The notes below the pieces were generated by a model. It was not told where the DNA came from. It ran no database searches and was given only the letters and a program-made list of their open reading frames with translations. The position numbers and the translations under genes were made by a program. From Chroococcidiopsis sp. TS-821 (GTDB lineage: Bacteria; Cyanobacteriota; Cyanobacteriia; Cyanobacteriales; Chroococcidiopsidaceae), in NCBI RefSeq assembly GCF_002939305.1, contig NZ_MVDI01000003.1, positions 1-64,000 on the forward strand: a stretch of 64,000 nt of DNA, in the 5' to 3' direction. Positions within the stretch are counted from its first letter, which is position 1. Each line of letters opens with the position of its first letter. This document shows, one piece after another, positions 1 through 64,000 of this stretch.

Positions 1-145
1 TCGCTTGAAGCGCGATTTACCCAAGGATGCGGTTCTGACTTATGATGATGTGGAATTGCCTCCCGGTCGTCTTTGTGACGAGTTGCGTGCCCAGCAGGAT
101 GCTCACTTTGCTTCTCGCGTTCCTCTTGCTGTTGCTTCTGTCTGA
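1..145 (+). CDS. C-terminal end of a SAF-domain oxidoreductase-like protein (partial)
   Basis: An open frame enters from the left edge (first full codon at base 2) and stops with TGA at 143-145, giving 47 residues. They include KRDLPKDAVLTYDDVELP and then GRLCDELRAQQ. That pattern resembles the SAF-like C-terminal tail of homoserine-dehydrogenase-like NAD(P)-binding proteins found in sugar and polysaccharide clusters. The catalytic part lies outside the window, so the function is uncertain. A hairpin just downstream (162-191) probably ends its transcript. Confidence 0.5.
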   Translation, partial: RLKRDLPKDAVLTYDDVELPPGRLCDELRAQQDAHFASRVPLAVASV

Positions 146-161
146 TTTCTAAACCTTATGT

Positions 162-200
162 TAAGAACATTGCACCCTAACAGTGTTCTTATACGCTTTT
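162..200 (+). terminator. Terminator-like hairpin after the left-edge gene
   Basis: The arms at 162-172 and 181-191 pair over 11 positions (one G-U wobble) around an 8-base loop. A T-rich stretch (ATACGCTTTT) follows. It starts 17 bases after the stop codon of the left-edge gene, as expected for an intrinsic terminator. The U tract is imperfect. Confidence 0.5.
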
Positions 201-289
201 GCACGTTGGAAGGCTGGGAGAAACTTCTAGCAAAAGTAGATTTTGCATGAATGTGCAAGTGGAGAATTTTTGAAAGAGCGTTAGTTCGA

Positions 290-319
290 TTGACATAGAT
301 AAAACTTAGTCTTTATGAG
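290..319 (+). promoter_or_regulatory. Candidate sigma-70 type promoter upstream of the 2OG oxygenase
   Basis: The spacer 146-473 has no gene. It holds a perfect -35 box TTGACA at 290-295 and, 18 bases on, a 4/6 -10 match TATGAG at 314-319. This is about 155 bases before the oxygenase start, and it could drive the polysaccharide genes that follow. Nothing else is obvious in the spacer beyond the hairpin at 162. Confidence 0.3.
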
Positions 320-473
320 CAGGTTTATCGAATTACGTTAAATAGAACTGGTTCAAAAATAAACCATACGAAGGTGGTATTGCAAAATGCTTGATATCTA
401 CAACACTAGAAAACTTCTGGCTTTCCTAGTTACTTTTTTTCGTATCTTACCCTTACTCCTATAAAGTCAGAAA

Positions 474-1322
474 ATGAAAACCTTGTTATCCAAAGTCCAA
501 ATTAGCGACGTTATTGCTGAACCCTTTCCTCACATTGTTGTTAGGGATGCCATAGATGAAGATCTATGTGCGAGGTTAATGGCAGAATATCCATCAATCG
601 ATACTTTAAAACAAAGTAAAGATAACCTGCCAACAACAACTGATAGCAATGTCAGATTTCATTACTTAGCCGAAGATGTCTTCAATGACGAGCAAATAAG
701 TCCTACGTGGAAGGAATTTATAAGAATTCACACGTCAAGTTTATTTCTCCAGCAGTTTATTGATTTATTTAAACCTCATATTCTTCAGTATTATCCTAAT
801 TTTGAGCAGGATTATGGTTCTTTTGAATCGCTGACTTCTGGAGTTAGGAAAATTGATACGTTTGAAAACTCAGATGTCTTATTGGATGCACTTATTTGTG
901 TCAACACGCCCGTCACCACGCGTCCAACTTCTGTAAGGGCTGCACACGTTGATTTTGCTGATAAATTATTCGCTGGTTTATTTTATTTACGCGATCCTAA
1001 AGATGACTCTACAGGAGGAGACTTAGAACTTTACAAATTTAAGAATGGGAAACCCCAGGGATTTAGAAGCAATGCCTTACCAAGTTATGCTATCGAACTT
1101 TGTAAAACAATTAAGTACGAACGGAATGTACTTGTACTCTTTTTGAATTCAATTTATGCAGTACATGGAGTAACAGTACGTTCACTCACAAAGCATCCAA
1201 GATATTTTGTGAACTTAGTTGGAGAAGTCAATAAACCTCTATTCGACAACTCAAAATACCAAGAAGCTAATCACATTAAATACTGGAGAAAAGTCAAACA
1301 ACTTATTGGTACAGCTAAATAA
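474..1322 (+). CDS. 2-oxoglutarate/Fe(II)-dependent oxygenase family protein
   Basis: A 282-residue protein with the jelly-roll oxygenase signature in its second half. The iron ligands appear as HVD near residue 161 and a histidine in AVHGVTV near residue 237, followed by KHPRYFVNL, whose Arg would bind 2-oxoglutarate. GGDLELYKF between them is typical of prolyl-hydroxylase-like 2OG oxygenases. The N-terminal 100 residues (PFPHIVVRDAIDEDLC) are the usual lead-in of bacterial members. The substrate is unknown. Its position at the head of a polysaccharide cluster suggests hydroxylation of a sugar, lipid or protein carrier, but that is inference. The start ATG at 474 is the first in frame. Confidence 0.75.
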   Translation: MKTLLSKVQISDVIAEPFPHIVVRDAIDEDLCARLMAEYPSIDTLKQSKDNLPTTTDSNVRFHYLAEDVFNDEQISPTWKEFIRIHTSSLFLQQFIDLFKPHILQYYPNFEQDYGSFESLTSGVRKIDTFENSDVLLDALICVNTPVTTRPTSVRAAHVDFADKLFAGLFYLRDPKDDSTGGDLELYKFKNGKPQGFRSNALPSYAIELCKTIKYERNVLVLFLNSIYAVHGVTVRSLTKHPRYFVNLVGEVNKPLFDNSKYQEANHIKYWRKVKQLIGTAK

Positions 1323-1379
1323 AGTAATTTATATCGAAATTCAAGAGTAATAATTAGCTTGCGAGCAGGGAGCAACAAT

Positions 1380-2372
1380 ATGCAATGTATTGACAATAAA
1401 ACTTATGTTTTACAAGTTGTAGAACTGCTCAAGTTAGAAGCAGAAGCAATTACTAAAGCTGCCAATCGTCTTCAATCGGAACAAGTTGAAAAGGCGGTTG
1501 AAATATTAGCAAATTGTCGAGGGAAAGTGGTACTAGCTGGCGTTGGGAAGTCAGGAATTGTGGCGCGTAAAATTGCTGCAACTTTAACAAGTACGGGAAC
1601 GCTAGCTGTCTATTTGCATCCAGCAGATGCGCTACATGGCGATTTAGGAATCGTTACATCAGATGATGTTGCCATGGTTCTAAGTAACAGTGGTGAAACT
1701 GATGAACTTGTCGTTATGTTACCGCACCTCAAGGCTCGGCAAGTGCCAATTATTGCATTAGTAGGCAACTTGCGCTCTACCTTAGCTCGTAATGCTGATG
1801 TTGTCATGGATGCTGCGGTAGACAAAGAAGCGTGTCCGTTCAATCTTGCGCCGACGACGAGTACAACTGTTGCTTTGTCGATTGGCGACGCGCTAGCGAT
1901 GACATTAATGCAAGTCAAAGGGTTAACGCCCGAAGGTTTTGCGCTGAATCATCCTGCGGGACGCTTGGGAAAACGCTTGACCTTGCGCGTGCGAGACTTA
2001 ATGCACAGTGGGGTAGAAAATCCCACTGTGTTACCTCAAGCGTCTTGGATTGAAGTATTAACCACAATTAGCAAAGGTGGTTTAGGCGCGGTTAACGTCG
2101 TTGATAATGCGAGTCGCTTACTCGGAATTATTACAGATGGAGATTTGCGGCGCTTACTACAAAAATCTCAAAATAAGGACTTGGAATCATTAAGCGCGAT
2201 CGCGATGATGACTCCAAATCCAGTGGTGGTTTCTCCTGACTTACTCGCCTTTCATGCTTTGGAATTGATGGAAAATCGACCATCACAAATTTCAATGTTA
2301 CCTGTTGTTGATGCACAACAGCATTGTATCGGTTTGATTCGATTGCACGATATTGTGCGGTGCGGAATTTGA
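1380..2372 (+). CDS. kdsD: Arabinose-5-phosphate isomerase (KpsF/GutQ family)
   Basis: Converts D-ribulose 5-phosphate to D-arabinose 5-phosphate, the first committed step to KDO. The SIS domain (about residues 30-165) shows VLAGVGKSGIVARKIAATL and LSNSGETDELV, and DALHGDLG lies between. A tandem CBS pair follows (about 200-325: RVRDLMHSG and IAMMTPNPVVVSP). About 330 residues is the usual length. I chose ATG 1380, preceded by a GCAGGGAG ribosome site, over a TTG seven codons upstream. kdsB, kdsA and kdsC lie downstream in the same cluster, which makes KDO synthesis the likely role. Confidence 0.93.
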   Translation: MQCIDNKTYVLQVVELLKLEAEAITKAANRLQSEQVEKAVEILANCRGKVVLAGVGKSGIVARKIAATLTSTGTLAVYLHPADALHGDLGIVTSDDVAMVLSNSGETDELVVMLPHLKARQVPIIALVGNLRSTLARNADVVMDAAVDKEACPFNLAPTTSTTVALSIGDALAMTLMQVKGLTPEGFALNHPAGRLGKRLTLRVRDLMHSGVENPTVLPQASWIEVLTTISKGGLGAVNVVDNASRLLGIITDGDLRRLLQKSQNKDLESLSAIAMMTPNPVVVSPDLLAFHALELMENRPSQISMLPVVDAQQHCIGLIRLHDIVRCGI

Positions 2373-2399
2373 TGTCTATCACAACAAGCAAAACAAACT

Positions 2400-3425
2400 A
2401 TGCGACGTCCTCTAATAAGCACCTTGCTGGTGGTGGGCAGCAGTAGTATGCTGTTCGTGCTACCACCATCTGTCACTTATGCACAATCTCCGGCGGTTGC
2501 TTCCGAATATACAGCGAACCTGAAAGCAGCAAGAGAAACGCGTGTTGGTATTGCTGGTGATAAATTTACGATCAACGGTCAGCCAACTTTTTTACTAGGG
2601 GTAAGCTACTTTGATGCAGTTCACTGGCGTGAATCTGATTTGGATCGTTTAGCCGAACATAACTTCAACCTCATCCGTATTTTTCTCGATTGGCGAAATC
2701 GCGGTTTTTTTGATGATGAAGGCAATTTAACAAAATCAGAAGAACTCCTAGCGCTAGTACGTGCTGCTAACGACCGAGGAATGGTTGTTGATGTCACTAT
2801 TACAGGATATAGCAAAATTCCGCGCGACAAAGCGGTTCGAGCTGCTGTGCGAGCATTGCGCAATGAACCAAACGTAATTTTCGACTTGCAAAATGAACAC
2901 AATCTTGGTGGCGAAGCTGCACTTTCGCACTCGGATATTCGCCAGCTTTACTTTATTGCAAAAGCTGAAAATGCCCGCGCCATCATTTTTACTTCTAACT
3001 ATGCTGCATGGATGCGAGGTAACACGCTAAATCCTGAAAGATTAACGCAAGAAGTCAAAACTGGTGTCGATCTTGTTGCACCTCACTTTACGCGCAATCC
3101 CAAATGGTACAGCGACACAGGTACGCGCGTTGCCCAAACTAAAGAACACCTACGCAGCATTAATCGCAATTTACCAGTGTATGTCCAAGAAGATCATCGT
3201 AACGGTTGGCGCGGAGGAGAATTTACCAAAGAGCAATTTCTGCAAGCCGCACAGGAAGCTAAAGCCAATGGTGCTGCTGGCTGGGTATTTCATACTGCTG
3301 CGGGATTTTCTTTAATCGATCGCGAATTTTTTGCGGAGTTAGATGCAACAGAACGTCAGGTAATTCAAAAATTAGGTTCGGTGATTTTTGCTAACTCGAC
3401 GGCGTATAACACGCCTGGCGACTGA
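2400..3425 (+). CDS. Secreted glycoside-hydrolase-like (beta/alpha)8 protein
   Basis: A 341-residue protein with a signal peptide (residues 1-29: basic MRRP, hydrophobic run, cleavage near YAQ). The mature part reads as a GH5/cellulase-like TIM barrel. It has an N-terminal strand INGQPTFLLGVSYFDA, a candidate acid/base Glu166 in FDLQNEHN, and a candidate nucleophile Glu264 in VYVQEDHR near the C-terminus. Trp296 in GAAGWVFHTAAGF fits a late barrel strand. It sits 27 bases after kdsD and before kdsB, so it may trim the KDO-containing polymer during export. The exact family and substrate are not determined. Confidence 0.6.
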   Translation: MRRPLISTLLVVGSSSMLFVLPPSVTYAQSPAVASEYTANLKAARETRVGIAGDKFTINGQPTFLLGVSYFDAVHWRESDLDRLAEHNFNLIRIFLDWRNRGFFDDEGNLTKSEELLALVRAANDRGMVVDVTITGYSKIPRDKAVRAAVRALRNEPNVIFDLQNEHNLGGEAALSHSDIRQLYFIAKAENARAIIFTSNYAAWMRGNTLNPERLTQEVKTGVDLVAPHFTRNPKWYSDTGTRVAQTKEHLRSINRNLPVYVQEDHRNGWRGGEFTKEQFLQAAQEAKANGAAGWVFHTAAGFSLIDREFFAELDATERQVIQKLGSVIFANSTAYNTPGD

Positions 3426-3467
3426 AGTCGCGGTTTTATAAACGAAGTCCGCCTGCGTGGACTAGGA
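3421..3467 (+). repeat. Dispersed intergenic repeat, copy 1
   Basis: The sequence ACTGAAGTCGCGG, then a short spacer, then AAGTCCGCCTGCGTGGACT and TAGGAG lies at the 3' end of the glycoside-hydrolase-like gene and overlaps its last codons. A closely similar element occurs at 44738-44803, after the CHAD gene. The GTCCGCCTGCGTGGAC part is self-complementary. Confidence 0.6.
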
Positions 3468-3496
3468 GATTAATACATTTCTACTTTGGAGTCATT

Positions 3497-4237
3497 ATGG
3501 AAATCTTGGCTGTCATTCCTGCACGTTACGACTCACAACGCTTTCCTGGTAAACCTCTAGTGATGATTGAAGATCGTCCTATGGTGCAGTGGGTTTATGA
3601 AGCGGCGAAAAGTTGTCCTGCTTTTAGTAAGGTTGTCGTTGCGACAGACAGCGAACTGGTAGCAGATTGCGTGCGCAAGTTTGGCGGTGCAGTAGAAATG
3701 ACGAGTAGCGCGCATCAAACAGGTACAGACCGCGTTGCTGAAGTTGCTCAAAGATATCCACAAATGCAGGCGATCGCTAATGTTCAAGGAGATCAACCTT
3801 TTGTGACGGCGCAAATGCTGATGCAATTGGTTTCTCCTTATTTAGAGGGCGCAGCACCAGATATGACAACGTTAGCTTGTCCGTTAGAACAAGAAACAGA
3901 TTACTTTAACCCAAATGCAGTAAAGGTGTTGTGCGATCGCAACGGTCGCGCGCTTTACTTCTCGCGATCTCCGATTCCCTACTTCCGCAATCAAGGAACT
4001 GCCCCAGTTTTTCACCACCTTGGGCTGTATGCTTTTAGACGAGATTTTCTGGCGGACTACGCTCAACTTACGCCTACACCACTAGAACAGTGCGAAGGTT
4101 TAGAACAATTACGCGTTCTAGAACACGGTTATTCAATTATTGTCCGCCAAACGCAAAAAGCTGTGCTGGAGATTAATACTCCCGCCGATTTACTACAAGC
4201 AAAGTCGCTATTTGCTAAAAGCTCAGTTACATCATGA
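3497..4237 (+). CDS. kdsB: 3-deoxy-manno-octulosonate cytidylyltransferase (CMP-KDO synthetase)
   Basis: Activates KDO with CTP to give CMP-KDO, the donor for KDO transferases. The N-terminal nucleotide-binding motif IPARYDSQRFPGKPL (residues 7-21) is diagnostic. NVQGDQPFV (about 94-102) carries the metal-binding acidic residue, and YFSRSPIPYFR and HHLGLYAFRRDFL follow as in the family. At 246 residues it is full length. The ATG at 3497 follows GGAGTCATT. It is separated by 72 bases from the preceding gene, a gap filled by a dispersed repeat. Confidence 0.95.
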   Translation: MEILAVIPARYDSQRFPGKPLVMIEDRPMVQWVYEAAKSCPAFSKVVVATDSELVADCVRKFGGAVEMTSSAHQTGTDRVAEVAQRYPQMQAIANVQGDQPFVTAQMLMQLVSPYLEGAAPDMTTLACPLEQETDYFNPNAVKVLCDRNGRALYFSRSPIPYFRNQGTAPVFHHLGLYAFRRDFLADYAQLTPTPLEQCEGLEQLRVLEHGYSIIVRQTQKAVLEINTPADLLQAKSLFAKSSVTS

Positions 4238-4255
4238 TTTTATAGTTGTGTTCTC

Positions 4256-5002
4256 ATGGCAACCTCCTCAGAACAACATATTTCAACTCGTTTCTTCCAG
4301 CAGCAGACAGCCCATCGACAGCGACTTGGTTCACTGTGGTCGCGCTTTTGGATGAAGTTTGCTTGGTCAGGCTATTTTGGACGTTTTGCGACTCGCCTTG
4401 CAGCTTGGACTGCTCCACCTTACAGACAACGCCGTCGTTTGGCGCGTTACCATCGCAAGGGTTACATCTCGCATAATGCCAGTATTTATCACAATAATGT
4501 GCAACTGGGTACTAATGTCTTCATTGGCGATCGCGTCATGATTTATCAAGATGATGGTACTGGTTCTGTAGAAATAGGTAACAGCGTCCGCATCCATCAA
4601 GATGTTTGTATTGAAACTGGTGCTGGTGGTAGCGTTGCAATTGGAGCGGAGACAGGTATTCAACCTCGCTGTCAGCTTTCCGCCTACAAAGCACCAATTC
4701 ACATCGGTCGCGGCGTCATGATTGCACCAAACTGTGCCTTTTATCCCTACGATCATGGCATTGCCCCTCACGAACCGATCAAAAATCAGCCGTTGCAAAC
4801 AAAAGGTGGCATCACAATTGATGACGATGCTTGGTTAGGCTACGGAGTCATTGTTTTGGATGGAGTTCGGATTGGTAAAGGAGCCGTAGTTGGTGCGGGT
4901 GCGGTTGTCACTAAAGATATTCCAGACGGTGCGATCGCTGTGGGATCGCCTGCACGTGTAATTAGTATGCGCAGCAACCTTGTTAAAAACAATATTGAAT
5001 AA
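4256..5002 (+). CDS. Left-handed beta-helix acyltransferase (hexapeptide repeat)
   Basis: A 248-residue enzyme, probably an acetyl- or acyl-transferase acting on a sugar or glycan intermediate. About 70 N-terminal residues (WMKFAWSGYFGRFATRLAAW) are followed by hexapeptide turns from residue 78 (VQLGTNVFIGDRVMI, VEIGNSVRIH). The C-terminal segment GVIVLDGVRIGKGAVVGAG and PARVISM is typical of maltose O-acetyltransferase/NodL/WbbJ-like enzymes. The protein is closely similar along its length to the one at 16263, so the two look like paralogues. The ATG at 4256 lies 18 bases after kdsB. Confidence 0.8.
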   Translation: MATSSEQHISTRFFQQQTAHRQRLGSLWSRFWMKFAWSGYFGRFATRLAAWTAPPYRQRRRLARYHRKGYISHNASIYHNNVQLGTNVFIGDRVMIYQDDGTGSVEIGNSVRIHQDVCIETGAGGSVAIGAETGIQPRCQLSAYKAPIHIGRGVMIAPNCAFYPYDHGIAPHEPIKNQPLQTKGGITIDDDAWLGYGVIVLDGVRIGKGAVVGAGAVVTKDIPDGAIAVGSPARVISMRSNLVKNNIE

Positions 5003-5071
5003 AGTTTAGATGACTCATTAATAAGTGAGTGAGATTTCTTTAACCCATTAAACGAAATAAGACGTAAAGAA

Positions 5072-5968
5072 ATGAGCAGTTTACTCACAATTGCCATTCC
5101 CACCTACAATCGCGCCCACTTGTTAGATCAGCAGTTAGCCTGGCTAGCCAACTCTATCAAAGGCTTTGAATCTGAATGTGAGATTATCATTTCAGATAAC
5201 TGTTCGACTGATACAACTTCAAAAGTTATCCAAAAGTGGCAACCTGCTTTTACTACTACTCAGCTTCGTATCAACCGCAATCATGAAAATATTGGAGCTA
5301 TCAAAAATATTGCCTACTGTATCAACAACGCTACAAGCAAATATGTTTGGACAATTAGCGACGACGATAAAATTTATGACAAAACTTTAGCTTACTTGCT
5401 GCAAGAATTGAAAGCTAATCCAGAACTTTCTTTGCTTATTTTAAATTTCTCTAACTTTAATATCAAAACAAATCAACAGCGATTTACACATTGTTTTAAT
5501 ATTGAGAACGATGAGGTCAATCGCAATGGAAAAGCTTTGTTTGAACGCTGCTTACCAGTAGATTTTGCTGGCGGGGTTGCACTAACAACAGCTTTAGTTT
5601 ATCAAACAACTATAGCAAAACGTGCTTTACAAGAATGGGCATCTGGTCTAAACAACCTAGCTGTTCAGATATATGTTACAGGATTTTGTGCGCTTCATGG
5701 CAGCGTAAAAGTAACCAAAGATACTTATTTACAATGTAATACTGGTACTAATTTTTGGAGAGAAAACGCCAAGTTAGCTTTTCAATTGCGTTACGTAGAT
5801 ATACCTGCGGTTTTCTGGAAATTATCGCGGATAGGTTACTCTAAAAAACTCTGTATAAGTATGATTCTTTCTCAATACGAAAGAATGATTCTTGAGCATT
5901 TTCAAATGAGATATCTCTGGAGGAGATTAAAAAGCGGAATCCGAAGTCGTTTATGGAAAGTTCAGTAA
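5072..5968 (+). CDS. Family 2 glycosyltransferase
   Basis: A 298-residue GT-A enzyme. The N-terminus LLTIAIPTYNRAHLL, then IIISDNCSTDTT (about residues 36-47) and TISDDDKIYD (about 95-104, the metal-binding D-D-D) define the nucleotide-sugar site. The C-terminal third is more variable and basic (RRLKSGIRSRLWK), which suggests peripheral membrane association. It probably adds one sugar to the cluster's polysaccharide repeat unit; donor and acceptor are unknown. It lies 69 bases downstream of the acyltransferase gene. Confidence 0.85.
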   Translation: MSSLLTIAIPTYNRAHLLDQQLAWLANSIKGFESECEIIISDNCSTDTTSKVIQKWQPAFTTTQLRINRNHENIGAIKNIAYCINNATSKYVWTISDDDKIYDKTLAYLLQELKANPELSLLILNFSNFNIKTNQQRFTHCFNIENDEVNRNGKALFERCLPVDFAGGVALTTALVYQTTIAKRALQEWASGLNNLAVQIYVTGFCALHGSVKVTKDTYLQCNTGTNFWRENAKLAFQLRYVDIPAVFWKLSRIGYSKKLCISMILSQYERMILEHFQMRYLWRRLKSGIRSRLWKVQ

Positions 5969-6121
5969 TTTAAAAAATGTTATGCAAATAAATTCGCAGC
6001 CAAGCAAAAATCCACCTGCACAGAAGACCGAGTGTGTTGCCGCGCACACTATGTTTCAATAGCCCCGAAGAAAGTCGTATGGCATCTATCCATAACTCAC
6101 CGTCATAAGTGTGGTTCAACA

Positions 6122-7216
6122 ATGCTACAAACTCAAACTAACATAATTAGTAATTTCAGCACTGAAGCATTACCACCAATTTATTTTTATATTGCTCAAG
6201 AGCATTGGCCTAAAAACTTCTCACCCGACAACACCGATCCACAATGGATTGATCGGCACTGGCAGCTTTTCAATCCAGGTATATTTGCTTGTACTTTGCA
6301 AACTTATGTCCGTTTAAAAGCAGATGGATTTCCTTGTCAGCTAACTGGAAGTATGCCAACTGAGGGGATCGTTGTTGCTTACCATAAATCTGTTTTTTGG
6401 ACAAAGTGGAAGCCTGATTCTAAAGTCATGTTGGTGTGTATTGTTGCCGATCGCTCGCGGCGACACCCTTGGGCGCATTTTCATGTTGTCCTTAACCCTC
6501 AAGAATTACTTTCTCAAGACGGTTATTCAATTCACAACAGCTACTACATCCCTCATTGGGCACCGCAACCAGGTTTGATTCCTCGCGATTCTACACGTGG
6601 CGATCGCTTTGAAAATGTCACTTTCTTTGGTCGCGAACAAAACCTTGCCCCTGAACTCAAACACCCGTCTTGGGCTGAACAATTACAGGCGTTGGGTTTG
6701 CGTTGGCAAATTGCTGGCGAGGAATCTTGGAACGACTATAGCACTGTTGATGCTGTTGTTGCTGTACGCAGTTTCGATAATCAAGACCATACGGTAAGAC
6801 CTGCTTTAAAGCTATATAATGCTTGGCACGCAGGTGTACCTGCAATTCTCGGTCGTGAATCTGCTTTTCAAGCTGAGCGCAGAAACGAACTAGACTACTT
6901 AGAAGCAACTTCGCCAACTCAGCTACTAGCGATGCTGCAACAACTGCGCGATGACGTAGAATTGCGTCGTGCAATGGTTGATAACGGTCGCTTACGCGCC
7001 AGAGAAACGCAACATTATATTCTATTAAACACCTGGCGTTGCTTTTTAATGGGTACAGTAGTTCCAGCTTACAAACGTTGGCGTGAAGCTCCATCGTTTG
7101 TACAACAATCGTTTCAAATAAAAGGTAGGTTTACCGATTCTTTAGAGCGCGTTACACGCCGAATGCCAAAGCTCAAGTTTATCCAAGCTTCAACTAAAGT
7201 TTTGACAAAAGTTTAA
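6122..7216 (+). CDS. Glycosyltransferase-like protein (GT-B type C-terminus)
   Basis: From ATG 6122 the protein is 364 residues; a GTG at 6032 would add 30 poorly conserved residues and is less likely. The C-terminal half carries ALKLYNAWHAGVPAILGRE and a following ELDYLEATSP region, which resemble the donor-binding end of GT-B transferases. The N-terminal half (IYFYIAQEHWPKNF, VVAYHKSVFWTKWKP) matches nothing I can name. Its place between two clear glycosyltransferases supports a role in the same glycan. Confidence 0.6.
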   Translation: MLQTQTNIISNFSTEALPPIYFYIAQEHWPKNFSPDNTDPQWIDRHWQLFNPGIFACTLQTYVRLKADGFPCQLTGSMPTEGIVVAYHKSVFWTKWKPDSKVMLVCIVADRSRRHPWAHFHVVLNPQELLSQDGYSIHNSYYIPHWAPQPGLIPRDSTRGDRFENVTFFGREQNLAPELKHPSWAEQLQALGLRWQIAGEESWNDYSTVDAVVAVRSFDNQDHTVRPALKLYNAWHAGVPAILGRESAFQAERRNELDYLEATSPTQLLAMLQQLRDDVELRRAMVDNGRLRARETQHYILLNTWRCFLMGTVVPAYKRWREAPSFVQQSFQIKGRFTDSLERVTRRMPKLKFIQASTKVLTKV

Positions 7217-7403
7217 ATCTTTTCTTGACCAATCAAAAGTAGTAATATTGCTGAGCTTAAATATGACAATTAAATGCGATCGCGGCACGTATTCATATTA
7301 CGTCCTGCTCAATACTCATAAAGAAGTAACATGAGTAACTAATCTGAAGTAGAGTTTGCTACTTTGTATTGATTAACTATTGACATCAGGGGAAGCTAAC
7401 GAT
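7217..7403 (+). other. Spacer without a recognised gene
   Basis: This AT-rich gap contains one HIP1 site (7276 area) and no convincing reading frame. The downstream gene has a ribosome site AGGGGAAG about 11 bases before ATG 7404. A promoter could lie here, but no clear -35/-10 pair was seen. Confidence 0.3.
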
Positions 7404-8660
7404 ATGAAAACAATTCTACTTGCCACAGATCGTAAGTTTTGGCGTCAAGAGCAAGGCTCAGCAAAAAGAATTTCTGACTTGTATGAGTATTTAGTTAAGA
7501 AGAAGTTTGATGTTTTTGTATTTTTTATTGGCAGGCTTACAGACGCTGAAATCGATTTAATTAAGATGACCTATGAAGGAGAGTTTAAAGTTTTTAACAA
7601 AAAGAGTGGCTTTTTGAGTATTGACTGTCATAGCTCAGGTATAAAGAACTTTTTGGTTAGAAGTAGAAATCTTATTAGAAACAAACTTAAGTTACTCAAA
7701 AGAGTATTAATCACTCGCGATCTAGTAAAACAGCAAAAGCGACAGAGACAACTAGCAAATACTGATTTTTTTAGTCAATTTCATCAAGATTACTTTCGTA
7801 ATGTTTGTCAAAATTTAAAGCCAGACGCAATTATTATCGAATACATCAGACTTGCTTATTTAGTGCAAGGACTTGATAAATTTGAAGCACGACCACTAAC
7901 TTTGATTGATACCCACGATGTGGGGCATCAAAGATATCAAATATTCCAAGCTAATGGCGAATCAGAAATAAAAATTACAGCAGAAGAGGAAAAAGAAATA
8001 TTAAGCATCTTTGATGTGATTATAGCAATTCAAAATCAAGATAAGGAAACTTTTCAGCAAATGCTACCTGAACATCGTGTCATTCAGGTGGGATATCCTT
8101 GCGAACCTAAAAAGCACGAATTCAAAGATAAACTACCTATTAATATTACTTACATTGCTGGACCTAATGCTTCAAATAAACGGGCGATCGCGCATTTTCT
8201 CAAAAAAGTTTGGCTAAAACTGATAGCAAAATTTCAGCACAAGATTAAGTTACACATAGTAGGAAGAATTTGTGAAGAATTAACTGATGTTGAAATTCCT
8301 GCTCGCGTGCAACTCACTGGATGGGTTGATGAGGTAGAAAGTGTATATAAAGAAGCAGATATTGTCATCAATCCTGTTTACTTTGGCACAGGACTTAAAA
8401 TCAAAAATGTCGAAGCTTTATGTCATGCTAAACCATTAGTAACCACTACAGTTGGTGCAGAAGGATTAGAGCATGGAACGAACCAGGCTTTTTTAGTGAG
8501 CGATCGCCCAGAAGAAACATACGAGCAATTATCAACATTAATAGAGAATGAAGAATTGAGAAAACAATACTCAGAAAAAGCATACACCTTTGCTTGTGAA
8601 AACTTTACTGAAGATGAGGTGTATCGAGAGCTTTATCAAGTCTTAAAGTCAAGTGGGTAA
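7404..8660 (+). CDS. Family 4-like (GT-B) glycosyltransferase
   Basis: A 418-residue protein starting at ATG 7404 (an upstream TTG at 7380 adds eight weak residues). The N-terminal Rossmann half begins MKTILLATDRKFWRQEQGSA. The C-terminal donor-binding half shows ITYIAGPNASNKRAIAHFL, RVQLTGWVDEVESVYKEAD and the E-x7-E-like region YFGTGLKIKNVEALCHAKP. The latter resembles sugar transferases of the PEP-CTERM/TuaH type. It is distinctly AT-richer than its neighbours, including kdsA immediately downstream, which may indicate recent acquisition. Confidence 0.8.
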   Translation: MKTILLATDRKFWRQEQGSAKRISDLYEYLVKKKFDVFVFFIGRLTDAEIDLIKMTYEGEFKVFNKKSGFLSIDCHSSGIKNFLVRSRNLIRNKLKLLKRVLITRDLVKQQKRQRQLANTDFFSQFHQDYFRNVCQNLKPDAIIIEYIRLAYLVQGLDKFEARPLTLIDTHDVGHQRYQIFQANGESEIKITAEEEKEILSIFDVIIAIQNQDKETFQQMLPEHRVIQVGYPCEPKKHEFKDKLPINITYIAGPNASNKRAIAHFLKKVWLKLIAKFQHKIKLHIVGRICEELTDVEIPARVQLTGWVDEVESVYKEADIVINPVYFGTGLKIKNVEALCHAKPLVTTTVGAEGLEHGTNQAFLVSDRPEETYEQLSTLIENEELRKQYSEKAYTFACENFTEDEVYRELYQVLKSSG

Positions 8661-8756
8661 TGGGTAACAGGTAGTGATGTTCTTAGTGCGTTTTCAATGA
8701 CCAATTATTAATTACCAGCCTTGATGTTACGTTTATTTGCAACAAAAGTGTATTAA

Positions 8757-9595
<839 letters not shown>

Positions 9596-9596
<1 letters not shown>

Positions 9597-10105
9597 TGAC
9601 TATGACAGTGACTACATCAGAATTGCGATCGCGTTTATCTCAGGTGAAGCTTTTAGCACTTGATGTCGATGGCGTACTCACCGATGGAGGACTTTACTAC
9701 ACCGAGACGGGTGAAGTCTTCCGAAAATTCAATATCAAAGATGGTCAAGGAATCAAACTTTTAAAGCAAGCTGGTGTAGAAGTTGCGATTATTACTGCTA
9801 AATCTGCCTTATCAACACTTAATCGCGCGCAAGATTTAGGCATTACACACACTTTTTTGGGCGTCAAAGACAAGCTTTCGCAGTTAAAAATTCTTTGTCA
9901 AAAATTAGATATTTCACTTTCGCAAGTTGCTTACGTTGGCGATGATATTAACGATCTTGAGGTACTGCAAGCTGTCGGTTGTCCAATGACAGTTGCAGAT
10001 GCCATGCAGGCAAATCAAAATATTGCGATCTATATCACTAAATTACCAGGAGGACAAGGGGCGGTTAGAGAAATCTGCGAGATGCTAATTGCTAATTGTC
10101 AATAG
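9596..10105 (+). CDS. kdsC: 3-deoxy-manno-octulosonate-8-phosphatase (HAD family)
   Basis: Removes phosphate from KDO 8-phosphate to release KDO. The 169-residue cap-less HAD protein has motif I LLALDVDGVLTDG (nucleophile Asp, DxD), motif II IITAKSA and the acidic motif AYVGDDINDLEVL. IKDGQGIKLL near residue 50 is typical of the KdsC/YrbI subfamily. It starts at ATG 9596 inside the kdsA stop; a second ATG two codons on is also possible. Confidence 0.95.
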
Positions 10106-10124
10106 TGTTGTAATTCAATTAGAT

Positions 10125-11354
10125 ATGTCACAAACAAAAACAATCAAGCGTTTGGTAGCTTGCTTTGGCAGCATTCAACTCGCTACAGCTTTGTCAGTTC
10201 TAAGTTATAGAGCTAAAGAACAACAAGAACTAAACTATGTCTATGAAGATTACCTTGTGATTACTCCTTTGTTTGCTCCCCAAGGGCAAAATGAGGAGTT
10301 TGCTGCCTTTATTGAAAAGATGGCTAAATCTATCCACTCGTGGAAAAAGATTGTTTATCTCTCATTAGAAAAAACAAAATCCTTGACAGATAAAATTAAT
10401 GCTTCTAATGTGTCTGAAGTCGCTAAATTGGTTCGTGATTTTGTAGGAGTTGAGTGTCCTGAGGAAATTTATCTTGCTCGCACGTGGAATACAGAAAATC
10501 AGCTTTTAATGAACGTTTATGAGGCTGCTGAAAAAATTTGCTACGGAGATGGTATCGGGATTTACTTCTCCCATGCAGCTTTTTTACCACAAAATACATC
10601 GCCAGAAGCTACTCTTTCCCTGAGTAATTTATACAAAAATTTCAAAAAGCAGATTAAAGGAGTATTGCCTAAAAAGAAAAAATTCCGCAAACAAGAGTTT
10701 GATATTGGTTATTTTTCGTTACCCTATGCTTTTGGTGAAGTTCCGCCTATGGAAACAGTTGTCTTAGATAGGTCAGTTTACATAAAAACCTTTCAAACTC
10801 TTAGAAAAGCACTAGATAATTTAATCGATGCTGATTACATTAATAAATTAAAAGCAGCGATCCAAAATTATTCTGTTTCAGTTCTACTAACTTCTAACTT
10901 TTCTGAAGCTCATCGAATGCCTGTAGAAAAGGAAATTAAGGCGTATAGAGAGTTTTTGTTAACACAAGGCATACCATCTAACTCAATTCTTTTGATTAAA
11001 CCGCACCCACGAGACTCAAAAGAAAAAATTCTGCAATTACAATCCGAGCTAAACGATCTGTATGCAAAAATCATTTTGCTGAATGAAGAATTTTTATTTT
11101 ATCTTCCGTTTGAAGTTCTCTTTATGGAGTTGTTCCTTAAGTTTGATTTAACTCAGTCACAGACTCCTAAAATATTTACTTTTAGTTCAGCCTGCTTAAC
11201 GCTAGAGTTTCTATTTGTTGCTGAGTGTATTGTAGGTTTTGGTAAAGAAATTGTAGAAAAATACTTCTATCCAGAACATCGTGAAGGTAGAATCAAACAC
11301 GAAGTAGATTTGCAATCAACAATTAGCGAAGTCAGAGACTTAGTTGCTGCCTGA
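10125..11354 (+). CDS. Polysialyltransferase-like glycosyltransferase
   Basis: A 409-residue protein from ATG 10125; an ATG at 10089 would overlap kdsC. It resembles the alpha-2,8-polysialyltransferase family (PF07388). The N-terminus is KRLVACFGSIQLATALSVL, the mid-protein has CYGDGIGIYFS where sialyltransferases carry an acidic D/E-D/E-G motif, then ILLIKPHPRDS (HP motif) and FTFSSACLTLEF (S-S motif). Sialyltransferases use CMP-sugars, and this gene begins just 19 bases after kdsC. A CMP-KDO donor is therefore an attractive inference. Lysine- and Asn-rich low-GC stretches distinguish it from kdsA/kdsC. Confidence 0.65.
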   Translation: MSQTKTIKRLVACFGSIQLATALSVLSYRAKEQQELNYVYEDYLVITPLFAPQGQNEEFAAFIEKMAKSIHSWKKIVYLSLEKTKSLTDKINASNVSEVAKLVRDFVGVECPEEIYLARTWNTENQLLMNVYEAAEKICYGDGIGIYFSHAAFLPQNTSPEATLSLSNLYKNFKKQIKGVLPKKKKFRKQEFDIGYFSLPYAFGEVPPMETVVLDRSVYIKTFQTLRKALDNLIDADYINKLKAAIQNYSVSVLLTSNFSEAHRMPVEKEIKAYREFLLTQGIPSNSILLIKPHPRDSKEKILQLQSELNDLYAKIILLNEEFLFYLPFEVLFMELFLKFDLTQSQTPKIFTFSSACLTLEFLFVAECIVGFGKEIVEKYFYPEHREGRIKHEVDLQSTISEVRDLVAA

Positions 11355-11544
11355 CCGTAAATTATAAGCACTCTTGGAAGTATTCCTCGTTGTAGCAGGA
11401 TAGCATGAATTTAAGAGACAAATCCAGCTTATTTAGTACTTCGAGGACGCCAGCCTTGTAACTAAAAAAAACAAACGCAGCAACAAGTTTGGCAGTTAAG
11501 TTCCATCAAACTTAGCAATTATTTAAAGTTGAGCAAGAATTATC

Positions 11545-13203
11545 ATGATCGTAGATGCATTAGCGGTACCCGAAAACACACTTATCGAAAAAGACGTTTG
11601 TATAGTTGGTGCAGGAGCCGCAGGAATTACTATTGCACGAGAATTACGCAATCAACCTTATGAAGTCTGCATTTTAGAAAGTGGTGGATTCGACTTCGAC
11701 CAAGCAACGCAATCGCTATACGACGGTACGAACGTTGGTCTTTCCTATTTTCCTCTAAGCGAGGCACGGGCGCGCTATCTGGGCGGTTCGACGAACTTGT
11801 GGGGGGGGTGGAGTCGCCCATTTGATGAAATTGACTTTGAAAAACGCTCGTGGGTGCCTTATAGTGGCTGGCCGATAACACGCTCTGAGTTAATGCCATA
11901 CTACCACCGCGCGCAGCAAGCTTGTCATCTGGGAGCTTTTGCTTACGATTTCTCATCCTGGGAAGCAACTTTAAAGCAACTACAATGCGATCGCCTACCT
12001 TTGAACGAGTCCCAAGTCGAAACTTGCATTTGGCAAGTGATCCCACCGACGCACCTGCGCTTTGGCGAAGCATACCGAGCCGAACTCGAACAAGCAAAAA
12101 ATATTTCTACCTATCTTCACGCCAATGTTGTCGAAATCGAAACTAACGATACTGCCAAAGCTGTCACTCGCCTACAAGTTGCCAGCATAGATGGTAAGAA
12201 GTTTTGGGTAAAAGCAAAAGTCTTTATTCTGGCTGTTGGCGGTATTGAAAATCCCCGTTTACTGTTGCTGGCAAACAAAGTGCAAAGCTGCGGACTAGGC
12301 AATCAGTACGACCTTGTGGGTAGATTCTTTATGGAACACCCTTTGCTGAAATCTGGTAAGGTACAGTTTTCGCAACCAGCTGCGCTGTACACTCAAAAAA
12401 TTATTCAAGCTGGCGAGTTATACATGGGCGCAGGGTTCAACCTTCCCCAAGCCGTGCAAGAACGCGAACAACTACTGAATTTCAGTACAAGACTTTTACC
12501 TGTGCGCAATGAGGGGTTAGAAGCTTTTCAACGACTAAGACATCGCATTCCGCAAGCGAAGACACCTGAGGCTTTCCCCAAGATAGTGCAGGGACATCGC
12601 TACCGCAATAACACTTCGATTGTGAGTGATTTGGGTAAAGTCGTAACGCATTTTGATAGCGTTGTTGCAAAAATCTATACCAAATTGCTGAAATCCAATG
12701 CGGTGCAGGAACCGCAAGCTTACAACACGCTGATGATTGGCGAGCAAGCGCCTAACCCAGATAGCCGAGTCATGTTGAGTCGCGATCGCGATCGCTTAGG
12801 ACTGAATCGCGTCACACTCGACTGGCGCTTAACTTCACTCGATAAGTACACAATACAGCGATCGCAGCAACTTGTCGCGCAAGAACTAGCGCGTTCTGGA
12901 GTCGGTCAACTGCAACTTGAGCTTACTGATAATGATGCCTCGTGGCAATCGCTAACGAGTTCCTACCACCACATGGGAACAACGCGGATGAGCACAAATC
13001 CCCGCGAAGGCGTTGTTGACGAAAACTGTCGCATTCATGGAATGAGCAATTTATACGTAGCTGGTAGTTCCGTTTTCCCGACTGGAGGACATTCAAACCC
13101 AACATTGACAATTGTTGCTTTATCAATTCGATTAGCAGATCGTATCAAAGCACAGATGAGTTCTTCTCAGACGATTAATGCCATGGTTGGTAGCAGCACA
13201 TAA
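11545..13203 (+). CDS. GMC-family FAD-dependent oxidoreductase
   Basis: A 552-residue flavoprotein. The FAD-binding Rossmann motif is at residues 18-36 (VCIVGAGAAGITIARELRN), and GGSTNLWGGW (about 84-93) is the substrate-side GMC signature. The C-terminal GMC_oxred_C block reads SYHHMGTTRMS, with the catalytic His, then NLYVAGSSVFPTGGHSNPT with the second His. Such enzymes oxidise alcohol groups of sugars or other small molecules. Flanked by glycosyltransferase genes, it probably tailors a sugar or glycan; the substrate is unknown. Confidence 0.85.
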   Translation: MIVDALAVPENTLIEKDVCIVGAGAAGITIARELRNQPYEVCILESGGFDFDQATQSLYDGTNVGLSYFPLSEARARYLGGSTNLWGGWSRPFDEIDFEKRSWVPYSGWPITRSELMPYYHRAQQACHLGAFAYDFSSWEATLKQLQCDRLPLNESQVETCIWQVIPPTHLRFGEAYRAELEQAKNISTYLHANVVEIETNDTAKAVTRLQVASIDGKKFWVKAKVFILAVGGIENPRLLLLANKVQSCGLGNQYDLVGRFFMEHPLLKSGKVQFSQPAALYTQKIIQAGELYMGAGFNLPQAVQEREQLLNFSTRLLPVRNEGLEAFQRLRHRIPQAKTPEAFPKIVQGHRYRNNTSIVSDLGKVVTHFDSVVAKIYTKLLKSNAVQEPQAYNTLMIGEQAPNPDSRVMLSRDRDRLGLNRVTLDWRLTSLDKYTIQRSQQLVAQELARSGVGQLQLELTDNDASWQSLTSSYHHMGTTRMSTNPREGVVDENCRIHGMSNLYVAGSSVFPTGGHSNPTLTIVALSIRLADRIKAQMSSSQTINAMVGSST

Positions 13204-13218
13204 GAGGAATATTGAACC

Positions 13219-14493
13219 GTGAAAGTTCTGCATTTGTGGACGAGTGATTCGGGTAAGCTGGGAGGAGGTGGCGCAGTGTCAATGCATCGCCTCCATACTG
13301 GGCTAAGAGCCGCTGGCGTTGATTCTCAAATTTTGTGTGAAAACAAAACAACTGACTCGCCTTACGTGCAAGTCCTCGAACGTTGGGAACAGTGGGAAAC
13401 CGCTGGAACGTACCTCAAAAAATTGACCTCAAGACTAGGATTAAACGATATCCACCGCGTTAGTTCCTTCAAAATCAAACAGCATCCTGCTTATATCGAC
13501 ACTGAAATCCTGCATTTTCACGGTACGCACAGCGGTTTTATTAATTATCTAGCACTGCCGTATTTAACTGCAAATAAACCTGCGGTGTTTACGTTGTGCG
13601 ATATGTGGGCATTTACAGGACACTGTGCGTTTAGTTACGACTGCGATCGCTGGAAAATTGGTTGTGGCAAATGTCCTTATCCTGACTCGAATCCATATAT
13701 CCGCCGCGACGGTACGCGCATCGAGTGGAAACTCAAACAATGGATCTACAACCACTCCAACATCACATTTGTTACCAAGAGCAAGTGGTTAACTCAAGTT
13801 GCGCAGCAAAGTCTACTCAACCGTCATCCAATTTATGAGATTCCGAATGGTATTGATACGGAAATCTATCAACCGTTGGATCGCGAACAATGTCGCGCCC
13901 AGCTAGGAATTCCCCAAGATAAAAATGTCCTGATGTTCGCGGCGGTGCGGTTGGATCACTTTCAAAAAGGCGGCGATCTGTTGCTGAAAGCTTTACAAAG
14001 CCTCCCTGCATCGCTCAAAGCCAAGACAGTATTGGTGATTATCGGTCATGGCGGTGATGCGATCGCCGAAACCGTAGGAATGCCAACTCTTAATCTTGGT
14101 TATGTGAGCGACGATCGCCAAAAAGCCGTTTGTTATTCAGCGGCTGACTTGTTTTTGTTTCCTACCCGCGCTGAAACTTTTGGTAACGTAGCGTTAGAAA
14201 GTATGGCGTGCGGTACGCCAGTTGTTTCCTTTAAAGTGGGTGGCGTTCCCGATCTCGTGCGACATGGTATCACAGGATACCTTGCTACAGCCGAAGATGC
14301 TCAAGACTTTAGTCAGGGTATTGCGCAACTCCTCGCGGAGCGATCTTCTCATTCCATGAGTCAACAATGTCGGGCGATCGCATCTCAAGAATACTCGATC
14401 GAGCTATGCGCGCAACGCCATCTTCAGTTATACAACCACATTCTTGCACATTCGTCAGTCACTTCGCAGCAACGTGTTGCTTTTAGTTCATAA
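13219..14493 (+). CDS. Family 4 glycosyltransferase (WcaC/WcaL-like)
   Basis: A 424-residue GT-B protein starting with GTG at 13219, behind AAGAGGAATATT. The N-terminal acceptor half has LWTSDSGKLGGGGAVSMHRL. A cysteine-rich insert CDRWKIGCGKCPYPD (about residues 143-157) is typical of colanic-acid-type WcaC transferases. The C-terminal donor site contains ETFGNVALESMACGTPVVSF, the E-x7-E retaining motif. It is separated by 15 bases from the GMC oxidoreductase, so the two are probably one transcript. Confidence 0.88.
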   Translation: MKVLHLWTSDSGKLGGGGAVSMHRLHTGLRAAGVDSQILCENKTTDSPYVQVLERWEQWETAGTYLKKLTSRLGLNDIHRVSSFKIKQHPAYIDTEILHFHGTHSGFINYLALPYLTANKPAVFTLCDMWAFTGHCAFSYDCDRWKIGCGKCPYPDSNPYIRRDGTRIEWKLKQWIYNHSNITFVTKSKWLTQVAQQSLLNRHPIYEIPNGIDTEIYQPLDREQCRAQLGIPQDKNVLMFAAVRLDHFQKGGDLLLKALQSLPASLKAKTVLVIIGHGGDAIAETVGMPTLNLGYVSDDRQKAVCYSAADLFLFPTRAETFGNVALESMACGTPVVSFKVGGVPDLVRHGITGYLATAEDAQDFSQGIAQLLAERSSHSMSQQCRAIASQEYSIELCAQRHLQLYNHILAHSSVTSQQRVAFSS

Positions 14494-14502
14494 CATACAC
14501 GC

Positions 14503-15429
14503 ATGATTTGCTACTTTATTCAAAGCCACAAAAACCCCGAACAAATCCTGCGACTTGTACGAGTGATTAAACAATCAAGTCCTCACTCTCAAGTTTTAAT
14601 TAACCATGACTTTAGTACTTCCTATCTCGATTTATCTAGTCTTGGTCATTACTCAGGAATTGACTTAATCAAACGCAAAAAACCTGCCAAACGCGGTGAT
14701 GCATCATTACTAATGATGTATCTTGAAGCAGTAGATTGGTTACTAACTAACCGCCCAAATTTTGAGTGGCTTGTTTGTCTTTCCGGTCAAGATTATCCTA
14801 CACAACCAATATCTACAATTGAGAAATTTTTATCTCAAACTGAATACGATGGTTTTATTCGCTATTGGGATGTTCTTTCACCTGAAAGTCTCTGGGGAAA
14901 AGCAGGAGAAAAACGCTTTTTTGGGCAGTACGTTAGCCTTCCAGAGTGGACAAGTTGGTTTCTCAGAAAACTAGGAAGAATTGAACCTTTTACACCACTT
15001 TTAGTTCAGTGGCGGTTTTCTCTTTTGGGGCTAAAAGCAAGGTCTCACCCTTTTAATGAGCAATTCAAATGCTATGGTGGATGGTATTGGCACACGCTAT
15101 CAAAAAAATGTGTTAAATATCTCAGAGAGTATCTAAACGAGCATCCTGAACTTTTCAAATACTATCAAAAAACTCTAGCTCCCGAAGAATCGATCGTCCA
15201 AACTGTTTTGGTAAATAGCCAGAAGTTTAACTTGTGTAATGATGATAAGCGTTATGTAGAGTTTCCTGCGGATATTCGCAGTGGTAATGCTCGGTTACTA
15301 ACAACAGAAGATTATCCTCAAATTACTTGTGGCGATTTTCATTTTGCTAGGAAGATTGACAGTCAATACGATCGTCAACTGTTAGATATGCTTGACGAAC
15401 GAATCCTTTATTGTATGATAAATAGCTAA
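14503..15429 (+). CDS. Core-2/I-branching-type glycosyltransferase (GT14-like)
   Basis: A 308-residue protein of the Branch family (PF02485). It begins MICYFIQSHKNPEQILRLV, has FEWLVCLSGQDYPTQPIS (about residues 87-104) with the family's SGQDYP signature, and later CYGGWYWHTLSKKCVKYL and LAPEESIVQTVLVNS, where Glu-Glu corresponds to the catalytic region. Members transfer N-acetylglucosamine or xylose; the donor here is not known. It starts 9 bases after the preceding glycosyltransferase stop. Confidence 0.85.
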   Translation: MICYFIQSHKNPEQILRLVRVIKQSSPHSQVLINHDFSTSYLDLSSLGHYSGIDLIKRKKPAKRGDASLLMMYLEAVDWLLTNRPNFEWLVCLSGQDYPTQPISTIEKFLSQTEYDGFIRYWDVLSPESLWGKAGEKRFFGQYVSLPEWTSWFLRKLGRIEPFTPLLVQWRFSLLGLKARSHPFNEQFKCYGGWYWHTLSKKCVKYLREYLNEHPELFKYYQKTLAPEESIVQTVLVNSQKFNLCNDDKRYVEFPADIRSGNARLLTTEDYPQITCGDFHFARKIDSQYDRQLLDMLDERILYCMINS

Positions 15430-15474
15430 AAAATAAGTTTGGTGCTGCCAGGAAATTTGTATTAAGATTTGGTA

Positions 15475-16251
15475 ATGAATAGTCAAAATTCTCCATCAGT
15501 ATTATATAGAAAAGAATCCTTAATTACTGCTTTATTTGAGTGGATTCCTAGAGGAACGGGAATCGTCTTAAGGCGTTCAGTTTATCGAGCTATTTTTGCT
15601 CGCATCGGTCATTCAGTCAGGATTCAAACTGGTGTAGAATTTATCCAACCTCGTCATATTGAAATTGGTAACAATGTTAATATTAACCGTGGTGCTTTTT
15701 TAAGCAGTGCGGTTCTTACAAATAAAACGCAAGCAAGTAATAACAAAATTTACATTGGCGATCGCGTCCACATTGAGTCTAGTGTAAGAATTAATACTGC
15801 CGGCGAAAATTGCAGCATTTATCTTCACGAACAAGTCAATCTAGACTGTGGAGTAGATATTAAAGCACACGATCGCGGTTTGATCGAGATTGGCGCAAAA
15901 ACTTACATAGGACCCTACACGTGTATTGCTGGTCCAGGTCCAGTCAAAATCGGTAAAAACTGTCTCGTCGCATCGCATTCAGGAATTTACGGTAATAATC
16001 ATAAATTCGCCGACCCCAGTTGTAGTATTCAAGAACAAGGATTAATTTGTAAAGGAATCGTTGTCGAAGATGATTGCTGGTTAGGCACTGGAGTCAAGGT
16101 TTTAGACGGCGTCACGATTGGTAAAGGTAGTGTCATCGGTGCTGGCGCAGTCGTCACTAAAGATATTCCTCCCTATTCGGTTGCTGTGGGCGTTCCTGCA
16201 AAAGTTATTTCAAAACGGCAGTTACATCAAGAATTGTTGTACCAAAATTAG
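15475..16251 (+). CDS. Hexapeptide-repeat acyltransferase
   Basis: A 258-residue left-handed beta-helix protein. From about residue 40 it has many hexapeptide turns ([32 protein letters not shown]). It ends with the catalytic-loop region [14 protein letters not shown] and the typical coil [19 protein letters not shown], then PAKVIS. It probably O-acetylates a sugar. I chose ATG 15475; a TTG at 15469 adds two residues. The next acyltransferase gene starts only 11 bases after its stop. Confidence 0.82.
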
Positions 16252-16262
16252 GTCAGGTGATT

Positions 16263-17006
16263 ATGGTATCTACTTCATCAATCAGAACTCGGTTATCTAA
16301 TACCTGGAAAACTCGGGGAGTGAGTGGTATTGCAACAACAACATGGGCAGCATTTTGGATGCAATTTGCAGGGCTAAATGGAATTGGACGCATCACAACT
16401 TGGATAGCAACCTGGTTTACTCCTCCCTATTATGCCCGTCGTCGCTTAGCAAGATTTAACGCTAAAGGTTATATTGCCCCTAGTGCAACGATTTATCATA
16501 CGCAGATAAAACTCGGCAAACATATTTTTATTGGCGATCGCGTCACGATCTTTGAAGATAAAAAAGAACCCAATATCGATAGTGGTTCGGTTGAAATTGC
16601 CGATCGAGTTCATCTTTATGGCGATACAATCATTCAAACGGGTGAATGGGGTCGTCTCACGATTGGTTCTGATACGCACATTCAGCCCCGCTGCCAGTTT
16701 TCTGCCTACAGAGCACCAATTCAAATTGGTCGTGGCGTCCAAATCGCCCCTAACTGTGCTTTCTACCCTTATGACCACGGTATTGCACCAGGCGAACTTA
16801 TTAGTAAACAACCGCTGCAAACAAAAGGAGGTATTGTTGTTGAAGACGATGCCTGGCTGGGTTTTGGTGTGATTGTCCTCGATGGCGTTCGTATTGGTAA
16901 AGGTGCTGTTGTTGGTGCAGGTGCGGTTGTGAGTCGAGATATTCCTGATAATGCGATCGCTGTAGGTGTACCCGCCCGTGTTGTTGGTATGCGCAGTCAG
17001 AATTAG
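16263..17006 (+). CDS. Left-handed beta-helix acyltransferase, paralogue of the 4256 gene
   Basis: A 247-residue protein whose layout and sequence repeat the gene at 4256: an N-terminal FWMQFAGLNGIGRITTWIA block, LGKHIFIGDRVTIFEDK, then CAFYPYDHGIAPGELISKQP, and the shared coil GVIVLDGVRIGKGAVVGAG. The predicted role is acetyl or acyl transfer to a sugar. ATG 16263 is preferred over GTG 16257, with AGGTCAGG upstream. It is tandem with the acyltransferase at 15475, so two substitutions of the glycan may be made from this operon. Confidence 0.82.
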   Translation: MVSTSSIRTRLSNTWKTRGVSGIATTTWAAFWMQFAGLNGIGRITTWIATWFTPPYYARRRLARFNAKGYIAPSATIYHTQIKLGKHIFIGDRVTIFEDKKEPNIDSGSVEIADRVHLYGDTIIQTGEWGRLTIGSDTHIQPRCQFSAYRAPIQIGRGVQIAPNCAFYPYDHGIAPGELISKQPLQTKGGIVVEDDAWLGFGVIVLDGVRIGKGAVVGAGAVVSRDIPDNAIAVGVPARVVGMRSQN

Positions 17007-17044
17007 TCGTCACAGATCATCTAAAATCAACTTTTTCAATATTT

Positions 17045-18895
17045 ATGCCTGTTAAAATTCCTGCACCAATTCACCGTATTCTCAGAACTACAAGCTTTTG
17101 GCGAGATAACTCTTTTCTGTTTAGAGAGTTTAAGTATTTTGGTCGAGCGGCAATCTTTGCGTTTACATTTACTATCCTAGCGGCAGCTTTTGAAGGATTT
17201 GGCATTGGTTTTATCCTCACTTTTCTGCAAAGTCTGACACATCCCGATAGCGCCCAGCTACAGACAGGAATAGAGTGGGTTGATACAGTTATTCTGGGCG
17301 TGAATGCTCCTGTCAACGAAAGACTCTTTCGGATTTCTGGTCTTATTCTCTTAACCACGTTCTTACGCTTAGGCTTCAGTTACTTAGGTAAACTTTATAC
17401 CAGAATTTCTGCTTCTAATTTGGCGTATCGCTTACGACGACTTCTCTTTGAACAGTTAATTTCGCTGCGGATCAGTTACTTCGCTAAAAAACGTTCCGGA
17501 GAAATCATCAATAGCCTCACCGCAGAAGTTATTCATTTACAACACGCTTTTGATGTCAGTTCTACGCTGCTGACTAAAACGGTAACGCTTTGGGTGTACG
17601 TAATCTCAATGTTTTTATTATCCTGGCAGCTAACTTTAGTGTCAGGTATGCTATTTAGCTTGCTATCTGTGGGCATATCGACGCTATTAGGACGCATTCG
17701 AGAAGCCAGTTTTGAAAAATCCAAAGCAAGCGGTAAGTACACCTCCGTAGCACTTGAATTAGTCAACGGTATTCGCACTGTTCATGCCTTTGCAGCCGAA
17801 GATTTTGAACGCAAACGCTTTTATAGTGCTAATCAAAATCTATTAGATGCAACGCTGCGTTCTGTATCCGCACAAGCACTTGTAGAACCTCTTAGAGAAG
17901 GAATTGCAACATCAATTCTGATTGGCATGTTAGTGGTAGCAGTGACCACTTTAATTCCACAAGGTTATCTAGAATTAGCTTCTTTATTGACTTTCTTATT
18001 TGTGCTGTTCCGCATGATGCCAACTTTACGCCAAATCGACTCGGCTAGAGTGCAAATGAGTGGTCTGCATGGTTCGCTCCGAGACATCAAAGAATTACTG
18101 CGCAAAGATGACAAAGCTTATACGCGCAATGGCAAAGTTCAGTTTACCCACTTGAATCGAGCAATTGAGTACGTTGCAGTCGATTTTGGTTACGATCCTC
18201 AAGAACCTGTTTTGCACAACATTTCACTTTCAATTAAAAAAGGTGAAATGACAGCCTTGGTAGGCTCTTCGGGTGCCGGTAAATCAACGTTAGCTGACTT
18301 AATTCCAAGATTTTATGACCCTACTGCTGGTCAGATTCTCGTTGATGGCGTTGATTTACGCGAATTTGAAATTAACTCACTGCGGCGTAAGTTAGCCGTT
18401 GTCAGTCAAGACACGTTTATCTTCAATACTTCGGTACGTAACAATATAGCCTATGCACTTGAAGACGCTGACGAAGAGGCGATTTGGGAGGCGGCACGTT
18501 TAGCAAATGCATTAGACTTTATTCAAGAATTACCTCAAGGTTTTGATACGCAGTTAGGCGATCGCGGCGTGCGGTTATCTGGCGGACAAAGACAACGAAT
18601 CGCGATCGCGCGGGCATTGTTACGCAATCCAGAAATTCTTATTCTTGATGAAGCAACCAGCGCGTTAGATTCTGTCTCTGAGCGCTTAATTCAAGAATCT
18701 TTAGAAAAACTTGCCGTTGGTCGTACCGTAATTGCGATCGCACACCGCCTTTCCACAATCGTGCGTGCGGATAAAGTTGTTGTTCTTGAAGGCGGACGGA
18801 TTGTAGAACAAGGAGGCTATCAAGAGTTACTGAGTCAGCGTGGTAAACTATGGAAGTATCATCAGCTACAACATGAAATGAGTCGCGCGTCGTAA
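17045..18895 (+). CDS. ABC exporter, HepA/MsbA type (fused membrane and ATPase domains)
   Basis: A 616-residue half-transporter. Six transmembrane helices span about residues 30-330. The ATPase domain has Walker A GSSGAGKST (about 413-421), signature LSGGQRQR, Walker B ILILDEATSALD and the H-loop AIAHRLSTI. The N-terminal sequence EFKYFGRAAIFAFTFTILAA recalls HepA, the heterocyst-envelope polysaccharide exporter of Anabaena. Given its neighbours, it most likely exports the polysaccharide, a lipid-linked intermediate or lipid A. It begins 38 bases after the acyltransferase gene. Confidence 0.85.
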   Translation: MPVKIPAPIHRILRTTSFWRDNSFLFREFKYFGRAAIFAFTFTILAAAFEGFGIGFILTFLQSLTHPDSAQLQTGIEWVDTVILGVNAPVNERLFRISGLILLTTFLRLGFSYLGKLYTRISASNLAYRLRRLLFEQLISLRISYFAKKRSGEIINSLTAEVIHLQHAFDVSSTLLTKTVTLWVYVISMFLLSWQLTLVSGMLFSLLSVGISTLLGRIREASFEKSKASGKYTSVALELVNGIRTVHAFAAEDFERKRFYSANQNLLDATLRSVSAQALVEPLREGIATSILIGMLVVAVTTLIPQGYLELASLLTFLFVLFRMMPTLRQIDSARVQMSGLHGSLRDIKELLRKDDKAYTRNGKVQFTHLNRAIEYVAVDFGYDPQEPVLHNISLSIKKGEMTALVGSSGAGKSTLADLIPRFYDPTAGQILVDGVDLREFEINSLRRKLAVVSQDTFIFNTSVRNNIAYALEDADEEAIWEAARLANALDFIQELPQGFDTQLGDRGVRLSGGQRQRIAIARALLRNPEILILDEATSALDSVSERLIQESLEKLAVGRTVIAIAHRLSTIVRADKVVVLEGGRIVEQGGYQELLSQRGKLWKYHQLQHEMSRAS

Positions 18896-19096
18896 TATTA
18901 TTTTGGTCTAACTACTTTTCTAATTTTCAATATTCTGTTACTCTAGACCACAGTAATCTAGCGCTGCTACGGCGCTATGGGCAGTCAAAGAAGGTACCGT
19001 GATGAGTGAACTTTGGCTGTCCTGGAAGGCAGGATAAGTGTGTCTAAAGCTCCAAACTCTACGTAAGACTTTTTAATCTTACAAATAAAGCGCTAC

Positions 19097-19130
19097 TTCG
19101 CGCGTTCATACAACGAGCGCGCGAAATTTT
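19097..19130 (+). terminator. GC-rich terminator-like hairpin just before a glycosyltransferase
   Basis: The arms at 19097-19107 and 19115-19125 form an 11-pair stem (one G-U) around a 7-base loop, followed by ATTTTAATTT. It could terminate the exporter transcript. The downstream gene's ATG is only 24 bases past the stem, with no good ribosome site between, so it could also control that gene. The rest of the gap 18896-19096 shows a small AGCGC/GCGCT hairpin near 18960 and no convincing gene. Confidence 0.6.
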
Positions 19131-19148
19131 AATTTCATAAAACTTATT

Positions 19149-20372
19149 ATGAAAATTTTAATTCTCCTTAATATTGTCTCCTCGGATGGCGGTGGAGCCG
19201 AGTGGAGCCTTCTCGATGTTTGTCGTGGTTTGGCTGAAAGAGGACATGAACTACATTGCATCTACTGTAAAGAAGGAGATTTGCTGCCACACTATCAACA
19301 GTTTTGTAAAACAGTAACGAAAGCCTCTACCTATCGCATCAAAAACTATAAACCATCATCAAGTATTTGCTTTATTACTTCGCTTTTGCAAGGACTTCAT
19401 ACTCAATTCGATTTAATCTACGCTAACTACTACAGTCAAACATTTTTTGGGGGAATTTTAGCGCAAATCAAAGGTATCCCGTTGGTGTGCCATCTACGTT
19501 CATACCCGCCACAAAAACGTAACTTTCCGGCACAAATTCAGATGGGATTAAACTCCTGTACTAGAATGATCGCTGTATCCCAAGCAGCGCGTAGCTCTTA
19601 TCTAAAAGCAGGGCTGAATCCTCAAACGGTCAAAGTTGTATACAACGGTATCGATTTAGAGCGGTTTGTGTTGAGTAGCGATCGCGATCTCACTCGTCAG
19701 GCGTTAGGTATTCCCGCTCATGCCTTTGTCGTAATTTATGCAGGTCGGATTACGCCGCCAAAGAATATCGAGATGCTGATTCATGCCTTTGCGCGTTTAG
19801 GTTTAAAGTCTGACCAAGCACGATTACTGATTACAGGTAGTTCTTTTTCCGCAAACTACAATCCTGTCGAAGGCGATCTGTATCAACAACAACTCATAGA
19901 TTTATGCCAGGAATTAGGAATTAGCGATCGCGTTCATTGGTTAGGAAAACGTACCGACGTTCCCGAACTCTTTCGCGCTGCGGATGTGTCTGTACTGCCA
20001 AGTTTGCTCCCAGAAACTTTTGGACGAGTTATTGCCGAATCAATGGCATGCGGTACTCCAGCGATTGGCTTGCGCTACGGTGGTATTCCTGAAGTTCTTA
20101 GCGGTGAATTTCAACGCTTTCAAGTCGCAACAGGCGATGTTGCAGGTTTAACTCAGCAGCTACTTACACTTAAGGATTGGCAAAAGTCCGATCCCACGCT
20201 AGGACAACGGTGTCGCACGTATATTGAACAACATTTTTCTAAAGAAAGAATGGTTGAGGAAGTTGAACAAGTTATGCAAGAGGCGATCGCATTGCGCCCG
20301 CAGCGATTTCGTTTTCCACGTTCCGCAGCAGTACACTTCCATCCTTGGTATCCTGACAGCCTAGGAATTTAG
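19149..20372 (+). CDS. Family 4 glycosyltransferase
   Basis: A 407-residue GT-B protein. The N-terminal domain begins MKILILLNIVSSDGGGAEWSL. The linker reads VVYNGIDLERFV, a hallmark of family 4, and the donor site is LLPETFGRVIAESMACGTPA followed by YGGIPEVL. A strong hairpin ends 23 bases before its ATG and no Shine-Dalgarno sequence is visible. It probably acts in the same polysaccharide pathway; donor and acceptor are unknown. Confidence 0.88.
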   Translation: MKILILLNIVSSDGGGAEWSLLDVCRGLAERGHELHCIYCKEGDLLPHYQQFCKTVTKASTYRIKNYKPSSSICFITSLLQGLHTQFDLIYANYYSQTFFGGILAQIKGIPLVCHLRSYPPQKRNFPAQIQMGLNSCTRMIAVSQAARSSYLKAGLNPQTVKVVYNGIDLERFVLSSDRDLTRQALGIPAHAFVVIYAGRITPPKNIEMLIHAFARLGLKSDQARLLITGSSFSANYNPVEGDLYQQQLIDLCQELGISDRVHWLGKRTDVPELFRAADVSVLPSLLPETFGRVIAESMACGTPAIGLRYGGIPEVLSGEFQRFQVATGDVAGLTQQLLTLKDWQKSDPTLGQRCRTYIEQHFSKERMVEEVEQVMQEAIALRPQRFRFPRSAAVHFHPWYPDSLGI

Positions 20373-20422
20373 CGCTAAATCGCTGCTTGATTTCAAGACA
20401 ATAATGTTGCTACTCAACCAAA

Positions 20423-21301
20423 ATGTTGCTGATCTTCTTAAACTTTTGGCACATCAAACGACAGCTACGAATTCCACCAAGCATCATTTATCAGCAGGAT
20501 ATTGAATTTACTCAGAATCAAGCGCGCGCGCTCAAAATGGATATTTTGTATCCAAAATCCGCAACGTCAATGCCTGTATTAGTTTGGATTCATGGTGGTG
20601 CTTGGCGGACAGGTGATAAAAAAGACGGATTCAAGCATTTAGTTCCCTTTGCCCGCCAGGGCTTTTTTTGTGCCAGTATTGAATATCGTTTGAGCCATGA
20701 AGCCATCTTTCCGGCTCAAATTGAAGATTGTAAAAGTGCCATTCGCTTTCTTCGCGCTCACGCGCAAGAGTTTCAAATCGATTCGCAACGCATTGGTGTT
20801 TGGGGAGTTTCTGCTGGCGGACATCTCGCTGCGCTATTAGGAACAACACATCACATTCCAGAGTTTGAAGGTAACGGAGGTTGGCAAGGTTATTCTAGCC
20901 GCGTACAAGCCGTTTGTGATTGGTTTGGTCCAACTGATTTTTTGAGAATCAATGACTTTCCTCGTAACATTGACTTTACTCCTGCAAACTCGCCAGAAGC
21001 AGCGCTAATTGGCGGAATTGTTGCAGAAAATCAAGATAAAGCCGCAAAAGCAAACCCAATTACTTTCGTCAGTAAAGAGGCTCCTCCTTTTTTAATTGTG
21101 CATGGAGATAAGGATTTATTAGTACCGCTCAACCAAAGTCAATTACTCTTTGATGCTTTGAAAAAAGCCGAGGTTGAAGTAACACTTGAAGTTATTAAAA
21201 ATGGCAGACACGGAAATAAAAAGCATTTCGGCTCGCGCCTTCTCTATAAAAAAATGGAGAGATTTTTTAAAAAGCACCTGACTGCTCGTATCCCTAGTTA
21301 A
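20423..21301 (+). CDS. Alpha/beta-hydrolase, BD-FAE-like carbohydrate/lipid esterase
   Basis: A 292-residue serine hydrolase. The oxyanion-hole motif is VWIHGGAWRTGD, the nucleophile lies in GVWGVSAGGHLAA (G-x-S-A-G), the acid in FLIVHGDKDLLVP, and the catalytic His in NGRHGNKKH. This order is typical of BD-FAE and kynurenine-formamidase-type esterases. The first 20 residues are hydrophobic and basic and may anchor the protein. Members remove acyl or feruloyl groups; with acyltransferases and a phenylpropanoid-like cassette in the same cluster, deacylation of the glycan is possible but unproven. Confidence 0.8.
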   Translation: MLLIFLNFWHIKRQLRIPPSIIYQQDIEFTQNQARALKMDILYPKSATSMPVLVWIHGGAWRTGDKKDGFKHLVPFARQGFFCASIEYRLSHEAIFPAQIEDCKSAIRFLRAHAQEFQIDSQRIGVWGVSAGGHLAALLGTTHHIPEFEGNGGWQGYSSRVQAVCDWFGPTDFLRINDFPRNIDFTPANSPEAALIGGIVAENQDKAAKANPITFVSKEAPPFLIVHGDKDLLVPLNQSQLLFDALKKAEVEVTLEVIKNGRHGNKKHFGSRLLYKKMERFFKKHLTARIPS

Positions 21302-21396
21302 CTCCTCAGGAACCTTAAATAACTATTAAAATAAATTTTTATTTATTTTGTTTTAAGCCTCACTGTTTATAAAAGCTGATAATTTTAATTAAAGTT

Positions 21397-22680
21397 ATGC
21401 GAATACTATTCATTGTGGGGTCATTTCCTGCTTTGTCAGAAACTTTTATTCTGAATCAAATTACAGGATTGATCGATCGGGGACACGAAGTTGATATTTA
21501 TTCACTCAACAGACCAGAAAATACTTCTAAGGTTCATCCCGATGTGGAGAGCTATCGCCTTCTTGAACGAACCTACTATGCCCCCGAACGAGCTAAAAAT
21601 TCCTCATTACGGTTACTTCAAGCTTGTGGATTACTATTAGCTAGTGGCTGCAAGCATCCGATAGGATTGATGCGATCGCTTAGTCTTTTCAAATACAAAA
21701 AGCACCTAAAACCAATTGAATGGTTTCACTTCATGGTGCCCTTTTTAGGCAATCCCTCCTACGATATTATCCACTGTCAGTTTGGGATGTATGCCCTTAA
21801 GGGTATGTTGCTCCGCGATATTGGTGCTATCAAAGGTAAGTTAGTGACATCATTTCGCGGCTTTGATATTAGTTGGTATGTCCAAGAATACGGAGAGCAA
21901 GTTTATAGCGAACTCTTCAAAAAAGGAGACTTTTTCTTATCAAATTGCGAATATTTTAGGCAAAGAGCTATTAAATTTGGTTGCAATCCTCAAAAAATTG
22001 TCGTGCTCGGGTCAGGAATCAACTGCGAACGATTTTTCTTTAAACCCCGTTTTCCTGATAATAGGAAAATTCGCCTCGCTACAACTGGTCGTCTTGTAGA
22101 AAAAAAAGGAATGGCTTACAGTATTCGTGCTGTAGCTAAGCTAGCCAAAAGTCATCCCAATATTGATATTGAGTACAACATTATTGGTGATGGAGTTTTA
22201 AAAACCGATTTGCAGAACCTTATTCAAGAACTGAATATTGGTCACATAGTTAAGCTATTAGGTTGGAAAAATCAGCAAGAAATTATTGAAATTCTCGATC
22301 AATCGCATATTTTTGTTGCTACTAGCGTAACAGCAAAAGATGGCAATCAAGATGCTCCAGTTAACACGCTAAAAGAAGCAATGGCTATGGGTTTACCTGT
22401 TATTGGTACTATCCATGGTGGCATCCCTGAGTTAATTGAAGATGGTATTTCTGGTTTTTTAGTGCCAGAACGCGATGTTGAGGCTTTAGCGGAAAAGATA
22501 GCTTATCTTTGCGAACATCCAGAAGTTTGGCAACAAATGGGTCAAGCTGGTCGAGCCTATGTAAAACAACACTACGACACCAACAAGCTTAACGATCGGC
22601 TAGTCCAAATCTACGAACAAATTCTGACTAATGAGGACAACAGTACCGTTAATCCAAATTTACAAGAGGCTATTGCCTAA
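21397..22680 (+). CDS. Family 4 glycosyltransferase (colanic-acid WcaL-like)
   Basis: A 427-residue GT-B protein. The N-terminus MRILFIVGSFPALSETFILN is the signature start of the WcaL/AmsK type. The middle has DIIHCQFGMYALKG and the linker VLGSGINCERFF. The donor site reads APVNTLKEAMAMGLPVIGT, then HGGIPELIEDGISGFLV. It probably adds a hexose to the repeating unit. It is separated from the esterase gene by 95 AT-rich bases. Confidence 0.9.
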   Translation: MRILFIVGSFPALSETFILNQITGLIDRGHEVDIYSLNRPENTSKVHPDVESYRLLERTYYAPERAKNSSLRLLQACGLLLASGCKHPIGLMRSLSLFKYKKHLKPIEWFHFMVPFLGNPSYDIIHCQFGMYALKGMLLRDIGAIKGKLVTSFRGFDISWYVQEYGEQVYSELFKKGDFFLSNCEYFRQRAIKFGCNPQKIVVLGSGINCERFFFKPRFPDNRKIRLATTGRLVEKKGMAYSIRAVAKLAKSHPNIDIEYNIIGDGVLKTDLQNLIQELNIGHIVKLLGWKNQQEIIEILDQSHIFVATSVTAKDGNQDAPVNTLKEAMAMGLPVIGTIHGGIPELIEDGISGFLVPERDVEALAEKIAYLCEHPEVWQQMGQAGRAYVKQHYDTNKLNDRLVQIYEQILTNEDNSTVNPNLQEAIA

Positions 22681-22752
22681 ATTAATTCATGCTTTTCAAC
22701 CAACACTTGTAGCAGATCGCAGTTGCAAACGGCAGTCAAACAGGAGCCATCT

Positions 22753-23811
22753 ATGACAGAACCCCAAGTTACGATTGTTGTCTCTCCGCGCGAACGATTC
22801 AGCTATACGCGTGAATCCTTAGAAAGTATTTACGAGCATACCAAAACTCCTTTTCATTTAATCTATGTTGATGGTGGCTCGCCCCCAAAAATCAAAAACT
22901 ATCTAGCAGCACAAGCGCGTGAGAAGAATTTTCAACTTGTTCGCACCGAACACTACCTTTCACCCAACCATGCTAGAAATTTAGGGCTAGCTCAGGTTAA
23001 CACCAAGTATGTTGTTTTTATCGACAATGACGTGGTTGTCACTCCAGGCTGGCTAGATAAATTAATTGAATGTGCAGAGTCCACAAACGCAACAATAGTT
23101 AGTCCCCTGATTTGTCAACACTTACCCTTGCATGAAATAGTCCATTGCGCTGGCGGAGAATCTGGCGTACGTGTTGAGGCTAAAGACGGAAACATTCGGC
23201 GGCGGATGATTGAGAAAATCTATATGCAAGGGCGCAAAGTCGCTGATGTCCGCCCGAAACTACGACGCAGCGAAACAGGTCTTGCTGAATTTCATTGCAT
23301 GATGGTACGTACCGACATTTTCGCTCAAGTTGGCATGCTTGACGAGCAGTTGCTTAATACCAAAGAACACGTAGATTTTTGTATTTTAGTTAACGAAGCT
23401 GGCGGTAGTATTTATTTAGAACCCGATTCAATTGTCACCTATGTACCAAGCTCCTCACTTTCGTGGGCAGATACGACTTTCTACATGCTGCGTTGGAGTG
23501 ACGCATGGGAATTGGCAAGCTTACATCGCTTGCGTGACAAATGGAATTTAACTGAGGATGATTACTTCAAAAATAAGTATAAAAAGTTAGGTTGGCGACG
23601 CTATATGTCTATTATCCAACCGCTGAGCGCCGATCTCAGTTTTGGACAGCGCGGGCGCGTGCGTCGGATGGTGACAGATACTTTAATATCCATAGATAAG
23701 CGACTTAATAGATACATTACTACTCGCTACGCTCAAAAACATTTGCCGCCAAAGCAACAGCCTGTATTACAGGTGCAGCAAAGACAAATGGCAGTAGCAT
23801 CGCGTAATTGA
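22753..23811 (+). CDS. Family 2 glycosyltransferase
   Basis: A 352-residue GT-A enzyme from ATG 22753 behind ACAGGAGCC; a TTG at 22723 adds ten residues. Motifs are PQVTIVVSPRERFSYTRESL, LIYVDGGSPPKIKNYL, NHARNLGLAQVNTKYVVFID and NDVVVTPGWLDKL, where IDND binds the metal-nucleotide. HCMMVRTDIFAQVGMLDEQ marks the acceptor-side region. It is the last glycosyltransferase before the ammonia-lyase cassette, so its product could be the acceptor for the acyl group made there (inference). Confidence 0.85.
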   Translation: MTEPQVTIVVSPRERFSYTRESLESIYEHTKTPFHLIYVDGGSPPKIKNYLAAQAREKNFQLVRTEHYLSPNHARNLGLAQVNTKYVVFIDNDVVVTPGWLDKLIECAESTNATIVSPLICQHLPLHEIVHCAGGESGVRVEAKDGNIRRRMIEKIYMQGRKVADVRPKLRRSETGLAEFHCMMVRTDIFAQVGMLDEQLLNTKEHVDFCILVNEAGGSIYLEPDSIVTYVPSSSLSWADTTFYMLRWSDAWELASLHRLRDKWNLTEDDYFKNKYKKLGWRRYMSIIQPLSADLSFGQRGRVRRMVTDTLISIDKRLNRYITTRYAQKHLPPKQQPVLQVQQRQMAVASRN

Positions 23812-24069
23812 GGTTAGCGGGACGTTGACACGCGACTACTTGCTCATCAAAAAAGCTCAATATAAGTGCCATGCCTATAAAATTTGCGGGCTGTCCGTTT
23901 AGAGAACAGTACGGTCTGCTTTTTGCTGACAATTTTTAGTACTTAAATCCGGTTGATGAGTTTTGATGCACGCTATCGCGATTACTAGATACGGCTTATC
24001 AACAGTCATTTATGCCTGCTTTTGCCAGCGTGTAAACTTCGTTGTTTTAAAAACCTTTCAAGGAACTAC
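23812..24069 (+). other. Spacer before the aromatic ammonia-lyase cassette
   Basis: About 258 bases without a recognised gene. It probably holds the promoter of the cassette, since the gap is much larger than those inside the cassette. No -35/-10 pair stands out. The ribosome site AAGGAACTAC lies immediately before ATG 24070. Confidence 0.3.
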
Positions 24070-25749
24070 ATGAATACAGCAGTACAAACACAAGCGTCTA
24101 CAAGTTTAAACGCAGATACGATTTTATTAGGCGATCGCAAACTCACAATCGACGAAGTCGTGAGTGTGGCGCGTCATGGTGCCAAGGTACAAATTAGTAC
24201 AGCTGACAATGTTGCGCAGCGCGTGCAAGCATCGTGTGACTATATTGCTGAAGCTGTTGCTACAGGTAGACCAATCTACGGCGTTACAAGTGGTTTTGGT
24301 GGCATGGCAAACGTGGTCATTTCGCGCGAGTACGCAGACCTTTTACAACACAACCTCGTGTGGTATCACAAAGTTGGTGCTGGACGCAAGTTACCCCTCA
24401 CTGATGTCCGCGCCGCGATGCTGTTGCGTGTTAATTCACACTTGCATGGTGCTTCAGGAATTCGCCGCGAGATTATCCAGCGGATGGAAACATTTTTGAA
24501 TGCTAACGTGACACCGCACGTTCCGGAATACGGTTCGATTGGTGCTAGTGGCGATTTGACACCGCTATCGTACATTACAGGTGCTTTGATTGGTTTGGAC
24601 GATCGCTACACCGTTGACTTTGATGGCGAAGAAATCGATGCCATTACCGCGCTCAATCGTTTGGGATTACCGCAGTTGCAACTCCAAGCCAAAGAAGGAT
24701 TAGCCATGATGAATGGCACCTCAGTAATGACAGGAATTGCCGCAAACTGCGTCTACGACACGCGGCTACTGATGGCGCTGACCATGGGAGCGCACGCGCT
24801 GATTCTTCAAGGGTTAAACGGCACAAATCAATCATTCCATCCGTTTATTCACGAACTGAAACCGCATCCAGGGCAAAAATGGGCGGCATACACAATGCTC
24901 GATTTGCTCGCTGGTTCGCGCTTAATTCGTGAAGAATTAGACGGTACGCACGAATATCGCGGTCAAGCCCCCATACAAGATCGTTACTCGCTACGCTGCT
25001 TGGCGCAATACATGGGACCCATAGTTGATGGTGTATCGCAAGTTGCGCAACAAGTCGAAGTTGAAATGAACTCGGCGACAGATAACCCCCTCATTGATGC
25101 CGAAAACCAAGCAAGCTATCACGGCGGTAATTTCTTAGGACAGTACATCGGCATGGGTATGGATCATCTGCGGTACTACATCGGCATGATGGCGAAACAC
25201 CTTGACGTCCAGATAGCCTATCTTGTCGCACCTGAGTTTAGCAACGGATTACCAGCATCTTTGGTTGGTAATAAAGAACGCATTGTCAATATGGGGCTAA
25301 AAGGATTGCAGATTACAGGCAACTCAATTATGCCGTTGTTGAGTTTCTATGGAAATTCGATTGCCGATCGCTATCCTACCCACGCCGAGCAATATAACCA
25401 AAATATCAATAGCCAAGGATTTGCCGCCGCGAATTTAACGCGCAACGCGGTCGAGATCTTTCAGCAGTATATGGCGATCGCGCTTATGTTTGGCGTCCAA
25501 GCCGTTGATTTAAGAACATATGCCCATGCAGGACATTACGACGCAAGCGAGTGTTTATCACCGACAACACGCCGTCTGTATCAAGCTGTGCGTGAAGTTG
25601 TCGGACAACCTTCGTCTACAACTCGCCCCTATATTTGGGACGATCGCGAACAACCCCTAGACGAACACATTGCCAAAATTGCCGCTGATATCGCGACTGA
25701 AGGTGTCATCGTCGCAGCGGTAAAAGACCTCTTGACTAGCTTGAAGTAA
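24070..25749 (+). CDS. MIO-type aromatic amino acid ammonia-lyase (PAL/HAL family)
   Basis: A 559-residue lyase that should release ammonia from an aromatic amino acid to give a cinnamate-type acid. The MIO-forming Ala-Ser-Gly is at residues 159-161 (GSIGASGDLTPLSYITG), and the catalytic Tyr70 is in PIYGVTSGFGG. The protein follows Anabaena/Nostoc PAL along its length as I remember them (GLAMMNGTSVMTGIAANCV, NGTNQSFHPFIH, NINSQGFAAANL). The selectivity pair is Tyr99-His100 (NLVWYHKVGAG), where cyanobacterial PALs have Phe-Leu, so the substrate may differ. I chose ATG 24070; an ATG at 24022 adds 16 residues with no ribosome site. Confidence 0.9.
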   Translation: MNTAVQTQASTSLNADTILLGDRKLTIDEVVSVARHGAKVQISTADNVAQRVQASCDYIAEAVATGRPIYGVTSGFGGMANVVISREYADLLQHNLVWYHKVGAGRKLPLTDVRAAMLLRVNSHLHGASGIRREIIQRMETFLNANVTPHVPEYGSIGASGDLTPLSYITGALIGLDDRYTVDFDGEEIDAITALNRLGLPQLQLQAKEGLAMMNGTSVMTGIAANCVYDTRLLMALTMGAHALILQGLNGTNQSFHPFIHELKPHPGQKWAAYTMLDLLAGSRLIREELDGTHEYRGQAPIQDRYSLRCLAQYMGPIVDGVSQVAQQVEVEMNSATDNPLIDAENQASYHGGNFLGQYIGMGMDHLRYYIGMMAKHLDVQIAYLVAPEFSNGLPASLVGNKERIVNMGLKGLQITGNSIMPLLSFYGNSIADRYPTHAEQYNQNINSQGFAAANLTRNAVEIFQQYMAIALMFGVQAVDLRTYAHAGHYDASECLSPTTRRLYQAVREVVGQPSSTTRPYIWDDREQPLDEHIAKIAADIATEGVIVAAVKDLLTSLK

Positions 25750-25761
25750 GGACTTGTAGTG

Positions 25762-27402
25762 ATGAATATTGCTCAACACGTAGAACGCGGTCATCATTTA
25801 TTTCCCGATAAGATTGCCCTTATCTTTGAAGGCAGATCTTATACATACAAAGACCTCGATCTGCTGGCGAACCGCATCGCCAATGGATTGCGCGATCGCA
25901 ACATTCATCGCGGCGATCGCGTTGCTTTATTTTTGCCGAATATTCCCGAATTCATCATCGCCTACTTAGGTATAGTCAAGATCGGTGCGGTTGCGGTCTC
26001 GCTGAACGCCATGCTCAAAAGCACCGAAGTTAGCTTTATTCTCAACGATTCTGGTGCGAAAGCCGTTGTTACTACCGCCGAACTTGTGGAGAACGTCCCC
26101 GCCGCCGATTTGCCTGAGTTAAAACACATCTTGATTGCCGAAGGCGAAAGTGACAAGGGCATTAGTTTAGCTGAAATGATGGCAAGTGCTTCACCCGAAG
26201 CAAAAGCAATTGAAATGGACCGCCACGCACCTGCGGCGATCGTTTACACTTCAGGTACAACAGGCTTTCCTAAAGGTGCAACGCTATCTCACGGTAACGT
26301 TATTTCTAACAGCTACTCGCAAAACCGTTGTTGCGGGATGAGTGCTGAAGATCGTATCTTACTGTACCTACCACTATTCCACTGCTTCGGGCAAAACGCT
26401 GTCCTCAACGCTGGGCTAAACGCTTGTGCGACAATCGTTCTTCATCGTCATTTCGACTTAGAGAAAATTCTCAACTCGGTCGCTACTGAAAAAATCACAA
26501 TGTTCTTTAGCGTACCGACCGTCTACATCCTACTCCTCAACATGGGGACGTTAAAGTATGACATGAGTTCGATTCGCTACTATTTCTCAGCGGCTGCACC
26601 ACTTCCTGTAGAAGTTGCCCAACGCTGGTTCGACAAGTATGGACTGGAAATTCATCAAGGCTATGGATTAACCGAAACATCGCCGTGTGCTAGCTACAAC
26701 CATGACTTTAAATATAAAGTCGGGTCGATTGGCACGCCGATTGAAAACGTCGAAATGAAAATCGTCCATGCAGATGGCAGAGACGCCTTACCAGGAGAAC
26801 CTGGCGAAATTGCGATTCGCGGTCCTAATGTCATGTTGGGATACTGGAATCGCCCGTTTGAAACCGCTGAAGTTATCAAAAATGGTTGGTTCTACACCGG
26901 CGATATCGGTCAAATTGATGAAGATGGCTATTTCTACATTGTGGATCGTTCCAAAGACATGATTAATGTTGCAGGATTCAAAGTCTATCCCACTGAAGTA
27001 GAAAATGTCATTTATCAACATCCAGCAGTTGCCGAAGTTGCCGTTTATGGCGTTCCCAACTTGGAAACAACGGAAATCGTTAAAGCCAATATTGTGCTTA
27101 AACCTGAGCAAACTGTTACAGAAAAACAAATGATTGCTTTTTGTTCAGAACGCATGGCAGCCTATAAAGTACCCAAAGCAATTAAGTTTGTTGATGCGAT
27201 TCCTAAAAATCCTACAGGAAAAGTCTTAAAACGCGTTTTGCGCGACGAGGCGGCTAAGGAAGTTTTAGTTAAACCCAGAAGCTTTACTACCAAGTCTGTT
27301 GTTGCAACTAAAACAGTATCAGTAGCAACACCAGCTACTACTACTCATTCCCATAAAGGTGTATTCAAAGCTTTAGGTAATTTGTTCAAAAACCGCAATT
27401 AG
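25762..27402 (+). CDS. AMP-forming acyl-CoA/aryl-CoA ligase
   Basis: A 546-residue ANL-superfamily adenylating enzyme. Core motifs are VYTSGTTGFPKGATLSHGN (residues 161-179), QGYGLTETSPCASYN, GEIAIRGPNVMLGYWN, WFYTGDIGQIDEDGY, DRSKDMINVAGFKVYP and the catalytic-lysine end PKNPTGKVLKRVL. The sequence alone does not separate fatty-acyl from 4-coumarate/cinnamate ligases. Lying 12 bases after the ammonia-lyase, it probably activates that enzyme's product. A tail of about 45 residues rich in Thr, Val and Lys (HSHKGVFKALGNLFKNRN) follows the usual end. A GTG one codon before the ATG could also be used. Confidence 0.85.
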   Translation: MNIAQHVERGHHLFPDKIALIFEGRSYTYKDLDLLANRIANGLRDRNIHRGDRVALFLPNIPEFIIAYLGIVKIGAVAVSLNAMLKSTEVSFILNDSGAKAVVTTAELVENVPAADLPELKHILIAEGESDKGISLAEMMASASPEAKAIEMDRHAPAAIVYTSGTTGFPKGATLSHGNVISNSYSQNRCCGMSAEDRILLYLPLFHCFGQNAVLNAGLNACATIVLHRHFDLEKILNSVATEKITMFFSVPTVYILLLNMGTLKYDMSSIRYYFSAAAPLPVEVAQRWFDKYGLEIHQGYGLTETSPCASYNHDFKYKVGSIGTPIENVEMKIVHADGRDALPGEPGEIAIRGPNVMLGYWNRPFETAEVIKNGWFYTGDIGQIDEDGYFYIVDRSKDMINVAGFKVYPTEVENVIYQHPAVAEVAVYGVPNLETTEIVKANIVLKPEQTVTEKQMIAFCSERMAAYKVPKAIKFVDAIPKNPTGKVLKRVLRDEAAKEVLVKPRSFTTKSVVATKTVSVATPATTTHSHKGVFKALGNLFKNRN

Positions 27403-27543
27403 CTCAAATAGAACCAACGTAGCGGAGCAAAAAAGAAACGATTAGCTATTAGCGATGAGCTAAATATGACAGATGAACTTAGGGTGTGAACGAGCTGTTG
27501 GCTCTTAGCAATCAATTGTCTTTACGCAAATTGAAGAGAAATC

Positions 27544-28740
27544 ATGAAATCTTTAGAAGAAACAATGAAGATCTCCCAAACGGAACTAGACTCAAAGCTA
27601 GAGCCAAATAGCTTAGAAGGAGAAGTTTATATTGCGCCACGCAACTCTATCGAACTCCAACTTGCGCAAATGTGGGAGCAAGTATTGGAAATTCAACCGA
27701 TTAGCATTATTGACAACTATTTCGATCTTGGAGGAGACTCCCTACGGGCGCTGCGCCTATTCGATCAAATCGAGCAAACCTTTGGTAAAAAGCTGTCTTT
27801 AGCAACGTTAATTCAAGCACCAACCCTCGAACAACTCGCTGAAGTTATTGCTCAGGAATCTGAATCAGTACCTTTTACCTCGTTAGTACCAATTCAACCT
27901 AGTGGCTCTAAACCACCATTATTTTGCATGCATGGTAATGGTGCGCATGTTCTTGCTTTTCAAGATCTAGCTCAGTATTTAGGTACAGATCAACCCTTCT
28001 ATGGATTGCAAGCCCGCGGAGTCGATGGAGTGACAACTCCTTTAGAACGAATTGAAGATATGGCAGCTGCTTATATTGAAGAAATTCGCGCAGTTCAACC
28101 AGAAGGTCCTTATTATTTAGCAGGTTTCTCGTCTGGGGGTGTAGTGGCGTTTGAAATGGCAAGGCAATTACACGCGCAAGGTGAGAAGGTTGCGTTTGTC
28201 GGCTTACTCGATACTTTTGTCCCTGGTTGTTTCAAAAAAGTGACTGTACTAGAGTGGTTCGCGCGACAGTGGCGTAACTTCTGGCGTTTCGGGTTGAAAC
28301 ATCCAGTAAAAATGGCTTATCGCAGTCTTGAACGAAAATGGTACTTTGTCTACTGGAATGTTTATCTAAAACTCGCAGGCTCTTTACCTTATTTTTGGCA
28401 CAGAAAGTACGTAGGCTACAGTATTAGAAAAGCAATGCGAACTTATGAATTTCAACCTTACGCCGGTAAGTTAACGCTGTTTCGTGCTACTGAAGTGCCA
28501 GGAAAAGGATGGTATTACTATCCCTCAGGAATGCCTACTCCTGATGATTGGCATACAAAAGATCCTGAATACGGTTGGGGTAGCCTTGCTGAAGGAGGAT
28601 TAGAAACCCACGACCTTCCTGGTAATCACTCGACAATTCTTAAAGAACCGCATATCAGAGTTTTGAGTCAAACATTGGCAGCTTGCTTGGAGAAAGCACG
28701 CGCAGAGGTTAATCGTAGCGAGTTGAATCAACTCGCATAA
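27544..28740 (+). CDS. Carrier protein-thioesterase didomain (PCP-TE)
   Basis: A 398-residue fusion of two NRPS-type domains with no adenylation or condensation part. The carrier domain (about residues 32-105) has the phosphopantetheine site Ser66 in DNYFDLGGDSLRAL. The type I thioesterase (about 120-385) starts PPLFCMHGNGAHVLAF, with nucleophile Ser196 in YLAGFSSGGVVAFEM, an acidic residue in VGLLDTF, and His in LPGNHSTILKEPH. It could receive an acyl group activated by the upstream ligase and transfer or release it. The gap of 141 bases from the ligase holds short repeats near 27440-27465. Confidence 0.88.
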   Translation: MKSLEETMKISQTELDSKLEPNSLEGEVYIAPRNSIELQLAQMWEQVLEIQPISIIDNYFDLGGDSLRALRLFDQIEQTFGKKLSLATLIQAPTLEQLAEVIAQESESVPFTSLVPIQPSGSKPPLFCMHGNGAHVLAFQDLAQYLGTDQPFYGLQARGVDGVTTPLERIEDMAAAYIEEIRAVQPEGPYYLAGFSSGGVVAFEMARQLHAQGEKVAFVGLLDTFVPGCFKKVTVLEWFARQWRNFWRFGLKHPVKMAYRSLERKWYFVYWNVYLKLAGSLPYFWHRKYVGYSIRKAMRTYEFQPYAGKLTLFRATEVPGKGWYYYPSGMPTPDDWHTKDPEYGWGSLAEGGLETHDLPGNHSTILKEPHIRVLSQTLAACLEKARAEVNRSELNQLA

Positions 28741-28840
28741 CCTATGGCTGTTGGGGAGTTTTATAGGGCTTTGATGTGACAGAGAATTAACATAGAAAGC
28801 GATCGCTTGTCACTATATTCTCTCTGCTTTCTTAAAGATT

Positions 28841-29572
28841 ATGAACTCGCATAAAAACATCACTAGTAATTATAGCCACCTCCCCACTTCTCTCAGCACA
28901 GCTTTGACCGATCTAGAGGAAACAACAACTCAAATCCATGCAGAGGTAGCAGAAGTGGCAGACTTGTTACCGCAACCTTTGGATGAAACTGTACCAGTGT
29001 CTTCTCTACTGCAAAATCTGCTTTATCCACTGCTTGATTGTATTCGCCAAGTTCTCAAAGTCGATACGGTAGCAGTATTACTTTGTTCAGCAGACAAACA
29101 ATATTTGACTGTACGCGCAGCTTGTGGTTTGGAAGAAGAAGTTGTCGCAGGAATTCAAATCCCTATCGGCTCTGGCTTTGCAGGTAATATTGCTGCTAAG
29201 CGTGAATTGATAATTGTTGATGATTTATCTCAAGTAAACGTATTCAGTCCAATTCTACGCCACAAAGGACTTCAGTCGATGTTAGGTTTGCCATTAATAG
29301 CAAACAACCAAGTAATAGGAGTTTTTCATATTGGAACATTTCACTCGCGCCGATTTAGTGTAGACGAAGTGCAAATACTTAATGCTGTTGCAGATCGTCT
29401 TGGAACAATAAGCGATCGCCTATTGACACTACGCGCATCACGCCAAGACTTGGATATACAAATCTTGCACCAACAAAGTCATCGGGTTAACTTTCAAAAT
29501 TGCTTGGCGGTAGCGCAAGCGTTTCTTTTATACCTGAGTAGCTCATTTAATTTAGAATACTCTGTTGCATAA
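28841..29572 (+). CDS. Stand-alone GAF-domain protein
   Basis: A 243-residue protein whose single recognisable domain is a GAF fold at about residues 65-200 (VDTVAVLLCSADKQYLTVRA, GSGFAGNIAAKRELIIVDD, MLGLPLIANNQVIGVFHIG). There is no kinase, cyclase or DNA-binding domain. No Cys-His chromophore motif is present, so a bilin is unlikely. Such proteins sense small molecules or redox state or assist another protein. It stands between the carrier-thioesterase gene and an SGNH hydrolase gene, so it may regulate them (inference). Confidence 0.75.
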   Translation: MNSHKNITSNYSHLPTSLSTALTDLEETTTQIHAEVAEVADLLPQPLDETVPVSSLLQNLLYPLLDCIRQVLKVDTVAVLLCSADKQYLTVRAACGLEEEVVAGIQIPIGSGFAGNIAAKRELIIVDDLSQVNVFSPILRHKGLQSMLGLPLIANNQVIGVFHIGTFHSRRFSVDEVQILNAVADRLGTISDRLLTLRASRQDLDIQILHQQSHRVNFQNCLAVAQAFLLYLSSSFNLEYSVA

Positions 29573-29616
29573 TATTTCAAGGAGAAAAACGGTTTTTATG
29601 ATGTTGTGTATGGAAG

Positions 29617-29650
29617 AAGAGTAGTACTAAAAGTACTGCTCTTTACTCGT
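29617..29650 (+). terminator. Terminator-like hairpin after the GAF gene
   Basis: The arms at 29617-29628 and 29632-29643 pair over 12 positions (one G-U) around a three-base loop. T-rich bases follow, but the U tract is interrupted. The inner AGTACT..AGTACT palindrome resembles a cyanobacterial LexA box, but the spacing is off by one, so termination is the better reading. Confidence 0.45.
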
Positions 29651-29678
29651 TTTGAGTATTTGACACTATTCACCATAT

Positions 29679-30653
29679 ATGAGCATGAGCAAAAAAATCT
29701 TGCATCGATTGATGCAATATAGCATTTTTACAAAAGTTATTTATCTATTGTATTATAGTCATGTTATTAATATTACTATTATCAATATCTCACTCAAAAA
29801 TAAGCTAGCTCAAACCTCGTATAAAAAAAACAATAGTTTTACTTTAACTCCAGTAAAAGTTAACATTTCAGCTAATTATATTGAGACTAATAGTTGCGGT
29901 GATGCACCAGCAAACAAGAATGCGATCGCTGATTTAGAAGAGAAATGTACTTTTATTCCTGAATACCATGCACCACTAAAAATTATGCTTCTGGGCGACT
30001 CTATTACCCACGGAGTCAAAGGAATAGATGATAGAGATAGTGGTGGCTACCGCCCAGAACTATGGCAAAAGTTTATTGCTGATGGATTACCAGTAAAGTT
30101 TGTTGGCTCAAAAACTAATGGTCCTGAAAACCTTGGAGATAAAACGCATGAAGGTCATCCTGGTTGGACAATAAAACAAATTGCTGCATCAATTGATACC
30201 TGGCTGAATACTACCCAGCCTGACTTGATTCTATTGATGCTCGGTACCAATGATACGAGTAGAAGTTCGCTTAAAACAATGATCGAAGATTTTAGTAATC
30301 TACTCGATAAAATTACTGCTTGTTGTCCTAAAGCCCAACTACTTGTTGCTTCAATTCCACCTATTCATCCTGCAGCCAAACCAGCAATTCGCAGTTTACG
30401 TGGAATGTATTTCAATGCGGCAATTCCTAGTATTGTTTCTTCTAAAAAAGCCCAAGGTAAAAAATTACATTTTGTAGATATGCAAAGCTTGAGTATTCAA
30501 GACTTGACATCTTCGTTCTCCCTTGATTTAGACAGAGGATTACATCCCAACACGCAGGGTTATCACAAAATTGCTAGTCTTTGGCACGATGCTGTGCTAA
30601 AAGTTCTTAGCGATCGCCAAGCTAACTTAGCTTGCTTGCGTTCTCAACGCTAA
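29679..30653 (+). CDS. SGNH/GDSL-type hydrolase, membrane-anchored or secreted
   Basis: A 324-residue esterase-like protein. A hydrophobic N-terminal segment (about residues 14-36) should act as a signal anchor. The SGNH blocks are in order: I MLLGDSITHG (nucleophile Ser), III LILLMLGTNDTSR (Asn), and V LDRGLHPNTQGYHKIA (Asp and His). This set matches acetylxylan-esterase/CE-like hydrolases that deacetylate polysaccharides. In this cluster it may remove acyl groups from the exported glycan. AT-rich codon use sets it apart from the lyase and ligase genes. Confidence 0.82.
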   Translation: MSMSKKILHRLMQYSIFTKVIYLLYYSHVINITIINISLKNKLAQTSYKKNNSFTLTPVKVNISANYIETNSCGDAPANKNAIADLEEKCTFIPEYHAPLKIMLLGDSITHGVKGIDDRDSGGYRPELWQKFIADGLPVKFVGSKTNGPENLGDKTHEGHPGWTIKQIAASIDTWLNTTQPDLILLMLGTNDTSRSSLKTMIEDFSNLLDKITACCPKAQLLVASIPPIHPAAKPAIRSLRGMYFNAAIPSIVSSKKAQGKKLHFVDMQSLSIQDLTSSFSLDLDRGLHPNTQGYHKIASLWHDAVLKVLSDRQANLACLRSQR

Positions 30654-30681
30654 TGTGTAAAAATTAATATTTCAAGAATTT

Positions 30682-31683
30682 ATGCAATCAAATATCATAC
30701 ATAAAACTTCAATAAAAGACAAAAAAGAGCACCCGATTGTTAGCGTTGGATTACCTGTTTATAACGGAGAAGATTTACTAGAAAAAGCCTTAAAATCAAT
30801 TTTATCACAAACTTATTCTAATTTTGAACTGATTATTTCTGATAATGCATCAACTGATAAAACTAGAGCAATCTGCGAAGCTTATGCAGCCAAGGATTCT
30901 CGAATTAAATACTTTCGTAATGAAAAGAATATTGGAGGACATAATAACTTCAACCGCGTTTTTGAACTAGCAACAGGTAAGTACTTCAAGTGGGCGGCAC
31001 ATGACGATCTATGTGCACCTGATTTTATAGAAAAATGTGTCGATGCACTTGAAACAAATCCATCAGTTGTTTTATGTTATCCTAGAGCTAAACTAATCAA
31101 CGAACGCGAAGAAGTTTTACCGAATAATTGTGATGAGAATCCGTTCCTGACAAACTCATCAAAACCTCATATCCGCTTCCGCAATCTGATAATTGACTCG
31201 TTTGCTAAACCGCATCGCTGTTTACAGCTATTTGGAGTCATGCGTCGAGATATGTTGGCAAAAACACCTTTATTAAGAAACTATCCTGGCGCAGATAAAG
31301 TTTTACTCGTCAAAATAGCGCTGCTTGGACAATATTACGAAGTTCCTGAATACTTATTTTTTAACCGCCACCATGCCCAACGTGCGAGTAAAGCGCTATC
31401 AAATCCCTATTTACGTGCCACGTGGCTTGACCCAAGTTTGAAAGCTGGCAAACTCGTCTTTCCTCAAGGAAGAGTTTTTTTAGGATACATCAATTCTATC
31501 AACACTACTTCTTTAAGTTTATACCAAAAAATTTGTTGCTATTTGTATTTGTTTCACTGGTTATTGAAATACAAAAACGCACTTTTCAAAGAATTAATTA
31601 AAGCAGCAATATGGCCTATTTACTTCTCGATACAACGTAGAAGACTTGTCAAATCAAATCCCGAAAACGTTCCTTCTAGCTAA
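30682..31683 (+). CDS. Family 2 glycosyltransferase
   Basis: A 333-residue GT-A protein: IVSVGLPVYNGEDLLEKAL, FELIISDNASTDKTRAIC and FKWAAHDDLCAPDFI (DD metal site), then SFAKPHRCLQLFGVMRR. It resembles rhamnosyl- or hexosyl-transferases of O-antigen clusters. The basic, aromatic C-terminus (from about residue 270) may contact the membrane. Its stop is 11 bases before the RmlC-like epimerase start, so the two are probably co-transcribed. Confidence 0.85.
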   Translation: MQSNIIHKTSIKDKKEHPIVSVGLPVYNGEDLLEKALKSILSQTYSNFELIISDNASTDKTRAICEAYAAKDSRIKYFRNEKNIGGHNNFNRVFELATGKYFKWAAHDDLCAPDFIEKCVDALETNPSVVLCYPRAKLINEREEVLPNNCDENPFLTNSSKPHIRFRNLIIDSFAKPHRCLQLFGVMRRDMLAKTPLLRNYPGADKVLLVKIALLGQYYEVPEYLFFNRHHAQRASKALSNPYLRATWLDPSLKAGKLVFPQGRVFLGYINSINTTSLSLYQKICCYLYLFHWLLKYKNALFKELIKAAIWPIYFSIQRRRLVKSNPENVPSS

Positions 31684-31694
31684 CGGAGAACAGC

Positions 31695-32246
31695 ATGAAA
31701 TTTACTCAAACACCACTTGATGGTGCATACATCATTGATTTAGAAGAAAAACCTGACCATCGCGGTTTTTTTGCCCGCACCTATTGTGCTGAAGAATTCG
31801 CTGCCTACGGACTGAAAGCCACCGTCGCTCAATGCAACTTATCGTTTAACCACTACAAAGGAACGCTGCGCGGCATGCACTATCAAGTCTTCCCGGCGTG
31901 TGAAACGAAACTAGTGCGTTGTATCGCTGGGGCGATTTATGACGTGATTGTCGATATGCGTCCTGAGTCACCGACGTATTTGCAGCATTTTGGTGTCGAG
32001 TTAACCGCACAAAACCGTCGGGCGTTGTATGTTCCAGAGATGTTTGCCCACGGGTATCAAGCACTGACCGATGGTGCAGAAGTGGTGTATCAGGTGGGCG
32101 AGTTTTACACGCCTGGCTATGAGCGTGGGTTGCGTTATGATGACCCGGTTTTAGCGATTGATTGGCCACTACCAGTTAGTGAGATTTCTGCCAAAGATGC
32201 TTCTTGGGCTTTGTTGGATTCTTTGCTTGTAGGTAGCTATGCTTAA
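31695..32246 (+). CDS. rfbC: dTDP-4-dehydrorhamnose 3,5-epimerase family (RmlC)
   Basis: A 183-residue cupin. The start DGAYIIDLEEKPDHRGFFAR and the block NLSFNHYKGTLRGMHYQ, with catalytic His in GMHYQ, are diagnostic. VRCIAGAIYDVIVDMRPESP and MFAHGYQALTDGAEVVYQVG supply the Asp and the Tyr of the active site. It makes dTDP-4-keto-rhamnose from the 6-deoxy-4-keto intermediate; RmlA, RmlB and RmlD are not in this window. Local GC content is higher than in its neighbours. ATG 31695 follows AACGGAGAACAGC. Confidence 0.88.
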   Translation: MKFTQTPLDGAYIIDLEEKPDHRGFFARTYCAEEFAAYGLKATVAQCNLSFNHYKGTLRGMHYQVFPACETKLVRCIAGAIYDVIVDMRPESPTYLQHFGVELTAQNRRALYVPEMFAHGYQALTDGAEVVYQVGEFYTPGYERGLRYDDPVLAIDWPLPVSEISAKDASWALLDSLLVGSYA

Positions 32247-32745
32247 GTCTAGACCAGGATGCTTGCAAATTAAGTAGGTGGAATTGGATATTATACGCGT
32301 TGAGAGCAGGTAATTGGTAACAGGAAGGCTTTTAGCATTTGGCAATTAGCATTTAGCCACATAGATGCTTGACCGACGTTTTGCTTGGGAAACTAAAGGC
32401 GGCTGCGCTGGTTACCAATAATCGACTACTTAGTTCATTACTTAAATTGCACCAGAACTAAGTAAAGGCTGCATTATCCCTCTAGCAGGATATTTATCGA
32501 TCCTATCTCCTTTCTCCCAAAAGGCTCATTAAATTTGGCTAGATAGACAAAAGCCACTATGGCATTAGTGGCTCGACTTTACCATTCAAGGTCTGAAATA
32601 GAGTTTTTTGTAAGTTACCACATTAACGCAATCGCTGACTAGCTTAAACGTTACTCAGGCTAGCCTGCGTTCGGCAACGGATCGTGCATCAAGAAAATTT
32701 GTAGTGCATTGTAACACATTGACTGTGCATTTTTTGGAGATAGGT
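32247..32745 (+). other. Long spacer between the epimerase and the priming transferase
   Basis: About 500 bases without a credible gene. Early on there are short repeats of the type GGTAATTGGTAACAGG and AGCATTTGGCAATTAGCATTTAGCC (32306-32357), common in cyanobacterial spacers. A perfect 8-pair hairpin at 32552-32573 (AGCCACTA and TAGTGGCT, 6-base loop) may end the upstream transcript, though no long T tract follows. The ribosome site GGAGATAGGT sits before ATG 32746. Confidence 0.4.
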
Positions 32746-33459
32746 ATGTCTTCCCCAAATTTTATTCCTAGTCCAACTTCAGAAGTAAGTGTAAGCTCTT
32801 TGTATCAAGTGCCCATTCTGCAAGTGCGGTCGTGGCACTACATACTGCAATGTTTCAGTAAAAGAATTATTGATTTTCTTGGTGCTGGATTAGGAGTACT
32901 GTTTTTAAGTCCACTTTTACTGGCGATCGCCCTACTAATTCGTTTAGATTCTCCTGGACCAATTTTCTTTCGCCAGCATCGTATAGGACGAAATGGTAAA
33001 GCTTTCGTCATTTGGAAGTTTCGTACAATGGAGGTTAATGCAGAGGAAAAACTCAAAGAACTTGAGCAACTAAATGAGTCCGAAGGTGGCGTCTTATTCA
33101 AAATGAAAGAAGATCCACGCGTAACTCGTATCGGTAAATTCTTGCGCCGGACAAGTTTAGATGAGCTACCACAACTATTTAATGTATTGCAAGGCAGCAT
33201 GAGCTTAGTAGGTCCTCGCCCTTTGCAGTTCAGAGACTACTACCTTGCGATCAAAGACTATCACGAAGACATGATGCAAAGAGCAACCATGTTACCTGGT
33301 GTGACAGGGTTGTGGCAGGTTAGTGGACGCAGTGAGGTCACTTTTAACGATATGCTCAAAATGGATCTGTTCTATCAAGAAAACTGGTCTTTCTGGTTAG
33401 ACTTACGTATCCTCTGGCAAACAGTTTTAGTTGTTTTATTACGTAAGGGTGCTTATTAA
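32746..33459 (+). CDS. Polyprenyl-phosphate sugar-phosphotransferase (WcaJ/ExoY type)
   Basis: A 237-residue priming enzyme that would move a sugar-1-phosphate from a UDP-sugar to undecaprenyl phosphate at the inner membrane. The transmembrane segment IIDFLGAGLGVLFLSPLLLA (about residues 41-60) is followed by LDSPGPIFFRQHRIGRNGK, FVIWKFRTME, RVTRIGKFLRRTSLDELPQL and GSMSLVGPRP. GVTGLWQVSGRS and a basic C-terminus close the family pattern. It is the short form, without the four extra N-terminal helices. The presence of a priming enzyme implies a Wzx/Wzy- or ABC-dependent polymer. Confidence 0.93.
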   Translation: MSSPNFIPSPTSEVSVSSLYQVPILQVRSWHYILQCFSKRIIDFLGAGLGVLFLSPLLLAIALLIRLDSPGPIFFRQHRIGRNGKAFVIWKFRTMEVNAEEKLKELEQLNESEGGVLFKMKEDPRVTRIGKFLRRTSLDELPQLFNVLQGSMSLVGPRPLQFRDYYLAIKDYHEDMMQRATMLPGVTGLWQVSGRSEVTFNDMLKMDLFYQENWSFWLDLRILWQTVLVVLLRKGAY

Positions 33460-33925
33460 CTCAAAAAAACAAGTGTTGAGTTTGTTGCCAGATAGAGTGC
33501 GTGAGTTTACTAAATAGTTAGTACACAACTTGTTAGTACTTTTGAGAGTAGTGTGATATAGCGCTCAGGATAGAGGATAGTATGAGTAGTATCACTTCAC
33601 TAATTTAGGTTTACTCGGTAGGTCAAATAGTCTTAAATTTAAATGTGGGATAGGTATCTTGTTGAGCGTTAAAATTACCAAGATAACTATCTCGCATTTA
33701 ACTAAATTGACTGCCTAGCCAATCTTTAAACTTCTCATACAAAATTGACTGTACCTAAGTATAAATCATCATTTGACTGATATTATCATGCTTTAAATAG
33801 GCTATACATGTGTTCTTTAGAACACGCGATTTACCTTAAGATAAAAACACTTCAAAATTTAGAAAATCAGGGTTAGCAAATGTTTTGAATTGACTATAAA
33901 AATACAAAAGGATAGGTAACCCACT
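33460..33925 (+). other. Spacer with a long inverted repeat
   Basis: 466 AT-rich bases without a gene. A 23-pair inverted repeat (33639-33661 with 33679-33701; see the separate repeat entry) dominates the middle. Weak promoter-like TTGACT boxes occur at 33742 and 33774 ahead of the glycosyltransferase at 33926. The pair GTGATA (33551 area) and TATCAC (33589 area) is a lesser dyad. Confidence 0.4.
33639..33701. repeat. 23-bp imperfect inverted repeat (long hairpin)
   Basis: The left arm 33639-33661 ends ATAGGTATCTTG and the right arm 33679-33701 starts CAAGATAACTATC. The arms pair over 23 positions, with one mismatch and two G-U pairs in the plus-strand RNA. The loop is 17 bases. No T run follows, so this is not a classical terminator. 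It could be a miniature repeat, an RNA processing site or a bidirectional stop. Confidence 0.65.
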
Positions 33926-34792
33926 ATGGAGAAGGAGCGAGTTAGAGTTTTTATTGGTTCAGGAGAAGCCAGTCTGCTAGAAAGAAAAACTTTGATTTAC
34001 TCTTTACGCAAGCACTCCCAAAGAGAACTGGATATTTATGTATTAAATGGTACGCATAATTCTATTAGCTTAAATGATAGCGAGCCTTTTTTGGCTCCCA
34101 TGTCACTAAAGATTAAGTATCGCAATGCAACTGAGTTTAGTCTTTATAGGTTCATCATTCCTGAAGTTTGCAACTATCAGGGAAAAGCCATTTATGTAGA
34201 CTCTGATATAGTGTCCCTTACAGATATAGGTCAGCTCTTCGATACACCTATGAATGGGTGTGATTTTTTAGCGAAAAAAGGAGCACAAAAAGGATATCGA
34301 GGTAGCAATTTTTGGGGTCTCAGTGTCATGTTAATTGATTGCGAGAAATCTCGATTTGATTTGGAAAAAATTTTTAGTGAAATTGACCAAAAATTGTATA
34401 CTCAGACCGATTTTATGGTTATGAACCAAACGTTTCTCTCTCATCACCCGTATACTATTGGAGAGCTAGATCCTGGTTGGAATATGCTTGACACTTGGGA
34501 TAAAAACACCAAGCTCATTCACTACACAGGACTTTTCAGTCAACCTTGGAAATACCCAAATCATCCGTATGGCAACATATGGTTTAAGTACTTTAATGAG
34601 GCGGTTGCGTCTGGTTATATTACCAAAGAAGATATTTCTATAAGTTTACACAGAGCATATGTGAGAAAAGACTTGTTAAAGGGAAATTATTCTTTATGGG
34701 GGCGCGAGCAGAATTATATTAAACAGTTTGTGCGATCGCTTAAGTCTTCAAAAAAGAAGAAAGAGATAGAATCTAACACTACGAATATGTAA
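33926..34792 (+). CDS. Family 8-like glycosyltransferase
   Basis: A 288-residue GT-A protein. Typical features are VRVFIGSGEASLLERKTLIY near the N-terminus, FSLYRFIIPEVC, and the metal-binding DxD in GKAIYVDSDIVSLTDI (about residues 88-103). LIHYTGLFSQPWKYPNHPYG in the C-terminal third, with an HxxG-like His, fits the LPS-type family 8 fold. A Lys-rich C-terminus (SLKSSKKKKEIES) may bind the membrane. It is the last gene of the long plus-strand polysaccharide region, after which a terminator follows. Confidence 0.8.
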   Translation: MEKERVRVFIGSGEASLLERKTLIYSLRKHSQRELDIYVLNGTHNSISLNDSEPFLAPMSLKIKYRNATEFSLYRFIIPEVCNYQGKAIYVDSDIVSLTDIGQLFDTPMNGCDFLAKKGAQKGYRGSNFWGLSVMLIDCEKSRFDLEKIFSEIDQKLYTQTDFMVMNQTFLSHHPYTIGELDPGWNMLDTWDKNTKLIHYTGLFSQPWKYPNHPYGNIWFKYFNEAVASGYITKEDISISLHRAYVRKDLLKGNYSLWGREQNYIKQFVRSLKSSKKKKEIESNTTNM

Positions 34793-34838
34793 ACCTAATC
34801 ATTTCAGGTATTAATTGCAAACGAGCTAAAAACACGTT

Positions 34839-34895
34839 GCGTTGTAGCGATACACCAAAATACTCACTCAACTGCTACAACGCCTCTTTTTCTTT
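34839..34895. terminator. Terminator between convergent genes
   Basis: A perfect 10-pair stem joins GCGTTGTAGC (34839-34848) and GCTACAACGC (34874-34883), followed by CTCTTTTTCTTT. It lies between the plus-strand glycosyltransferase and the minus-strand gene ending at 34925, so it may serve both. The 25-base loop is long for an intrinsic terminator. Confidence 0.6.
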
Positions 34896-34924
34896 GTGTA
34901 ATAAAGATTTAACTTTTAGGAAGT

Positions 34925-35806
34925 TTACTTTGGCAGTTGAGTTATCGCTGGTGACAGCGTATTACTCGCAGCATTTCCACCAATAATTTGCAAGCGTTGA
35001 GTCACCATCGTCATTCCATCTCCCCGCACAACGATCGCAGAAATCCAGCGATTATTTCCAGCAGATGGAGCGCGACCTTGTTTAAAAATACCACCAGCAG
35101 AAAGTAGTTCTAATTCAACGGGGACAGGATTCAAATAAGTTCCTGGCTTGATTGGTTCTTCAATAACTGCGCCTAAGAGATAATCTTCTCCTAGTGGTTC
35201 TTGGACGATGGCATCAAAGTTAAACTGTTGTCCGGCTTTAACTTGTTGTGGCAATCTTACCTCAACTGTCGGCGGCTTTGCACCTGCCCTTAACATGCTG
35301 CGTTCCCACAAAATATCCTGGCGGACTATTTTGTCATTTTCAACTCGCTGGCGCGATCGAATCGTTGCATTGAATAGCAAGTTACGATTGTCTTGCACTT
35401 GACTACCGCTAATATTTGTGATTGTCTCAGCAACGATCGCGCGTCCCTCTGGCTTCCACGATTCTACACGGGTTGTATATCTCAGCTGCGGGTAGCGCTG
35501 CCAAAGTTGCGTTAATGACTGCGCCATCGTTTGGTGTGTTAAGCCGTCAGTATGGGTGAAATTCGTTGCGTAGTATTGCATGACAGCATTAACATTGTGC
35601 GCGTTAGCCGCTGCATCAATTCGTGCTAGTAGGTTTGTCAACGCGGGAGGCGCAGCAGCTGGTGTGGGTGTTGTTTGGGCTGGAGTGCGGTGCGCTTGCA
35701 GTACTAAACCTGAAGTCATCAAGAACAGTGCTACCCAACTACTCGCTGACGACTTGTTCTGAATAATCATCTGGACGCGGGTTAAAAAAAGCATAAAGTT
35801 ACGCAT
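34925..35806 (-). CDS. Secreted NTF2-like (SnoaL-fold) protein of unknown function
   Basis: A 293-residue protein with a signal peptide (hydrophobic run about residues 21-38, cleavage near AHRTPAQ). Residues about 55-165 read like an NTF2/SnoaL-type cone fold (ARIDAAANAHNVNAVMQYYA, then FTHTDGLTHQTMAQSLTQLW). The C-terminal part (PTVEVRLPQQVKAGQQFNFD) looks like a beta-sandwich. I do not recognise a specific function. The gene is divergent from murG, and the 82-base gap between them should hold both promoters. Confidence 0.55.
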   Translation of the reverse strand: MRNFMLFLTRVQMIIQNKSSASSWVALFLMTSGLVLQAHRTPAQTTPTPAAAPPALTNLLARIDAAANAHNVNAVMQYYATNFTHTDGLTHQTMAQSLTQLWQRYPQLRYTTRVESWKPEGRAIVAETITNISGSQVQDNRNLLFNATIRSRQRVENDKIVRQDILWERSMLRAGAKPPTVEVRLPQQVKAGQQFNFDAIVQEPLGEDYLLGAVIEEPIKPGTYLNPVPVELELLSAGGIFKQGRAPSAGNNRWISAIVVRGDGMTMVTQRLQIIGGNAASNTLSPAITQLPK

Positions 35807-35888
35807 CGGTGATAGCTTGATATGTGATTACTATAAAACAGTTAATTGTTTCATCTTAAGCTAACCTGGGCGTTGACTTGGTAACTCA

Positions 35889-36953
35889 ATGGCAACAAAA
35901 TTATTAATTGCGGCAAGTGGTACTGGCGGACATCTGTTTCCGGCGATCGCACTCGCTGAACAACTACCAGATTACGAAATTGAGTGGTTGGGCGTTCCGG
36001 ATCGCTTAGAAACACAGTTAGTTCCCACCCAATATCCACTACACAAAATCTCGGTTGCAGGATTTCAAGAACGCTTAGGCGTCAACACGCTACGCAATCT
36101 GAGTAAAATCGCGAAGTCAATTTTTCAAGTTCGTCAATTATTGCAACAAGGCTCATTTCAGGGTGTCTTCACAACAGGTGGTTACATCGCCGCTCCTGCT
36201 GTGCTTGCTGCGCGATCGCTCGGAATTCCCGTGATTCTCCACGAATCTAACGCCATTCCAGGAAAAGTTACGCGCTTTTTTAGCTCGTTTTGTACGGCTG
36301 TTGCGTTAGGCTTTGAACCCGCAGCCCAGTACTTACCGCGCATTCCCACAATTTATACGGGAACACCAGTGCGATCGCAGTTTTTAAGTTTGAAAGAACA
36401 ATTACCTCCACTCGCTTTCTCTATTCCCGAAGATGCTTTTCTCATCGTTGTTGTTGGTGGTAGCCAAGGCGCAGTTGCGGTGAATCAACTGATTCGTGAA
36501 TGCGCGCCAGCATGGTTAGACGCTGGAGTGTGGATTGTACACTTAACAGGAAACAACGATCCTGATGTCGCAAGTCTCCAACACCCGCAGTATTTTCCGC
36601 TACCTTTTTATGACAACATGGCAAGTTTATTGCACCGCGCAAATTTAGCGATCGGGCGATCGGGGGCTGGAACTGTTACCGAGTTAGCTATCACTCGCAA
36701 ACCTGCTATTTTTATTCCCTTCCCCGCAGCTGCGGAAGACCATCAATTCTACAATGCTCAAGTTTTAGCTGCATCGGGTGCGGCGATCGTCTTTCGCCAA
36801 AAAGAATTAACTCCTGCACTGTTGCAACGTCAAGTCTTGGAATTGTTACATTCACCCGCCGACTTACAGAAAATGGCTGCTGCTGCGGAAAAAATAGCAG
36901 TTCCTGATAGCGCTGAACGATTGGCGAAGTTAGTGCGCGAATTAGTACATTAG
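35889..36953 (+). CDS. murG: UDP-GlcNAc:lipid I N-acetylglucosaminyltransferase
   Basis: Makes lipid II of peptidoglycan at the inner face of the membrane. The 354-residue GT-B protein has the first glycine loop AASGTGGHLFPAIALAEQL, the second VFTTGGYIAAPAVLAA with HESNAIPGKVTRF, the linker VVVGGSQGAVAVNQ and the donor site IGRSGAGTVTELAI followed by PFPAAAEDHQFYNA. ATG 35889 is the natural start, nine bases after GTAACTC. Neighbouring mur genes are absent here, so it is not in a division cluster. Confidence 0.96.
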   Translation: MATKLLIAASGTGGHLFPAIALAEQLPDYEIEWLGVPDRLETQLVPTQYPLHKISVAGFQERLGVNTLRNLSKIAKSIFQVRQLLQQGSFQGVFTTGGYIAAPAVLAARSLGIPVILHESNAIPGKVTRFFSSFCTAVALGFEPAAQYLPRIPTIYTGTPVRSQFLSLKEQLPPLAFSIPEDAFLIVVVGGSQGAVAVNQLIRECAPAWLDAGVWIVHLTGNNDPDVASLQHPQYFPLPFYDNMASLLHRANLAIGRSGAGTVTELAITRKPAIFIPFPAAAEDHQFYNAQVLAASGAAIVFRQKELTPALLQRQVLELLHSPADLQKMAAAAEKIAVPDSAERLAKLVRELVH

Positions 36954-37026
36954 TATTATTTAAGGCAAAACGCTAAAATGTGGGTTAACAGTTCGACGCA
37001 GCACTGACAAACTTTGCGAGACAATT

Positions 37027-37111
37027 ATGCAAAGCGCGCAGCGATACTACACTCCAGAAGAATACTTGAAGTTAGAGGAGGCTGCTGAATACAAAAGTGA
37101 ATATGCTGCAA
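37027..37111 (+). pseudogene. 5' remnant of a Uma2-family endonuclease gene
   Basis: ATG 37027 begins a frame reading RYYTPEEYLKLEEAAEYKSE, the well-known start of cyanobacterial Uma2 (DUF820) nucleases, which normally run to about 190 residues. After about 28 codons the match stops, and the frame runs into the 3' end of the convergent sulfotransferase gene, ending at 37158. The breakpoint lies at about 37110. The catalytic part is missing, so this is a remnant. Confidence 0.7.
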
Positions 37112-37112
37112 C

Positions 37113-38372
37113 CTACTCGCGCTTGATATTGAATCTTTCACAATATTGTGCAAATTGATGATTTACTCTTTCAGGAGCTAACCCAAACTGCTCTAAAGAG
37201 TACCGATGTACGCCATGCTTATGCTGAGGGTTTTGGGCTAGCCAAGTTTTGATATTTTCTGCCATTTGCGGATGAAAATCATAACCAAAATACGCATAAA
37301 TCTGACGTACGGTACCAATCGGATCTTGTACGAGGTGATGGTAGTGTACGTCATAGAAGCGCGAAGACGTTTCAGAATCGCGGACTTGCATTTCGCGTTT
37401 TAAAGCTTTAGCAATGCGATCGCTCCAGTAGTTTCCTAAAGTTTTTGGTTCAATGCGATCGCTATAAATGCTGCGAACTATTGCTGTTAAACTGCATACA
37501 GAAGGAAGTACTTTCAGCGGATCGCGGTGCGTCTGTACAATACATGCATCGGGAAAGACTTTCATCAGTGTATCTAAATAAAATATATGGGCTGGTGCTT
37601 TGAAAACCCAGTGACTTTCTGGCGGATAATGCCATGCTAACAATTGCAACTGCTGGCGATAAAATTGATACGCTTTGAGCATATCGTAAGTTTCCATCCA
37701 AGTGGCGTAACTCTTCACGTTTGCCCGAATCTCAAAAATTAAGCTCGCAAATTCATGTTCAAATAAAGGGTTACATTCTTCAGGTCCGTGAGGGTTTAAG
37801 TTATGTACTGTCGCCAGTTGTGGTGCTAAAGTATTGTATCGTTGAACTAATTTTTCTACCTTGTGAATTCGCGGATCTCGATAACGGTTGTGGTACTCAG
37901 GAGGTGGTGAAGGGCTTACCATTTCCCATAAATGCAACCAGCGGCTTTTTGGATCTTGCGCTAATAAATTGTGAAGCAACGTAGTCCCAGCTCTGGGCAT
38001 TCCTAAAATAAATAATGGTCGCGCGATCGCGACTTTTTGGATTTCTGGATAACGTTTGATATCTTCTTGAATACGCAACCGATTGGTTAGCAGTTGAATA
38101 CATAACTTGCGCAGGAAATAGCGACCAAATAAGCTGAGTTCAGCGTCTTCTTCTAAAGATTTCAGTAGCATTCGTAGGGGAAGTCGAAAACTTTCGTCTC
38201 CCCAATCAGATAATCCAGTTTTACGGCTAGCAGTACTCAACAGCGATTCTTCTGAAAGGTTAACCAATCCAATGCCATTCTGTTTCAGTGTTTTTCCCGC
38301 CCAGTTGATTCCACGTAACCACAGAGGACGATAAGGATCTTCAAATGTAAGGCTGTATGAAGCTTTGGTCAT
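37113..38372 (-). CDS. PAPS-dependent sulfotransferase family protein
   Basis: A 419-residue protein of the Sulfotransfer_3 family. The 5'-phosphosulfate loop is at about residues 121-134 (FILGMPRAGTTLLHNL). The 3'-phosphate-binding block appears in DACIVQTHRDPLKVLPSVCS (about 280-300). HLWEMVSPSPPPEYHNRYRD and VFKAPAHIFYLDTLMKVFPD also match. It would move sulfate from PAPS to an alcohol or sugar; the acceptor is unknown. Its 3' end joins a Uma2 remnant, which suggests local rearrangement. Confidence 0.85.
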   Translation of the reverse strand: MTKASYSLTFEDPYRPLWLRGINWAGKTLKQNGIGLVNLSEESLLSTASRKTGLSDWGDESFRLPLRMLLKSLEEDAELSLFGRYFLRKLCIQLLTNRLRIQEDIKRYPEIQKVAIARPLFILGMPRAGTTLLHNLLAQDPKSRWLHLWEMVSPSPPPEYHNRYRDPRIHKVEKLVQRYNTLAPQLATVHNLNPHGPEECNPLFEHEFASLIFEIRANVKSYATWMETYDMLKAYQFYRQQLQLLAWHYPPESHWVFKAPAHIFYLDTLMKVFPDACIVQTHRDPLKVLPSVCSLTAIVRSIYSDRIEPKTLGNYWSDRIAKALKREMQVRDSETSSRFYDVHYHHLVQDPIGTVRQIYAYFGYDFHPQMAENIKTWLAQNPQHKHGVHRYSLEQFGLAPERVNHQFAQYCERFNIKRE

Positions 38373-38511
38373 AAAACTTTCTAAAGTTGCATCAGTTCAT
38401 ATTATTACTACAAAAAAAATTGACGAAATCCTTACAAATCAATCTTGATGAGATATAAAGTTTTGCATCGAAATGATATAACTGTGTCATAGTTCTGTTG
38501 CGATCGCCTTA

Positions 38512-38733
38512 ATGTCCGAGCAAAAACTTGCCAGCGTCTGGAACTACAAACCTTGGTGGTGTCAACCTTGGTCTATTTTGCTGACCGGGGTGACTCTCAT
38601 TGCTGGTAGTTGGATTTTATTTAAAACTTTGTGGTTAACGCTCCTCGTAGCTCTTCCTGTACTAACGTGGATGGGATTTTTCCTGATTATTTATCCCCGC
38701 TTAGTAGTGTATAACGATCCGTTAGAGAAGTAA
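38512..38733 (+). CDS. Small conserved cyanobacterial membrane protein
   Basis: A 73-residue protein with a tryptophan-rich start (VWNYKPWWCQPWSILLTG) and two predicted transmembrane helices (about residues 19-38 and 42-62). It ends on a short charged tail. It looks like the DUF6737 family of small cyanobacterial proteins, recalled from memory. The function is unknown. ATG 38512 follows a HIP1 site. Confidence 0.7.
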   Translation: MSEQKLASVWNYKPWWCQPWSILLTGVTLIAGSWILFKTLWLTLLVALPVLTWMGFFLIIYPRLVVYNDPLEK

Positions 38734-38764
38734 GGCATACCTTATCGATTGCGTGTAGAGTTCA

Positions 38765-39826
38765 CTAAGGTTTGTTCTTCGGAGATTTATTTGTAAAAAA
38801 TCTAACCTGCAACAGTCGTTCGCGTTTTTTTCGGGCAGTTTCTTGCAGATCGATAATGCGATCCGTTTCATCTACAATTTCGCCAGTTAATACTTCTAAT
38901 ACATCTTCTAAGGTGATTACTCCTGCAACATTACCATATTCATCAACAACAACTGCTAAATGTTCGCGTGCTTCTAGGAAGTTTTTCAGGAGTTTATCTG
39001 CTCTAATTGTCTCAGGAACAAAGCGGACTTGACGCGTGAGGCTCGCAACTTTTTGATCGTTTTTTCCTTCAACCATCGCTGCTAGCAACTTTTGTTTAAG
39101 CGCAAATCCTAAAACTCGATCGATAGATTCTTCTACAACAATAATCCGCGTATGTTGTGAAGTAATAATTTCACGTTTGCACTCTGCAAGTGTTAAGTTT
39201 CCAGGTAAATAAGTCACAATAGTTCGCGGAGTCATCAAGTCTGCTGCTGTTAAATCATTCAATCGAAAGACACGCTGAATCATTTCCGCTTCATCGTCCT
39301 CGATAATGCCCTCTTGATAGCCAATATTTGCTAATAGTTTAATTTCTGCTTCGTTCGTAGTTGGTCTTCTTTTACCTTTAGTAAAAGGTAGTGTTGCTTT
39401 CTCTACAATCCAAACCAAAGGTTTTAATAAAAAAGTCAATCCCTTGACAGGAATTGCCGCAAGTAAAGATATTGGTTCAGCGTATCTTTCGCCAACAGTT
39501 TTAGGAACAATTTCACCAAAAATAATAATCAAAAATGTGAGAATTGCCGAGAAAATTCCTAACCACGTATCTCCTAAAACATGAGTGGCAACACTACCAA
39601 TTACAATACTACCAACAATGTTGAAGATATTGTTGAGAATGACAATTGTAGCAATTGGACGACTAATTTTCTCTTTAATTGATAAGAGTGCAACTGCCGA
39701 AGGAATGTTACTCTGTGCTAACTGACGCGCCCGAATTGTAGATATCGATAGTAATGCAGTTTCTACACCGGAGCAAAGTGCTGAACCAGTAAGAATGACG
39801 AGAACAATGATAGCCAAAGTTAGCAT
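38765..39826 (-). CDS. CNNM/HlyC-CorC-like membrane protein with CBS pair
   Basis: A 353-residue protein. The N-terminal CNNM membrane domain (about residues 1-165) has GSALCSGVETALLSIS, VILNNIFNIVGSIVIGSVA and IIIFGEIVPKTVGERYAEP. A CBS pair follows (RVFRLNDLTAADLMTPRT, VVVDEYGNVAGVITLEDVLE). It ends at about residue 335 and lacks the usual C-terminal CorC_HlyC domain. It probably takes part in divalent-cation, perhaps Mg, homeostasis. Its 3' end faces the small membrane protein gene. Confidence 0.85.
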   Translation of the reverse strand: MLTLAIIVLVILTGSALCSGVETALLSISTIRARQLAQSNIPSAVALLSIKEKISRPIATIVILNNIFNIVGSIVIGSVATHVLGDTWLGIFSAILTFLIIIFGEIVPKTVGERYAEPISLLAAIPVKGLTFLLKPLVWIVEKATLPFTKGKRRPTTNEAEIKLLANIGYQEGIIEDDEAEMIQRVFRLNDLTAADLMTPRTIVTYLPGNLTLAECKREIITSQHTRIIVVEESIDRVLGFALKQKLLAAMVEGKNDQKVASLTRQVRFVPETIRADKLLKNFLEAREHLAVVVDEYGNVAGVITLEDVLEVLTGEIVDETDRIIDLQETARKKRERLLQVRFFTNKSPKNKP

Positions 39827-39887
39827 ATTATTTGGTTTGTTGCAGACAAACTAGAAACCATTTGCCCGCAAGAGTATTTTAAATATT

Positions 39888-40460
39888 TTAATTGACGACT
39901 TGACTACCATGCAGTCGCGGGTCGTCTGTATTATCAGCAGGTGCAACAGGTGCAGTAAACTTAGAAATTTGACCGCTACTACGTTGAGTATAAGGTAGGG
40001 GTGAATCAGCGACTAAAGCATCTAAATTGGTTGCCATAACCATACGGGGTTGTTCGCCAATACTTTGCGCGATCGCTTCGCCTGCTTTATTCAAAAACAC
40101 AAAATGCGGAATTCCATCAACGCGATACTTCAGAATCTCTGGGAGCCACTTGCTATTGTCGACATTCAGCATCACAAAATTAACCGATTCGCCGTACTCC
40201 TGCTTGAGTTGTGCCATATCCGGTGCCATAGCTTGACAGCTAGTACACCAGTTTGCATAAAATTCGATCAGTGAGGGTTTGCCGTTACTCAACGCTACTT
40301 CTAACGGTACTGACTCTTGATCTAAGTGTGTTAGCGAAACGGCAGTTGTTTGATTTCTCAAGCCCAAGACGAGGGCAACACTTAGCGCGATCGCAACTAA
40401 AACAATCAAAAAATTTCTAACACGCTTTCCAGTATTCGCTTCTGGTGAACTCACACTCAT
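39888..40460 (-). CDS. Membrane-anchored thioredoxin-like protein (TxlA/HCF164 type)
   Basis: A 190-residue protein with one transmembrane anchor (about residues 16-32, FLIVLVAIALSVALVLG) followed by a thioredoxin fold. The redox site is WCTSC in FYANWCTSCQAMAPDMAQL (about 70-74), and the cis-Pro region is YRVDGIPHFVFLNKAG. In plants and cyanobacteria this type works on the lumenal side in thiol transfer for cytochrome b6f or photosystem assembly. TxlA is the Synechococcus name. A 61-base gap separates it from the CNNM gene downstream. Confidence 0.85.
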   Translation of the reverse strand: MSVSSPEANTGKRVRNFLIVLVAIALSVALVLGLRNQTTAVSLTHLDQESVPLEVALSNGKPSLIEFYANWCTSCQAMAPDMAQLKQEYGESVNFVMLNVDNSKWLPEILKYRVDGIPHFVFLNKAGEAIAQSIGEQPRMVMATNLDALVADSPLPYTQRSSGQISKFTAPVAPADNTDDPRLHGSQVVN

Positions 40461-40588
40461 AAAGTTTCGCTTAAAACTTGTTCAGCCACAACAATCTCAG
40501 TGTAACCGAAGCCGCAAAAACCCTTAGTACCTCCTGAGGTCGCTACACTAGAAGAGGCAAGGATTCCCTACAGTGTAAATTTGAAGTT

Positions 40589-40993
40589 GTGAAAAAGCGA
40601 GTTACGCTCACCTTTCCCAAACGCGCGGTACAAATGCCCGTTACTTATCGCTTAGCAAAAGATTTTAACGTGGCAGCAAATATTATCCGCGCTCAAGTAG
40701 CCCCGAATCAAATTGGTAAACTCGTTGTAGAACTATCCGGCGATATCGATCAACTGGATGCGGCGATTGAATGGATGCGATCGCTGCATATTCATGTTTC
40801 GCAAAGTGTCGCAGAAATCGTCATCGATCGAGATAGCTGCGTTGACTGTGGCTTGTGTACGGGTGTTTGTCCCACAGAAGCGTTAACGCTCGACCCGCAA
40901 ACTTATCGTCTCACATTTACGCGATCGCGCTGCATTGTTTGCGAGCAGTGTATTCCCACGTGTCCTGTTGCAGCTATTTCCATAAATCTATAA
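40589..40993 (+). CDS. NIL-domain 2[4Fe-4S] ferredoxin
   Basis: A 134-residue protein starting at GTG 40589. The N-terminal NIL domain (residues 1-75, VTLTFPKRAVQMPVTYRLAK) is the ligand-binding-like domain seen in MetN transporters. The C-terminal ferredoxin has two clusters, CVDCGLCTGVCP and CIVCEQCIPTCP. The family is widespread in cyanobacteria and may pass electrons in sulfur or methionine metabolism; the partner is unknown. Its 3' end abuts a truncated regulator gene on the other strand. Confidence 0.9.
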   Translation: MKKRVTLTFPKRAVQMPVTYRLAKDFNVAANIIRAQVAPNQIGKLVVELSGDIDQLDAAIEWMRSLHIHVSQSVAEIVIDRDSCVDCGLCTGVCPTEALTLDPQTYRLTFTRSRCIVCEQCIPTCPVAAISINL

Positions 40994-41010
40994 CTCAGCA
41001 GTGCCGTCTC

Positions 41011-41157
41011 GAAAACAGTTTCCGCTGTGGGGTCTGTATGTTCGTGAAACCAACGGAAAACAATTGGATGCTCGACCCCCAGTTCTCTAGCTAGTAGACT
41101 TTGGCTAATATTGTGTGTGTCTAATACTTGTCTGAGTGCTTGACCTGCTTTTCCCAT
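41011..41157 (-). pseudogene. Truncated XRE-type helix-turn-helix regulator
   Basis: From ATG 41157 on the minus strand the frame reads MGKAGQALRQVLDTHNISQS, then LLARELGVEHPIVFRWFHEH and DPTAETV. This is the conserved start of a roughly 83-residue cyanobacterial HTH protein. At about 41011 the match ends, and the frame continues antisense through the ferredoxin gene to a stop at 40903. The usual C-terminal helix is missing. The HTH itself is intact, so a shortened DNA-binding protein cannot be excluded. Confidence 0.6.
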
Positions 41158-41509
41158 AATTTCAACTATGACAAAATCAAACACAAGCGTTGACGCGTGT
41201 TGTAACAAAACCAACTTATTTATTTAAAGTAATAAAAAGTAAAGTGCTTAACGAGTTGACAAATCCAGCAACTGAGGGAAAAAATTGGAAAACAACATGG
41301 TAAAGTCTATAATTTAGACGTTCGAGACGTTATCTTATCTAACTCAGTGGGCTTGTGAAGTTCGCGAACTTCATCCGGTATTCGGTTTAGATTACAGCTA
41401 TTAGCACCTGTAGAGGAGTGCAAAAACCATTTAATTATTTAAGTCGAGCAAAAACGGTTGACTCTAATTCGGTTAATCTAGCTTACCAACAACATTAATA
41501 TCTTGAATC
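41158..41509. other. Spacer with a 16-bp palindrome and possible coding debris
   Basis: About 350 bases without an intact gene. A perfect palindrome GAAGTTCGCGAACTTC lies at 41357-41372, and a direct repeat AGACGTTCGAGACGTT at about 41317-41332. One frame around 41338-41400 reads LTQWACEVRELHPVFGLDYS, which looks protein-like, but no family was recognised and no start is present. It may be a decayed gene. Confidence 0.4.
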
Positions 41510-42574
41510 TTACGCAAGATGAAACACATCTGCAATGACATCGCCTTCGCCTTGTAGGCGCGATCGCGCAGGTGCATCGTATAAAACTAGCAAAGAATGA
41601 ACAGAACTAATATTATCAAACAAAGTGATACCTTCTGCACGATCGTCACCATCTCCATAGGGAATATCTAACTCTACCTGAGGCTGTGACAAACTATTCT
41701 CAGATAAGTGTACGCCCTTTTCTAAACGATATACTCTTACAGGTCCGTCTAAGTCCATTGTTGGTCCTGCCAGTATTAATAAATCTTCTCCGTCTAAACA
41801 TAAATCTCGAATACCTAAGCCTTTCAAGTAGATAAAGTGTTTTTTGTATTGCTGTCCTTCTGTACCAATTGCTTTTAAAACCAGCGTTTCTGGAGTGCTA
41901 TTTTCTAACTCAATTTCCAGCATCACAGCCCAACCACGCAATACAGGACCTCGCATTCCTAAATAAATACGGTTTTCATAAACAGCTAAACCTTCAATAT
42001 CAAATCCATTTTCTTTTCCAGGAATGGTTGCATCGATATAAGAACCTAGATGTGGATCGTTGACTAGCGCATCCATTAATAAATTACCACGTGGGGTAAT
42101 TTCCAATTTAGCAGCAGTAAGCGTTCCCACGCCTTCTCGAACAAAAGACTTATATAACTCACCGTTAATTAAAGGAATTCTACCTAGTAAATAACGGTTA
42201 GGTTCTGATTCCAATTTAGTTAATCGGCTAACATTTTTTGCATTTGTTTTATCAGGTTTAGGCTTTTTTCGCTTCCAACTGTGCGAACCGACAAACCATA
42301 AATAAGGCTCTACGTAAGCTATACCTTCGATATCAATTTCTTGGTCTTCGGTTGCAGGTAAATCTATAAAATCTTTGACTCGAAACTGCTTGTGCTCTGT
42401 AAATAATTGTAATTCTGGATTGTAAGTTAATCGCTCGATGGATGACGTTTCGTCCGAGCCTAACCATAAATGCCGATCGGCAGTTAAACATACAGCAGAG
42501 AGATCTTCTCGATGTTCTCTAAATTCATCTTCAAAGCGAAGAATAATCTCACTTGGATTATTTTGGTCAGTCAT
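41510..42574 (-). CDS. DUF3616 domain protein
   Basis: A 354-residue protein with a beta-propeller-like run of repeats: DLSAVCLTADRHLWLGSDE, IDIEGIAYVEPYLWFVGSHS, GFDIEGLAVYENRIYLGMRG and RDLCLDGEDLLILAGPTMD. These D-I-E-G-[IL]-A segments are the mark of DUF3616, whose function is unknown. There is no signal peptide, so it is probably cytoplasmic. Genes on both sides are unrelated, and context does not help. Confidence 0.8.
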   Translation of the reverse strand: MTDQNNPSEIILRFEDEFREHREDLSAVCLTADRHLWLGSDETSSIERLTYNPELQLFTEHKQFRVKDFIDLPATEDQEIDIEGIAYVEPYLWFVGSHSWKRKKPKPDKTNAKNVSRLTKLESEPNRYLLGRIPLINGELYKSFVREGVGTLTAAKLEITPRGNLLMDALVNDPHLGSYIDATIPGKENGFDIEGLAVYENRIYLGMRGPVLRGWAVMLEIELENSTPETLVLKAIGTEGQQYKKHFIYLKGLGIRDLCLDGEDLLILAGPTMDLDGPVRVYRLEKGVHLSENSLSQPQVELDIPYGDGDDRAEGITLFDNISSVHSLLVLYDAPARSRLQGEGDVIADVFHLA

Positions 42575-42891
42575 GAATTATCAAATTAAGTTTTGTTTAA
42601 TTATTAATCTTACTAAAGATTTTATTCTAAATATACTGATTGTAAAATTTATGTAGATTTAAATCTCTTTACAAATTAGCATTTTAGTGATATGTGTATC
42701 GAGAAGTGCAAGGGCTAATCGGACAAAAACTGCAGTCTTTGCATCAGCCGAACTATACAAAGGCAACTTTTGCAAAGATCTACGCGTAAGCTCTGTATTA
42801 AATTAACTCAAAGAACTTTCCGCAGGCGACAAAGATGCTCTAATCTCTAAAATAAGAAACGTACCTCAGGCACTTACTGGAGATTCAACTT
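42575..42891 (+). other. Spacer between divergent genes
   Basis: 317 AT-rich bases between the minus-strand DUF3616 gene and the plus-strand gene at 42892. Promoters for both should lie here. I saw no clear boxes, repeat or RNA. CTGGAGATTCAACTT before ATG 42892 is a reasonable ribosome site. Confidence 0.3.
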
Positions 42892-43635
42892 ATGGTTGCA
42901 GGGGAATTATTCATCTCAGAGGAGATGATGACTGCGCCGGAACATCCTTTAGCGAATCAACTAGAAGCATCTGTAGCAGAGTTTTTACAGGAATCGCCTG
43001 CAGAAATTCGCGAACAACAACGGCGCGATCGCATTCCTGGAATCGTTAAACGAATCGTACCCATCGATAATAATACAACTTGGGAATACTGGTGGTGCGT
43101 TCCTGGACGCACGATCCTACCCGAAGATTTAGAAGTATTGCAAAGCGATCGCCCGCGTGTCGAAGCAATTCTAGCGCGAATGGTTTGGCTATGGGGAGGG
43201 TACTGCTTCGGCGAACAATCAACGCACAGTCTAGCCGATAGCGAACCCATTTACGATTGGCAAAAAGTTTTAGATTTTGCCCACCAACAAAACCTCACGC
43301 CGGATATTCTCGACATCGATTATTTACCCGGAGTTGTGAACCGCCTCTACAGTCAACAATCTGATGCTGTCTCAAGTCGCGCTACTCCTGACTATGTCGC
43401 GGTAGAACCCGCGCATTGGCATGTTGAATTTTTTCAACTACAACCCGTTGATGGTGGCTACGAGTTAAAAGAACCAAAACAATTGTGTAGTTGCCAAATT
43501 TGGACAAGCAAGCCTTTTCTCAAACATATTGCTAGCGGAGAGATAAAAATTCCAGACACAGACTTGTGGTTGTCGCGCCCGCTTGACTTAACCATTCCCC
43601 CTTGGTCAGCATCAGAAATTGCTGTGTATTCGTAA
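42892..43635 (+). CDS. Cyanobacterial hypothetical protein
   Basis: A 247-residue soluble acidic protein I do not recognise. It has a conserved-looking core EQQRRDRIPGIVKRIVPIDN and WEYWWCVPGRTILPEDLEVL (about residues 40-82). It ends with a Trp- and Pro-rich part, LSRPLDLTIPPWSASEIAVY. No catalytic motif, signal peptide or membrane helix is seen. It stands alone, 97 bases ahead of the CHAD gene. Confidence 0.6.
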   Translation: MVAGELFISEEMMTAPEHPLANQLEASVAEFLQESPAEIREQQRRDRIPGIVKRIVPIDNNTTWEYWWCVPGRTILPEDLEVLQSDRPRVEAILARMVWLWGGYCFGEQSTHSLADSEPIYDWQKVLDFAHQQNLTPDILDIDYLPGVVNRLYSQQSDAVSSRATPDYVAVEPAHWHVEFFQLQPVDGGYELKEPKQLCSCQIWTSKPFLKHIASGEIKIPDTDLWLSRPLDLTIPPWSASEIAVYS

Positions 43636-43732
43636 AGTATTTATAATGGATGTCTTTGGCTATTGCCTAATACTTCGTTCACTCACACATCCTTTTCGAG
43701 CTTGAGTCGTTCCACTCAAGAGCGTAGCAACC

Positions 43733-44713
43733 ATGACACTAATTACCAATAAAGCTCATACCTTAGGAGACTGGGCATCCCTAGCAATTCAAAAACATTT
43801 TGAGAAATTTCTCAAGCACGAAGCCAACGTCCTCAAAGACAAACATCCTGAAGACTTACACCAAATGCGCGTGGGTATGCGTCGTCTACGCAGTGCAATA
43901 ACTGGATTTGCACCAGCCATTGACTTGCCAAAACCCGCACAAGAAAAAAAAATCGGCAATATTGCTCGCATTTTAGGTGAATTACGCGATCTCGATGTCT
44001 TGCGCGAAGCGTTAGAGAAAAAGTATCAGCCGACTTTACCAGGAAAAGAAAAAAAGTCGCTGGATAAAGTTCTCTCTCAGCTAGATAAACGACGTGCTCA
44101 AGCGTTTGCTCAAGTCAAAACAACCTTAGAAGGCGACGCTTATCAGTCCCTCAAGCAGTCTTTAACAAAATGGCTCAAGCAACCTTCGTATCATCGAATT
44201 GCTCATATGCCAATTCAGGAAGTCTTACCAGACTTACTCTCACCACAAGTCAGTCAATTACTTCTACATCCTGGCTGGTTAGTTGGTACTGAAGTCAAAG
44301 ACGGCGAAATACATATCCTACAGGATCTCTCGCCAGCAATGGTAGAACAGCAACTTACAGAAGATGGTCCGCTGCTGCACGATTTACGCAAAGAAGCAAA
44401 GCGTACCCGCTACCAAATGGAAGTCTTTAGTGACTTCTACGGCGAAACTTACAATACTTATCTCGAAGAAGTTAAGCGAATTCAGAGCATTTTAGGTCAA
44501 ATTCAAGATAGCTTTGTTTTAGCTGAGTTTATGACAGATTCTTTGCGCTCAGAAATGAAAAGCCATTTACCAAACTTGGCGAACCAACTCACAGGCGCAA
44601 ATTACCAATCATGGCAAGAGTGGCAAAGTATCCATCAGCGGTACTTGAACCCTGAAACAAGAAATAACTTTCGGGCAATGATTTTGCAGCCGAATGCAGA
44701 AATCACTCAATAA
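43733..44713 (+). CDS. CHAD-domain protein
   Basis: A 326-residue helical protein. The CHAD signature, conserved His and basic residues that bind polyphosphate, appears in EDLHQMRVGMRRLRSAITGF (about residues 40-59) and again in LLHDLRKEAKRTRYQMEVF (about 219-237). GELRDLDVLREAL is also typical. CHAD proteins associate with polyphosphate granules; there is no CYTH domain here. A dispersed repeat and a strong hairpin follow the stop codon. Confidence 0.85.
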   Translation: MTLITNKAHTLGDWASLAIQKHFEKFLKHEANVLKDKHPEDLHQMRVGMRRLRSAITGFAPAIDLPKPAQEKKIGNIARILGELRDLDVLREALEKKYQPTLPGKEKKSLDKVLSQLDKRRAQAFAQVKTTLEGDAYQSLKQSLTKWLKQPSYHRIAHMPIQEVLPDLLSPQVSQLLLHPGWLVGTEVKDGEIHILQDLSPAMVEQQLTEDGPLLHDLRKEAKRTRYQMEVFSDFYGETYNTYLEEVKRIQSILGQIQDSFVLAEFMTDSLRSEMKSHLPNLANQLTGANYQSWQEWQSIHQRYLNPETRNNFRAMILQPNAEITQ

Positions 44714-44737
44714 GGCAAATTCGATGGCTAGCTTGGT

Positions 44738-44803
44738 GACTAAAGTCGCAGCTAGAACAATAAAGTCCACCTGCGTGGACTTGCTAGCCCAACTCTAGGA
44801 GAA
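44738..44803 (+). repeat. Dispersed intergenic repeat, copy 2
   Basis: GACTAAAGTCGCAGC, a short spacer and AAGTCCACCTGCGTGGACTT, then ACTCTAGGAGAACC. This matches the element at 3421-3467 in order and spacing with a few base changes. The GTCCACCTGCGTGGAC part can fold. Confidence 0.6.
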
Positions 44804-44813
44804 CCTCTCAAAG

Positions 44814-44845
44814 TCCCCCACAAGTGGGGGATTTACGGGGCTTTA
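44814..44845. terminator. Hairpin between convergent CHAD and chlN genes
   Basis: A seven-pair perfect stem TCCCCCA/TGGGGGA (44814-44831) with loop CAAG, flanked by AAAG and ATTT. It lies in the gap between two convergent genes and could stop both transcripts. The motif with CCCCCA...TGGGGG is also common as a dispersed repeat in cyanobacteria. Confidence 0.5.
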
Positions 44846-44857
44846 TACGCTAACGAT

Positions 44858-46349
<1,492 letters not shown>

Positions 46350-46898
46350 TTAAAAGTTTGGAAATAAACGCGAAATTACATCACCATTACTGCGCTGATT
46401 ACCTTCAGGTGCGGCTTCTTCTTGGCTGGATTCCTCATAGTAAGGACTGACTGTTTCCTCATATGGCATATCGCTTAATTGTGTCAGCGATTGAATAACG
46501 GTGACAGTTTCTGTGACACCTTCATTTTGTGGTGGTAGCATGTTTGCAATTTCTGCATCCGATAAAGGTGATTCTTGATTTGGTTCAGTTGTGGGTTGTT
46601 CGCTAACGGGTATCGGGTTATTTTCTAGCGCTAAGTTAGGGTCAAAATTTAACTCTAAAACTTCAATAAGGCTATCCACATCTGGATTTAGCTTAGAAAA
46701 TGGCAGCATTAACTGCGCTATTTGCGGTTCTAGGGCATTTACAACGCCTAGGATGAGGTAAGATGCTGGTCGTTTGCCACCGTCAGGAGTTGCTACAGAC
46801 GCTGCATCCATGTACAAATTAAGCCAAGAACGATTTGCTTGAAAGAAACGCAACCACTTCTCTCTCAAGGAAATTTTTAAATCTTCAAAAAAAGCCAT
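46350..46898 (-). CDS. DUF5331 protein in the chlL-chlN operon
   Basis: A 182-residue acidic protein. The N-terminal half is conserved-looking (MAFFEDLKISLREKWLRFFQ, then RSWLNLYMDAASVATPDGGKRPAS in part). The C-terminal half is low-complexity, rich in Glu, Pro and Ser, and ends SRLFPNF. The family is known by position between chlL and chlN in cyanobacteria; its biochemical role is not established. Co-transcription with chlL and chlN suggests a link to the dark reductase. Confidence 0.8.
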   Translation of the reverse strand: MAFFEDLKISLREKWLRFFQANRSWLNLYMDAASVATPDGGKRPASYLILGVVNALEPQIAQLMLPFSKLNPDVDSLIEVLELNFDPNLALENNPIPVSEQPTTEPNQESPLSDAEIANMLPPQNEGVTETVTVIQSLTQLSDMPYEETVSPYYEESSQEEAAPEGNQRSNGDVISRLFPNF

Positions 46899-47099
46899 GG
46901 TCTCTTTTCCTCATCCTGAGAACTAGCTTGATAATAGCGACTGGAGAGTAACAGTTAGCTGCTTACGATACCACTTAGTGCAAGTAAGTGAGTAAAAATC
47001 AACATAACTTAAAGGCTAGGAGTTGTTAGCAATGGCTCGTGCGAGCCGACTGACGACTTTTTGATTTTCTCCTTACTAAAAGCTAATGACTAACAGCTT

Positions 47100-47966
47100 T
47101 CAAACCATCATCAAATCTAGTTCTTCTTCTTGACTCATTACCTGTGGTTTAGCGGGATTAAGGTAAAAGTCAGATAGCAACGAGAATAACTCGCGATCGG
47201 GAGCGTCATTTGGAACCACTCCCTCTGGACGCGCCAAGATTTGATCTGCAATATTTAAGTAGTAGTCGCAAACATACTCTAGCGATGGGTCGCGTTCCGC
47301 CATCTCAAACAAAGTTTTGCCCTTAACGCGCGAAACGCGAATATCTTCGATTAAAGGTAGAACTTCCAATACGGGCATTGGCACGGATTCTACGTATTTA
47401 TCAATTAAATCGCGCTTTGCTGTGCGGTTGCCGATTAAACCAGCTAAACGCAAGGGGTGCGTGCGGGCTTTTTCGCGGACAGAAGCTGCAATCCGGTTTG
47501 CTGCAAACAAAGCATCAAAGCCGTTATCTGTGACAATCATGCAGTAATCTGCATAGTTGAGTGGCGCGGCAAATCCGCCACATACAACGTCGCCTAAAAC
47601 GTCAAATAAAATCACATCATACTCATCAAAGGCATTAAGTTCCTTGAGGAGCTTAACTGTTTCACCGACGACATAACCGCCACAACCTGCACCAGCGGGT
47701 GGTCCTCCTGCTTCCACGCAGTCTACACCACCATAGCCTTTGTAAATCACATCTTCAGGCCAAACATCTTCGTAGTGGTAATCTTTTTCCTGAAGCGTAT
47801 CGATAATTGTGGGAATCAAAAATCCTGTAAGTGTAAAAGTACTATCGTGCTTTGGGTCGCAACCGATCTGCAAAACCTTTTTGCCGCGTTTAGCTAGCGC
47901 GACCGATATATTACAGCTTGTTGTGGATTTCCCAATGCCACCTTTTCCGTAGACCGCAAGTTTCAC
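47100..47966 (-). CDS. chlL: Light-independent protochlorophyllide reductase, ATP-binding subunit L
   Basis: A nitrogenase-Fe-protein-like homodimer that passes electrons to ChlNB using ATP. The 288-residue protein has the P-loop [19 protein letters not shown] (residues 5-23). The two 4Fe-4S cysteines are in [14 protein letters not shown] and [13 protein letters not shown]. Switch-region and C-terminal parts are complete. It is the first gene of the operon; about 485 bases upstream are gene-free and should hold its promoter. Confidence 0.98.
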
Positions 47967-48451
47967 GTTGAGTTGGCTCCTATCGTTGTATCAATTCCTT
48001 GAGCTAGAGAAGGAAATTTAGCTAGCTTGTTTGATCGCATTATTGTCCAACTTACACGCAAAAGAAAGAGGTCTTAAGGATAAATAGAAATGTAAAGCAG
48101 AGTAATGAAACTCTTTTTCGAGGATGATACCCAAAAATCTGTATGATACTTACTCAACTTTAAATAAAACGTTTTTAATAGGTTTAAGATTTTATCTTTA
48201 TAAAAAAAGTAACAAAAGACAAAATAAGTATTTCTTACCGGAAAAGTAGCGTTTGGACACGCAATCAACAGTAGCGTGCAAGCAGTACCTAAAAGCTTTA
48301 CAGGTTCAAAATGCTATGGTAAGTTACGATCTTCCTGCTTGGGAAACCACGTACTGCTATTGAGAAAACTGGGCGCAAATATCTGTAAAAAGCGATCGCC
48401 CAAGCGTTAAGTTAAAAATCATAAATTTTTAGAAAAATGCCGAAAATCAAT
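47967..48451 (-). other. Gene-free region upstream of chlL
   Basis: 485 bases, AT-rich in the middle, between the chlL start and the 3' end of the phytochrome gene. It probably carries the chlL promoter on the minus strand and the phytochrome terminator. HIP1 at about 48394 and a T-rich minus-strand run near it are the only features seen. A 64-codon minus-strand frame here is mostly Phe/Lys/Tyr and looks non-coding. Confidence 0.35.
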
Positions 48452-51079
48452 CTAGTTGAGCGGTATTGCTAATGCTGAGTGTTGCTGACAAAATTGGATC
48501 GCAGCATCTGCCGCCAAAGGTTTACTAAACAAGTAGCCTTGCATGCCATCGCATTTGACTGCGTGTAAAAATTTTAACTGTTCTAAAGTTTCAACACCTT
48601 CAGCAATCACGTTTAATTCTAACCCGTGTCCGAGCGCGACGATTGATTTAATTATCGCTGCATCTTTTTGATCCGTCGTGATATCGTTGACAAATTCACG
48701 CGCCACCTTTAGTGTATGTAGCGGAAAACGCCGGAGTGTCGCTAGCGAAGAGTAGCCAGTGCCAAAATCATCCATCGCAATGGAAACGCCCATGTCTTTT
48801 AGTTCTTGAAGAACGCTGATTGTGAAGTTGACATCTTGCATTGCAATGCTTTCCGTAATTTCAACTTCTAGATAACTTGGATCGAGTCCTGTTTCAGCAA
48901 GAACGCGAGCAATAGTTTTTGATATTTTTTGTTGAAACTGGCGTGCAGAAAGATTCACCGCAATCCGCATCGGTGGTAACCCTGCAAGTTGCCAAGCGCG
49001 GTTTTGCGTACAAGCTGCTTGCAGCACCCACTCACCAATTGCTCCGATTAATCCGGTTTCTTCTGCTAGCGGAATAAACTGATTGGGAGGAACTAGCCCT
49101 AACTCTGGATGTTGCCAGCGAATCAATGCTTCAAGCGCGACGATTTGACCAGTTTTTAAATTGAGTTGTGGCTGATAGTGTAACAAAAACTGATCGTGAT
49201 TTAATGCTTTATAAAGATGATTTGCTAAAACAAGTTGCTCTAAGGCTTTTTTATTCATCTCCGGCGCGTACAGCTGAAAGTTATTTTTTCCTTGCTGCTT
49301 AGCGCGGTACATCGTCGCATCTGCATTTTTGAGAAGCGTTGCTGTATCTTCGCCATCGTAGGGTGCTAAGGCAATACCGATGCTGGTTGTGATGTGTAGT
49401 TCGCAATCGCCAATCCGAAACGGAGTTGCAAACGATGATAAAATTCTTTGTGCGAGTTTAGCCGCTTCTTCTGGACAGCTAATTTGCGGTAGTAGCAAGG
49501 TAAATTCATCGCCTCCCCAGCGGGCGATCGTATCGCCTTCGCGCAAACACCCTAGCAATCTTTGCGCCACACTTTGTAGTAGCTCATCTCCTACCGCATG
49601 CCCTAGCGTATCATTGATTGTTTTGAAGCGGTCTAAATCAAGAAACGCCACAGCTAACATTTCACCCCGTCGATACGCTTGTGCGAGTGCTAGCGACAGT
49701 CGATCTTCAAAAAGTATGCGATTTGGTAGCCCTGTGAGTGGATCGTGCGATGCTTGATGGCGAAACATATCTTCTACGCGTCGCTGCATCACCGCCATGT
49801 ACAAATGATTTCCTAGCGCTTGTGCAAGTTTAACTTCATTAAGACTCCACGCTTGCGCTTGTCCTTTTTTAATTTCGCGCCAGGCTGCAAACGACTCGCG
49901 CGGACGAATATTGCGTTCATCGTGGTTAACTTTCCCCGCCCACAAAGTTTCGGTTTCGATTTCATTGCGAAAAATCGTAAAACATCCGACACAATTTTGA
50001 CGATACTGCAACGGCATAATCAAGATTGAGCGAATCGCCGTTGCCATAAAAGCTGAAGCCAACTCGAACTGCGGTTCTTCATACAAATCGCTAATTGTTC
50101 GTAAATGGGGCATTGCTGAAGGTATAATGCATTCAGTGGATACTCCGATATTTTCTTGTGTCGATAAGTTCGGTAAACGCAACTCTTTATATTTATACTG
50201 AGGAGGGTTGACAGTTGCTTGTGGGAAGCCCATTATTTGCTGCCAATACGCACTTTCTTCCAGTTTACAGCACGGTTGCTCGCCACAAGTATATAATTGC
50301 GCCGGCTCGCCCGTCGGCTCTGCGGTAATGTACAGCCTACCTCCAGAACCTTGTAAAGCTTTGACAATCTCTTCTAAAACGGTTTGGCGAATTTCTGTCA
50401 CGCTTGCAGGAGAATGCAGCAAGCAACTAATTTGATTCAACGTTGCTTCGTGCTGCACTTGTTGGCGTGTTTGCTGCAACAAATTCGATTGAGAAATTGC
50501 AATCGATAGTTGATCGACAAGCAACTGTACCACTTCCAATTCTCTTTGAGAAACCTGTCGGGGTTGACTGTGATGCGAAACGAGCAAGCCCCAAAGCTGA
50601 TTTTGGTGTAAAATTGGTAACGTGAGCGAAGAGTATACGCCCATATTGGAAAGATATTCTGCATGACAAGGATCGATCGGGCTATAGCGAATATCTTCTA
50701 CTAACAGGCTTTCTCCGGTTTCTGGGCTATCAAGTTGATTCAGGGCTTTTCTTTGGGCGATAACATCCACAATGACGCGTTGGCGAGTTTTTACAAACAT
50801 CTCCCGCGCTTGCGGTGGTATATCATCAGCAGGGAAATGTAGTCCTAACAGTGAAGGAAGCCGCTTACCGTGTATTGATTCTGCAACGACTTCACCACTC
50901 CCATCCGAATCAAATCGATAAATCTTCACTCGTTCTGTATTGAGAAACGCGCGTACTTCCTCAACAGTCGTTGTCAAAATTTCTTGCAATTCCAAAGATT
51001 TACGAATACGACTAGTAATGCGATTTAGTACCCCTTCTTGAGCGCAAACACGGCGTGCTTTGCGTTGCGATCGTCCCAT
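48452..51079 (-). CDS. Cph2-like phytochrome with GGDEF and EAL domains
   Basis: An 875-residue light receptor joined to c-di-GMP turnover domains. GAF1 (about 20-200) has FPADDIPPQAREMF and the bilin-binding Cys138-His139 in DPCHAEYLSNMGV. GAF2 (about 215-430) carries a phytochrome tongue with W380AGK and PRESF at 393-397. GGDEF is intact (522-526) with an RxxD inhibition site at 513-516. EAL is intact (EALIRW from 650; DDFGTGYSSL; IAEGVET). The order GAF-GAF-GGDEF-EAL matches the N-terminal part of Cph2 of Synechocystis, so light-dependent c-di-GMP control is likely. Confidence 0.88.
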   Translation of the reverse strand: MGRSQRKARRVCAQEGVLNRITSRIRKSLELQEILTTTVEEVRAFLNTERVKIYRFDSDGSGEVVAESIHGKRLPSLLGLHFPADDIPPQAREMFVKTRQRVIVDVIAQRKALNQLDSPETGESLLVEDIRYSPIDPCHAEYLSNMGVYSSLTLPILHQNQLWGLLVSHHSQPRQVSQRELEVVQLLVDQLSIAISQSNLLQQTRQQVQHEATLNQISCLLHSPASVTEIRQTVLEEIVKALQGSGGRLYITAEPTGEPAQLYTCGEQPCCKLEESAYWQQIMGFPQATVNPPQYKYKELRLPNLSTQENIGVSTECIIPSAMPHLRTISDLYEEPQFELASAFMATAIRSILIMPLQYRQNCVGCFTIFRNEIETETLWAGKVNHDERNIRPRESFAAWREIKKGQAQAWSLNEVKLAQALGNHLYMAVMQRRVEDMFRHQASHDPLTGLPNRILFEDRLSLALAQAYRRGEMLAVAFLDLDRFKTINDTLGHAVGDELLQSVAQRLLGCLREGDTIARWGGDEFTLLLPQISCPEEAAKLAQRILSSFATPFRIGDCELHITTSIGIALAPYDGEDTATLLKNADATMYRAKQQGKNNFQLYAPEMNKKALEQLVLANHLYKALNHDQFLLHYQPQLNLKTGQIVALEALIRWQHPELGLVPPNQFIPLAEETGLIGAIGEWVLQAACTQNRAWQLAGLPPMRIAVNLSARQFQQKISKTIARVLAETGLDPSYLEVEITESIAMQDVNFTISVLQELKDMGVSIAMDDFGTGYSSLATLRRFPLHTLKVAREFVNDITTDQKDAAIIKSIVALGHGLELNVIAEGVETLEQLKFLHAVKCDGMQGYLFSKPLAADAAIQFCQQHSALAIPLN

Positions 51080-51303
51080 AAATACAGCACCCTCTCTGTT
51101 AGGATAAATATTTACCCTATTTTTAAGAAAAATTAAGTTTTATTTTATACGATATCAGCAAGCTATAAAGAAAAGCAGTGTAATGCCTTTCTCTCAAAAG
51201 ATATGTATTAAAAATGTCAATATCCTAGTAATATTTTGTAACCCAGAAAAATAGCAATTCAAAACCGCAATATTACGTAGGTTATTGCATAAATAAGAAC
51301 AAT

Positions 51304-51570
51304 TCAAAATTCACCTGTTGCCAGTTCATTAAGTTCAGCAATATCTTTTAAGGATTGCCAGCCAGCTTGCCACTGCGAACGGTCTTTAAGTAATTTAGCA
51401 TTCAGCCAAAACCGCACATTAGGATCGCACGCTGCAACCATTTCTGCAAACAACCACTTACCTTCATTTTTGCGGTTGACAACTACAAAATGACGCCAGC
51501 CATCGACTTTTTGCTGTGCCGTCCACTTGGAGCCAACTAAATAAGGAAACTTCTGCTTTTTTTTTACCAT
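51304..51570 (-). CDS. Trp-rich small protein (TIGR02450 family)
   Basis: An 88-residue basic protein with six tryptophans. KFPYLVGSKWTAQQKVDGWR, HFVVVNRKN, VRFWLNAKLLKDRSQWQAGW follow the TIGR02450 pattern of small proteins whose function is unknown. The ATG at 51570 is preceded (minus strand) by a pyrimidine-rich stretch and no Shine-Dalgarno site. It stands alone between the phytochrome and clpB. Confidence 0.8.
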   Translation of the reverse strand: MVKKKQKFPYLVGSKWTAQQKVDGWRHFVVVNRKNEGKWLFAEMVAACDPNVRFWLNAKLLKDRSQWQAGWQSLKDIAELNELATGEF

Positions 51571-51857
51571 GAGAGGAGGGATGGAGAGCAGGGGAGCAGA
51601 GGAGAATAAGCAATTACGATTTTCCTCGATCCTACACCAAGCACCAACTAGAGACTTGTAACCAGAACCTCTAGGATACCCTATTGAACGGAAATTCCCA
51701 CGCAGAAATACGCGAACACCGATCCAAGCGATAGTCAGCTTCTTTTTACAATGACCTATAAGGGATAGCAGTTAGCCTTTTTTTATATTGACCACTCTGT
51801 GCTCTCTGCGTCTCTGTGGTTTGTAACTCACACTAGCACTCAGAGGGAATTCAGAAT
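51571..51857 (+). other. Region upstream of clpB with dispersed repeats
   Basis: 287 bases with no gene. A 17-base sequence GGAGCAGAGGAGAATAA at 51593-51609 recurs exactly at 59024-59040. CTCTGTGCTCTCTGCGTCTCTGTGGTTT near 51796-51823 is a well-known style of cyanobacterial spacer repeat (quoted here in two parts: CTCTGTGCTCTCTGCG and TCTCTGTGGTTT). A heat-shock operator was looked for and not found. Confidence 0.4.
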
Positions 51858-54476
51858 ATGCAACCAACCAATCCAAATCAGTTTACCGAAAAAGCGTGGG
51901 AAGCGATCGCCCACACGCCAGATATCGTCAAAGCCGCACAACAGCAGCAGATCGAAAGCGAACACTTAATGAAAGCGCTGCTCGAACAAGACGGCTTAGC
52001 CAGCAGTATCTTAACGAAAGCTGGAGTTAACGTCCAAAAAGTCCGCGATCGCGCCGAACAATTCATTCAACGTCAGCCGAAAGTTTCCGGTAGTGGAAGT
52101 TCTGTATATTTAGGACGTAGCTTAGATACACTACTCGATCGCGCCGAAAACTATCGTAAAGAATTAGGCGACGAATATATCTCAATTGAACACTTATTAT
52201 TAGCCTACGCTAACGACGATCGCTTTGGTAGAAGTCTATTTCAAGAATTCGGGTTAGACGAAGCAAAACTCAGGGGTATCATTAAACAAGTTCGAGGAAG
52301 TCAGAGAGTGACTGACCAAAATCCAGAAGGTAAATACGAAGCACTAGAAAAGTATGGACGCGACCTCACGGAAGCCGCGCGTCAAGGTAAACTTGACCCA
52401 GTGATTGGACGCGATGATGAAATTCGCCGTACAATTCAAATTCTTTCCCGCCGTACTAAAAATAACCCTGTCTTAATTGGCGAACCTGGTGTTGGTAAAA
52501 CCGCGATCGCTGAAGGGCTCGCGCAACGAATTGTTGCAGGTGACGTTCCGCAGTCGCTTAAAGACCGCAAACTTATCGCCTTAGATATGGGCGCCTTAAT
52601 TGCAGGTGCAAAGTTCCGCGGTGAATTTGAGGAACGTCTCAAAGCCGTACTTAAAGAAGTTACCGAGTCGCAGGGTAAAATTATTCTCTTCATCGATGAG
52701 ATTCACACCGTTGTTGGTGCAGGTGCGACGCAAGGTGCAATGGATGCAGGAAACTTGCTTAAACCTATGCTCGCACGCGGTGAGTTGCGGTGTATCGGTG
52801 CGACAACATTAGATGAATACCGCAAATACATCGAAAAAGACGCAGCCTTAGAACGCCGTTTCCAACAAGTCTATGTCGATCAACCTTCGGTAGAAGATAC
52901 TATTTCGATTCTACGCGGACTCAAAGAACGCTATGAAGTCCACCACGGGGTAAAAATTTCTGATAGCGCCCTCGTTGCGGCTGCAACACTGTCGAGTCGT
53001 TACATCAGCGATCGCTTTTTACCTGATAAAGCGATTGACTTGGTAGACGAAGCCGCTGCGCGGTTGAAAATGGAAATCACCTCCAAACCCGAAGAACTCG
53101 ATGAGATCGATCGCAAGATTCTCCAACTCGAAATGGAGAAACTATCTCTCCAAAAAGAAAGCGATCCTGCTTCGCGAGAAAGATTAGAAAGACTCGAAAA
53201 AGAACTTGCCGATCTTAAAGAACAACAACGCGCGCTGAATGCGCAATGGCAGTCTGAAAAAGACATTATCACGCAAATTCAAGCGATTAAAGAAGAAATC
53301 GACCGCGTGAATGTCGAGATTCAGCAAGCCGAACGCGACTACGACCTCAACAAAGCTGCAGAATTGAAATATGGTAAGCTAACAGACTTGCATCGTCAGC
53401 TAGAAGAAGCCGAAACTAAACTTTCGCAAACTCAAACGACAGGTCAATCGCTGTTACGCGAAGAAGTCACTGAGGCGGATATCGCGGAAATCATCTCGAA
53501 GTGGACGGGAATTCCGATTAGCAAGTTGGTGGAATCGGAAAAAGAGAAGCTGCTGCACTTAGAAGACGAACTTCACCGTCGCGTGATTGGACAAAATGAA
53601 GCAGTCACAGCCGTTGCTGATGCGATTCAGCGATCGCGTGCAGGTTTAGCAGATCCCAATCGTCCAACAGCAAGTTTTATCTTCCTCGGACCCACAGGCG
53701 TTGGTAAAACCGAACTTGCCAAAGCACTTGCGGCGTATCTATTCGATACCGAAGAAGCCATGGTACGCATTGATATGTCCGAATACATGGAGAAACACGC
53801 AGTTTCGCGCTTAATCGGTGCGCCTCCAGGATACGTAGGTTACGACGAAGGCGGACAGTTAACCGAAGCAATTCGCCGTCGCCCGTATGCTGTGGTTCTC
53901 TTCGACGAAATCGAAAAAGCCCACCCTGACGTATTCAACGTCATGCTGCAAATTCTTGATGATGGACGTGTCACTGACGCGCAAGGTCATACAGTAGACT
54001 TCAAGAACACGATCATTATCATGACGAGTAACATCGGTTCGCAGTACATCTTAGATATTGCTGGCGATGACTCGCGTTATGACGAAATGCGCAGTCGCGT
54101 GATGGAAGCTATGCGCAGTAGTTTCCGTCCAGAGTTTCTCAACCGCATTGATGAAATTATCATCTTCCATGCCTTACAAAAAGAAGAGCTGCGGCAGATT
54201 GTACAACTACAAGTCCAAAGACTCGAACAGCGTCTTGCAGAGCGTAAGATGTCGCTGAAACTTTCCGACGCAGCCCTTGACTTTTTAGCCGAAGTAGGTT
54301 ACGATCCTGTCTTTGGTGCTAGACCACTCAAGCGGGCAATTCAGCGCGAGTTAGAAACTCAAATCGCTAAATCAATCTTGCGCGGTGAATTCAACGACGG
54401 CGACACTATCTATGTCGATGTCGAAAACGAACGTCTAGCATTTAAGCGCTTACCTGTTGAATTATTGACGATGTAA
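51858..54476 (+). CDS. clpB: ClpB-type disaggregase (Hsp100)
   Basis: Rescues aggregated proteins with DnaK. The 872-residue protein has the Clp N-domain (residues 1-145, [19 protein letters not shown]), NBD1 with Walker [15 protein letters not shown], a coiled-coil M domain (about 410-530) that separates ClpB from ClpC, and NBD2 with [14 protein letters not shown]. The C-terminal D2 small domain is complete. ATG 51858 is the standard start. A terminator-like hairpin follows at 54488. Confidence 0.97.
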
Positions 54477-54487
54477 TGCATTAAAAT

Positions 54488-54515
54488 AAGGTGGGGCAAC
54501 CCACCTTTGATTTAT
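54488..54515 (+). terminator. Terminator after clpB
   Basis: Eight perfect pairs AAGGTGGG/CCCACCTT (54488-54507) with tetraloop GCAA, followed by TGATTTATAT. It starts 11 bases after the clpB stop, where an intrinsic terminator is expected. The T run is short. Confidence 0.6.
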
Positions 54516-54571
54516 ATAGCAAACCTGTTTTACCTCTGAGCTGTAGTCTGCGTAGCGTCCCCTGACCTGTC

Positions 54572-55120
54572 TTATCTACCACAGATGATTCGTCGCATTT
54601 GCCGCATATTCTCTGGTAGTTCTAGATGCATTGCTTGCTGAATAAACATAGCAGGGATGGGAATGTTAGGTGTGGCTTGTACTGCATACGTCAACACTGT
54701 ACCGCTTTCGCAATCTTCTAATTGCAATTCTGCAGTAAAATCATGAAACGTTCCTTGTTCTAACCGAAACTGAATTCGCCGCTGTAGAACTTCAATGACG
54801 TTGAGGTAAACTTCAACTTGCGCTGTAAAAAGAAAAAAGGCTTTTTTCGCAACTTGATATAAACGCTTTGTTTCGCCGCGTTGTAAAACTTCGCTTTTAA
54901 TTACATCAGGAAAGTATTGCACCCAGCGGGGATAGTCAGTTATCTGCTGCCAAACTTGCGATCGCTTCAATGGTAAGTACATCGCAGCTGTCACCGCGCC
55001 ACCCCACGCAGAATGCGATCGCGTTTCTACTAAAATTTCACCTTGTAAAAGGGCTATTTGCTGAACTTGACTCCAGGAGGATGGAAGTTCAACTGTATTG
55101 GGTACAGAAAGTGCTTTCAT
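54572..55120 (-). CDS. SRPBCC (START-like) family protein
   Basis: A 182-residue protein with a helix-grip fold signature: AAMYLPLKRSQVWQQITDYP (residues about 46-65), RWVQYFPDVIKSEVLQRG, then VEVYLNVIEVLQRRIQFRLE. It resembles the polyketide cyclase/Coq10-type cyanobacterial group. These bind hydrophobic ligands; the ligand here is unknown. There is no signal peptide. The region upstream (55121-55493) is 373 gene-free AT-rich bases with nothing recognisable. Confidence 0.75.
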   Translation of the reverse strand: MKALSVPNTVELPSSWSQVQQIALLQGEILVETRSHSAWGGAVTAAMYLPLKRSQVWQQITDYPRWVQYFPDVIKSEVLQRGETKRLYQVAKKAFFLFTAQVEVYLNVIEVLQRRIQFRLEQGTFHDFTAELQLEDCESGTVLTYAVQATPNIPIPAMFIQQAMHLELPENMRQMRRIICGR

Positions 55121-55493
55121 TCGACTTCAGCTACTCCTCAACACCTGATAAATAATTTAAGTATTTATACTTAGTTTTTCGTCTGCAGCAGTTGCTCATA
55201 CTGCCCAATTTACCTACACAAATATAAAGAAATAGTAAAGTTAGTGTAAAGGTTCAGAGAAATTACAGAGAACTGGCTAAGAAGTCAGAACTCTGGAAAT
55301 TTCAACTCTAATAAATCACAAATTCCCTAATTCAGCTACTCTAAAAATGTTGTAAGAAATACAAAAAAATGGTAATCTTAAGCAAAGACTAGTAGGGTTG
55401 ATAGTCTTGCTCATCACTGCATAAAGTTGTCAATAAAGAATAAAATTAACTCTCAATTCAATATTTCAAATTAAGTCTATTTAAGAGGAAAAA
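55121..55493. other. Gene-free spacer
   Basis: 373 AT-rich bases between divergent genes. No repeat, RNA or clear promoter was recognised. The AAGAGGAAAAA just before GTG 55494 is a good ribosome site and decides the start of the small membrane protein. Confidence 0.3.
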
Positions 55494-55679
55494 GTGAGCC
55501 GCACTCGTCGCTATCGTACTATCCGCGCCGCACAACTTTTTGTTATCTTTGTAGGAATTACAATTCTTGTTTGGATTCTCCGAGGCTTAGGAATTTTAAC
55601 ATTTATTCCTGGGGGAATCCTTTTGATATTCATTCTATTATCTGTCATTACAGGAATTTGGAGTCGATTTCAACGATGA
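55494..55679 (+). CDS. Small two-helix membrane protein
   Basis: A 61-residue protein starting at GTG 55494 behind AAGAGGAAAAA. It is basic at both ends (SRTRRYRTIRAAQ and SRFQR) with two hydrophobic segments (about residues 13-31 and 34-54) joined by GLGILTFIPGG. I do not recognise a family. A strong ribosome site and clear topology support it as a real gene. Its neighbour downstream is a stress protein, which may be chance. Confidence 0.6.
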   Translation: MSRTRRYRTIRAAQLFVIFVGITILVWILRGLGILTFIPGGILLIFILLSVITGIWSRFQR

Positions 55680-55869
55680 AAGTGTTGATTGCGAGTTACA
55701 AACGTCTGGCTGATATTACGAACTAATTGAAAGAAAAACTTAACCTTTCTAACACAGAATTTTAAAGATATGTAGCACGAGACACAGCAGAAGAATCAAT
55801 CTTATGGACGAAGATGTAAAAAGCAGTCACTGGTATGCTTCCTGATTAGTTGGAAACATAAGGGAAAAA

Positions 55870-56661
55870 ATGACTGCAACAGATACAAGTGTAATGCAGC
55901 CGAATGCTGCTGAATTTCGCAGTGTTTCTGCTATTTTTAAAAACCGCGAACAGATCGATGGCGTAATTCGCCGCTTACTTGACCGAGGAATTTCGCGCGA
56001 CGATATCTCAGTAATCGGAAAAAATTTCCACTCGGAAACTAAAATTGCTGGTTTTATTACTAAAAAAGACGTTATCCTTGGCGGATTGAAACAAGGAGCA
56101 ATCTTTGGCTCGCTCTTTGGTTCAGCGCTAGCTTTATTAACAGGAGTAGGCGTTCTATTTGTACCGTTTGTTGGTACTTTAGTCGCCGCAGGTCCCTTAG
56201 GTGCGGCTTTGTTAGGCGCTGCGGGAGGTGCGATCGCAGGTAGTGCGGGTGCGGGTTTGGTATCCGCCTTAGTCACGCTAGGAATGCCAGAAGACAAAGC
56301 AGCAGTATATCAAACTCGCATCGAAGCAGGCGACTTTTTGGTGGCGGTAGAAGTCCCCGCAGATAAAACAGGTGAAATCCAGTTACTGCTTGAAAGTGCA
56401 GGTGGTGAAGAAACGCACGTTAACGAAAAAGCTTTACCCCGCAGACGCACAGGGCAAATTGAAAGTGCAGCAGACTTATCGCCAGAAGTGCGATCGCACC
56501 TTTCTGAAGACGCACAGCGCGCATTTATTGCCAACTACAACAAAGCATTGTCAGAAACAGGTGACGAAGAAAAAGCTGAACATCAAGCTTGGGATGCAGT
56601 TTGCGAACAATACGAGCAAGATGAAAATGGCATTTGGTCTAAAGCAAAATCAAGTATCTAG
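55870..56661 (+). CDS. Glycine-zipper stress protein with C-terminal ChaB domain
   Basis: A 263-residue protein of three parts. Residues 15-75 form a general-stress fold ([33 protein letters not shown]). Residues 75-150 are a Gly/Ala-rich hydrophobic segment ([20 protein letters not shown]). Residues about 200-260 match ChaB ([20 protein letters not shown], then [19 protein letters not shown]). The combination is known in cyanobacteria and linked to stress. ATG 55870 follows AAGGGAAAAA. A terminator-like hairpin follows. Confidence 0.85.
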
Positions 56662-56692
56662 TAACTCTATATTTTGCTAGATAATTAATGAC

Positions 56693-56730
56693 AAGCCTCT
56701 GAAATGAAGCAGGGGCTTTTGATGTTTTTG
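56693..56730 (+). terminator. Terminator after the ChaB-domain gene
   Basis: The arms AAGCCTCTG (56693-56701) and CAGGGGCTT (56710-56718) pair over nine positions with one G-U, an 8-base loop and then TTGATGTTTTTG. It starts 32 bases after the stop codon. The remainder of the spacer to 56963 shows no gene. Confidence 0.65.
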
Positions 56731-56963
56731 TAACATCCTAATGAAGCTTGGCGAATAAATTCACAGCTTAAAAACAAAGTTCGCGTCAGGGCTAAAAGCT
56801 AACCAGAACAGGGTTTTTGCTCTTTTATGCTGTCCTAACTTTTCCTTCGATTGCTATAAAAGTCTAATTTTTTTGAAACGTACAGGTGAAACAGGTGCCT
56901 GACTTATCGATAGACGCATGGCTATCCAAACAAACATAAATTTACAGTTAAATATTAGGTTTG

Positions 56964-57333
56964 CTAAACTTTACACTTTGTTCGTCCTTTAGCTCGATTT
57001 GCAAACTTAGTATCAAAGGTGTAGAGTACAGAACAGCTTTGACTTTGTGATAAGTGTAGTGCATCGGCAAAATCTAAACTATTCTCGTGCCACTGCAAAA
57101 CTTGGACTATTAAAGTTGCGTTTGTCAGATGAACATTAGGCAAGTCGAGAAGGTTCCTAAATGTTTGGTACATTTCATTATATTTGAAATTGTAAGTAAA
57201 ACGTAATACTTATTCAGTCCCAAGCAGAACTGTATCTGGAATAAAGATGTCTTGCTCCTAAAATAACTGGAAACTTTTTTGGTACTGCTTGTGTCAAGAG
57301 AGGGACAACAATGTTTGCATCAACTGCGATCGT
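56964..57333 (-). pseudogene. Decayed VapC-type PIN toxin
   Basis: Read on the minus strand, the remnant shows TIAVDANIVVPLLTQAVPKK (frame A), then QDIFIPDTVLLGTE in another frame, a TAA where Trp is expected, and VLRFTYNFKYNEMYQTFRNL. The tail LDFADALHLSQSQSC...TFDTKFANRA has the PIN acidic residues. So there is at least one frameshift, one internal stop and apparently a lost start (ACG in place of ATG at 57331-57333). No functional PIN protein can be made. Confidence 0.75.
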
Positions 57334-57577
57334 GCCACTGTTGCATCACTCCTTGGCGAATTGCATCTTCTAGCTCATTGAGACTTTTTGGTTTTCCCCT
57401 ATAGCTTAAACAGCCTGCGACCTGCGCTAAAGTTGTCTGTGCAAAAGGTTTTTTAGGTTTAAGGAGGATACCATCGCCGACATTAATCGCAATCAGTTCT
57501 TGACCAACTTCCCAATGATGAGCAGCACGCAAGGCTTTTTTGAAGATTGAGTACTCAACAAACTCTACGCCTACCAC
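57320..57577 (-). pseudogene. AbrB/MazE-type antitoxin, N-terminus probably decayed
   Basis: The frame from GTG 57577 gives KALRAAHHWEVGQELIAINV, GDGILLKPKKPFAQTTLAQ and VAGCLSYRGKPKSLNELEDA, the typical VapB-like antitoxin body ahead of a PIN toxin. The expected N-terminal strand (in the family a K-G-Q-V-x-I-P-K pattern) is replaced by VEFVEYSIFK; a stop lies just upstream. A second frame reads LSTQ at the right place, suggesting a small deletion. Its toxin partner overlaps at 57320-57333 and is broken. Confidence 0.6.
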
Positions 57578-57730
57578 ATGGTGAGAAATCTAGGTTCTGG
57601 CAAAGGATTGCAGAAAAATGGATTTGTTCAAGAAGGAGTGTTACGCCAGTGAGTCTAAAAGTGAGGAGTCTTTGAAGATGTCAAGCTATGCGCAATTCTG
57701 CGAAGTGACTGGCAAGAGAAAGTAGCATAA
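57578..57730 (+). pseudogene. C-terminal remnant of a GNAT (RimJ-type) acetyltransferase
   Basis: A single plus-strand frame reads NLGSGKGLQKNGFVQEGVLR, then three stop codons within five codons, and GVFEDVKLCAILRSDWQEKV, ending at TAA 57728. This is the conserved end of RimJ/RimL-like N-acetyltransferases (NxxSxxxLxKxGFxxEG...LRxxW). The N-terminal two-thirds are absent. It lies back-to-back with the decayed vapBC pair. Confidence 0.7.
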
Positions 57731-57738
57731 CGCTAGGG

Positions 57739-59040
57739 TTGATATGTAAAATCGTAGACCGAGAGGAAATTTCAGGTAAATTGCAACCGTTAATCGTTGT
57801 TATTGGAGGAGGCGCAGCGGGTTTTTTTGGTGCGATCGCCTGCGCGCAAGCTCATCCACATACCCAAGTCATCATTTTAGAAGCAAGTCATCAACCATTA
57901 GCCAAAGTGCGTGTCTCTGGTGGTGGAAGATGTAATGTCACTCATGCGTGTTTTGAACCAGCCGCCTTAGTACAAAATTATCCGCGAGGTGGTAAAGCTT
58001 TACGTGGAGCATTTACGCGTTTTCAAAGCCGCGATACTGTTAATTGGTTCGCCGCACAAGGAGTCAAACTGAAAACTGAAGCTGATGGCAGAATGTTTCC
58101 TGTCACCGATGACTCGGCGACGATCGTTGATTGTTTGATGCAAAAGGCGATCGCTTTAGGAATCAAAATTCGTACAGGCGCAGCGGTGGTTTCCGTTCAG
58201 GTACTTGATGGCGCAACTTCAAGATTTGCAATTCAACTGAAATCAAAAGAAGTGATTCTGTGCGATCGCGTATTACTTGCGACAGGTAGTAACAAAGTCG
58301 GTTATCAAATTGCCGCATCTTTAGGACACCACATTGAATCGCCTGTACCATCCTTGTTTACATTTAATATTCTCGATAAAAATTTACGCGAATTAGCTGG
58401 AGTGAGTGTCGATAGCGTCCGTTTAAGGTTAACTGTTGGTAGCCAAAAACTCGAACAAACAGGTCCATTGCTCATCACCCACTGGGGCTTAAGTGGTCCT
58501 GCGGTTCTCAAACTTTCTGCGTGGGGGGCGCGGATGCTGTATGACGAGAAATATCATGCATCTGTGACAATCAATTGGCTTCCACAGAGTAACCCTGAAG
58601 ATCTCCGCCAAAAGTTACTTGCCGTTAAAACCGAATGGGCAAAACGGGCGATCGCCAGTCACTGTCCTGTTGAATTACCGCGTCGTCTCTGGCAGTATTT
58701 AGTATCGCGAGTTGATATAGGTAGCGAAGACCGTTGGTCGGGAATATCGCACAAAAGCTTAAATTTACTCGTCCAAGAACTGACACAAGGACAATACTTG
58801 ATTCAAGGTAAAGGAGTTTTTAAAGAAGAATTTGTCACCTGTGGCGGTGTGAATCTTAAAGAAGTCAACTTCAAAACGATGGAAAGTCGGCTTTGTCAAG
58901 GACTTTACTTTGCTGGAGAAATCCTTGATATTGATGGCATTACTGGAGGATTTAACTTTCAAAGTGCTTGGACAACAGCTTGGTTAGCAGGTCAAGCAAT
59001 GGGAGTAACTGAAGACAAGCAAAGGAGCAGAGGAGAATAA
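57739..59040 (+). CDS. BaiN/HI0933-family flavoprotein (NAD(P)/FAD oxidoreductase)
   Basis: A 433-residue FAD protein. The dinucleotide motif is LIVVIGGGAAGFFGAIACAQ, followed by VRVSGGGRCNVTHACFEPAA, the HI0933 family hallmark. LLATGSNKVGYQIAASLGHH and LYFAGEILDIDGITGGFNFQ close the FAD site. The catalytic role is poorly known. The start is uncertain: no ATG precedes the motif, and TTG at 57739 or 57781 must serve. The last codons (EDKQRSRGE) fall in a 17-base dispersed repeat. Confidence 0.85.
   Translation: MICKIVDREEISGKLQPLIVVIGGGAAGFFGAIACAQAHPHTQVIILEASHQPLAKVRVSGGGRCNVTHACFEPAALVQNYPRGGKALRGAFTRFQSRDTVNWFAAQGVKLKTEADGRMFPVTDDSATIVDCLMQKAIALGIKIRTGAAVVSVQVLDGATSRFAIQLKSKEVILCDRVLLATGSNKVGYQIAASLGHHIESPVPSLFTFNILDKNLRELAGVSVDSVRLRLTVGSQKLEQTGPLLITHWGLSGPAVLKLSAWGARMLYDEKYHASVTINWLPQSNPEDLRQKLLAVKTEWAKRAIASHCPVELPRRLWQYLVSRVDIGSEDRWSGISHKSLNLLVQELTQGQYLIQGKGVFKEEFVTCGGVNLKEVNFKTMESRLCQGLYFAGEILDIDGITGGFNFQSAWTTAWLAGQAMGVTEDKQRSRGE
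59024..59040 (+). repeat. 17-base dispersed repeat at the flavoprotein 3' end
   Basis: GGAGCAGAGGAGAATAA at 59024-59040 is identical to 51593-51609. Here its TAA forms the stop codon of the flavoprotein, so the repeat supplies the last residues. It is followed by an ATTACGAATT stretch, similar in kind to ATTACGATTT after the other copy. Confidence 0.6.
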
Positions 59041-59106
59041 CTCATTAACGAATTACGAATTGGTATTAAGTGGTTCAATTAATTTTTGAAACTATACAAG
59101 TCAAAG

Positions 59107-60156
59107 ATGAAATTTAGCGAAGTTGTTGAAAAACTCGGTGAAGCTGCTGCCAATAATAGCCTTAGTCTTAATAAAGACTGCGACCCCGATCTTCCTGGGT
59201 TAGCACCGGTAGACGAAGCGACAGCAGGAACGTTGAGCTATATTGAAGGTGCCAAATTTGCCTCGCATGTTGCGACAACTGGTGCTAGTGCATTAATTTT
59301 GCCGCAAGATGAAGCTCTACAAACACAAGCACAATCGCGAGGAATTGCTTGGATTGCAACTTCTCAACCTCGATTGTTATTTGCCAGCGCGATCGCACTA
59401 TACTATCAACCGTTTCATCCTGCACCCGAAATTCATCCAACTGCAGTAATTCACCCTTCTGTCAAACTTGGCAAAGACGTTTATATTGGCGCGCACGTTG
59501 TCATTCAAGCAGGTGTTAGGATTGGCGATCGAGTCTGCATTCATCCTAATGTTGTCATTTACCCAGAAGTTCAAATTGGCGATCGCGCGATTCTTCATGC
59601 TAATTGTACCATTCACGAACGCAGCCAAATTGGTGCTGACTGTGTCATTCATAGCGGTGCAGTCATTGGCGGAGAAGGTTTTGGCTTTGTGCCTTCACCA
59701 ACAGGTTGGGTAAAGATGGAACAATCGGGCTACACCGTATTAGAAGATGGTGTAGAAGTCGGTTGCAATACCACGATCGATCGCCCCGCAGTGGGAGAAA
59801 CGCGGATTGGTAAAAATACAAAAATTGATAATTTAGTCCAAATTGGTCATGGTTGCCAAGTCGGTGCAAACTGTGCCTTTGCTGCACACGTTGGTCTAGC
59901 TGGTGGTGTGAGAATTGGCAATCAAGTTATTCTTGCAGGTCAAGTTGGAATTGCCAATCAAGTAAAAATTGGCGATGGGGCGGTTGCTTCTGCTAAAGCA
60001 GGAATTCATAGCGATGTTCCACCAGGAATGATTGTTTCAGGAACTCCTGCTGTGGCACATAAAGATTTTCTCAAAGCGTCTGCTATTTACACGCGCTTAC
60101 CAGAAATTTATCAAACGCTCAAGCAGCTGCAACGCAGTTGGAGTCGCAAAGAATAA
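59107..60156 (+). CDS. lpxD: UDP-3-O-(3-hydroxyacyl)glucosamine N-acyltransferase
   Basis: Adds the N-linked acyl chain in lipid A synthesis. The 349-residue protein has the uridine-binding N-domain (residues 1-110) and hexapeptide turns (VKLGKDVYIGAHVVIQAG). The catalytic-His block NCAFAAHVGLAGGVRIG (about 253-269) precedes a C-terminal helix. ATG 59107 is used; a TTG 21 bases upstream adds a non-family lead. It implies ordinary lipid A, so the KDO genes at 1-10 kb may serve LPS or a capsule. Confidence 0.95.
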   Translation: MKFSEVVEKLGEAAANNSLSLNKDCDPDLPGLAPVDEATAGTLSYIEGAKFASHVATTGASALILPQDEALQTQAQSRGIAWIATSQPRLLFASAIALYYQPFHPAPEIHPTAVIHPSVKLGKDVYIGAHVVIQAGVRIGDRVCIHPNVVIYPEVQIGDRAILHANCTIHERSQIGADCVIHSGAVIGGEGFGFVPSPTGWVKMEQSGYTVLEDGVEVGCNTTIDRPAVGETRIGKNTKIDNLVQIGHGCQVGANCAFAAHVGLAGGVRIGNQVILAGQVGIANQVKIGDGAVASAKAGIHSDVPPGMIVSGTPAVAHKDFLKASAIYTRLPEIYQTLKQLQRSWSRKE

Positions 60157-60345
60157 ATGTACCCTTAGTCCGACAAGTTAAGTAGGGTTATCCGCACTCA
60201 TTCATTGTTTATTTAGTTAGTATAGAGGTAAAGGTGCAAAAAAAACAGTATCAAACGCACCAATTTCCTACTTTTGTATTAAAAGTTCATTGTTGAGTGA
60301 CAAATTAATTCAGCGGTTTGTGCTGAGTGTGGAGGTGACTTAACT

Positions 60346-60864
60346 ATGGCATTAGTACATTGGCAACCATTTCAAGAAATCAATGCTTTGCGGCGTCAAA
60401 TGGATCGGATGTTTGACGAACTTGCAGGATTCAATCGAGAATTAAAAGGCAGTTGGATGCCTGCAATTGAGATGCAAGATCGCGAAGCACATATTATCTT
60501 ACGTGCTGAACTGCCTGGGGTAGATCCTAAAGATCTTGACGTACAAGTAGCCCGCGATACGGTCACAATTACGGGTGAAACTCGTCGAGACCAGGAAGTA
60601 GAAGATCGTGGATTTTGGCAGTCTGAATTCCGTTATGGTAAGTTTCAAAGAACAATTTCATTACCAGTAGCTGTTGAAAATGAACGCGTAGAAGCCAGCT
60701 ACAAAGATGGAATTCTAACTTTGACGCTACCTAAGGTTGCTGAAGCCATCAATCGTGTTGTACATGTTAACTTAACAGGAGATAAAGCAGCGATCGCTGG
60801 TTCTGATTCAATCCATACAACAGTAGATGTAACAAGTGAATCAGAAACTCAAAATAAAAGCTAA
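60346..60864 (+). CDS. hspA: Small heat-shock protein (Hsp20/alpha-crystallin)
   Basis: A 172-residue ATP-independent chaperone. The N-terminal arm MALVHWQPFQEINALRRQMD is the cyanobacterial HspA start. The alpha-crystallin domain (about residues 40-140) contains LRAELPGVDPKDLDVQVARD and FQRTISLPVAVENERVEASY, followed by DGILTLTLPK. A flexible Ser/Thr/Glu tail follows. The ribosome site GGAGGTGAC lies 9 bases before ATG 60346. A terminator follows at 60931. The symbol follows the Synechococcus name for this type. Confidence 0.9.
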   Translation: MALVHWQPFQEINALRRQMDRMFDELAGFNRELKGSWMPAIEMQDREAHIILRAELPGVDPKDLDVQVARDTVTITGETRRDQEVEDRGFWQSEFRYGKFQRTISLPVAVENERVEASYKDGILTLTLPKVAEAINRVVHVNLTGDKAAIAGSDSIHTTVDVTSESETQNKS

Positions 60865-60930
60865 CCTAATTCAGTAAGCGTACCAACAATCAAGCTAAGT
60901 TATTGTTAGTATTTTAATTTAAGGAAATTG

Positions 60931-60974
60931 CTGAGTAGTTACTAGATAACGTGTCATCTACTCAGTATTTTTTG
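60931..60974. terminator. Terminator between hsp20 and the CCG-domain gene
   Basis: An 8-pair perfect stem CTGAGTAG (60931-60938) with CTACTCAG (60958-60965), then TATTTTTTG. It follows hsp20 by 67 bases and lies before the end of the convergent gene at 61012. The T run fits termination of hsp20. Confidence 0.65.
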
Positions 60975-61011
60975 TTTATTTTCGCTACTAAAATATGAAT
61001 GTATTCGAAAA

Positions 61012-61914
61012 CTAAAAACCTAATTTTTCTAATAAAGGACGAGTAGAAACAATATGTCGTTCTAAACCTAATTCTTTAGGCTGAATCCCCAATGCTAAAG
61101 CAATTAACTGCGGTAAGTGCAATACAGGTAAACCTAGTTTTTTGCCAACGACTCTTTCGACTTCGGGTTGACGCGAGTCAAGGTTGAGATGACATAAAGG
61201 ACACGGCGTTACCATACAATCTGCACCAGCAGCCAAGGCTTCTTGAAGATGCATTCCTGCCATTTTAAAAGCTTGCGTCGTGGCATAGCTAGAAAGCGGC
61301 CAACCACAGCACTGAGTTCGTCCGCGATAGTAGATTGGTATTGCGCCGATCGCCCGAAAGATATTTTCCATTGCTTGGGGATTGTAAGGATCGTCGTAAG
61401 GCATTGATTTTTGGGCACGGAGTAAATAGCAACCATAAAACGCCGCGCACTTAATATTACTTAAGCGTCGCGACACGCGCTTTTCAATTTCATCTAAACC
61501 ATAATCGGAAACAAGTGCATACAGCAGGTGTTTAACAGTAGTGCTACCCTGATAAGGTAAACAACCTTGTTGCGTCAATAAATCGTTAACTTGTTCTAGG
61601 TAAGCAGGTTGAGTTTGCCGAAACTCTTTTAAACGTTCGTCAACACGACCAATTACACCTTGACAGGTGCTGCAATGTGTTAGTAAGGGTAGATTTAATT
61701 CTTCAGCAAGCGCGATGTTACGAGCATTAACAGTATCTTCTAGTAGTGGTGAATCTTCTTTAAATGTGCCAGAACCACAACACGCAGCTTTCTTAAGTTC
61801 GATCAGTTCAATGCCTAGAGCTTGAGTTAAAGCTTGTGTAGATTGATAAAGTTCTCGGCAAGCACCTTGCGCCACACAGCCAGGGAAGTAGGCATACTTG
61901 AGATGGAAAGACAT
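61012..61914 (-). CDS. HdrB-like CCG-domain iron-sulfur protein
   Basis: A 300-residue protein with two CCG domains of the heterodisulfide reductase subunit B type. The first is KKAACCGSGTFKED (about residues 41-54) with LLTHCSTCQGVIGRV. The second is RTQCCGWPLSSYATTQAFKM (about 202-221) with MVTPCPLCHLNLDSRQ. In cyanobacteria this protein often replaces the membrane subunit of succinate dehydrogenase, as in archaeal SdhE-type complexes; that role is remembered, not shown here. It has no hdrA or sdh neighbours. Confidence 0.85.
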   Translation of the reverse strand: MSFHLKYAYFPGCVAQGACRELYQSTQALTQALGIELIELKKAACCGSGTFKEDSPLLEDTVNARNIALAEELNLPLLTHCSTCQGVIGRVDERLKEFRQTQPAYLEQVNDLLTQQGCLPYQGSTTVKHLLYALVSDYGLDEIEKRVSRRLSNIKCAAFYGCYLLRAQKSMPYDDPYNPQAMENIFRAIGAIPIYYRGRTQCCGWPLSSYATTQAFKMAGMHLQEALAAGADCMVTPCPLCHLNLDSRQPEVERVVGKKLGLPVLHLPQLIALALGIQPKELGLERHIVSTRPLLEKLGF

Positions 61915-62142
61915 AAAAAATCAGGAAAACAGAACCTAAAAATTAGGACAAAAACCATCGCTTTTCTATCCTAACCCCTGAGCTTTCTGTCGTTAGTTCG
62001 CGATTCGTCTTGACGTGACAGTAGGAAAACAGACCCTATGATATGTTGAAGCGATCGCGCTTTTCGATAAGATAAATATGATTTTAAGCATATCGACCCG
62101 ATCGGGGGATTGTTTTTGCAACTGCTTGAGGACTTTATACTT

Positions 62143-62394
62143 ATGAGCGAAGCGGAAATTTTTGAAAAAGTCAAGAAAATTGTGACCGAGCAACTCAGTG
62201 TTGAAGCCGATAAGGTAACACCACCCGCAAACTTTGCGAACGATCTAGGGGCTGACTCGCTGGATACTGTTGAACTCGTGATGGCTTTGGAGGAAGAATT
62301 CGATATCGAAATCCCCGATGAGGCAGCGGAACAAATTACAACGGTGCAACAAGCGGTAGATTACATCAGCAATAAAGTGACGGCATCGGCTTAG
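62143..62394 (+). CDS. acpP: Acyl carrier protein
   Basis: An 83-residue acidic four-helix carrier for fatty-acid synthesis. The phosphopantetheine Ser39 lies in [20 protein letters not shown], followed by [13 protein letters not shown] as in all AcpP. ATG 62143 is the natural start; an ATG at 62110 would add an unlikely [10 protein letters not shown] lead. It is followed after 135 bases by fabF, a standard pairing. Confidence 0.97.
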
Positions 62395-62529
62395 GCGTGA
62401 ACCACATATTTAATGGCGCGAAGTACGCAACCGCCCTTTTCGAGAGGAAATCGTAGTACGCGCCAATTCTCAAAACTAGCAATTCATTTGTTCTGCGTTA
62501 TTCAGTCAGAAAGCTGGCTCAACTGAAGT

Positions 62530-63783
62530 ATGACAGATAAGGAAAAAAAACGTGTTGTCGTCACAGGAATCGGCGCGATTACGCCAATTGGCAATACTCC
62601 AGCTGAGTACTGGGACGGGTTGCTCAATGGACGTAGTGGCATAGGTCCGATTACCTTGTTCGATGCCTCCCACCACAAATGCCGCATTGCCGGTGAAGTC
62701 AAAGGATTCAATCCCCACGATTACCTTGACAGCAAAGATGCCAAGCGTATGGACCGGTTTGCTCAATTGGCAGTGTCAGCCAGTTTACAAGCGCTTGCAG
62801 ACGCACAGTTTGTCATTAATGAACTGAACGCAGAACAAGTGGGCGTTATTATTGGAACTGGCATCGGTGGCATTAAGGTCTTAGAAGACCAACAAACGGT
62901 ATATCTCAATCGCGGTCCGGATCGCTGTAGCCCATTTATGGTGCCGATGATGATCGCGAACATGGCAGCAGGATTAACTGCAATTCATATCGGTGCTAAA
63001 GGTCCAAATACGTGTCCTGTCACCGCGTGTGCTGCGGGTTCTAACGCTGTGGGCGATGCATTTCGGATGATTCAGCGCGGTTATGCGCAAGCGATGATCT
63101 GTGGGGGTGCCGAAGCAGCAGTGACGCCGTTATCCGTTGCAGGCTTCGCTGCAGCCCGAACGCTATCAATGCGCAATGACGATCCTGCGCGCGCGAGTCG
63201 TCCTTTCGATCGCGATCGCGACGGATTTGTCATGGGAGAAGGTGCGGGAATTCTACTATTAGAAGAACTCGAACACGCCCGCAGCCGCGGCGCGCGGATT
63301 TATGCGGAAATTATCGGCTACGGCATGACGTGTGATGCGTATCATATGACATCACCTGTACCAGGTGGTGAAGGTGCGACACGAGCGATTCAACTTGCGT
63401 TGAAAGATGCATTGTTGAATCCAACGCAGGTCGACTACATCAACGCGCACGGTACGAGTACCGCGATGAATGACACTACAGAAACTGCCGCGATGAAAAA
63501 AGCATTGGGCGACCATGCATACAAAGTCGCAATTAGCTCAACAAAGTCGATGACTGGACATTTATTAGGCGGTTCGGGAGGTATCGAAGCGGTGGCAACT
63601 GTATTGGCGATCGTGCATGACCAAATTCCACCGACTATTAATTTAGAAAATCCCGATCCAGAATGTGACTTGGATTACGTACCTAACGTTGCTCGCGCTC
63701 AACGAGTCGATGTTGCTTTATCAAATTCGTTTGGTTTTGGCGGGCACAATGTAACTTTGGTATTTCAGAAGTTTACAGGCTAG
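62530..63783 (+). CDS. fabF: 3-oxoacyl-ACP synthase II (KAS II)
   Basis: Elongates acyl-ACP with malonyl-ACP. The 417-residue thiolase-fold enzyme has the active-site Cys167 in CPVTACAAGSNAVGDAF, the first His in DYINAHGTSTAMNDTTE and the second in SSTKSMTGHLLGGSG; GFGGHNVTLVF closes the C-terminus. With acpP it forms the usual cyanobacterial pair. In cyanobacteria transketolase commonly follows, but the window ends first. Confidence 0.97.
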   Translation: MTDKEKKRVVVTGIGAITPIGNTPAEYWDGLLNGRSGIGPITLFDASHHKCRIAGEVKGFNPHDYLDSKDAKRMDRFAQLAVSASLQALADAQFVINELNAEQVGVIIGTGIGGIKVLEDQQTVYLNRGPDRCSPFMVPMMIANMAAGLTAIHIGAKGPNTCPVTACAAGSNAVGDAFRMIQRGYAQAMICGGAEAAVTPLSVAGFAAARTLSMRNDDPARASRPFDRDRDGFVMGEGAGILLLEELEHARSRGARIYAEIIGYGMTCDAYHMTSPVPGGEGATRAIQLALKDALLNPTQVDYINAHGTSTAMNDTTETAAMKKALGDHAYKVAISSTKSMTGHLLGGSGGIEAVATVLAIVHDQIPPTINLENPDPECDLDYVPNVARAQRVDVALSNSFGFGGHNVTLVFQKFTG

Positions 63784-64000
63784 GGTAAGGAAACTTGAGT
63801 TTTGTGCCTCGCGGTTTCGCACGCTTAGTAGGGAAAAGATAAAATCGCAGGTGTCTGGAAGTATCTCATAGCGCGATCGCCTTTGTACTTACCCTCTGAA
63901 CTATGTTAAATGCGATGTTTTTGACGTCAGTAATCCTGCGATATATTTCCCTAATTGATACCAAGCAATGCGGCGACCGGCGCTCAACTCAGTTTTTAAG
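63784..64000 (+). other. Right-edge spacer
   Basis: 217 bases with no recognised gene, containing a HIP1 site near 63875. No promoter, repeat or RNA stands out. The next gene must begin outside the window. Confidence 0.3.

Follow-up and report, generated by a model that had tools for sequence, protein, structure and literature searches.

Adjacent ammonia-lyase and acyl ligase genes are known from the cyanobacterin-type (furanolide) clusters, whose CybB and CybC are described as making 4-coumarate and 4-coumaroyl-CoA (PMC13288894, PMC12395478). Transfer of an acyl group from a carrier to a sugar is described for Pks13, where FadD32 activates the chain for loading and the thioesterase (TE) releases it onto polyols, trehalose being preferred (PMC9210659). 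Methanol extraction of Leptolyngbya capsule fractions is reported to yield phenolics (PMC5153682); a covalent linkage is not evident in the passages concerned, and I draw no support from them.

Judging by gene content, the furanolide-type lyase-ligase pair stands in another setting in the Chroococcidiopsidaceae, together with a carrier-thioesterase, a BD-FAE-type esterase and Kdo genes. By titles and abstract openings among the matches listed, I found no description of such a cluster in the open-licence full-text literature. I give roughly even odds (about 0.5) that the locus is a p-coumaroyl-transfer module within a Kdo-containing capsule cluster. The window referred to below is the whole 64,000-nucleotide stretch analysed.

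Lyase, ligase and carrier-thioesterase

The original prediction placed three open reading frames on one strand between glycosyltransferases, the ligase 12 bases after the lyase, and so they lie: all three are open and on the + strand.

24070-25749, + strand: MIO ammonia-lyase, 559 aa, predicted tyrosine ammonia-lyase by its YH motif (PF00221; YH and ASG in alignment)
25762-27402, + strand: AMP-forming aryl ligase, 546 aa, probably 4-coumarate type (PF00501/PF13193, solved relatives, lyase adjacency)
27256-27399, + strand: ligase C-terminal linker (about 27256-27354) and conserved end peptide (within 27355-27399)
27544-28740, + strand: stand-alone carrier-thioesterase didomain (PF00550, PF00975)
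27739-27741, + strand: carrier Ser66, in a GGDSL motif
28129-28131, + strand: TE Ser196, catalytic triad, assigned by motif
28210-28212, + strand: TE Asp223, catalytic triad, assigned by motif
28627-28629, + strand: TE His362, catalytic triad, assigned by motif

The lyase frame runs from an ATG at 24070, with AGGA upstream, to a stop at 25749. Its PF00221 match covers the whole model at 505 bits (cut-off 27.3), the alignment places the Ala-Ser-Gly of the MIO group within GASGD, and its closest relatives are 92-97% identical. YH is described as the selectivity motif of tyrosine ammonia-lyases (PMC5651878); it is present in every cassette lyase, and 46 aligned lyase rows divide into YH 22, FL 20, FH 2 and LM 2. 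Because of this motif, p-coumarate from tyrosine is the expected product, rather than cinnamate from phenylalanine. The phenylalanine-to-cinnamate step that had been proposed is thus set aside, the lyase carrying YH and not FL.

The ligase, whose ATG is at 25762, contains both ANL domains (PF00501 336 bits, PF13193 76 bits) and the sequence NPTGKVLKR, which I take to be the C-terminal lysine motif of 4-coumarate-type AMP-forming ligases. Its best solved relatives are 8weu/8wev (named fatty-acyl-CoA synthase and feruloyl-CoA synthetase), FadD13 and 4CL, with fatty-acyl ligases also among the solved relatives, and it adjoins the lyase in 31 of 36 loci outside the family; it is probably of the 4-coumarate type. 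The end peptide GV[FL]K[AS]LGN[LI]FK was found in 9/9 cassette ligases and in 0/31 others, and its final RN in 8/9 of the former. A strongly amphipathic helix was considered for this peptide and dropped, its helical moment being ordinary (68th of 533 windows, with 1381 of 5000 shuffles as high). Three lyase-linked ligases outside the cassette are fused to a PP-binding domain, two near-identical ones beside a PKS and one beside an NRPS, and these natural fusions make it likely that the cassette ligase loads its acyl group onto the carrier.

Beginning 141 bases past the ligase stop, the third protein is the PCP-TE didomain originally described (PF00550 55 bits, PF00975 108 bits). Ser66 and the triad Ser196/Asp223/His362, assigned from motif rather than structure, are kept in 10/10 cassette rows (nine genomes, one present twice); the structure predicted from two sequences had a mean pLDDT of 40, too poor for use. 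Pfam finds a carrier and a TE alone, with KS and AT absent. As had been stated, no NRPS module was seen among the window genes scanned; the genome's three condensation domains all lie on contig 8, and it has three ACPS/PPTase-family matches. The closest relatives outside the cassette include the carrier-TE tails of C-PCP-TE proteins at loci L103 and L105-L108 (47-51%), and relatives of the didomain derive from NRPS-type proteins. At L105 the relative, by Pfam, is a C-PCP-TE protein without an adenylation domain, its neighbours being a chorismate lyase and an aryl ligase; other loci with such relatives have similar layouts. The didomain could also act as a plain hydrolase.

The capsule cluster and the extent of the module

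The surrounding genes are as follows.

1359-2372, + strand: KpsF/KdsD-family arabinose-5-phosphate isomerase (TIGR00393, 299 bits, cut-off 203.7)
3497-4237, + strand: KdsB, CMP-Kdo synthetase (TIGR00466, 208 bits, cut-off 155.2)
8760-9596, + strand: KdsA, Kdo-8-phosphate synthase (TIGR01362, 407 bits, cut-off 314)
9596-10105, + strand: KdsC-type phosphatase (TIGR01670, 166 bits, cut-off 107)
10089-11354, + strand: polysialyltransferase-like protein, candidate CMP-Kdo transferase by inferred role (PF07388, 52 bits)
11545-13203, + strand: GMC oxidoreductase (PF05199)
17045-18895, + strand: ABC exporter, membrane and ATPase domains fused (PF00664, PF00005)
20423-21301, + strand: alpha/beta hydrolase of the BD-FAE family (feruloyl/acetyl-xylan esterase-like) with GVSAG (PF20434, 234 bits)
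21397-22680: GT4, neighbour of the cassette (Pfam)
22723-23811: GT2, neighbour of the cassette (Pfam)
23962-24035, + strand: 3'-terminal remnant of a DAHP synthase gene (blastn against locus L048)
30682-31683: GT2, neighbour of the cassette (Pfam)
32704-33459, + strand: initiating sugar-phosphate transferase, Bac_transf (PF02397, 237 bits)

The Kdo set is complete, with KdsD, KdsA, KdsC and KdsB all above family or equivalog cut-offs (KdsD and KdsC at subfamily level), and the polysialyltransferase-like gene stays beside Kdo genes in relatives. By these assignments the cyanobacterium, a member of the Chroococcidiopsidaceae, has here a capsule cluster of the Kdo type. An aromatic-pathway DAHP synthase was ruled out for the gene at 8760, which NCBIfam names Kdo-8-P synthase. 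No KpsMT/KpsSC (group 2 capsule export/anchor) genes were recognised among the window genes scanned; the window begins at a contig end. In the complete genome G085, the genes upstream include Wzz/AAA and polysaccharide-lyase-like ones, and also Wzy_C (33.0 bits, cut-off 31.7).

The lyase, ligase and carrier-TE occur together in all nine Chroococcidiopsidaceae genomes that have the lyase, which argues that the cassette is not a chance assembly; the distance between KdsA and the lyase is 4.7-17.3 kb in each, and G119 alone is noted for a 1.7-kb insert between ligase and carrier-TE. The BD-FAE esterase is present in exactly these nine of 19 genomes, and in three homologous Kdo clusters none of the four genes was seen. 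On this distribution the esterase is part of the module, whose genes, intact motifs, linkage and joint presence or absence, like the ligase-carrier fusions, were observed directly. Its best solved match is a lipase (6nkf) and the next three are carbohydrate esterases; it could instead act on acetyl groups. All three genes of the predicted cassette are there, but the module is larger, with the esterase and, in 4/9 genomes, a DAHP synthase. At L048 the latter lies between the GT2 and the lyase, matching the site of the remnant in the window, and NCBIfam names a relative of it on L032. The GMC oxidoreductase, a relative of which directly follows the carrier-TE in genus g4, was rejected as a module part since a relative also stands in one of the three Kdo clusters without the cassette; the GAF, GT4 and first GT2 neighbours were likewise rejected, having no match in the g4 loci compared.

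The full cassette was seen in Chroococcidiopsidaceae only. In the ligase tree the nine cassette rows form one clade (support 100/100), and thus the nine genomes may share one origin and not represent nine independent events; the lyase tree supports the same clade weakly (69/23). Unlinked genes in related genomes had been named as the result that would count against the proposal. Within the family the genes are linked throughout; elsewhere the lyase and ligase are found paired but lacking the carrier-TE, and frequently in the company of furanolide-type genes. The predicted route, in which an aromatic acid formed by deamination is activated, loaded on a free carrier and released in connection with a glycan cluster, gains from the family-wide linkage (9/9) and the fusions in relatives.

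Proposed mechanism and competing explanations

The substrate, loading, transfer, acceptor and esterase role are what I infer. The lyase would convert tyrosine to p-coumarate. The ligase would activate this acid and load it onto the free carrier's phosphopantetheine, and the C-terminal peptide specific to cassette ligases may serve as a guide in this step. The TE serine would then accept the p-coumaroyl group and hand it to a hydroxyl of the cluster's glycan intermediate, in a Pks13-like sugar transfer, and the BD-FAE-type esterase would trim or recycle the ester.

The acceptor need not be polymeric. The carrier-TE may deliver p-coumarate to a glycolipid, small glycoside or amine, or hydrolyse it. 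The product would then be a small aromatic compound, for which the cluster's ABC transporter may be the exporter. I regard this as possible but on the unlikely side. The exporter is near the lyase in 7/8 relatives examined (the G186 flank left out), a crude count from hydropathy gives no other ORF in window 1-37 kb three or more membrane spans, and the NRPS-type relatives of the carrier-TE fit a small product. However, the start of the window at a contig end, the Wzz and Wzy_C genes of G085, which precede the lyase by about 43-45 kb, and the polysaccharide-lyase-like genes that accompany the cluster in relatives all speak against it. The window also has three hexapeptide-repeat proteins, which could acylate sugars straight from coumaroyl-CoA. 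That the ligase feeds such acyltransferases, the carrier-TE being a proofreading or unrelated enzyme, draws on a layout related to that of CybC, a CoA ligase. It is rather improbable, as the carrier-TE comes and goes with the lyase and ligase, the ligase tail and the fusions indicate a carrier partner, and hexapeptide relatives also occur in 2/3 Kdo clusters without the cassette.

Two further explanations seem to me very improbable. Furanolide synthesis with unlinked CybE/CybF-like enzymes could appeal to one CybF-like KASIII relative (50%) on contig 8 of the window genome and to such genes in 4/9 cassette genomes at E<=1e-20, but the other 5/9 lack one at this threshold, for which I set it aside, and ThDP or KASIII relatives are absent from the cassette loci examined in nine genomes. 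It is just as hard to credit that the ligase and carrier-TE work on fatty acids beside an unrelated lyase. The NCBIfam model named long-chain-fatty-acid-CoA ligase does score the ligase at 504.7 bits (cut-off 476), and FadD13 is a close solved relative; yet so are feruloyl-CoA synthetase and 4CL, the adjacency to the lyase recurs outside the family, and CybC, termed a long-chain acyl-CoA synthetase, is described as making coumaroyl-CoA (PMC12395478).

Returning to p-coumaroyl transfer, its fullest form has, in my estimate, a little less than an even chance: the family would make a Kdo capsule bearing hydroxycinnamoyl esters, using a minimal set of ligase, free carrier and TE as transferase. 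Such a capsule would be the bacterial equivalent of the coumaroylated and feruloylated glycans of plant cell walls, and its module would have arisen when a furanolide-type lyase-ligase pair moved into a capsule cluster and was joined to the tail of an NRPS-type protein. If true, a bacterium would decorate its capsule somewhat like a plant cell wall, a stand-alone carrier-TE would serve as a glycan acyltransferase, and aromatic acylation could, as an inferred function, help to screen light or cross-link the sheath. The cassette would also provide a route, open to testing, by which bacteria could make coumaroylated polysaccharides.

Comparison with known systems

Beyond the family, ThDP and KASIII genes frequently accompany the lyase-ligase pair, which is the furanolide layout, and the cassette enzymes share 58-78% identity with such linked pairs. 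Compared by layout, features in common with the CybB/CybC clusters are adjoining lyase and ligase genes, in many cases accompanied by a DAHP synthase, and a YH or FL lyase. Unlike them, the cassette loci have the carrier-TE, the BD-FAE esterase and Kdo/glycan genes, and no linked CybE-like ThDP or CybF-like KASIII gene of the furanolide kind was found in the loci examined. NCBIfam also matches the bacterial TAL and DAHP synthase families of bagremycin/ferroverdin (BagA/FevW and BagF/FevY), but far under the model cut-offs (285 of 1000; 321 of 700 for the L032 DAHP synthase). The C-PCP-TE proteins of other cyanobacteria (L103, L105-L108) share a carrier without a fused adenylation domain (by Pfam, for L105 only) and have chorismate lyase and aryl ligase neighbours, but keep a condensation domain (Pfam, L105), whereas the cassette protein is PCP-TE alone. 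A Pks13-type KS/AT megasynthase ending in a carrier-TE is absent, the cassette protein being carrier and TE only, and its acid would be short and aromatic rather than a mycolate, with sugar transfer conjectural here. FadD32-Pks13, which places mycolate on trehalose, is the nearest precedent for acyl transfer to a glycan: in both, a separate AMP ligase would serve a carrier, and in Pks13 a carrier-TE can release its acyl group onto a sugar.

A three-gene cassette inside a Kdo-type glycan cluster

The window lies at the start of its contig in a 5.23-Mb genome. The closest named relative of this genome in the search set, which may omit very near records, is Gloeocapsopsis crepidinum LEGE 06123, a member of the Chroococcidiopsidaceae. 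The original observation of genes for a lyase, a ligase and a carrier-thioesterase (carrier-TE) on one strand is confirmed:

24070-25749, + strand, MIO ammonia-lyase
25762-27402, + strand, AMP-forming ligase, starting 12 bases after the lyase
27544-28740, + strand, carrier-thioesterase didomain, starting 141 bases after the ligase

All 10 cassette rows (nine genomes) keep the serine of the carrier and the Ser-Asp-His triad, assigned by motif. The glycan cluster fills roughly the first 37 kb of the window and encodes glycosyltransferases, an initiating sugar transferase, RmlC, three hexapeptide-repeat proteins, an ABC exporter and a Kdo set (KdsD/KpsF, KdsB, KdsA and KdsC), each of the last above an NCBIfam cut-off; the gene at 8760, a member of Pfam 'DAHP synthetase I', is assigned by NCBIfam to Kdo-8-P synthase. 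Open reading frames at 474-1322, 2400-3425, 6032-7216 and 34925-35806 (minus strand) had no Pfam match at the thresholds used. The contig ends where the window begins. In G085, a complete genome, the region about 43-45 kb upstream of the lyase encodes a Wzz/AAA protein and a Wzy_C protein (33.0 bits against a cut-off of 31.7), and the intervening stretch holds Alg14-like, GT61 and polysaccharide-lyase-like genes.

Distribution and history of the module

Nine of the 19 Chroococcidiopsidaceae genomes contain the lyase, and in all nine the ligase and carrier-TE adjoin it and KdsA lies on the same contig, 4.7-17.3 kb away. The proposed linkage of the three families beside polysaccharide genes stands within the family; the fetched stretches of 36 non-family lyase loci contain no carrier-TE. 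In G119 a 1.7-kb insert precedes the carrier-TE, and a 444-residue open frame sits between ligase and carrier-TE (L051:11351-13051). A BD-FAE-type hydrolase (window 20423-21301, motif GVSAG) matches at E<=1e-30 in exactly the nine lyase-bearing family genomes, 0.7-4.2 kb from the lyase. Its aligned stretch was counted with one or two internal stops in four of the nine; in all eight relatives a frame of 289-351 codons that includes GxSAG is open, though from the first ATG in L048 250 codons remain.

KdsA occurs in a tenth family genome, G161, in two copies and without the lyase. Both G161 clusters and the second one of G148 are homologous Kdo clusters that retain KdsA-D and a polysialyltransferase-like gene and contain no lyase, ligase, carrier-TE or BD-FAE in the stretches fetched (60 kb around one G161 copy and 20 kb around the other two, the latter shorter than the largest distance between KdsA and lyase); genome-wide searches also show the absence of lyase and BD-FAE, and the absence of the ligase is judged from the fetched stretches only. 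Because the four genes are shared by the same genomes and missing together from these three clusters, they appear to have been gained or lost as a single module. A GMC oxidoreductase relative was found both with and without it.

The nine cassette rows form one clade in the ligase tree (support 100/100) and the same clade at only 69/23 in the lyase tree. A nine-row tree of five Kdo-cluster proteins, covering six of the nine cassette genomes, separates the cassette clusters from the remaining rows by a branch with 77/77 support. The nine genomes are not independent events, and the cassette may reflect a single gain followed by loss, or two gains. A DAHP synthase directly precedes the lyase in four of them (G085, G067, G017 and G102; NCBIfam on the L032 copy). 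It is missing from this position in the window, where a 3'-end remnant of about 75 bases persists at 23962-24035, and the window genome has one DAHP synthase match elsewhere (E<=1e-60).

Predicted substrate and probable loading of the carrier

The lyase matches at E<=1e-60 in 31 of 243 genomes of the order Cyanobacteriales, and a phylum-wide draw of 386 genomes, overlapping that set, gave nine matches at E<=1e-200, all in the same order. The 36 aligned non-family loci (some cut by contig ends; the lyase fragments in L047 and L078 are left out of the counts) include a ligase in 31, a DAHP synthase in 16, one of them 9.8 kb away, and, within the fetched stretch, a KASIII-like gene in 21 and a ThDP enzyme in 16. 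Two of three further loci have lyase, ligase, ThDP enzyme and KASIII, and one has lyase and ligase alone. Lyase, ligase, ThDP enzyme and KASIII are also the core genes of furanolide clusters, in which CybB gives 4-coumarate and CybC 4-coumaroyl-CoA, according to PMC13288894 and PMC12395478; kinship of the pair to CybB/CybC was judged by gene layout and motif rather than by their sequences. Contig 8 of the window genome (134500-150301) has a CybF-like KASIII (50%) near NRPS condensation domains.

All cassette lyases have the selectivity pair YH. Among 46 aligned rows (L032 and L050 come from the same genome, and L044 and L071 are identical) the pair is YH in 22, FL in 20, FH in two and LM in two. 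Since YH is the TAL motif and FL the PAL motif in PMC5651878, the cassette lyase is predicted from its sequence to convert tyrosine to p-coumarate.

The C terminus of all nine cassette ligases consists of a variable linker and then a conserved peptide, GV[FL]K[AS]LGN[LI]FK, with xRN after it in eight. The peptide, whose helical moment is ordinary, is present in none of 31 other lyase-linked ligases, and in three of these (L040, L042 and L057) a phosphopantetheine domain is fused at its position (Pfam). Such natural fusions argue that ligases of this kind load carriers; that the end peptide docks the free carrier is my guess. The fusion loci (L040:7957-17531, L042:9974-13707 and L057:131-12144) also hold an ammonia-lyase, and the fusions, which stand beside a PKS in L040 and L042 (these two nearly identical) and beside an NRPS in L057, apparently provide cinnamoyl-type starter units.

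The possible acceptor of the acyl group

The carrier-TE has a match at E<=1e-30 in 176 of the 243 order genomes. The nine cassette proteins match at 57% identity or more, and the next best relatives, at 47-51%, lie within longer proteins. One of these, in L105, is a C-PCP-TE protein adjoining a chorismate lyase and an aryl ligase (Pfam); L103 and L106-L108 are similar by length and neighbours; within L103, Pfam covered only the genes for the chorismate lyase and the exporter. The cassette protein resembles a C-PCP-TE or A-PCP-TE protein of this sort minus its N-terminal domain, and an A-PCP-TE protein amid glycosyltransferase and exporter relatives (L109:8345-11038) is possibly a fused counterpart of the cassette.

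The L105 locus (4747-14209; similar in L106, L107 and L108) is a second aryl-ligase system, with DAHP synthase, chorismate lyase, aryl ligase, condensation-PCP-TE and FAD enzymes. L103:5647-16711 has chorismate lyase, aryl ligase and condensation-PCP-TE, then an ABC/HlyD exporter; a DAHP synthase was not seen there. The carrier of this system has no fused adenylation domain; the Pfam run covered L105 and a portion of L103.

I put the probability that the cassette transfers p-coumaroyl to the Kdo-type capsule at about 0.5; the steps up to coumaroyl-carrier are likely, and more secure than this acceptor. A small molecule or simple hydrolysis as the outcome is rather improbable. Residues 26-385 of the carrier-TE match the Pks13 model (112 bits) and residues 30-228 the EntF model (111 bits); neither match points to a particular acceptor. 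For capsule transfer, the known system to compare is Pks13: according to PMC9210659, FadD32 activates the chain that is then loaded, and the thioesterase releases it onto polyols, with trehalose preferred, a precedent for thioesterase transfer onto a sugar.
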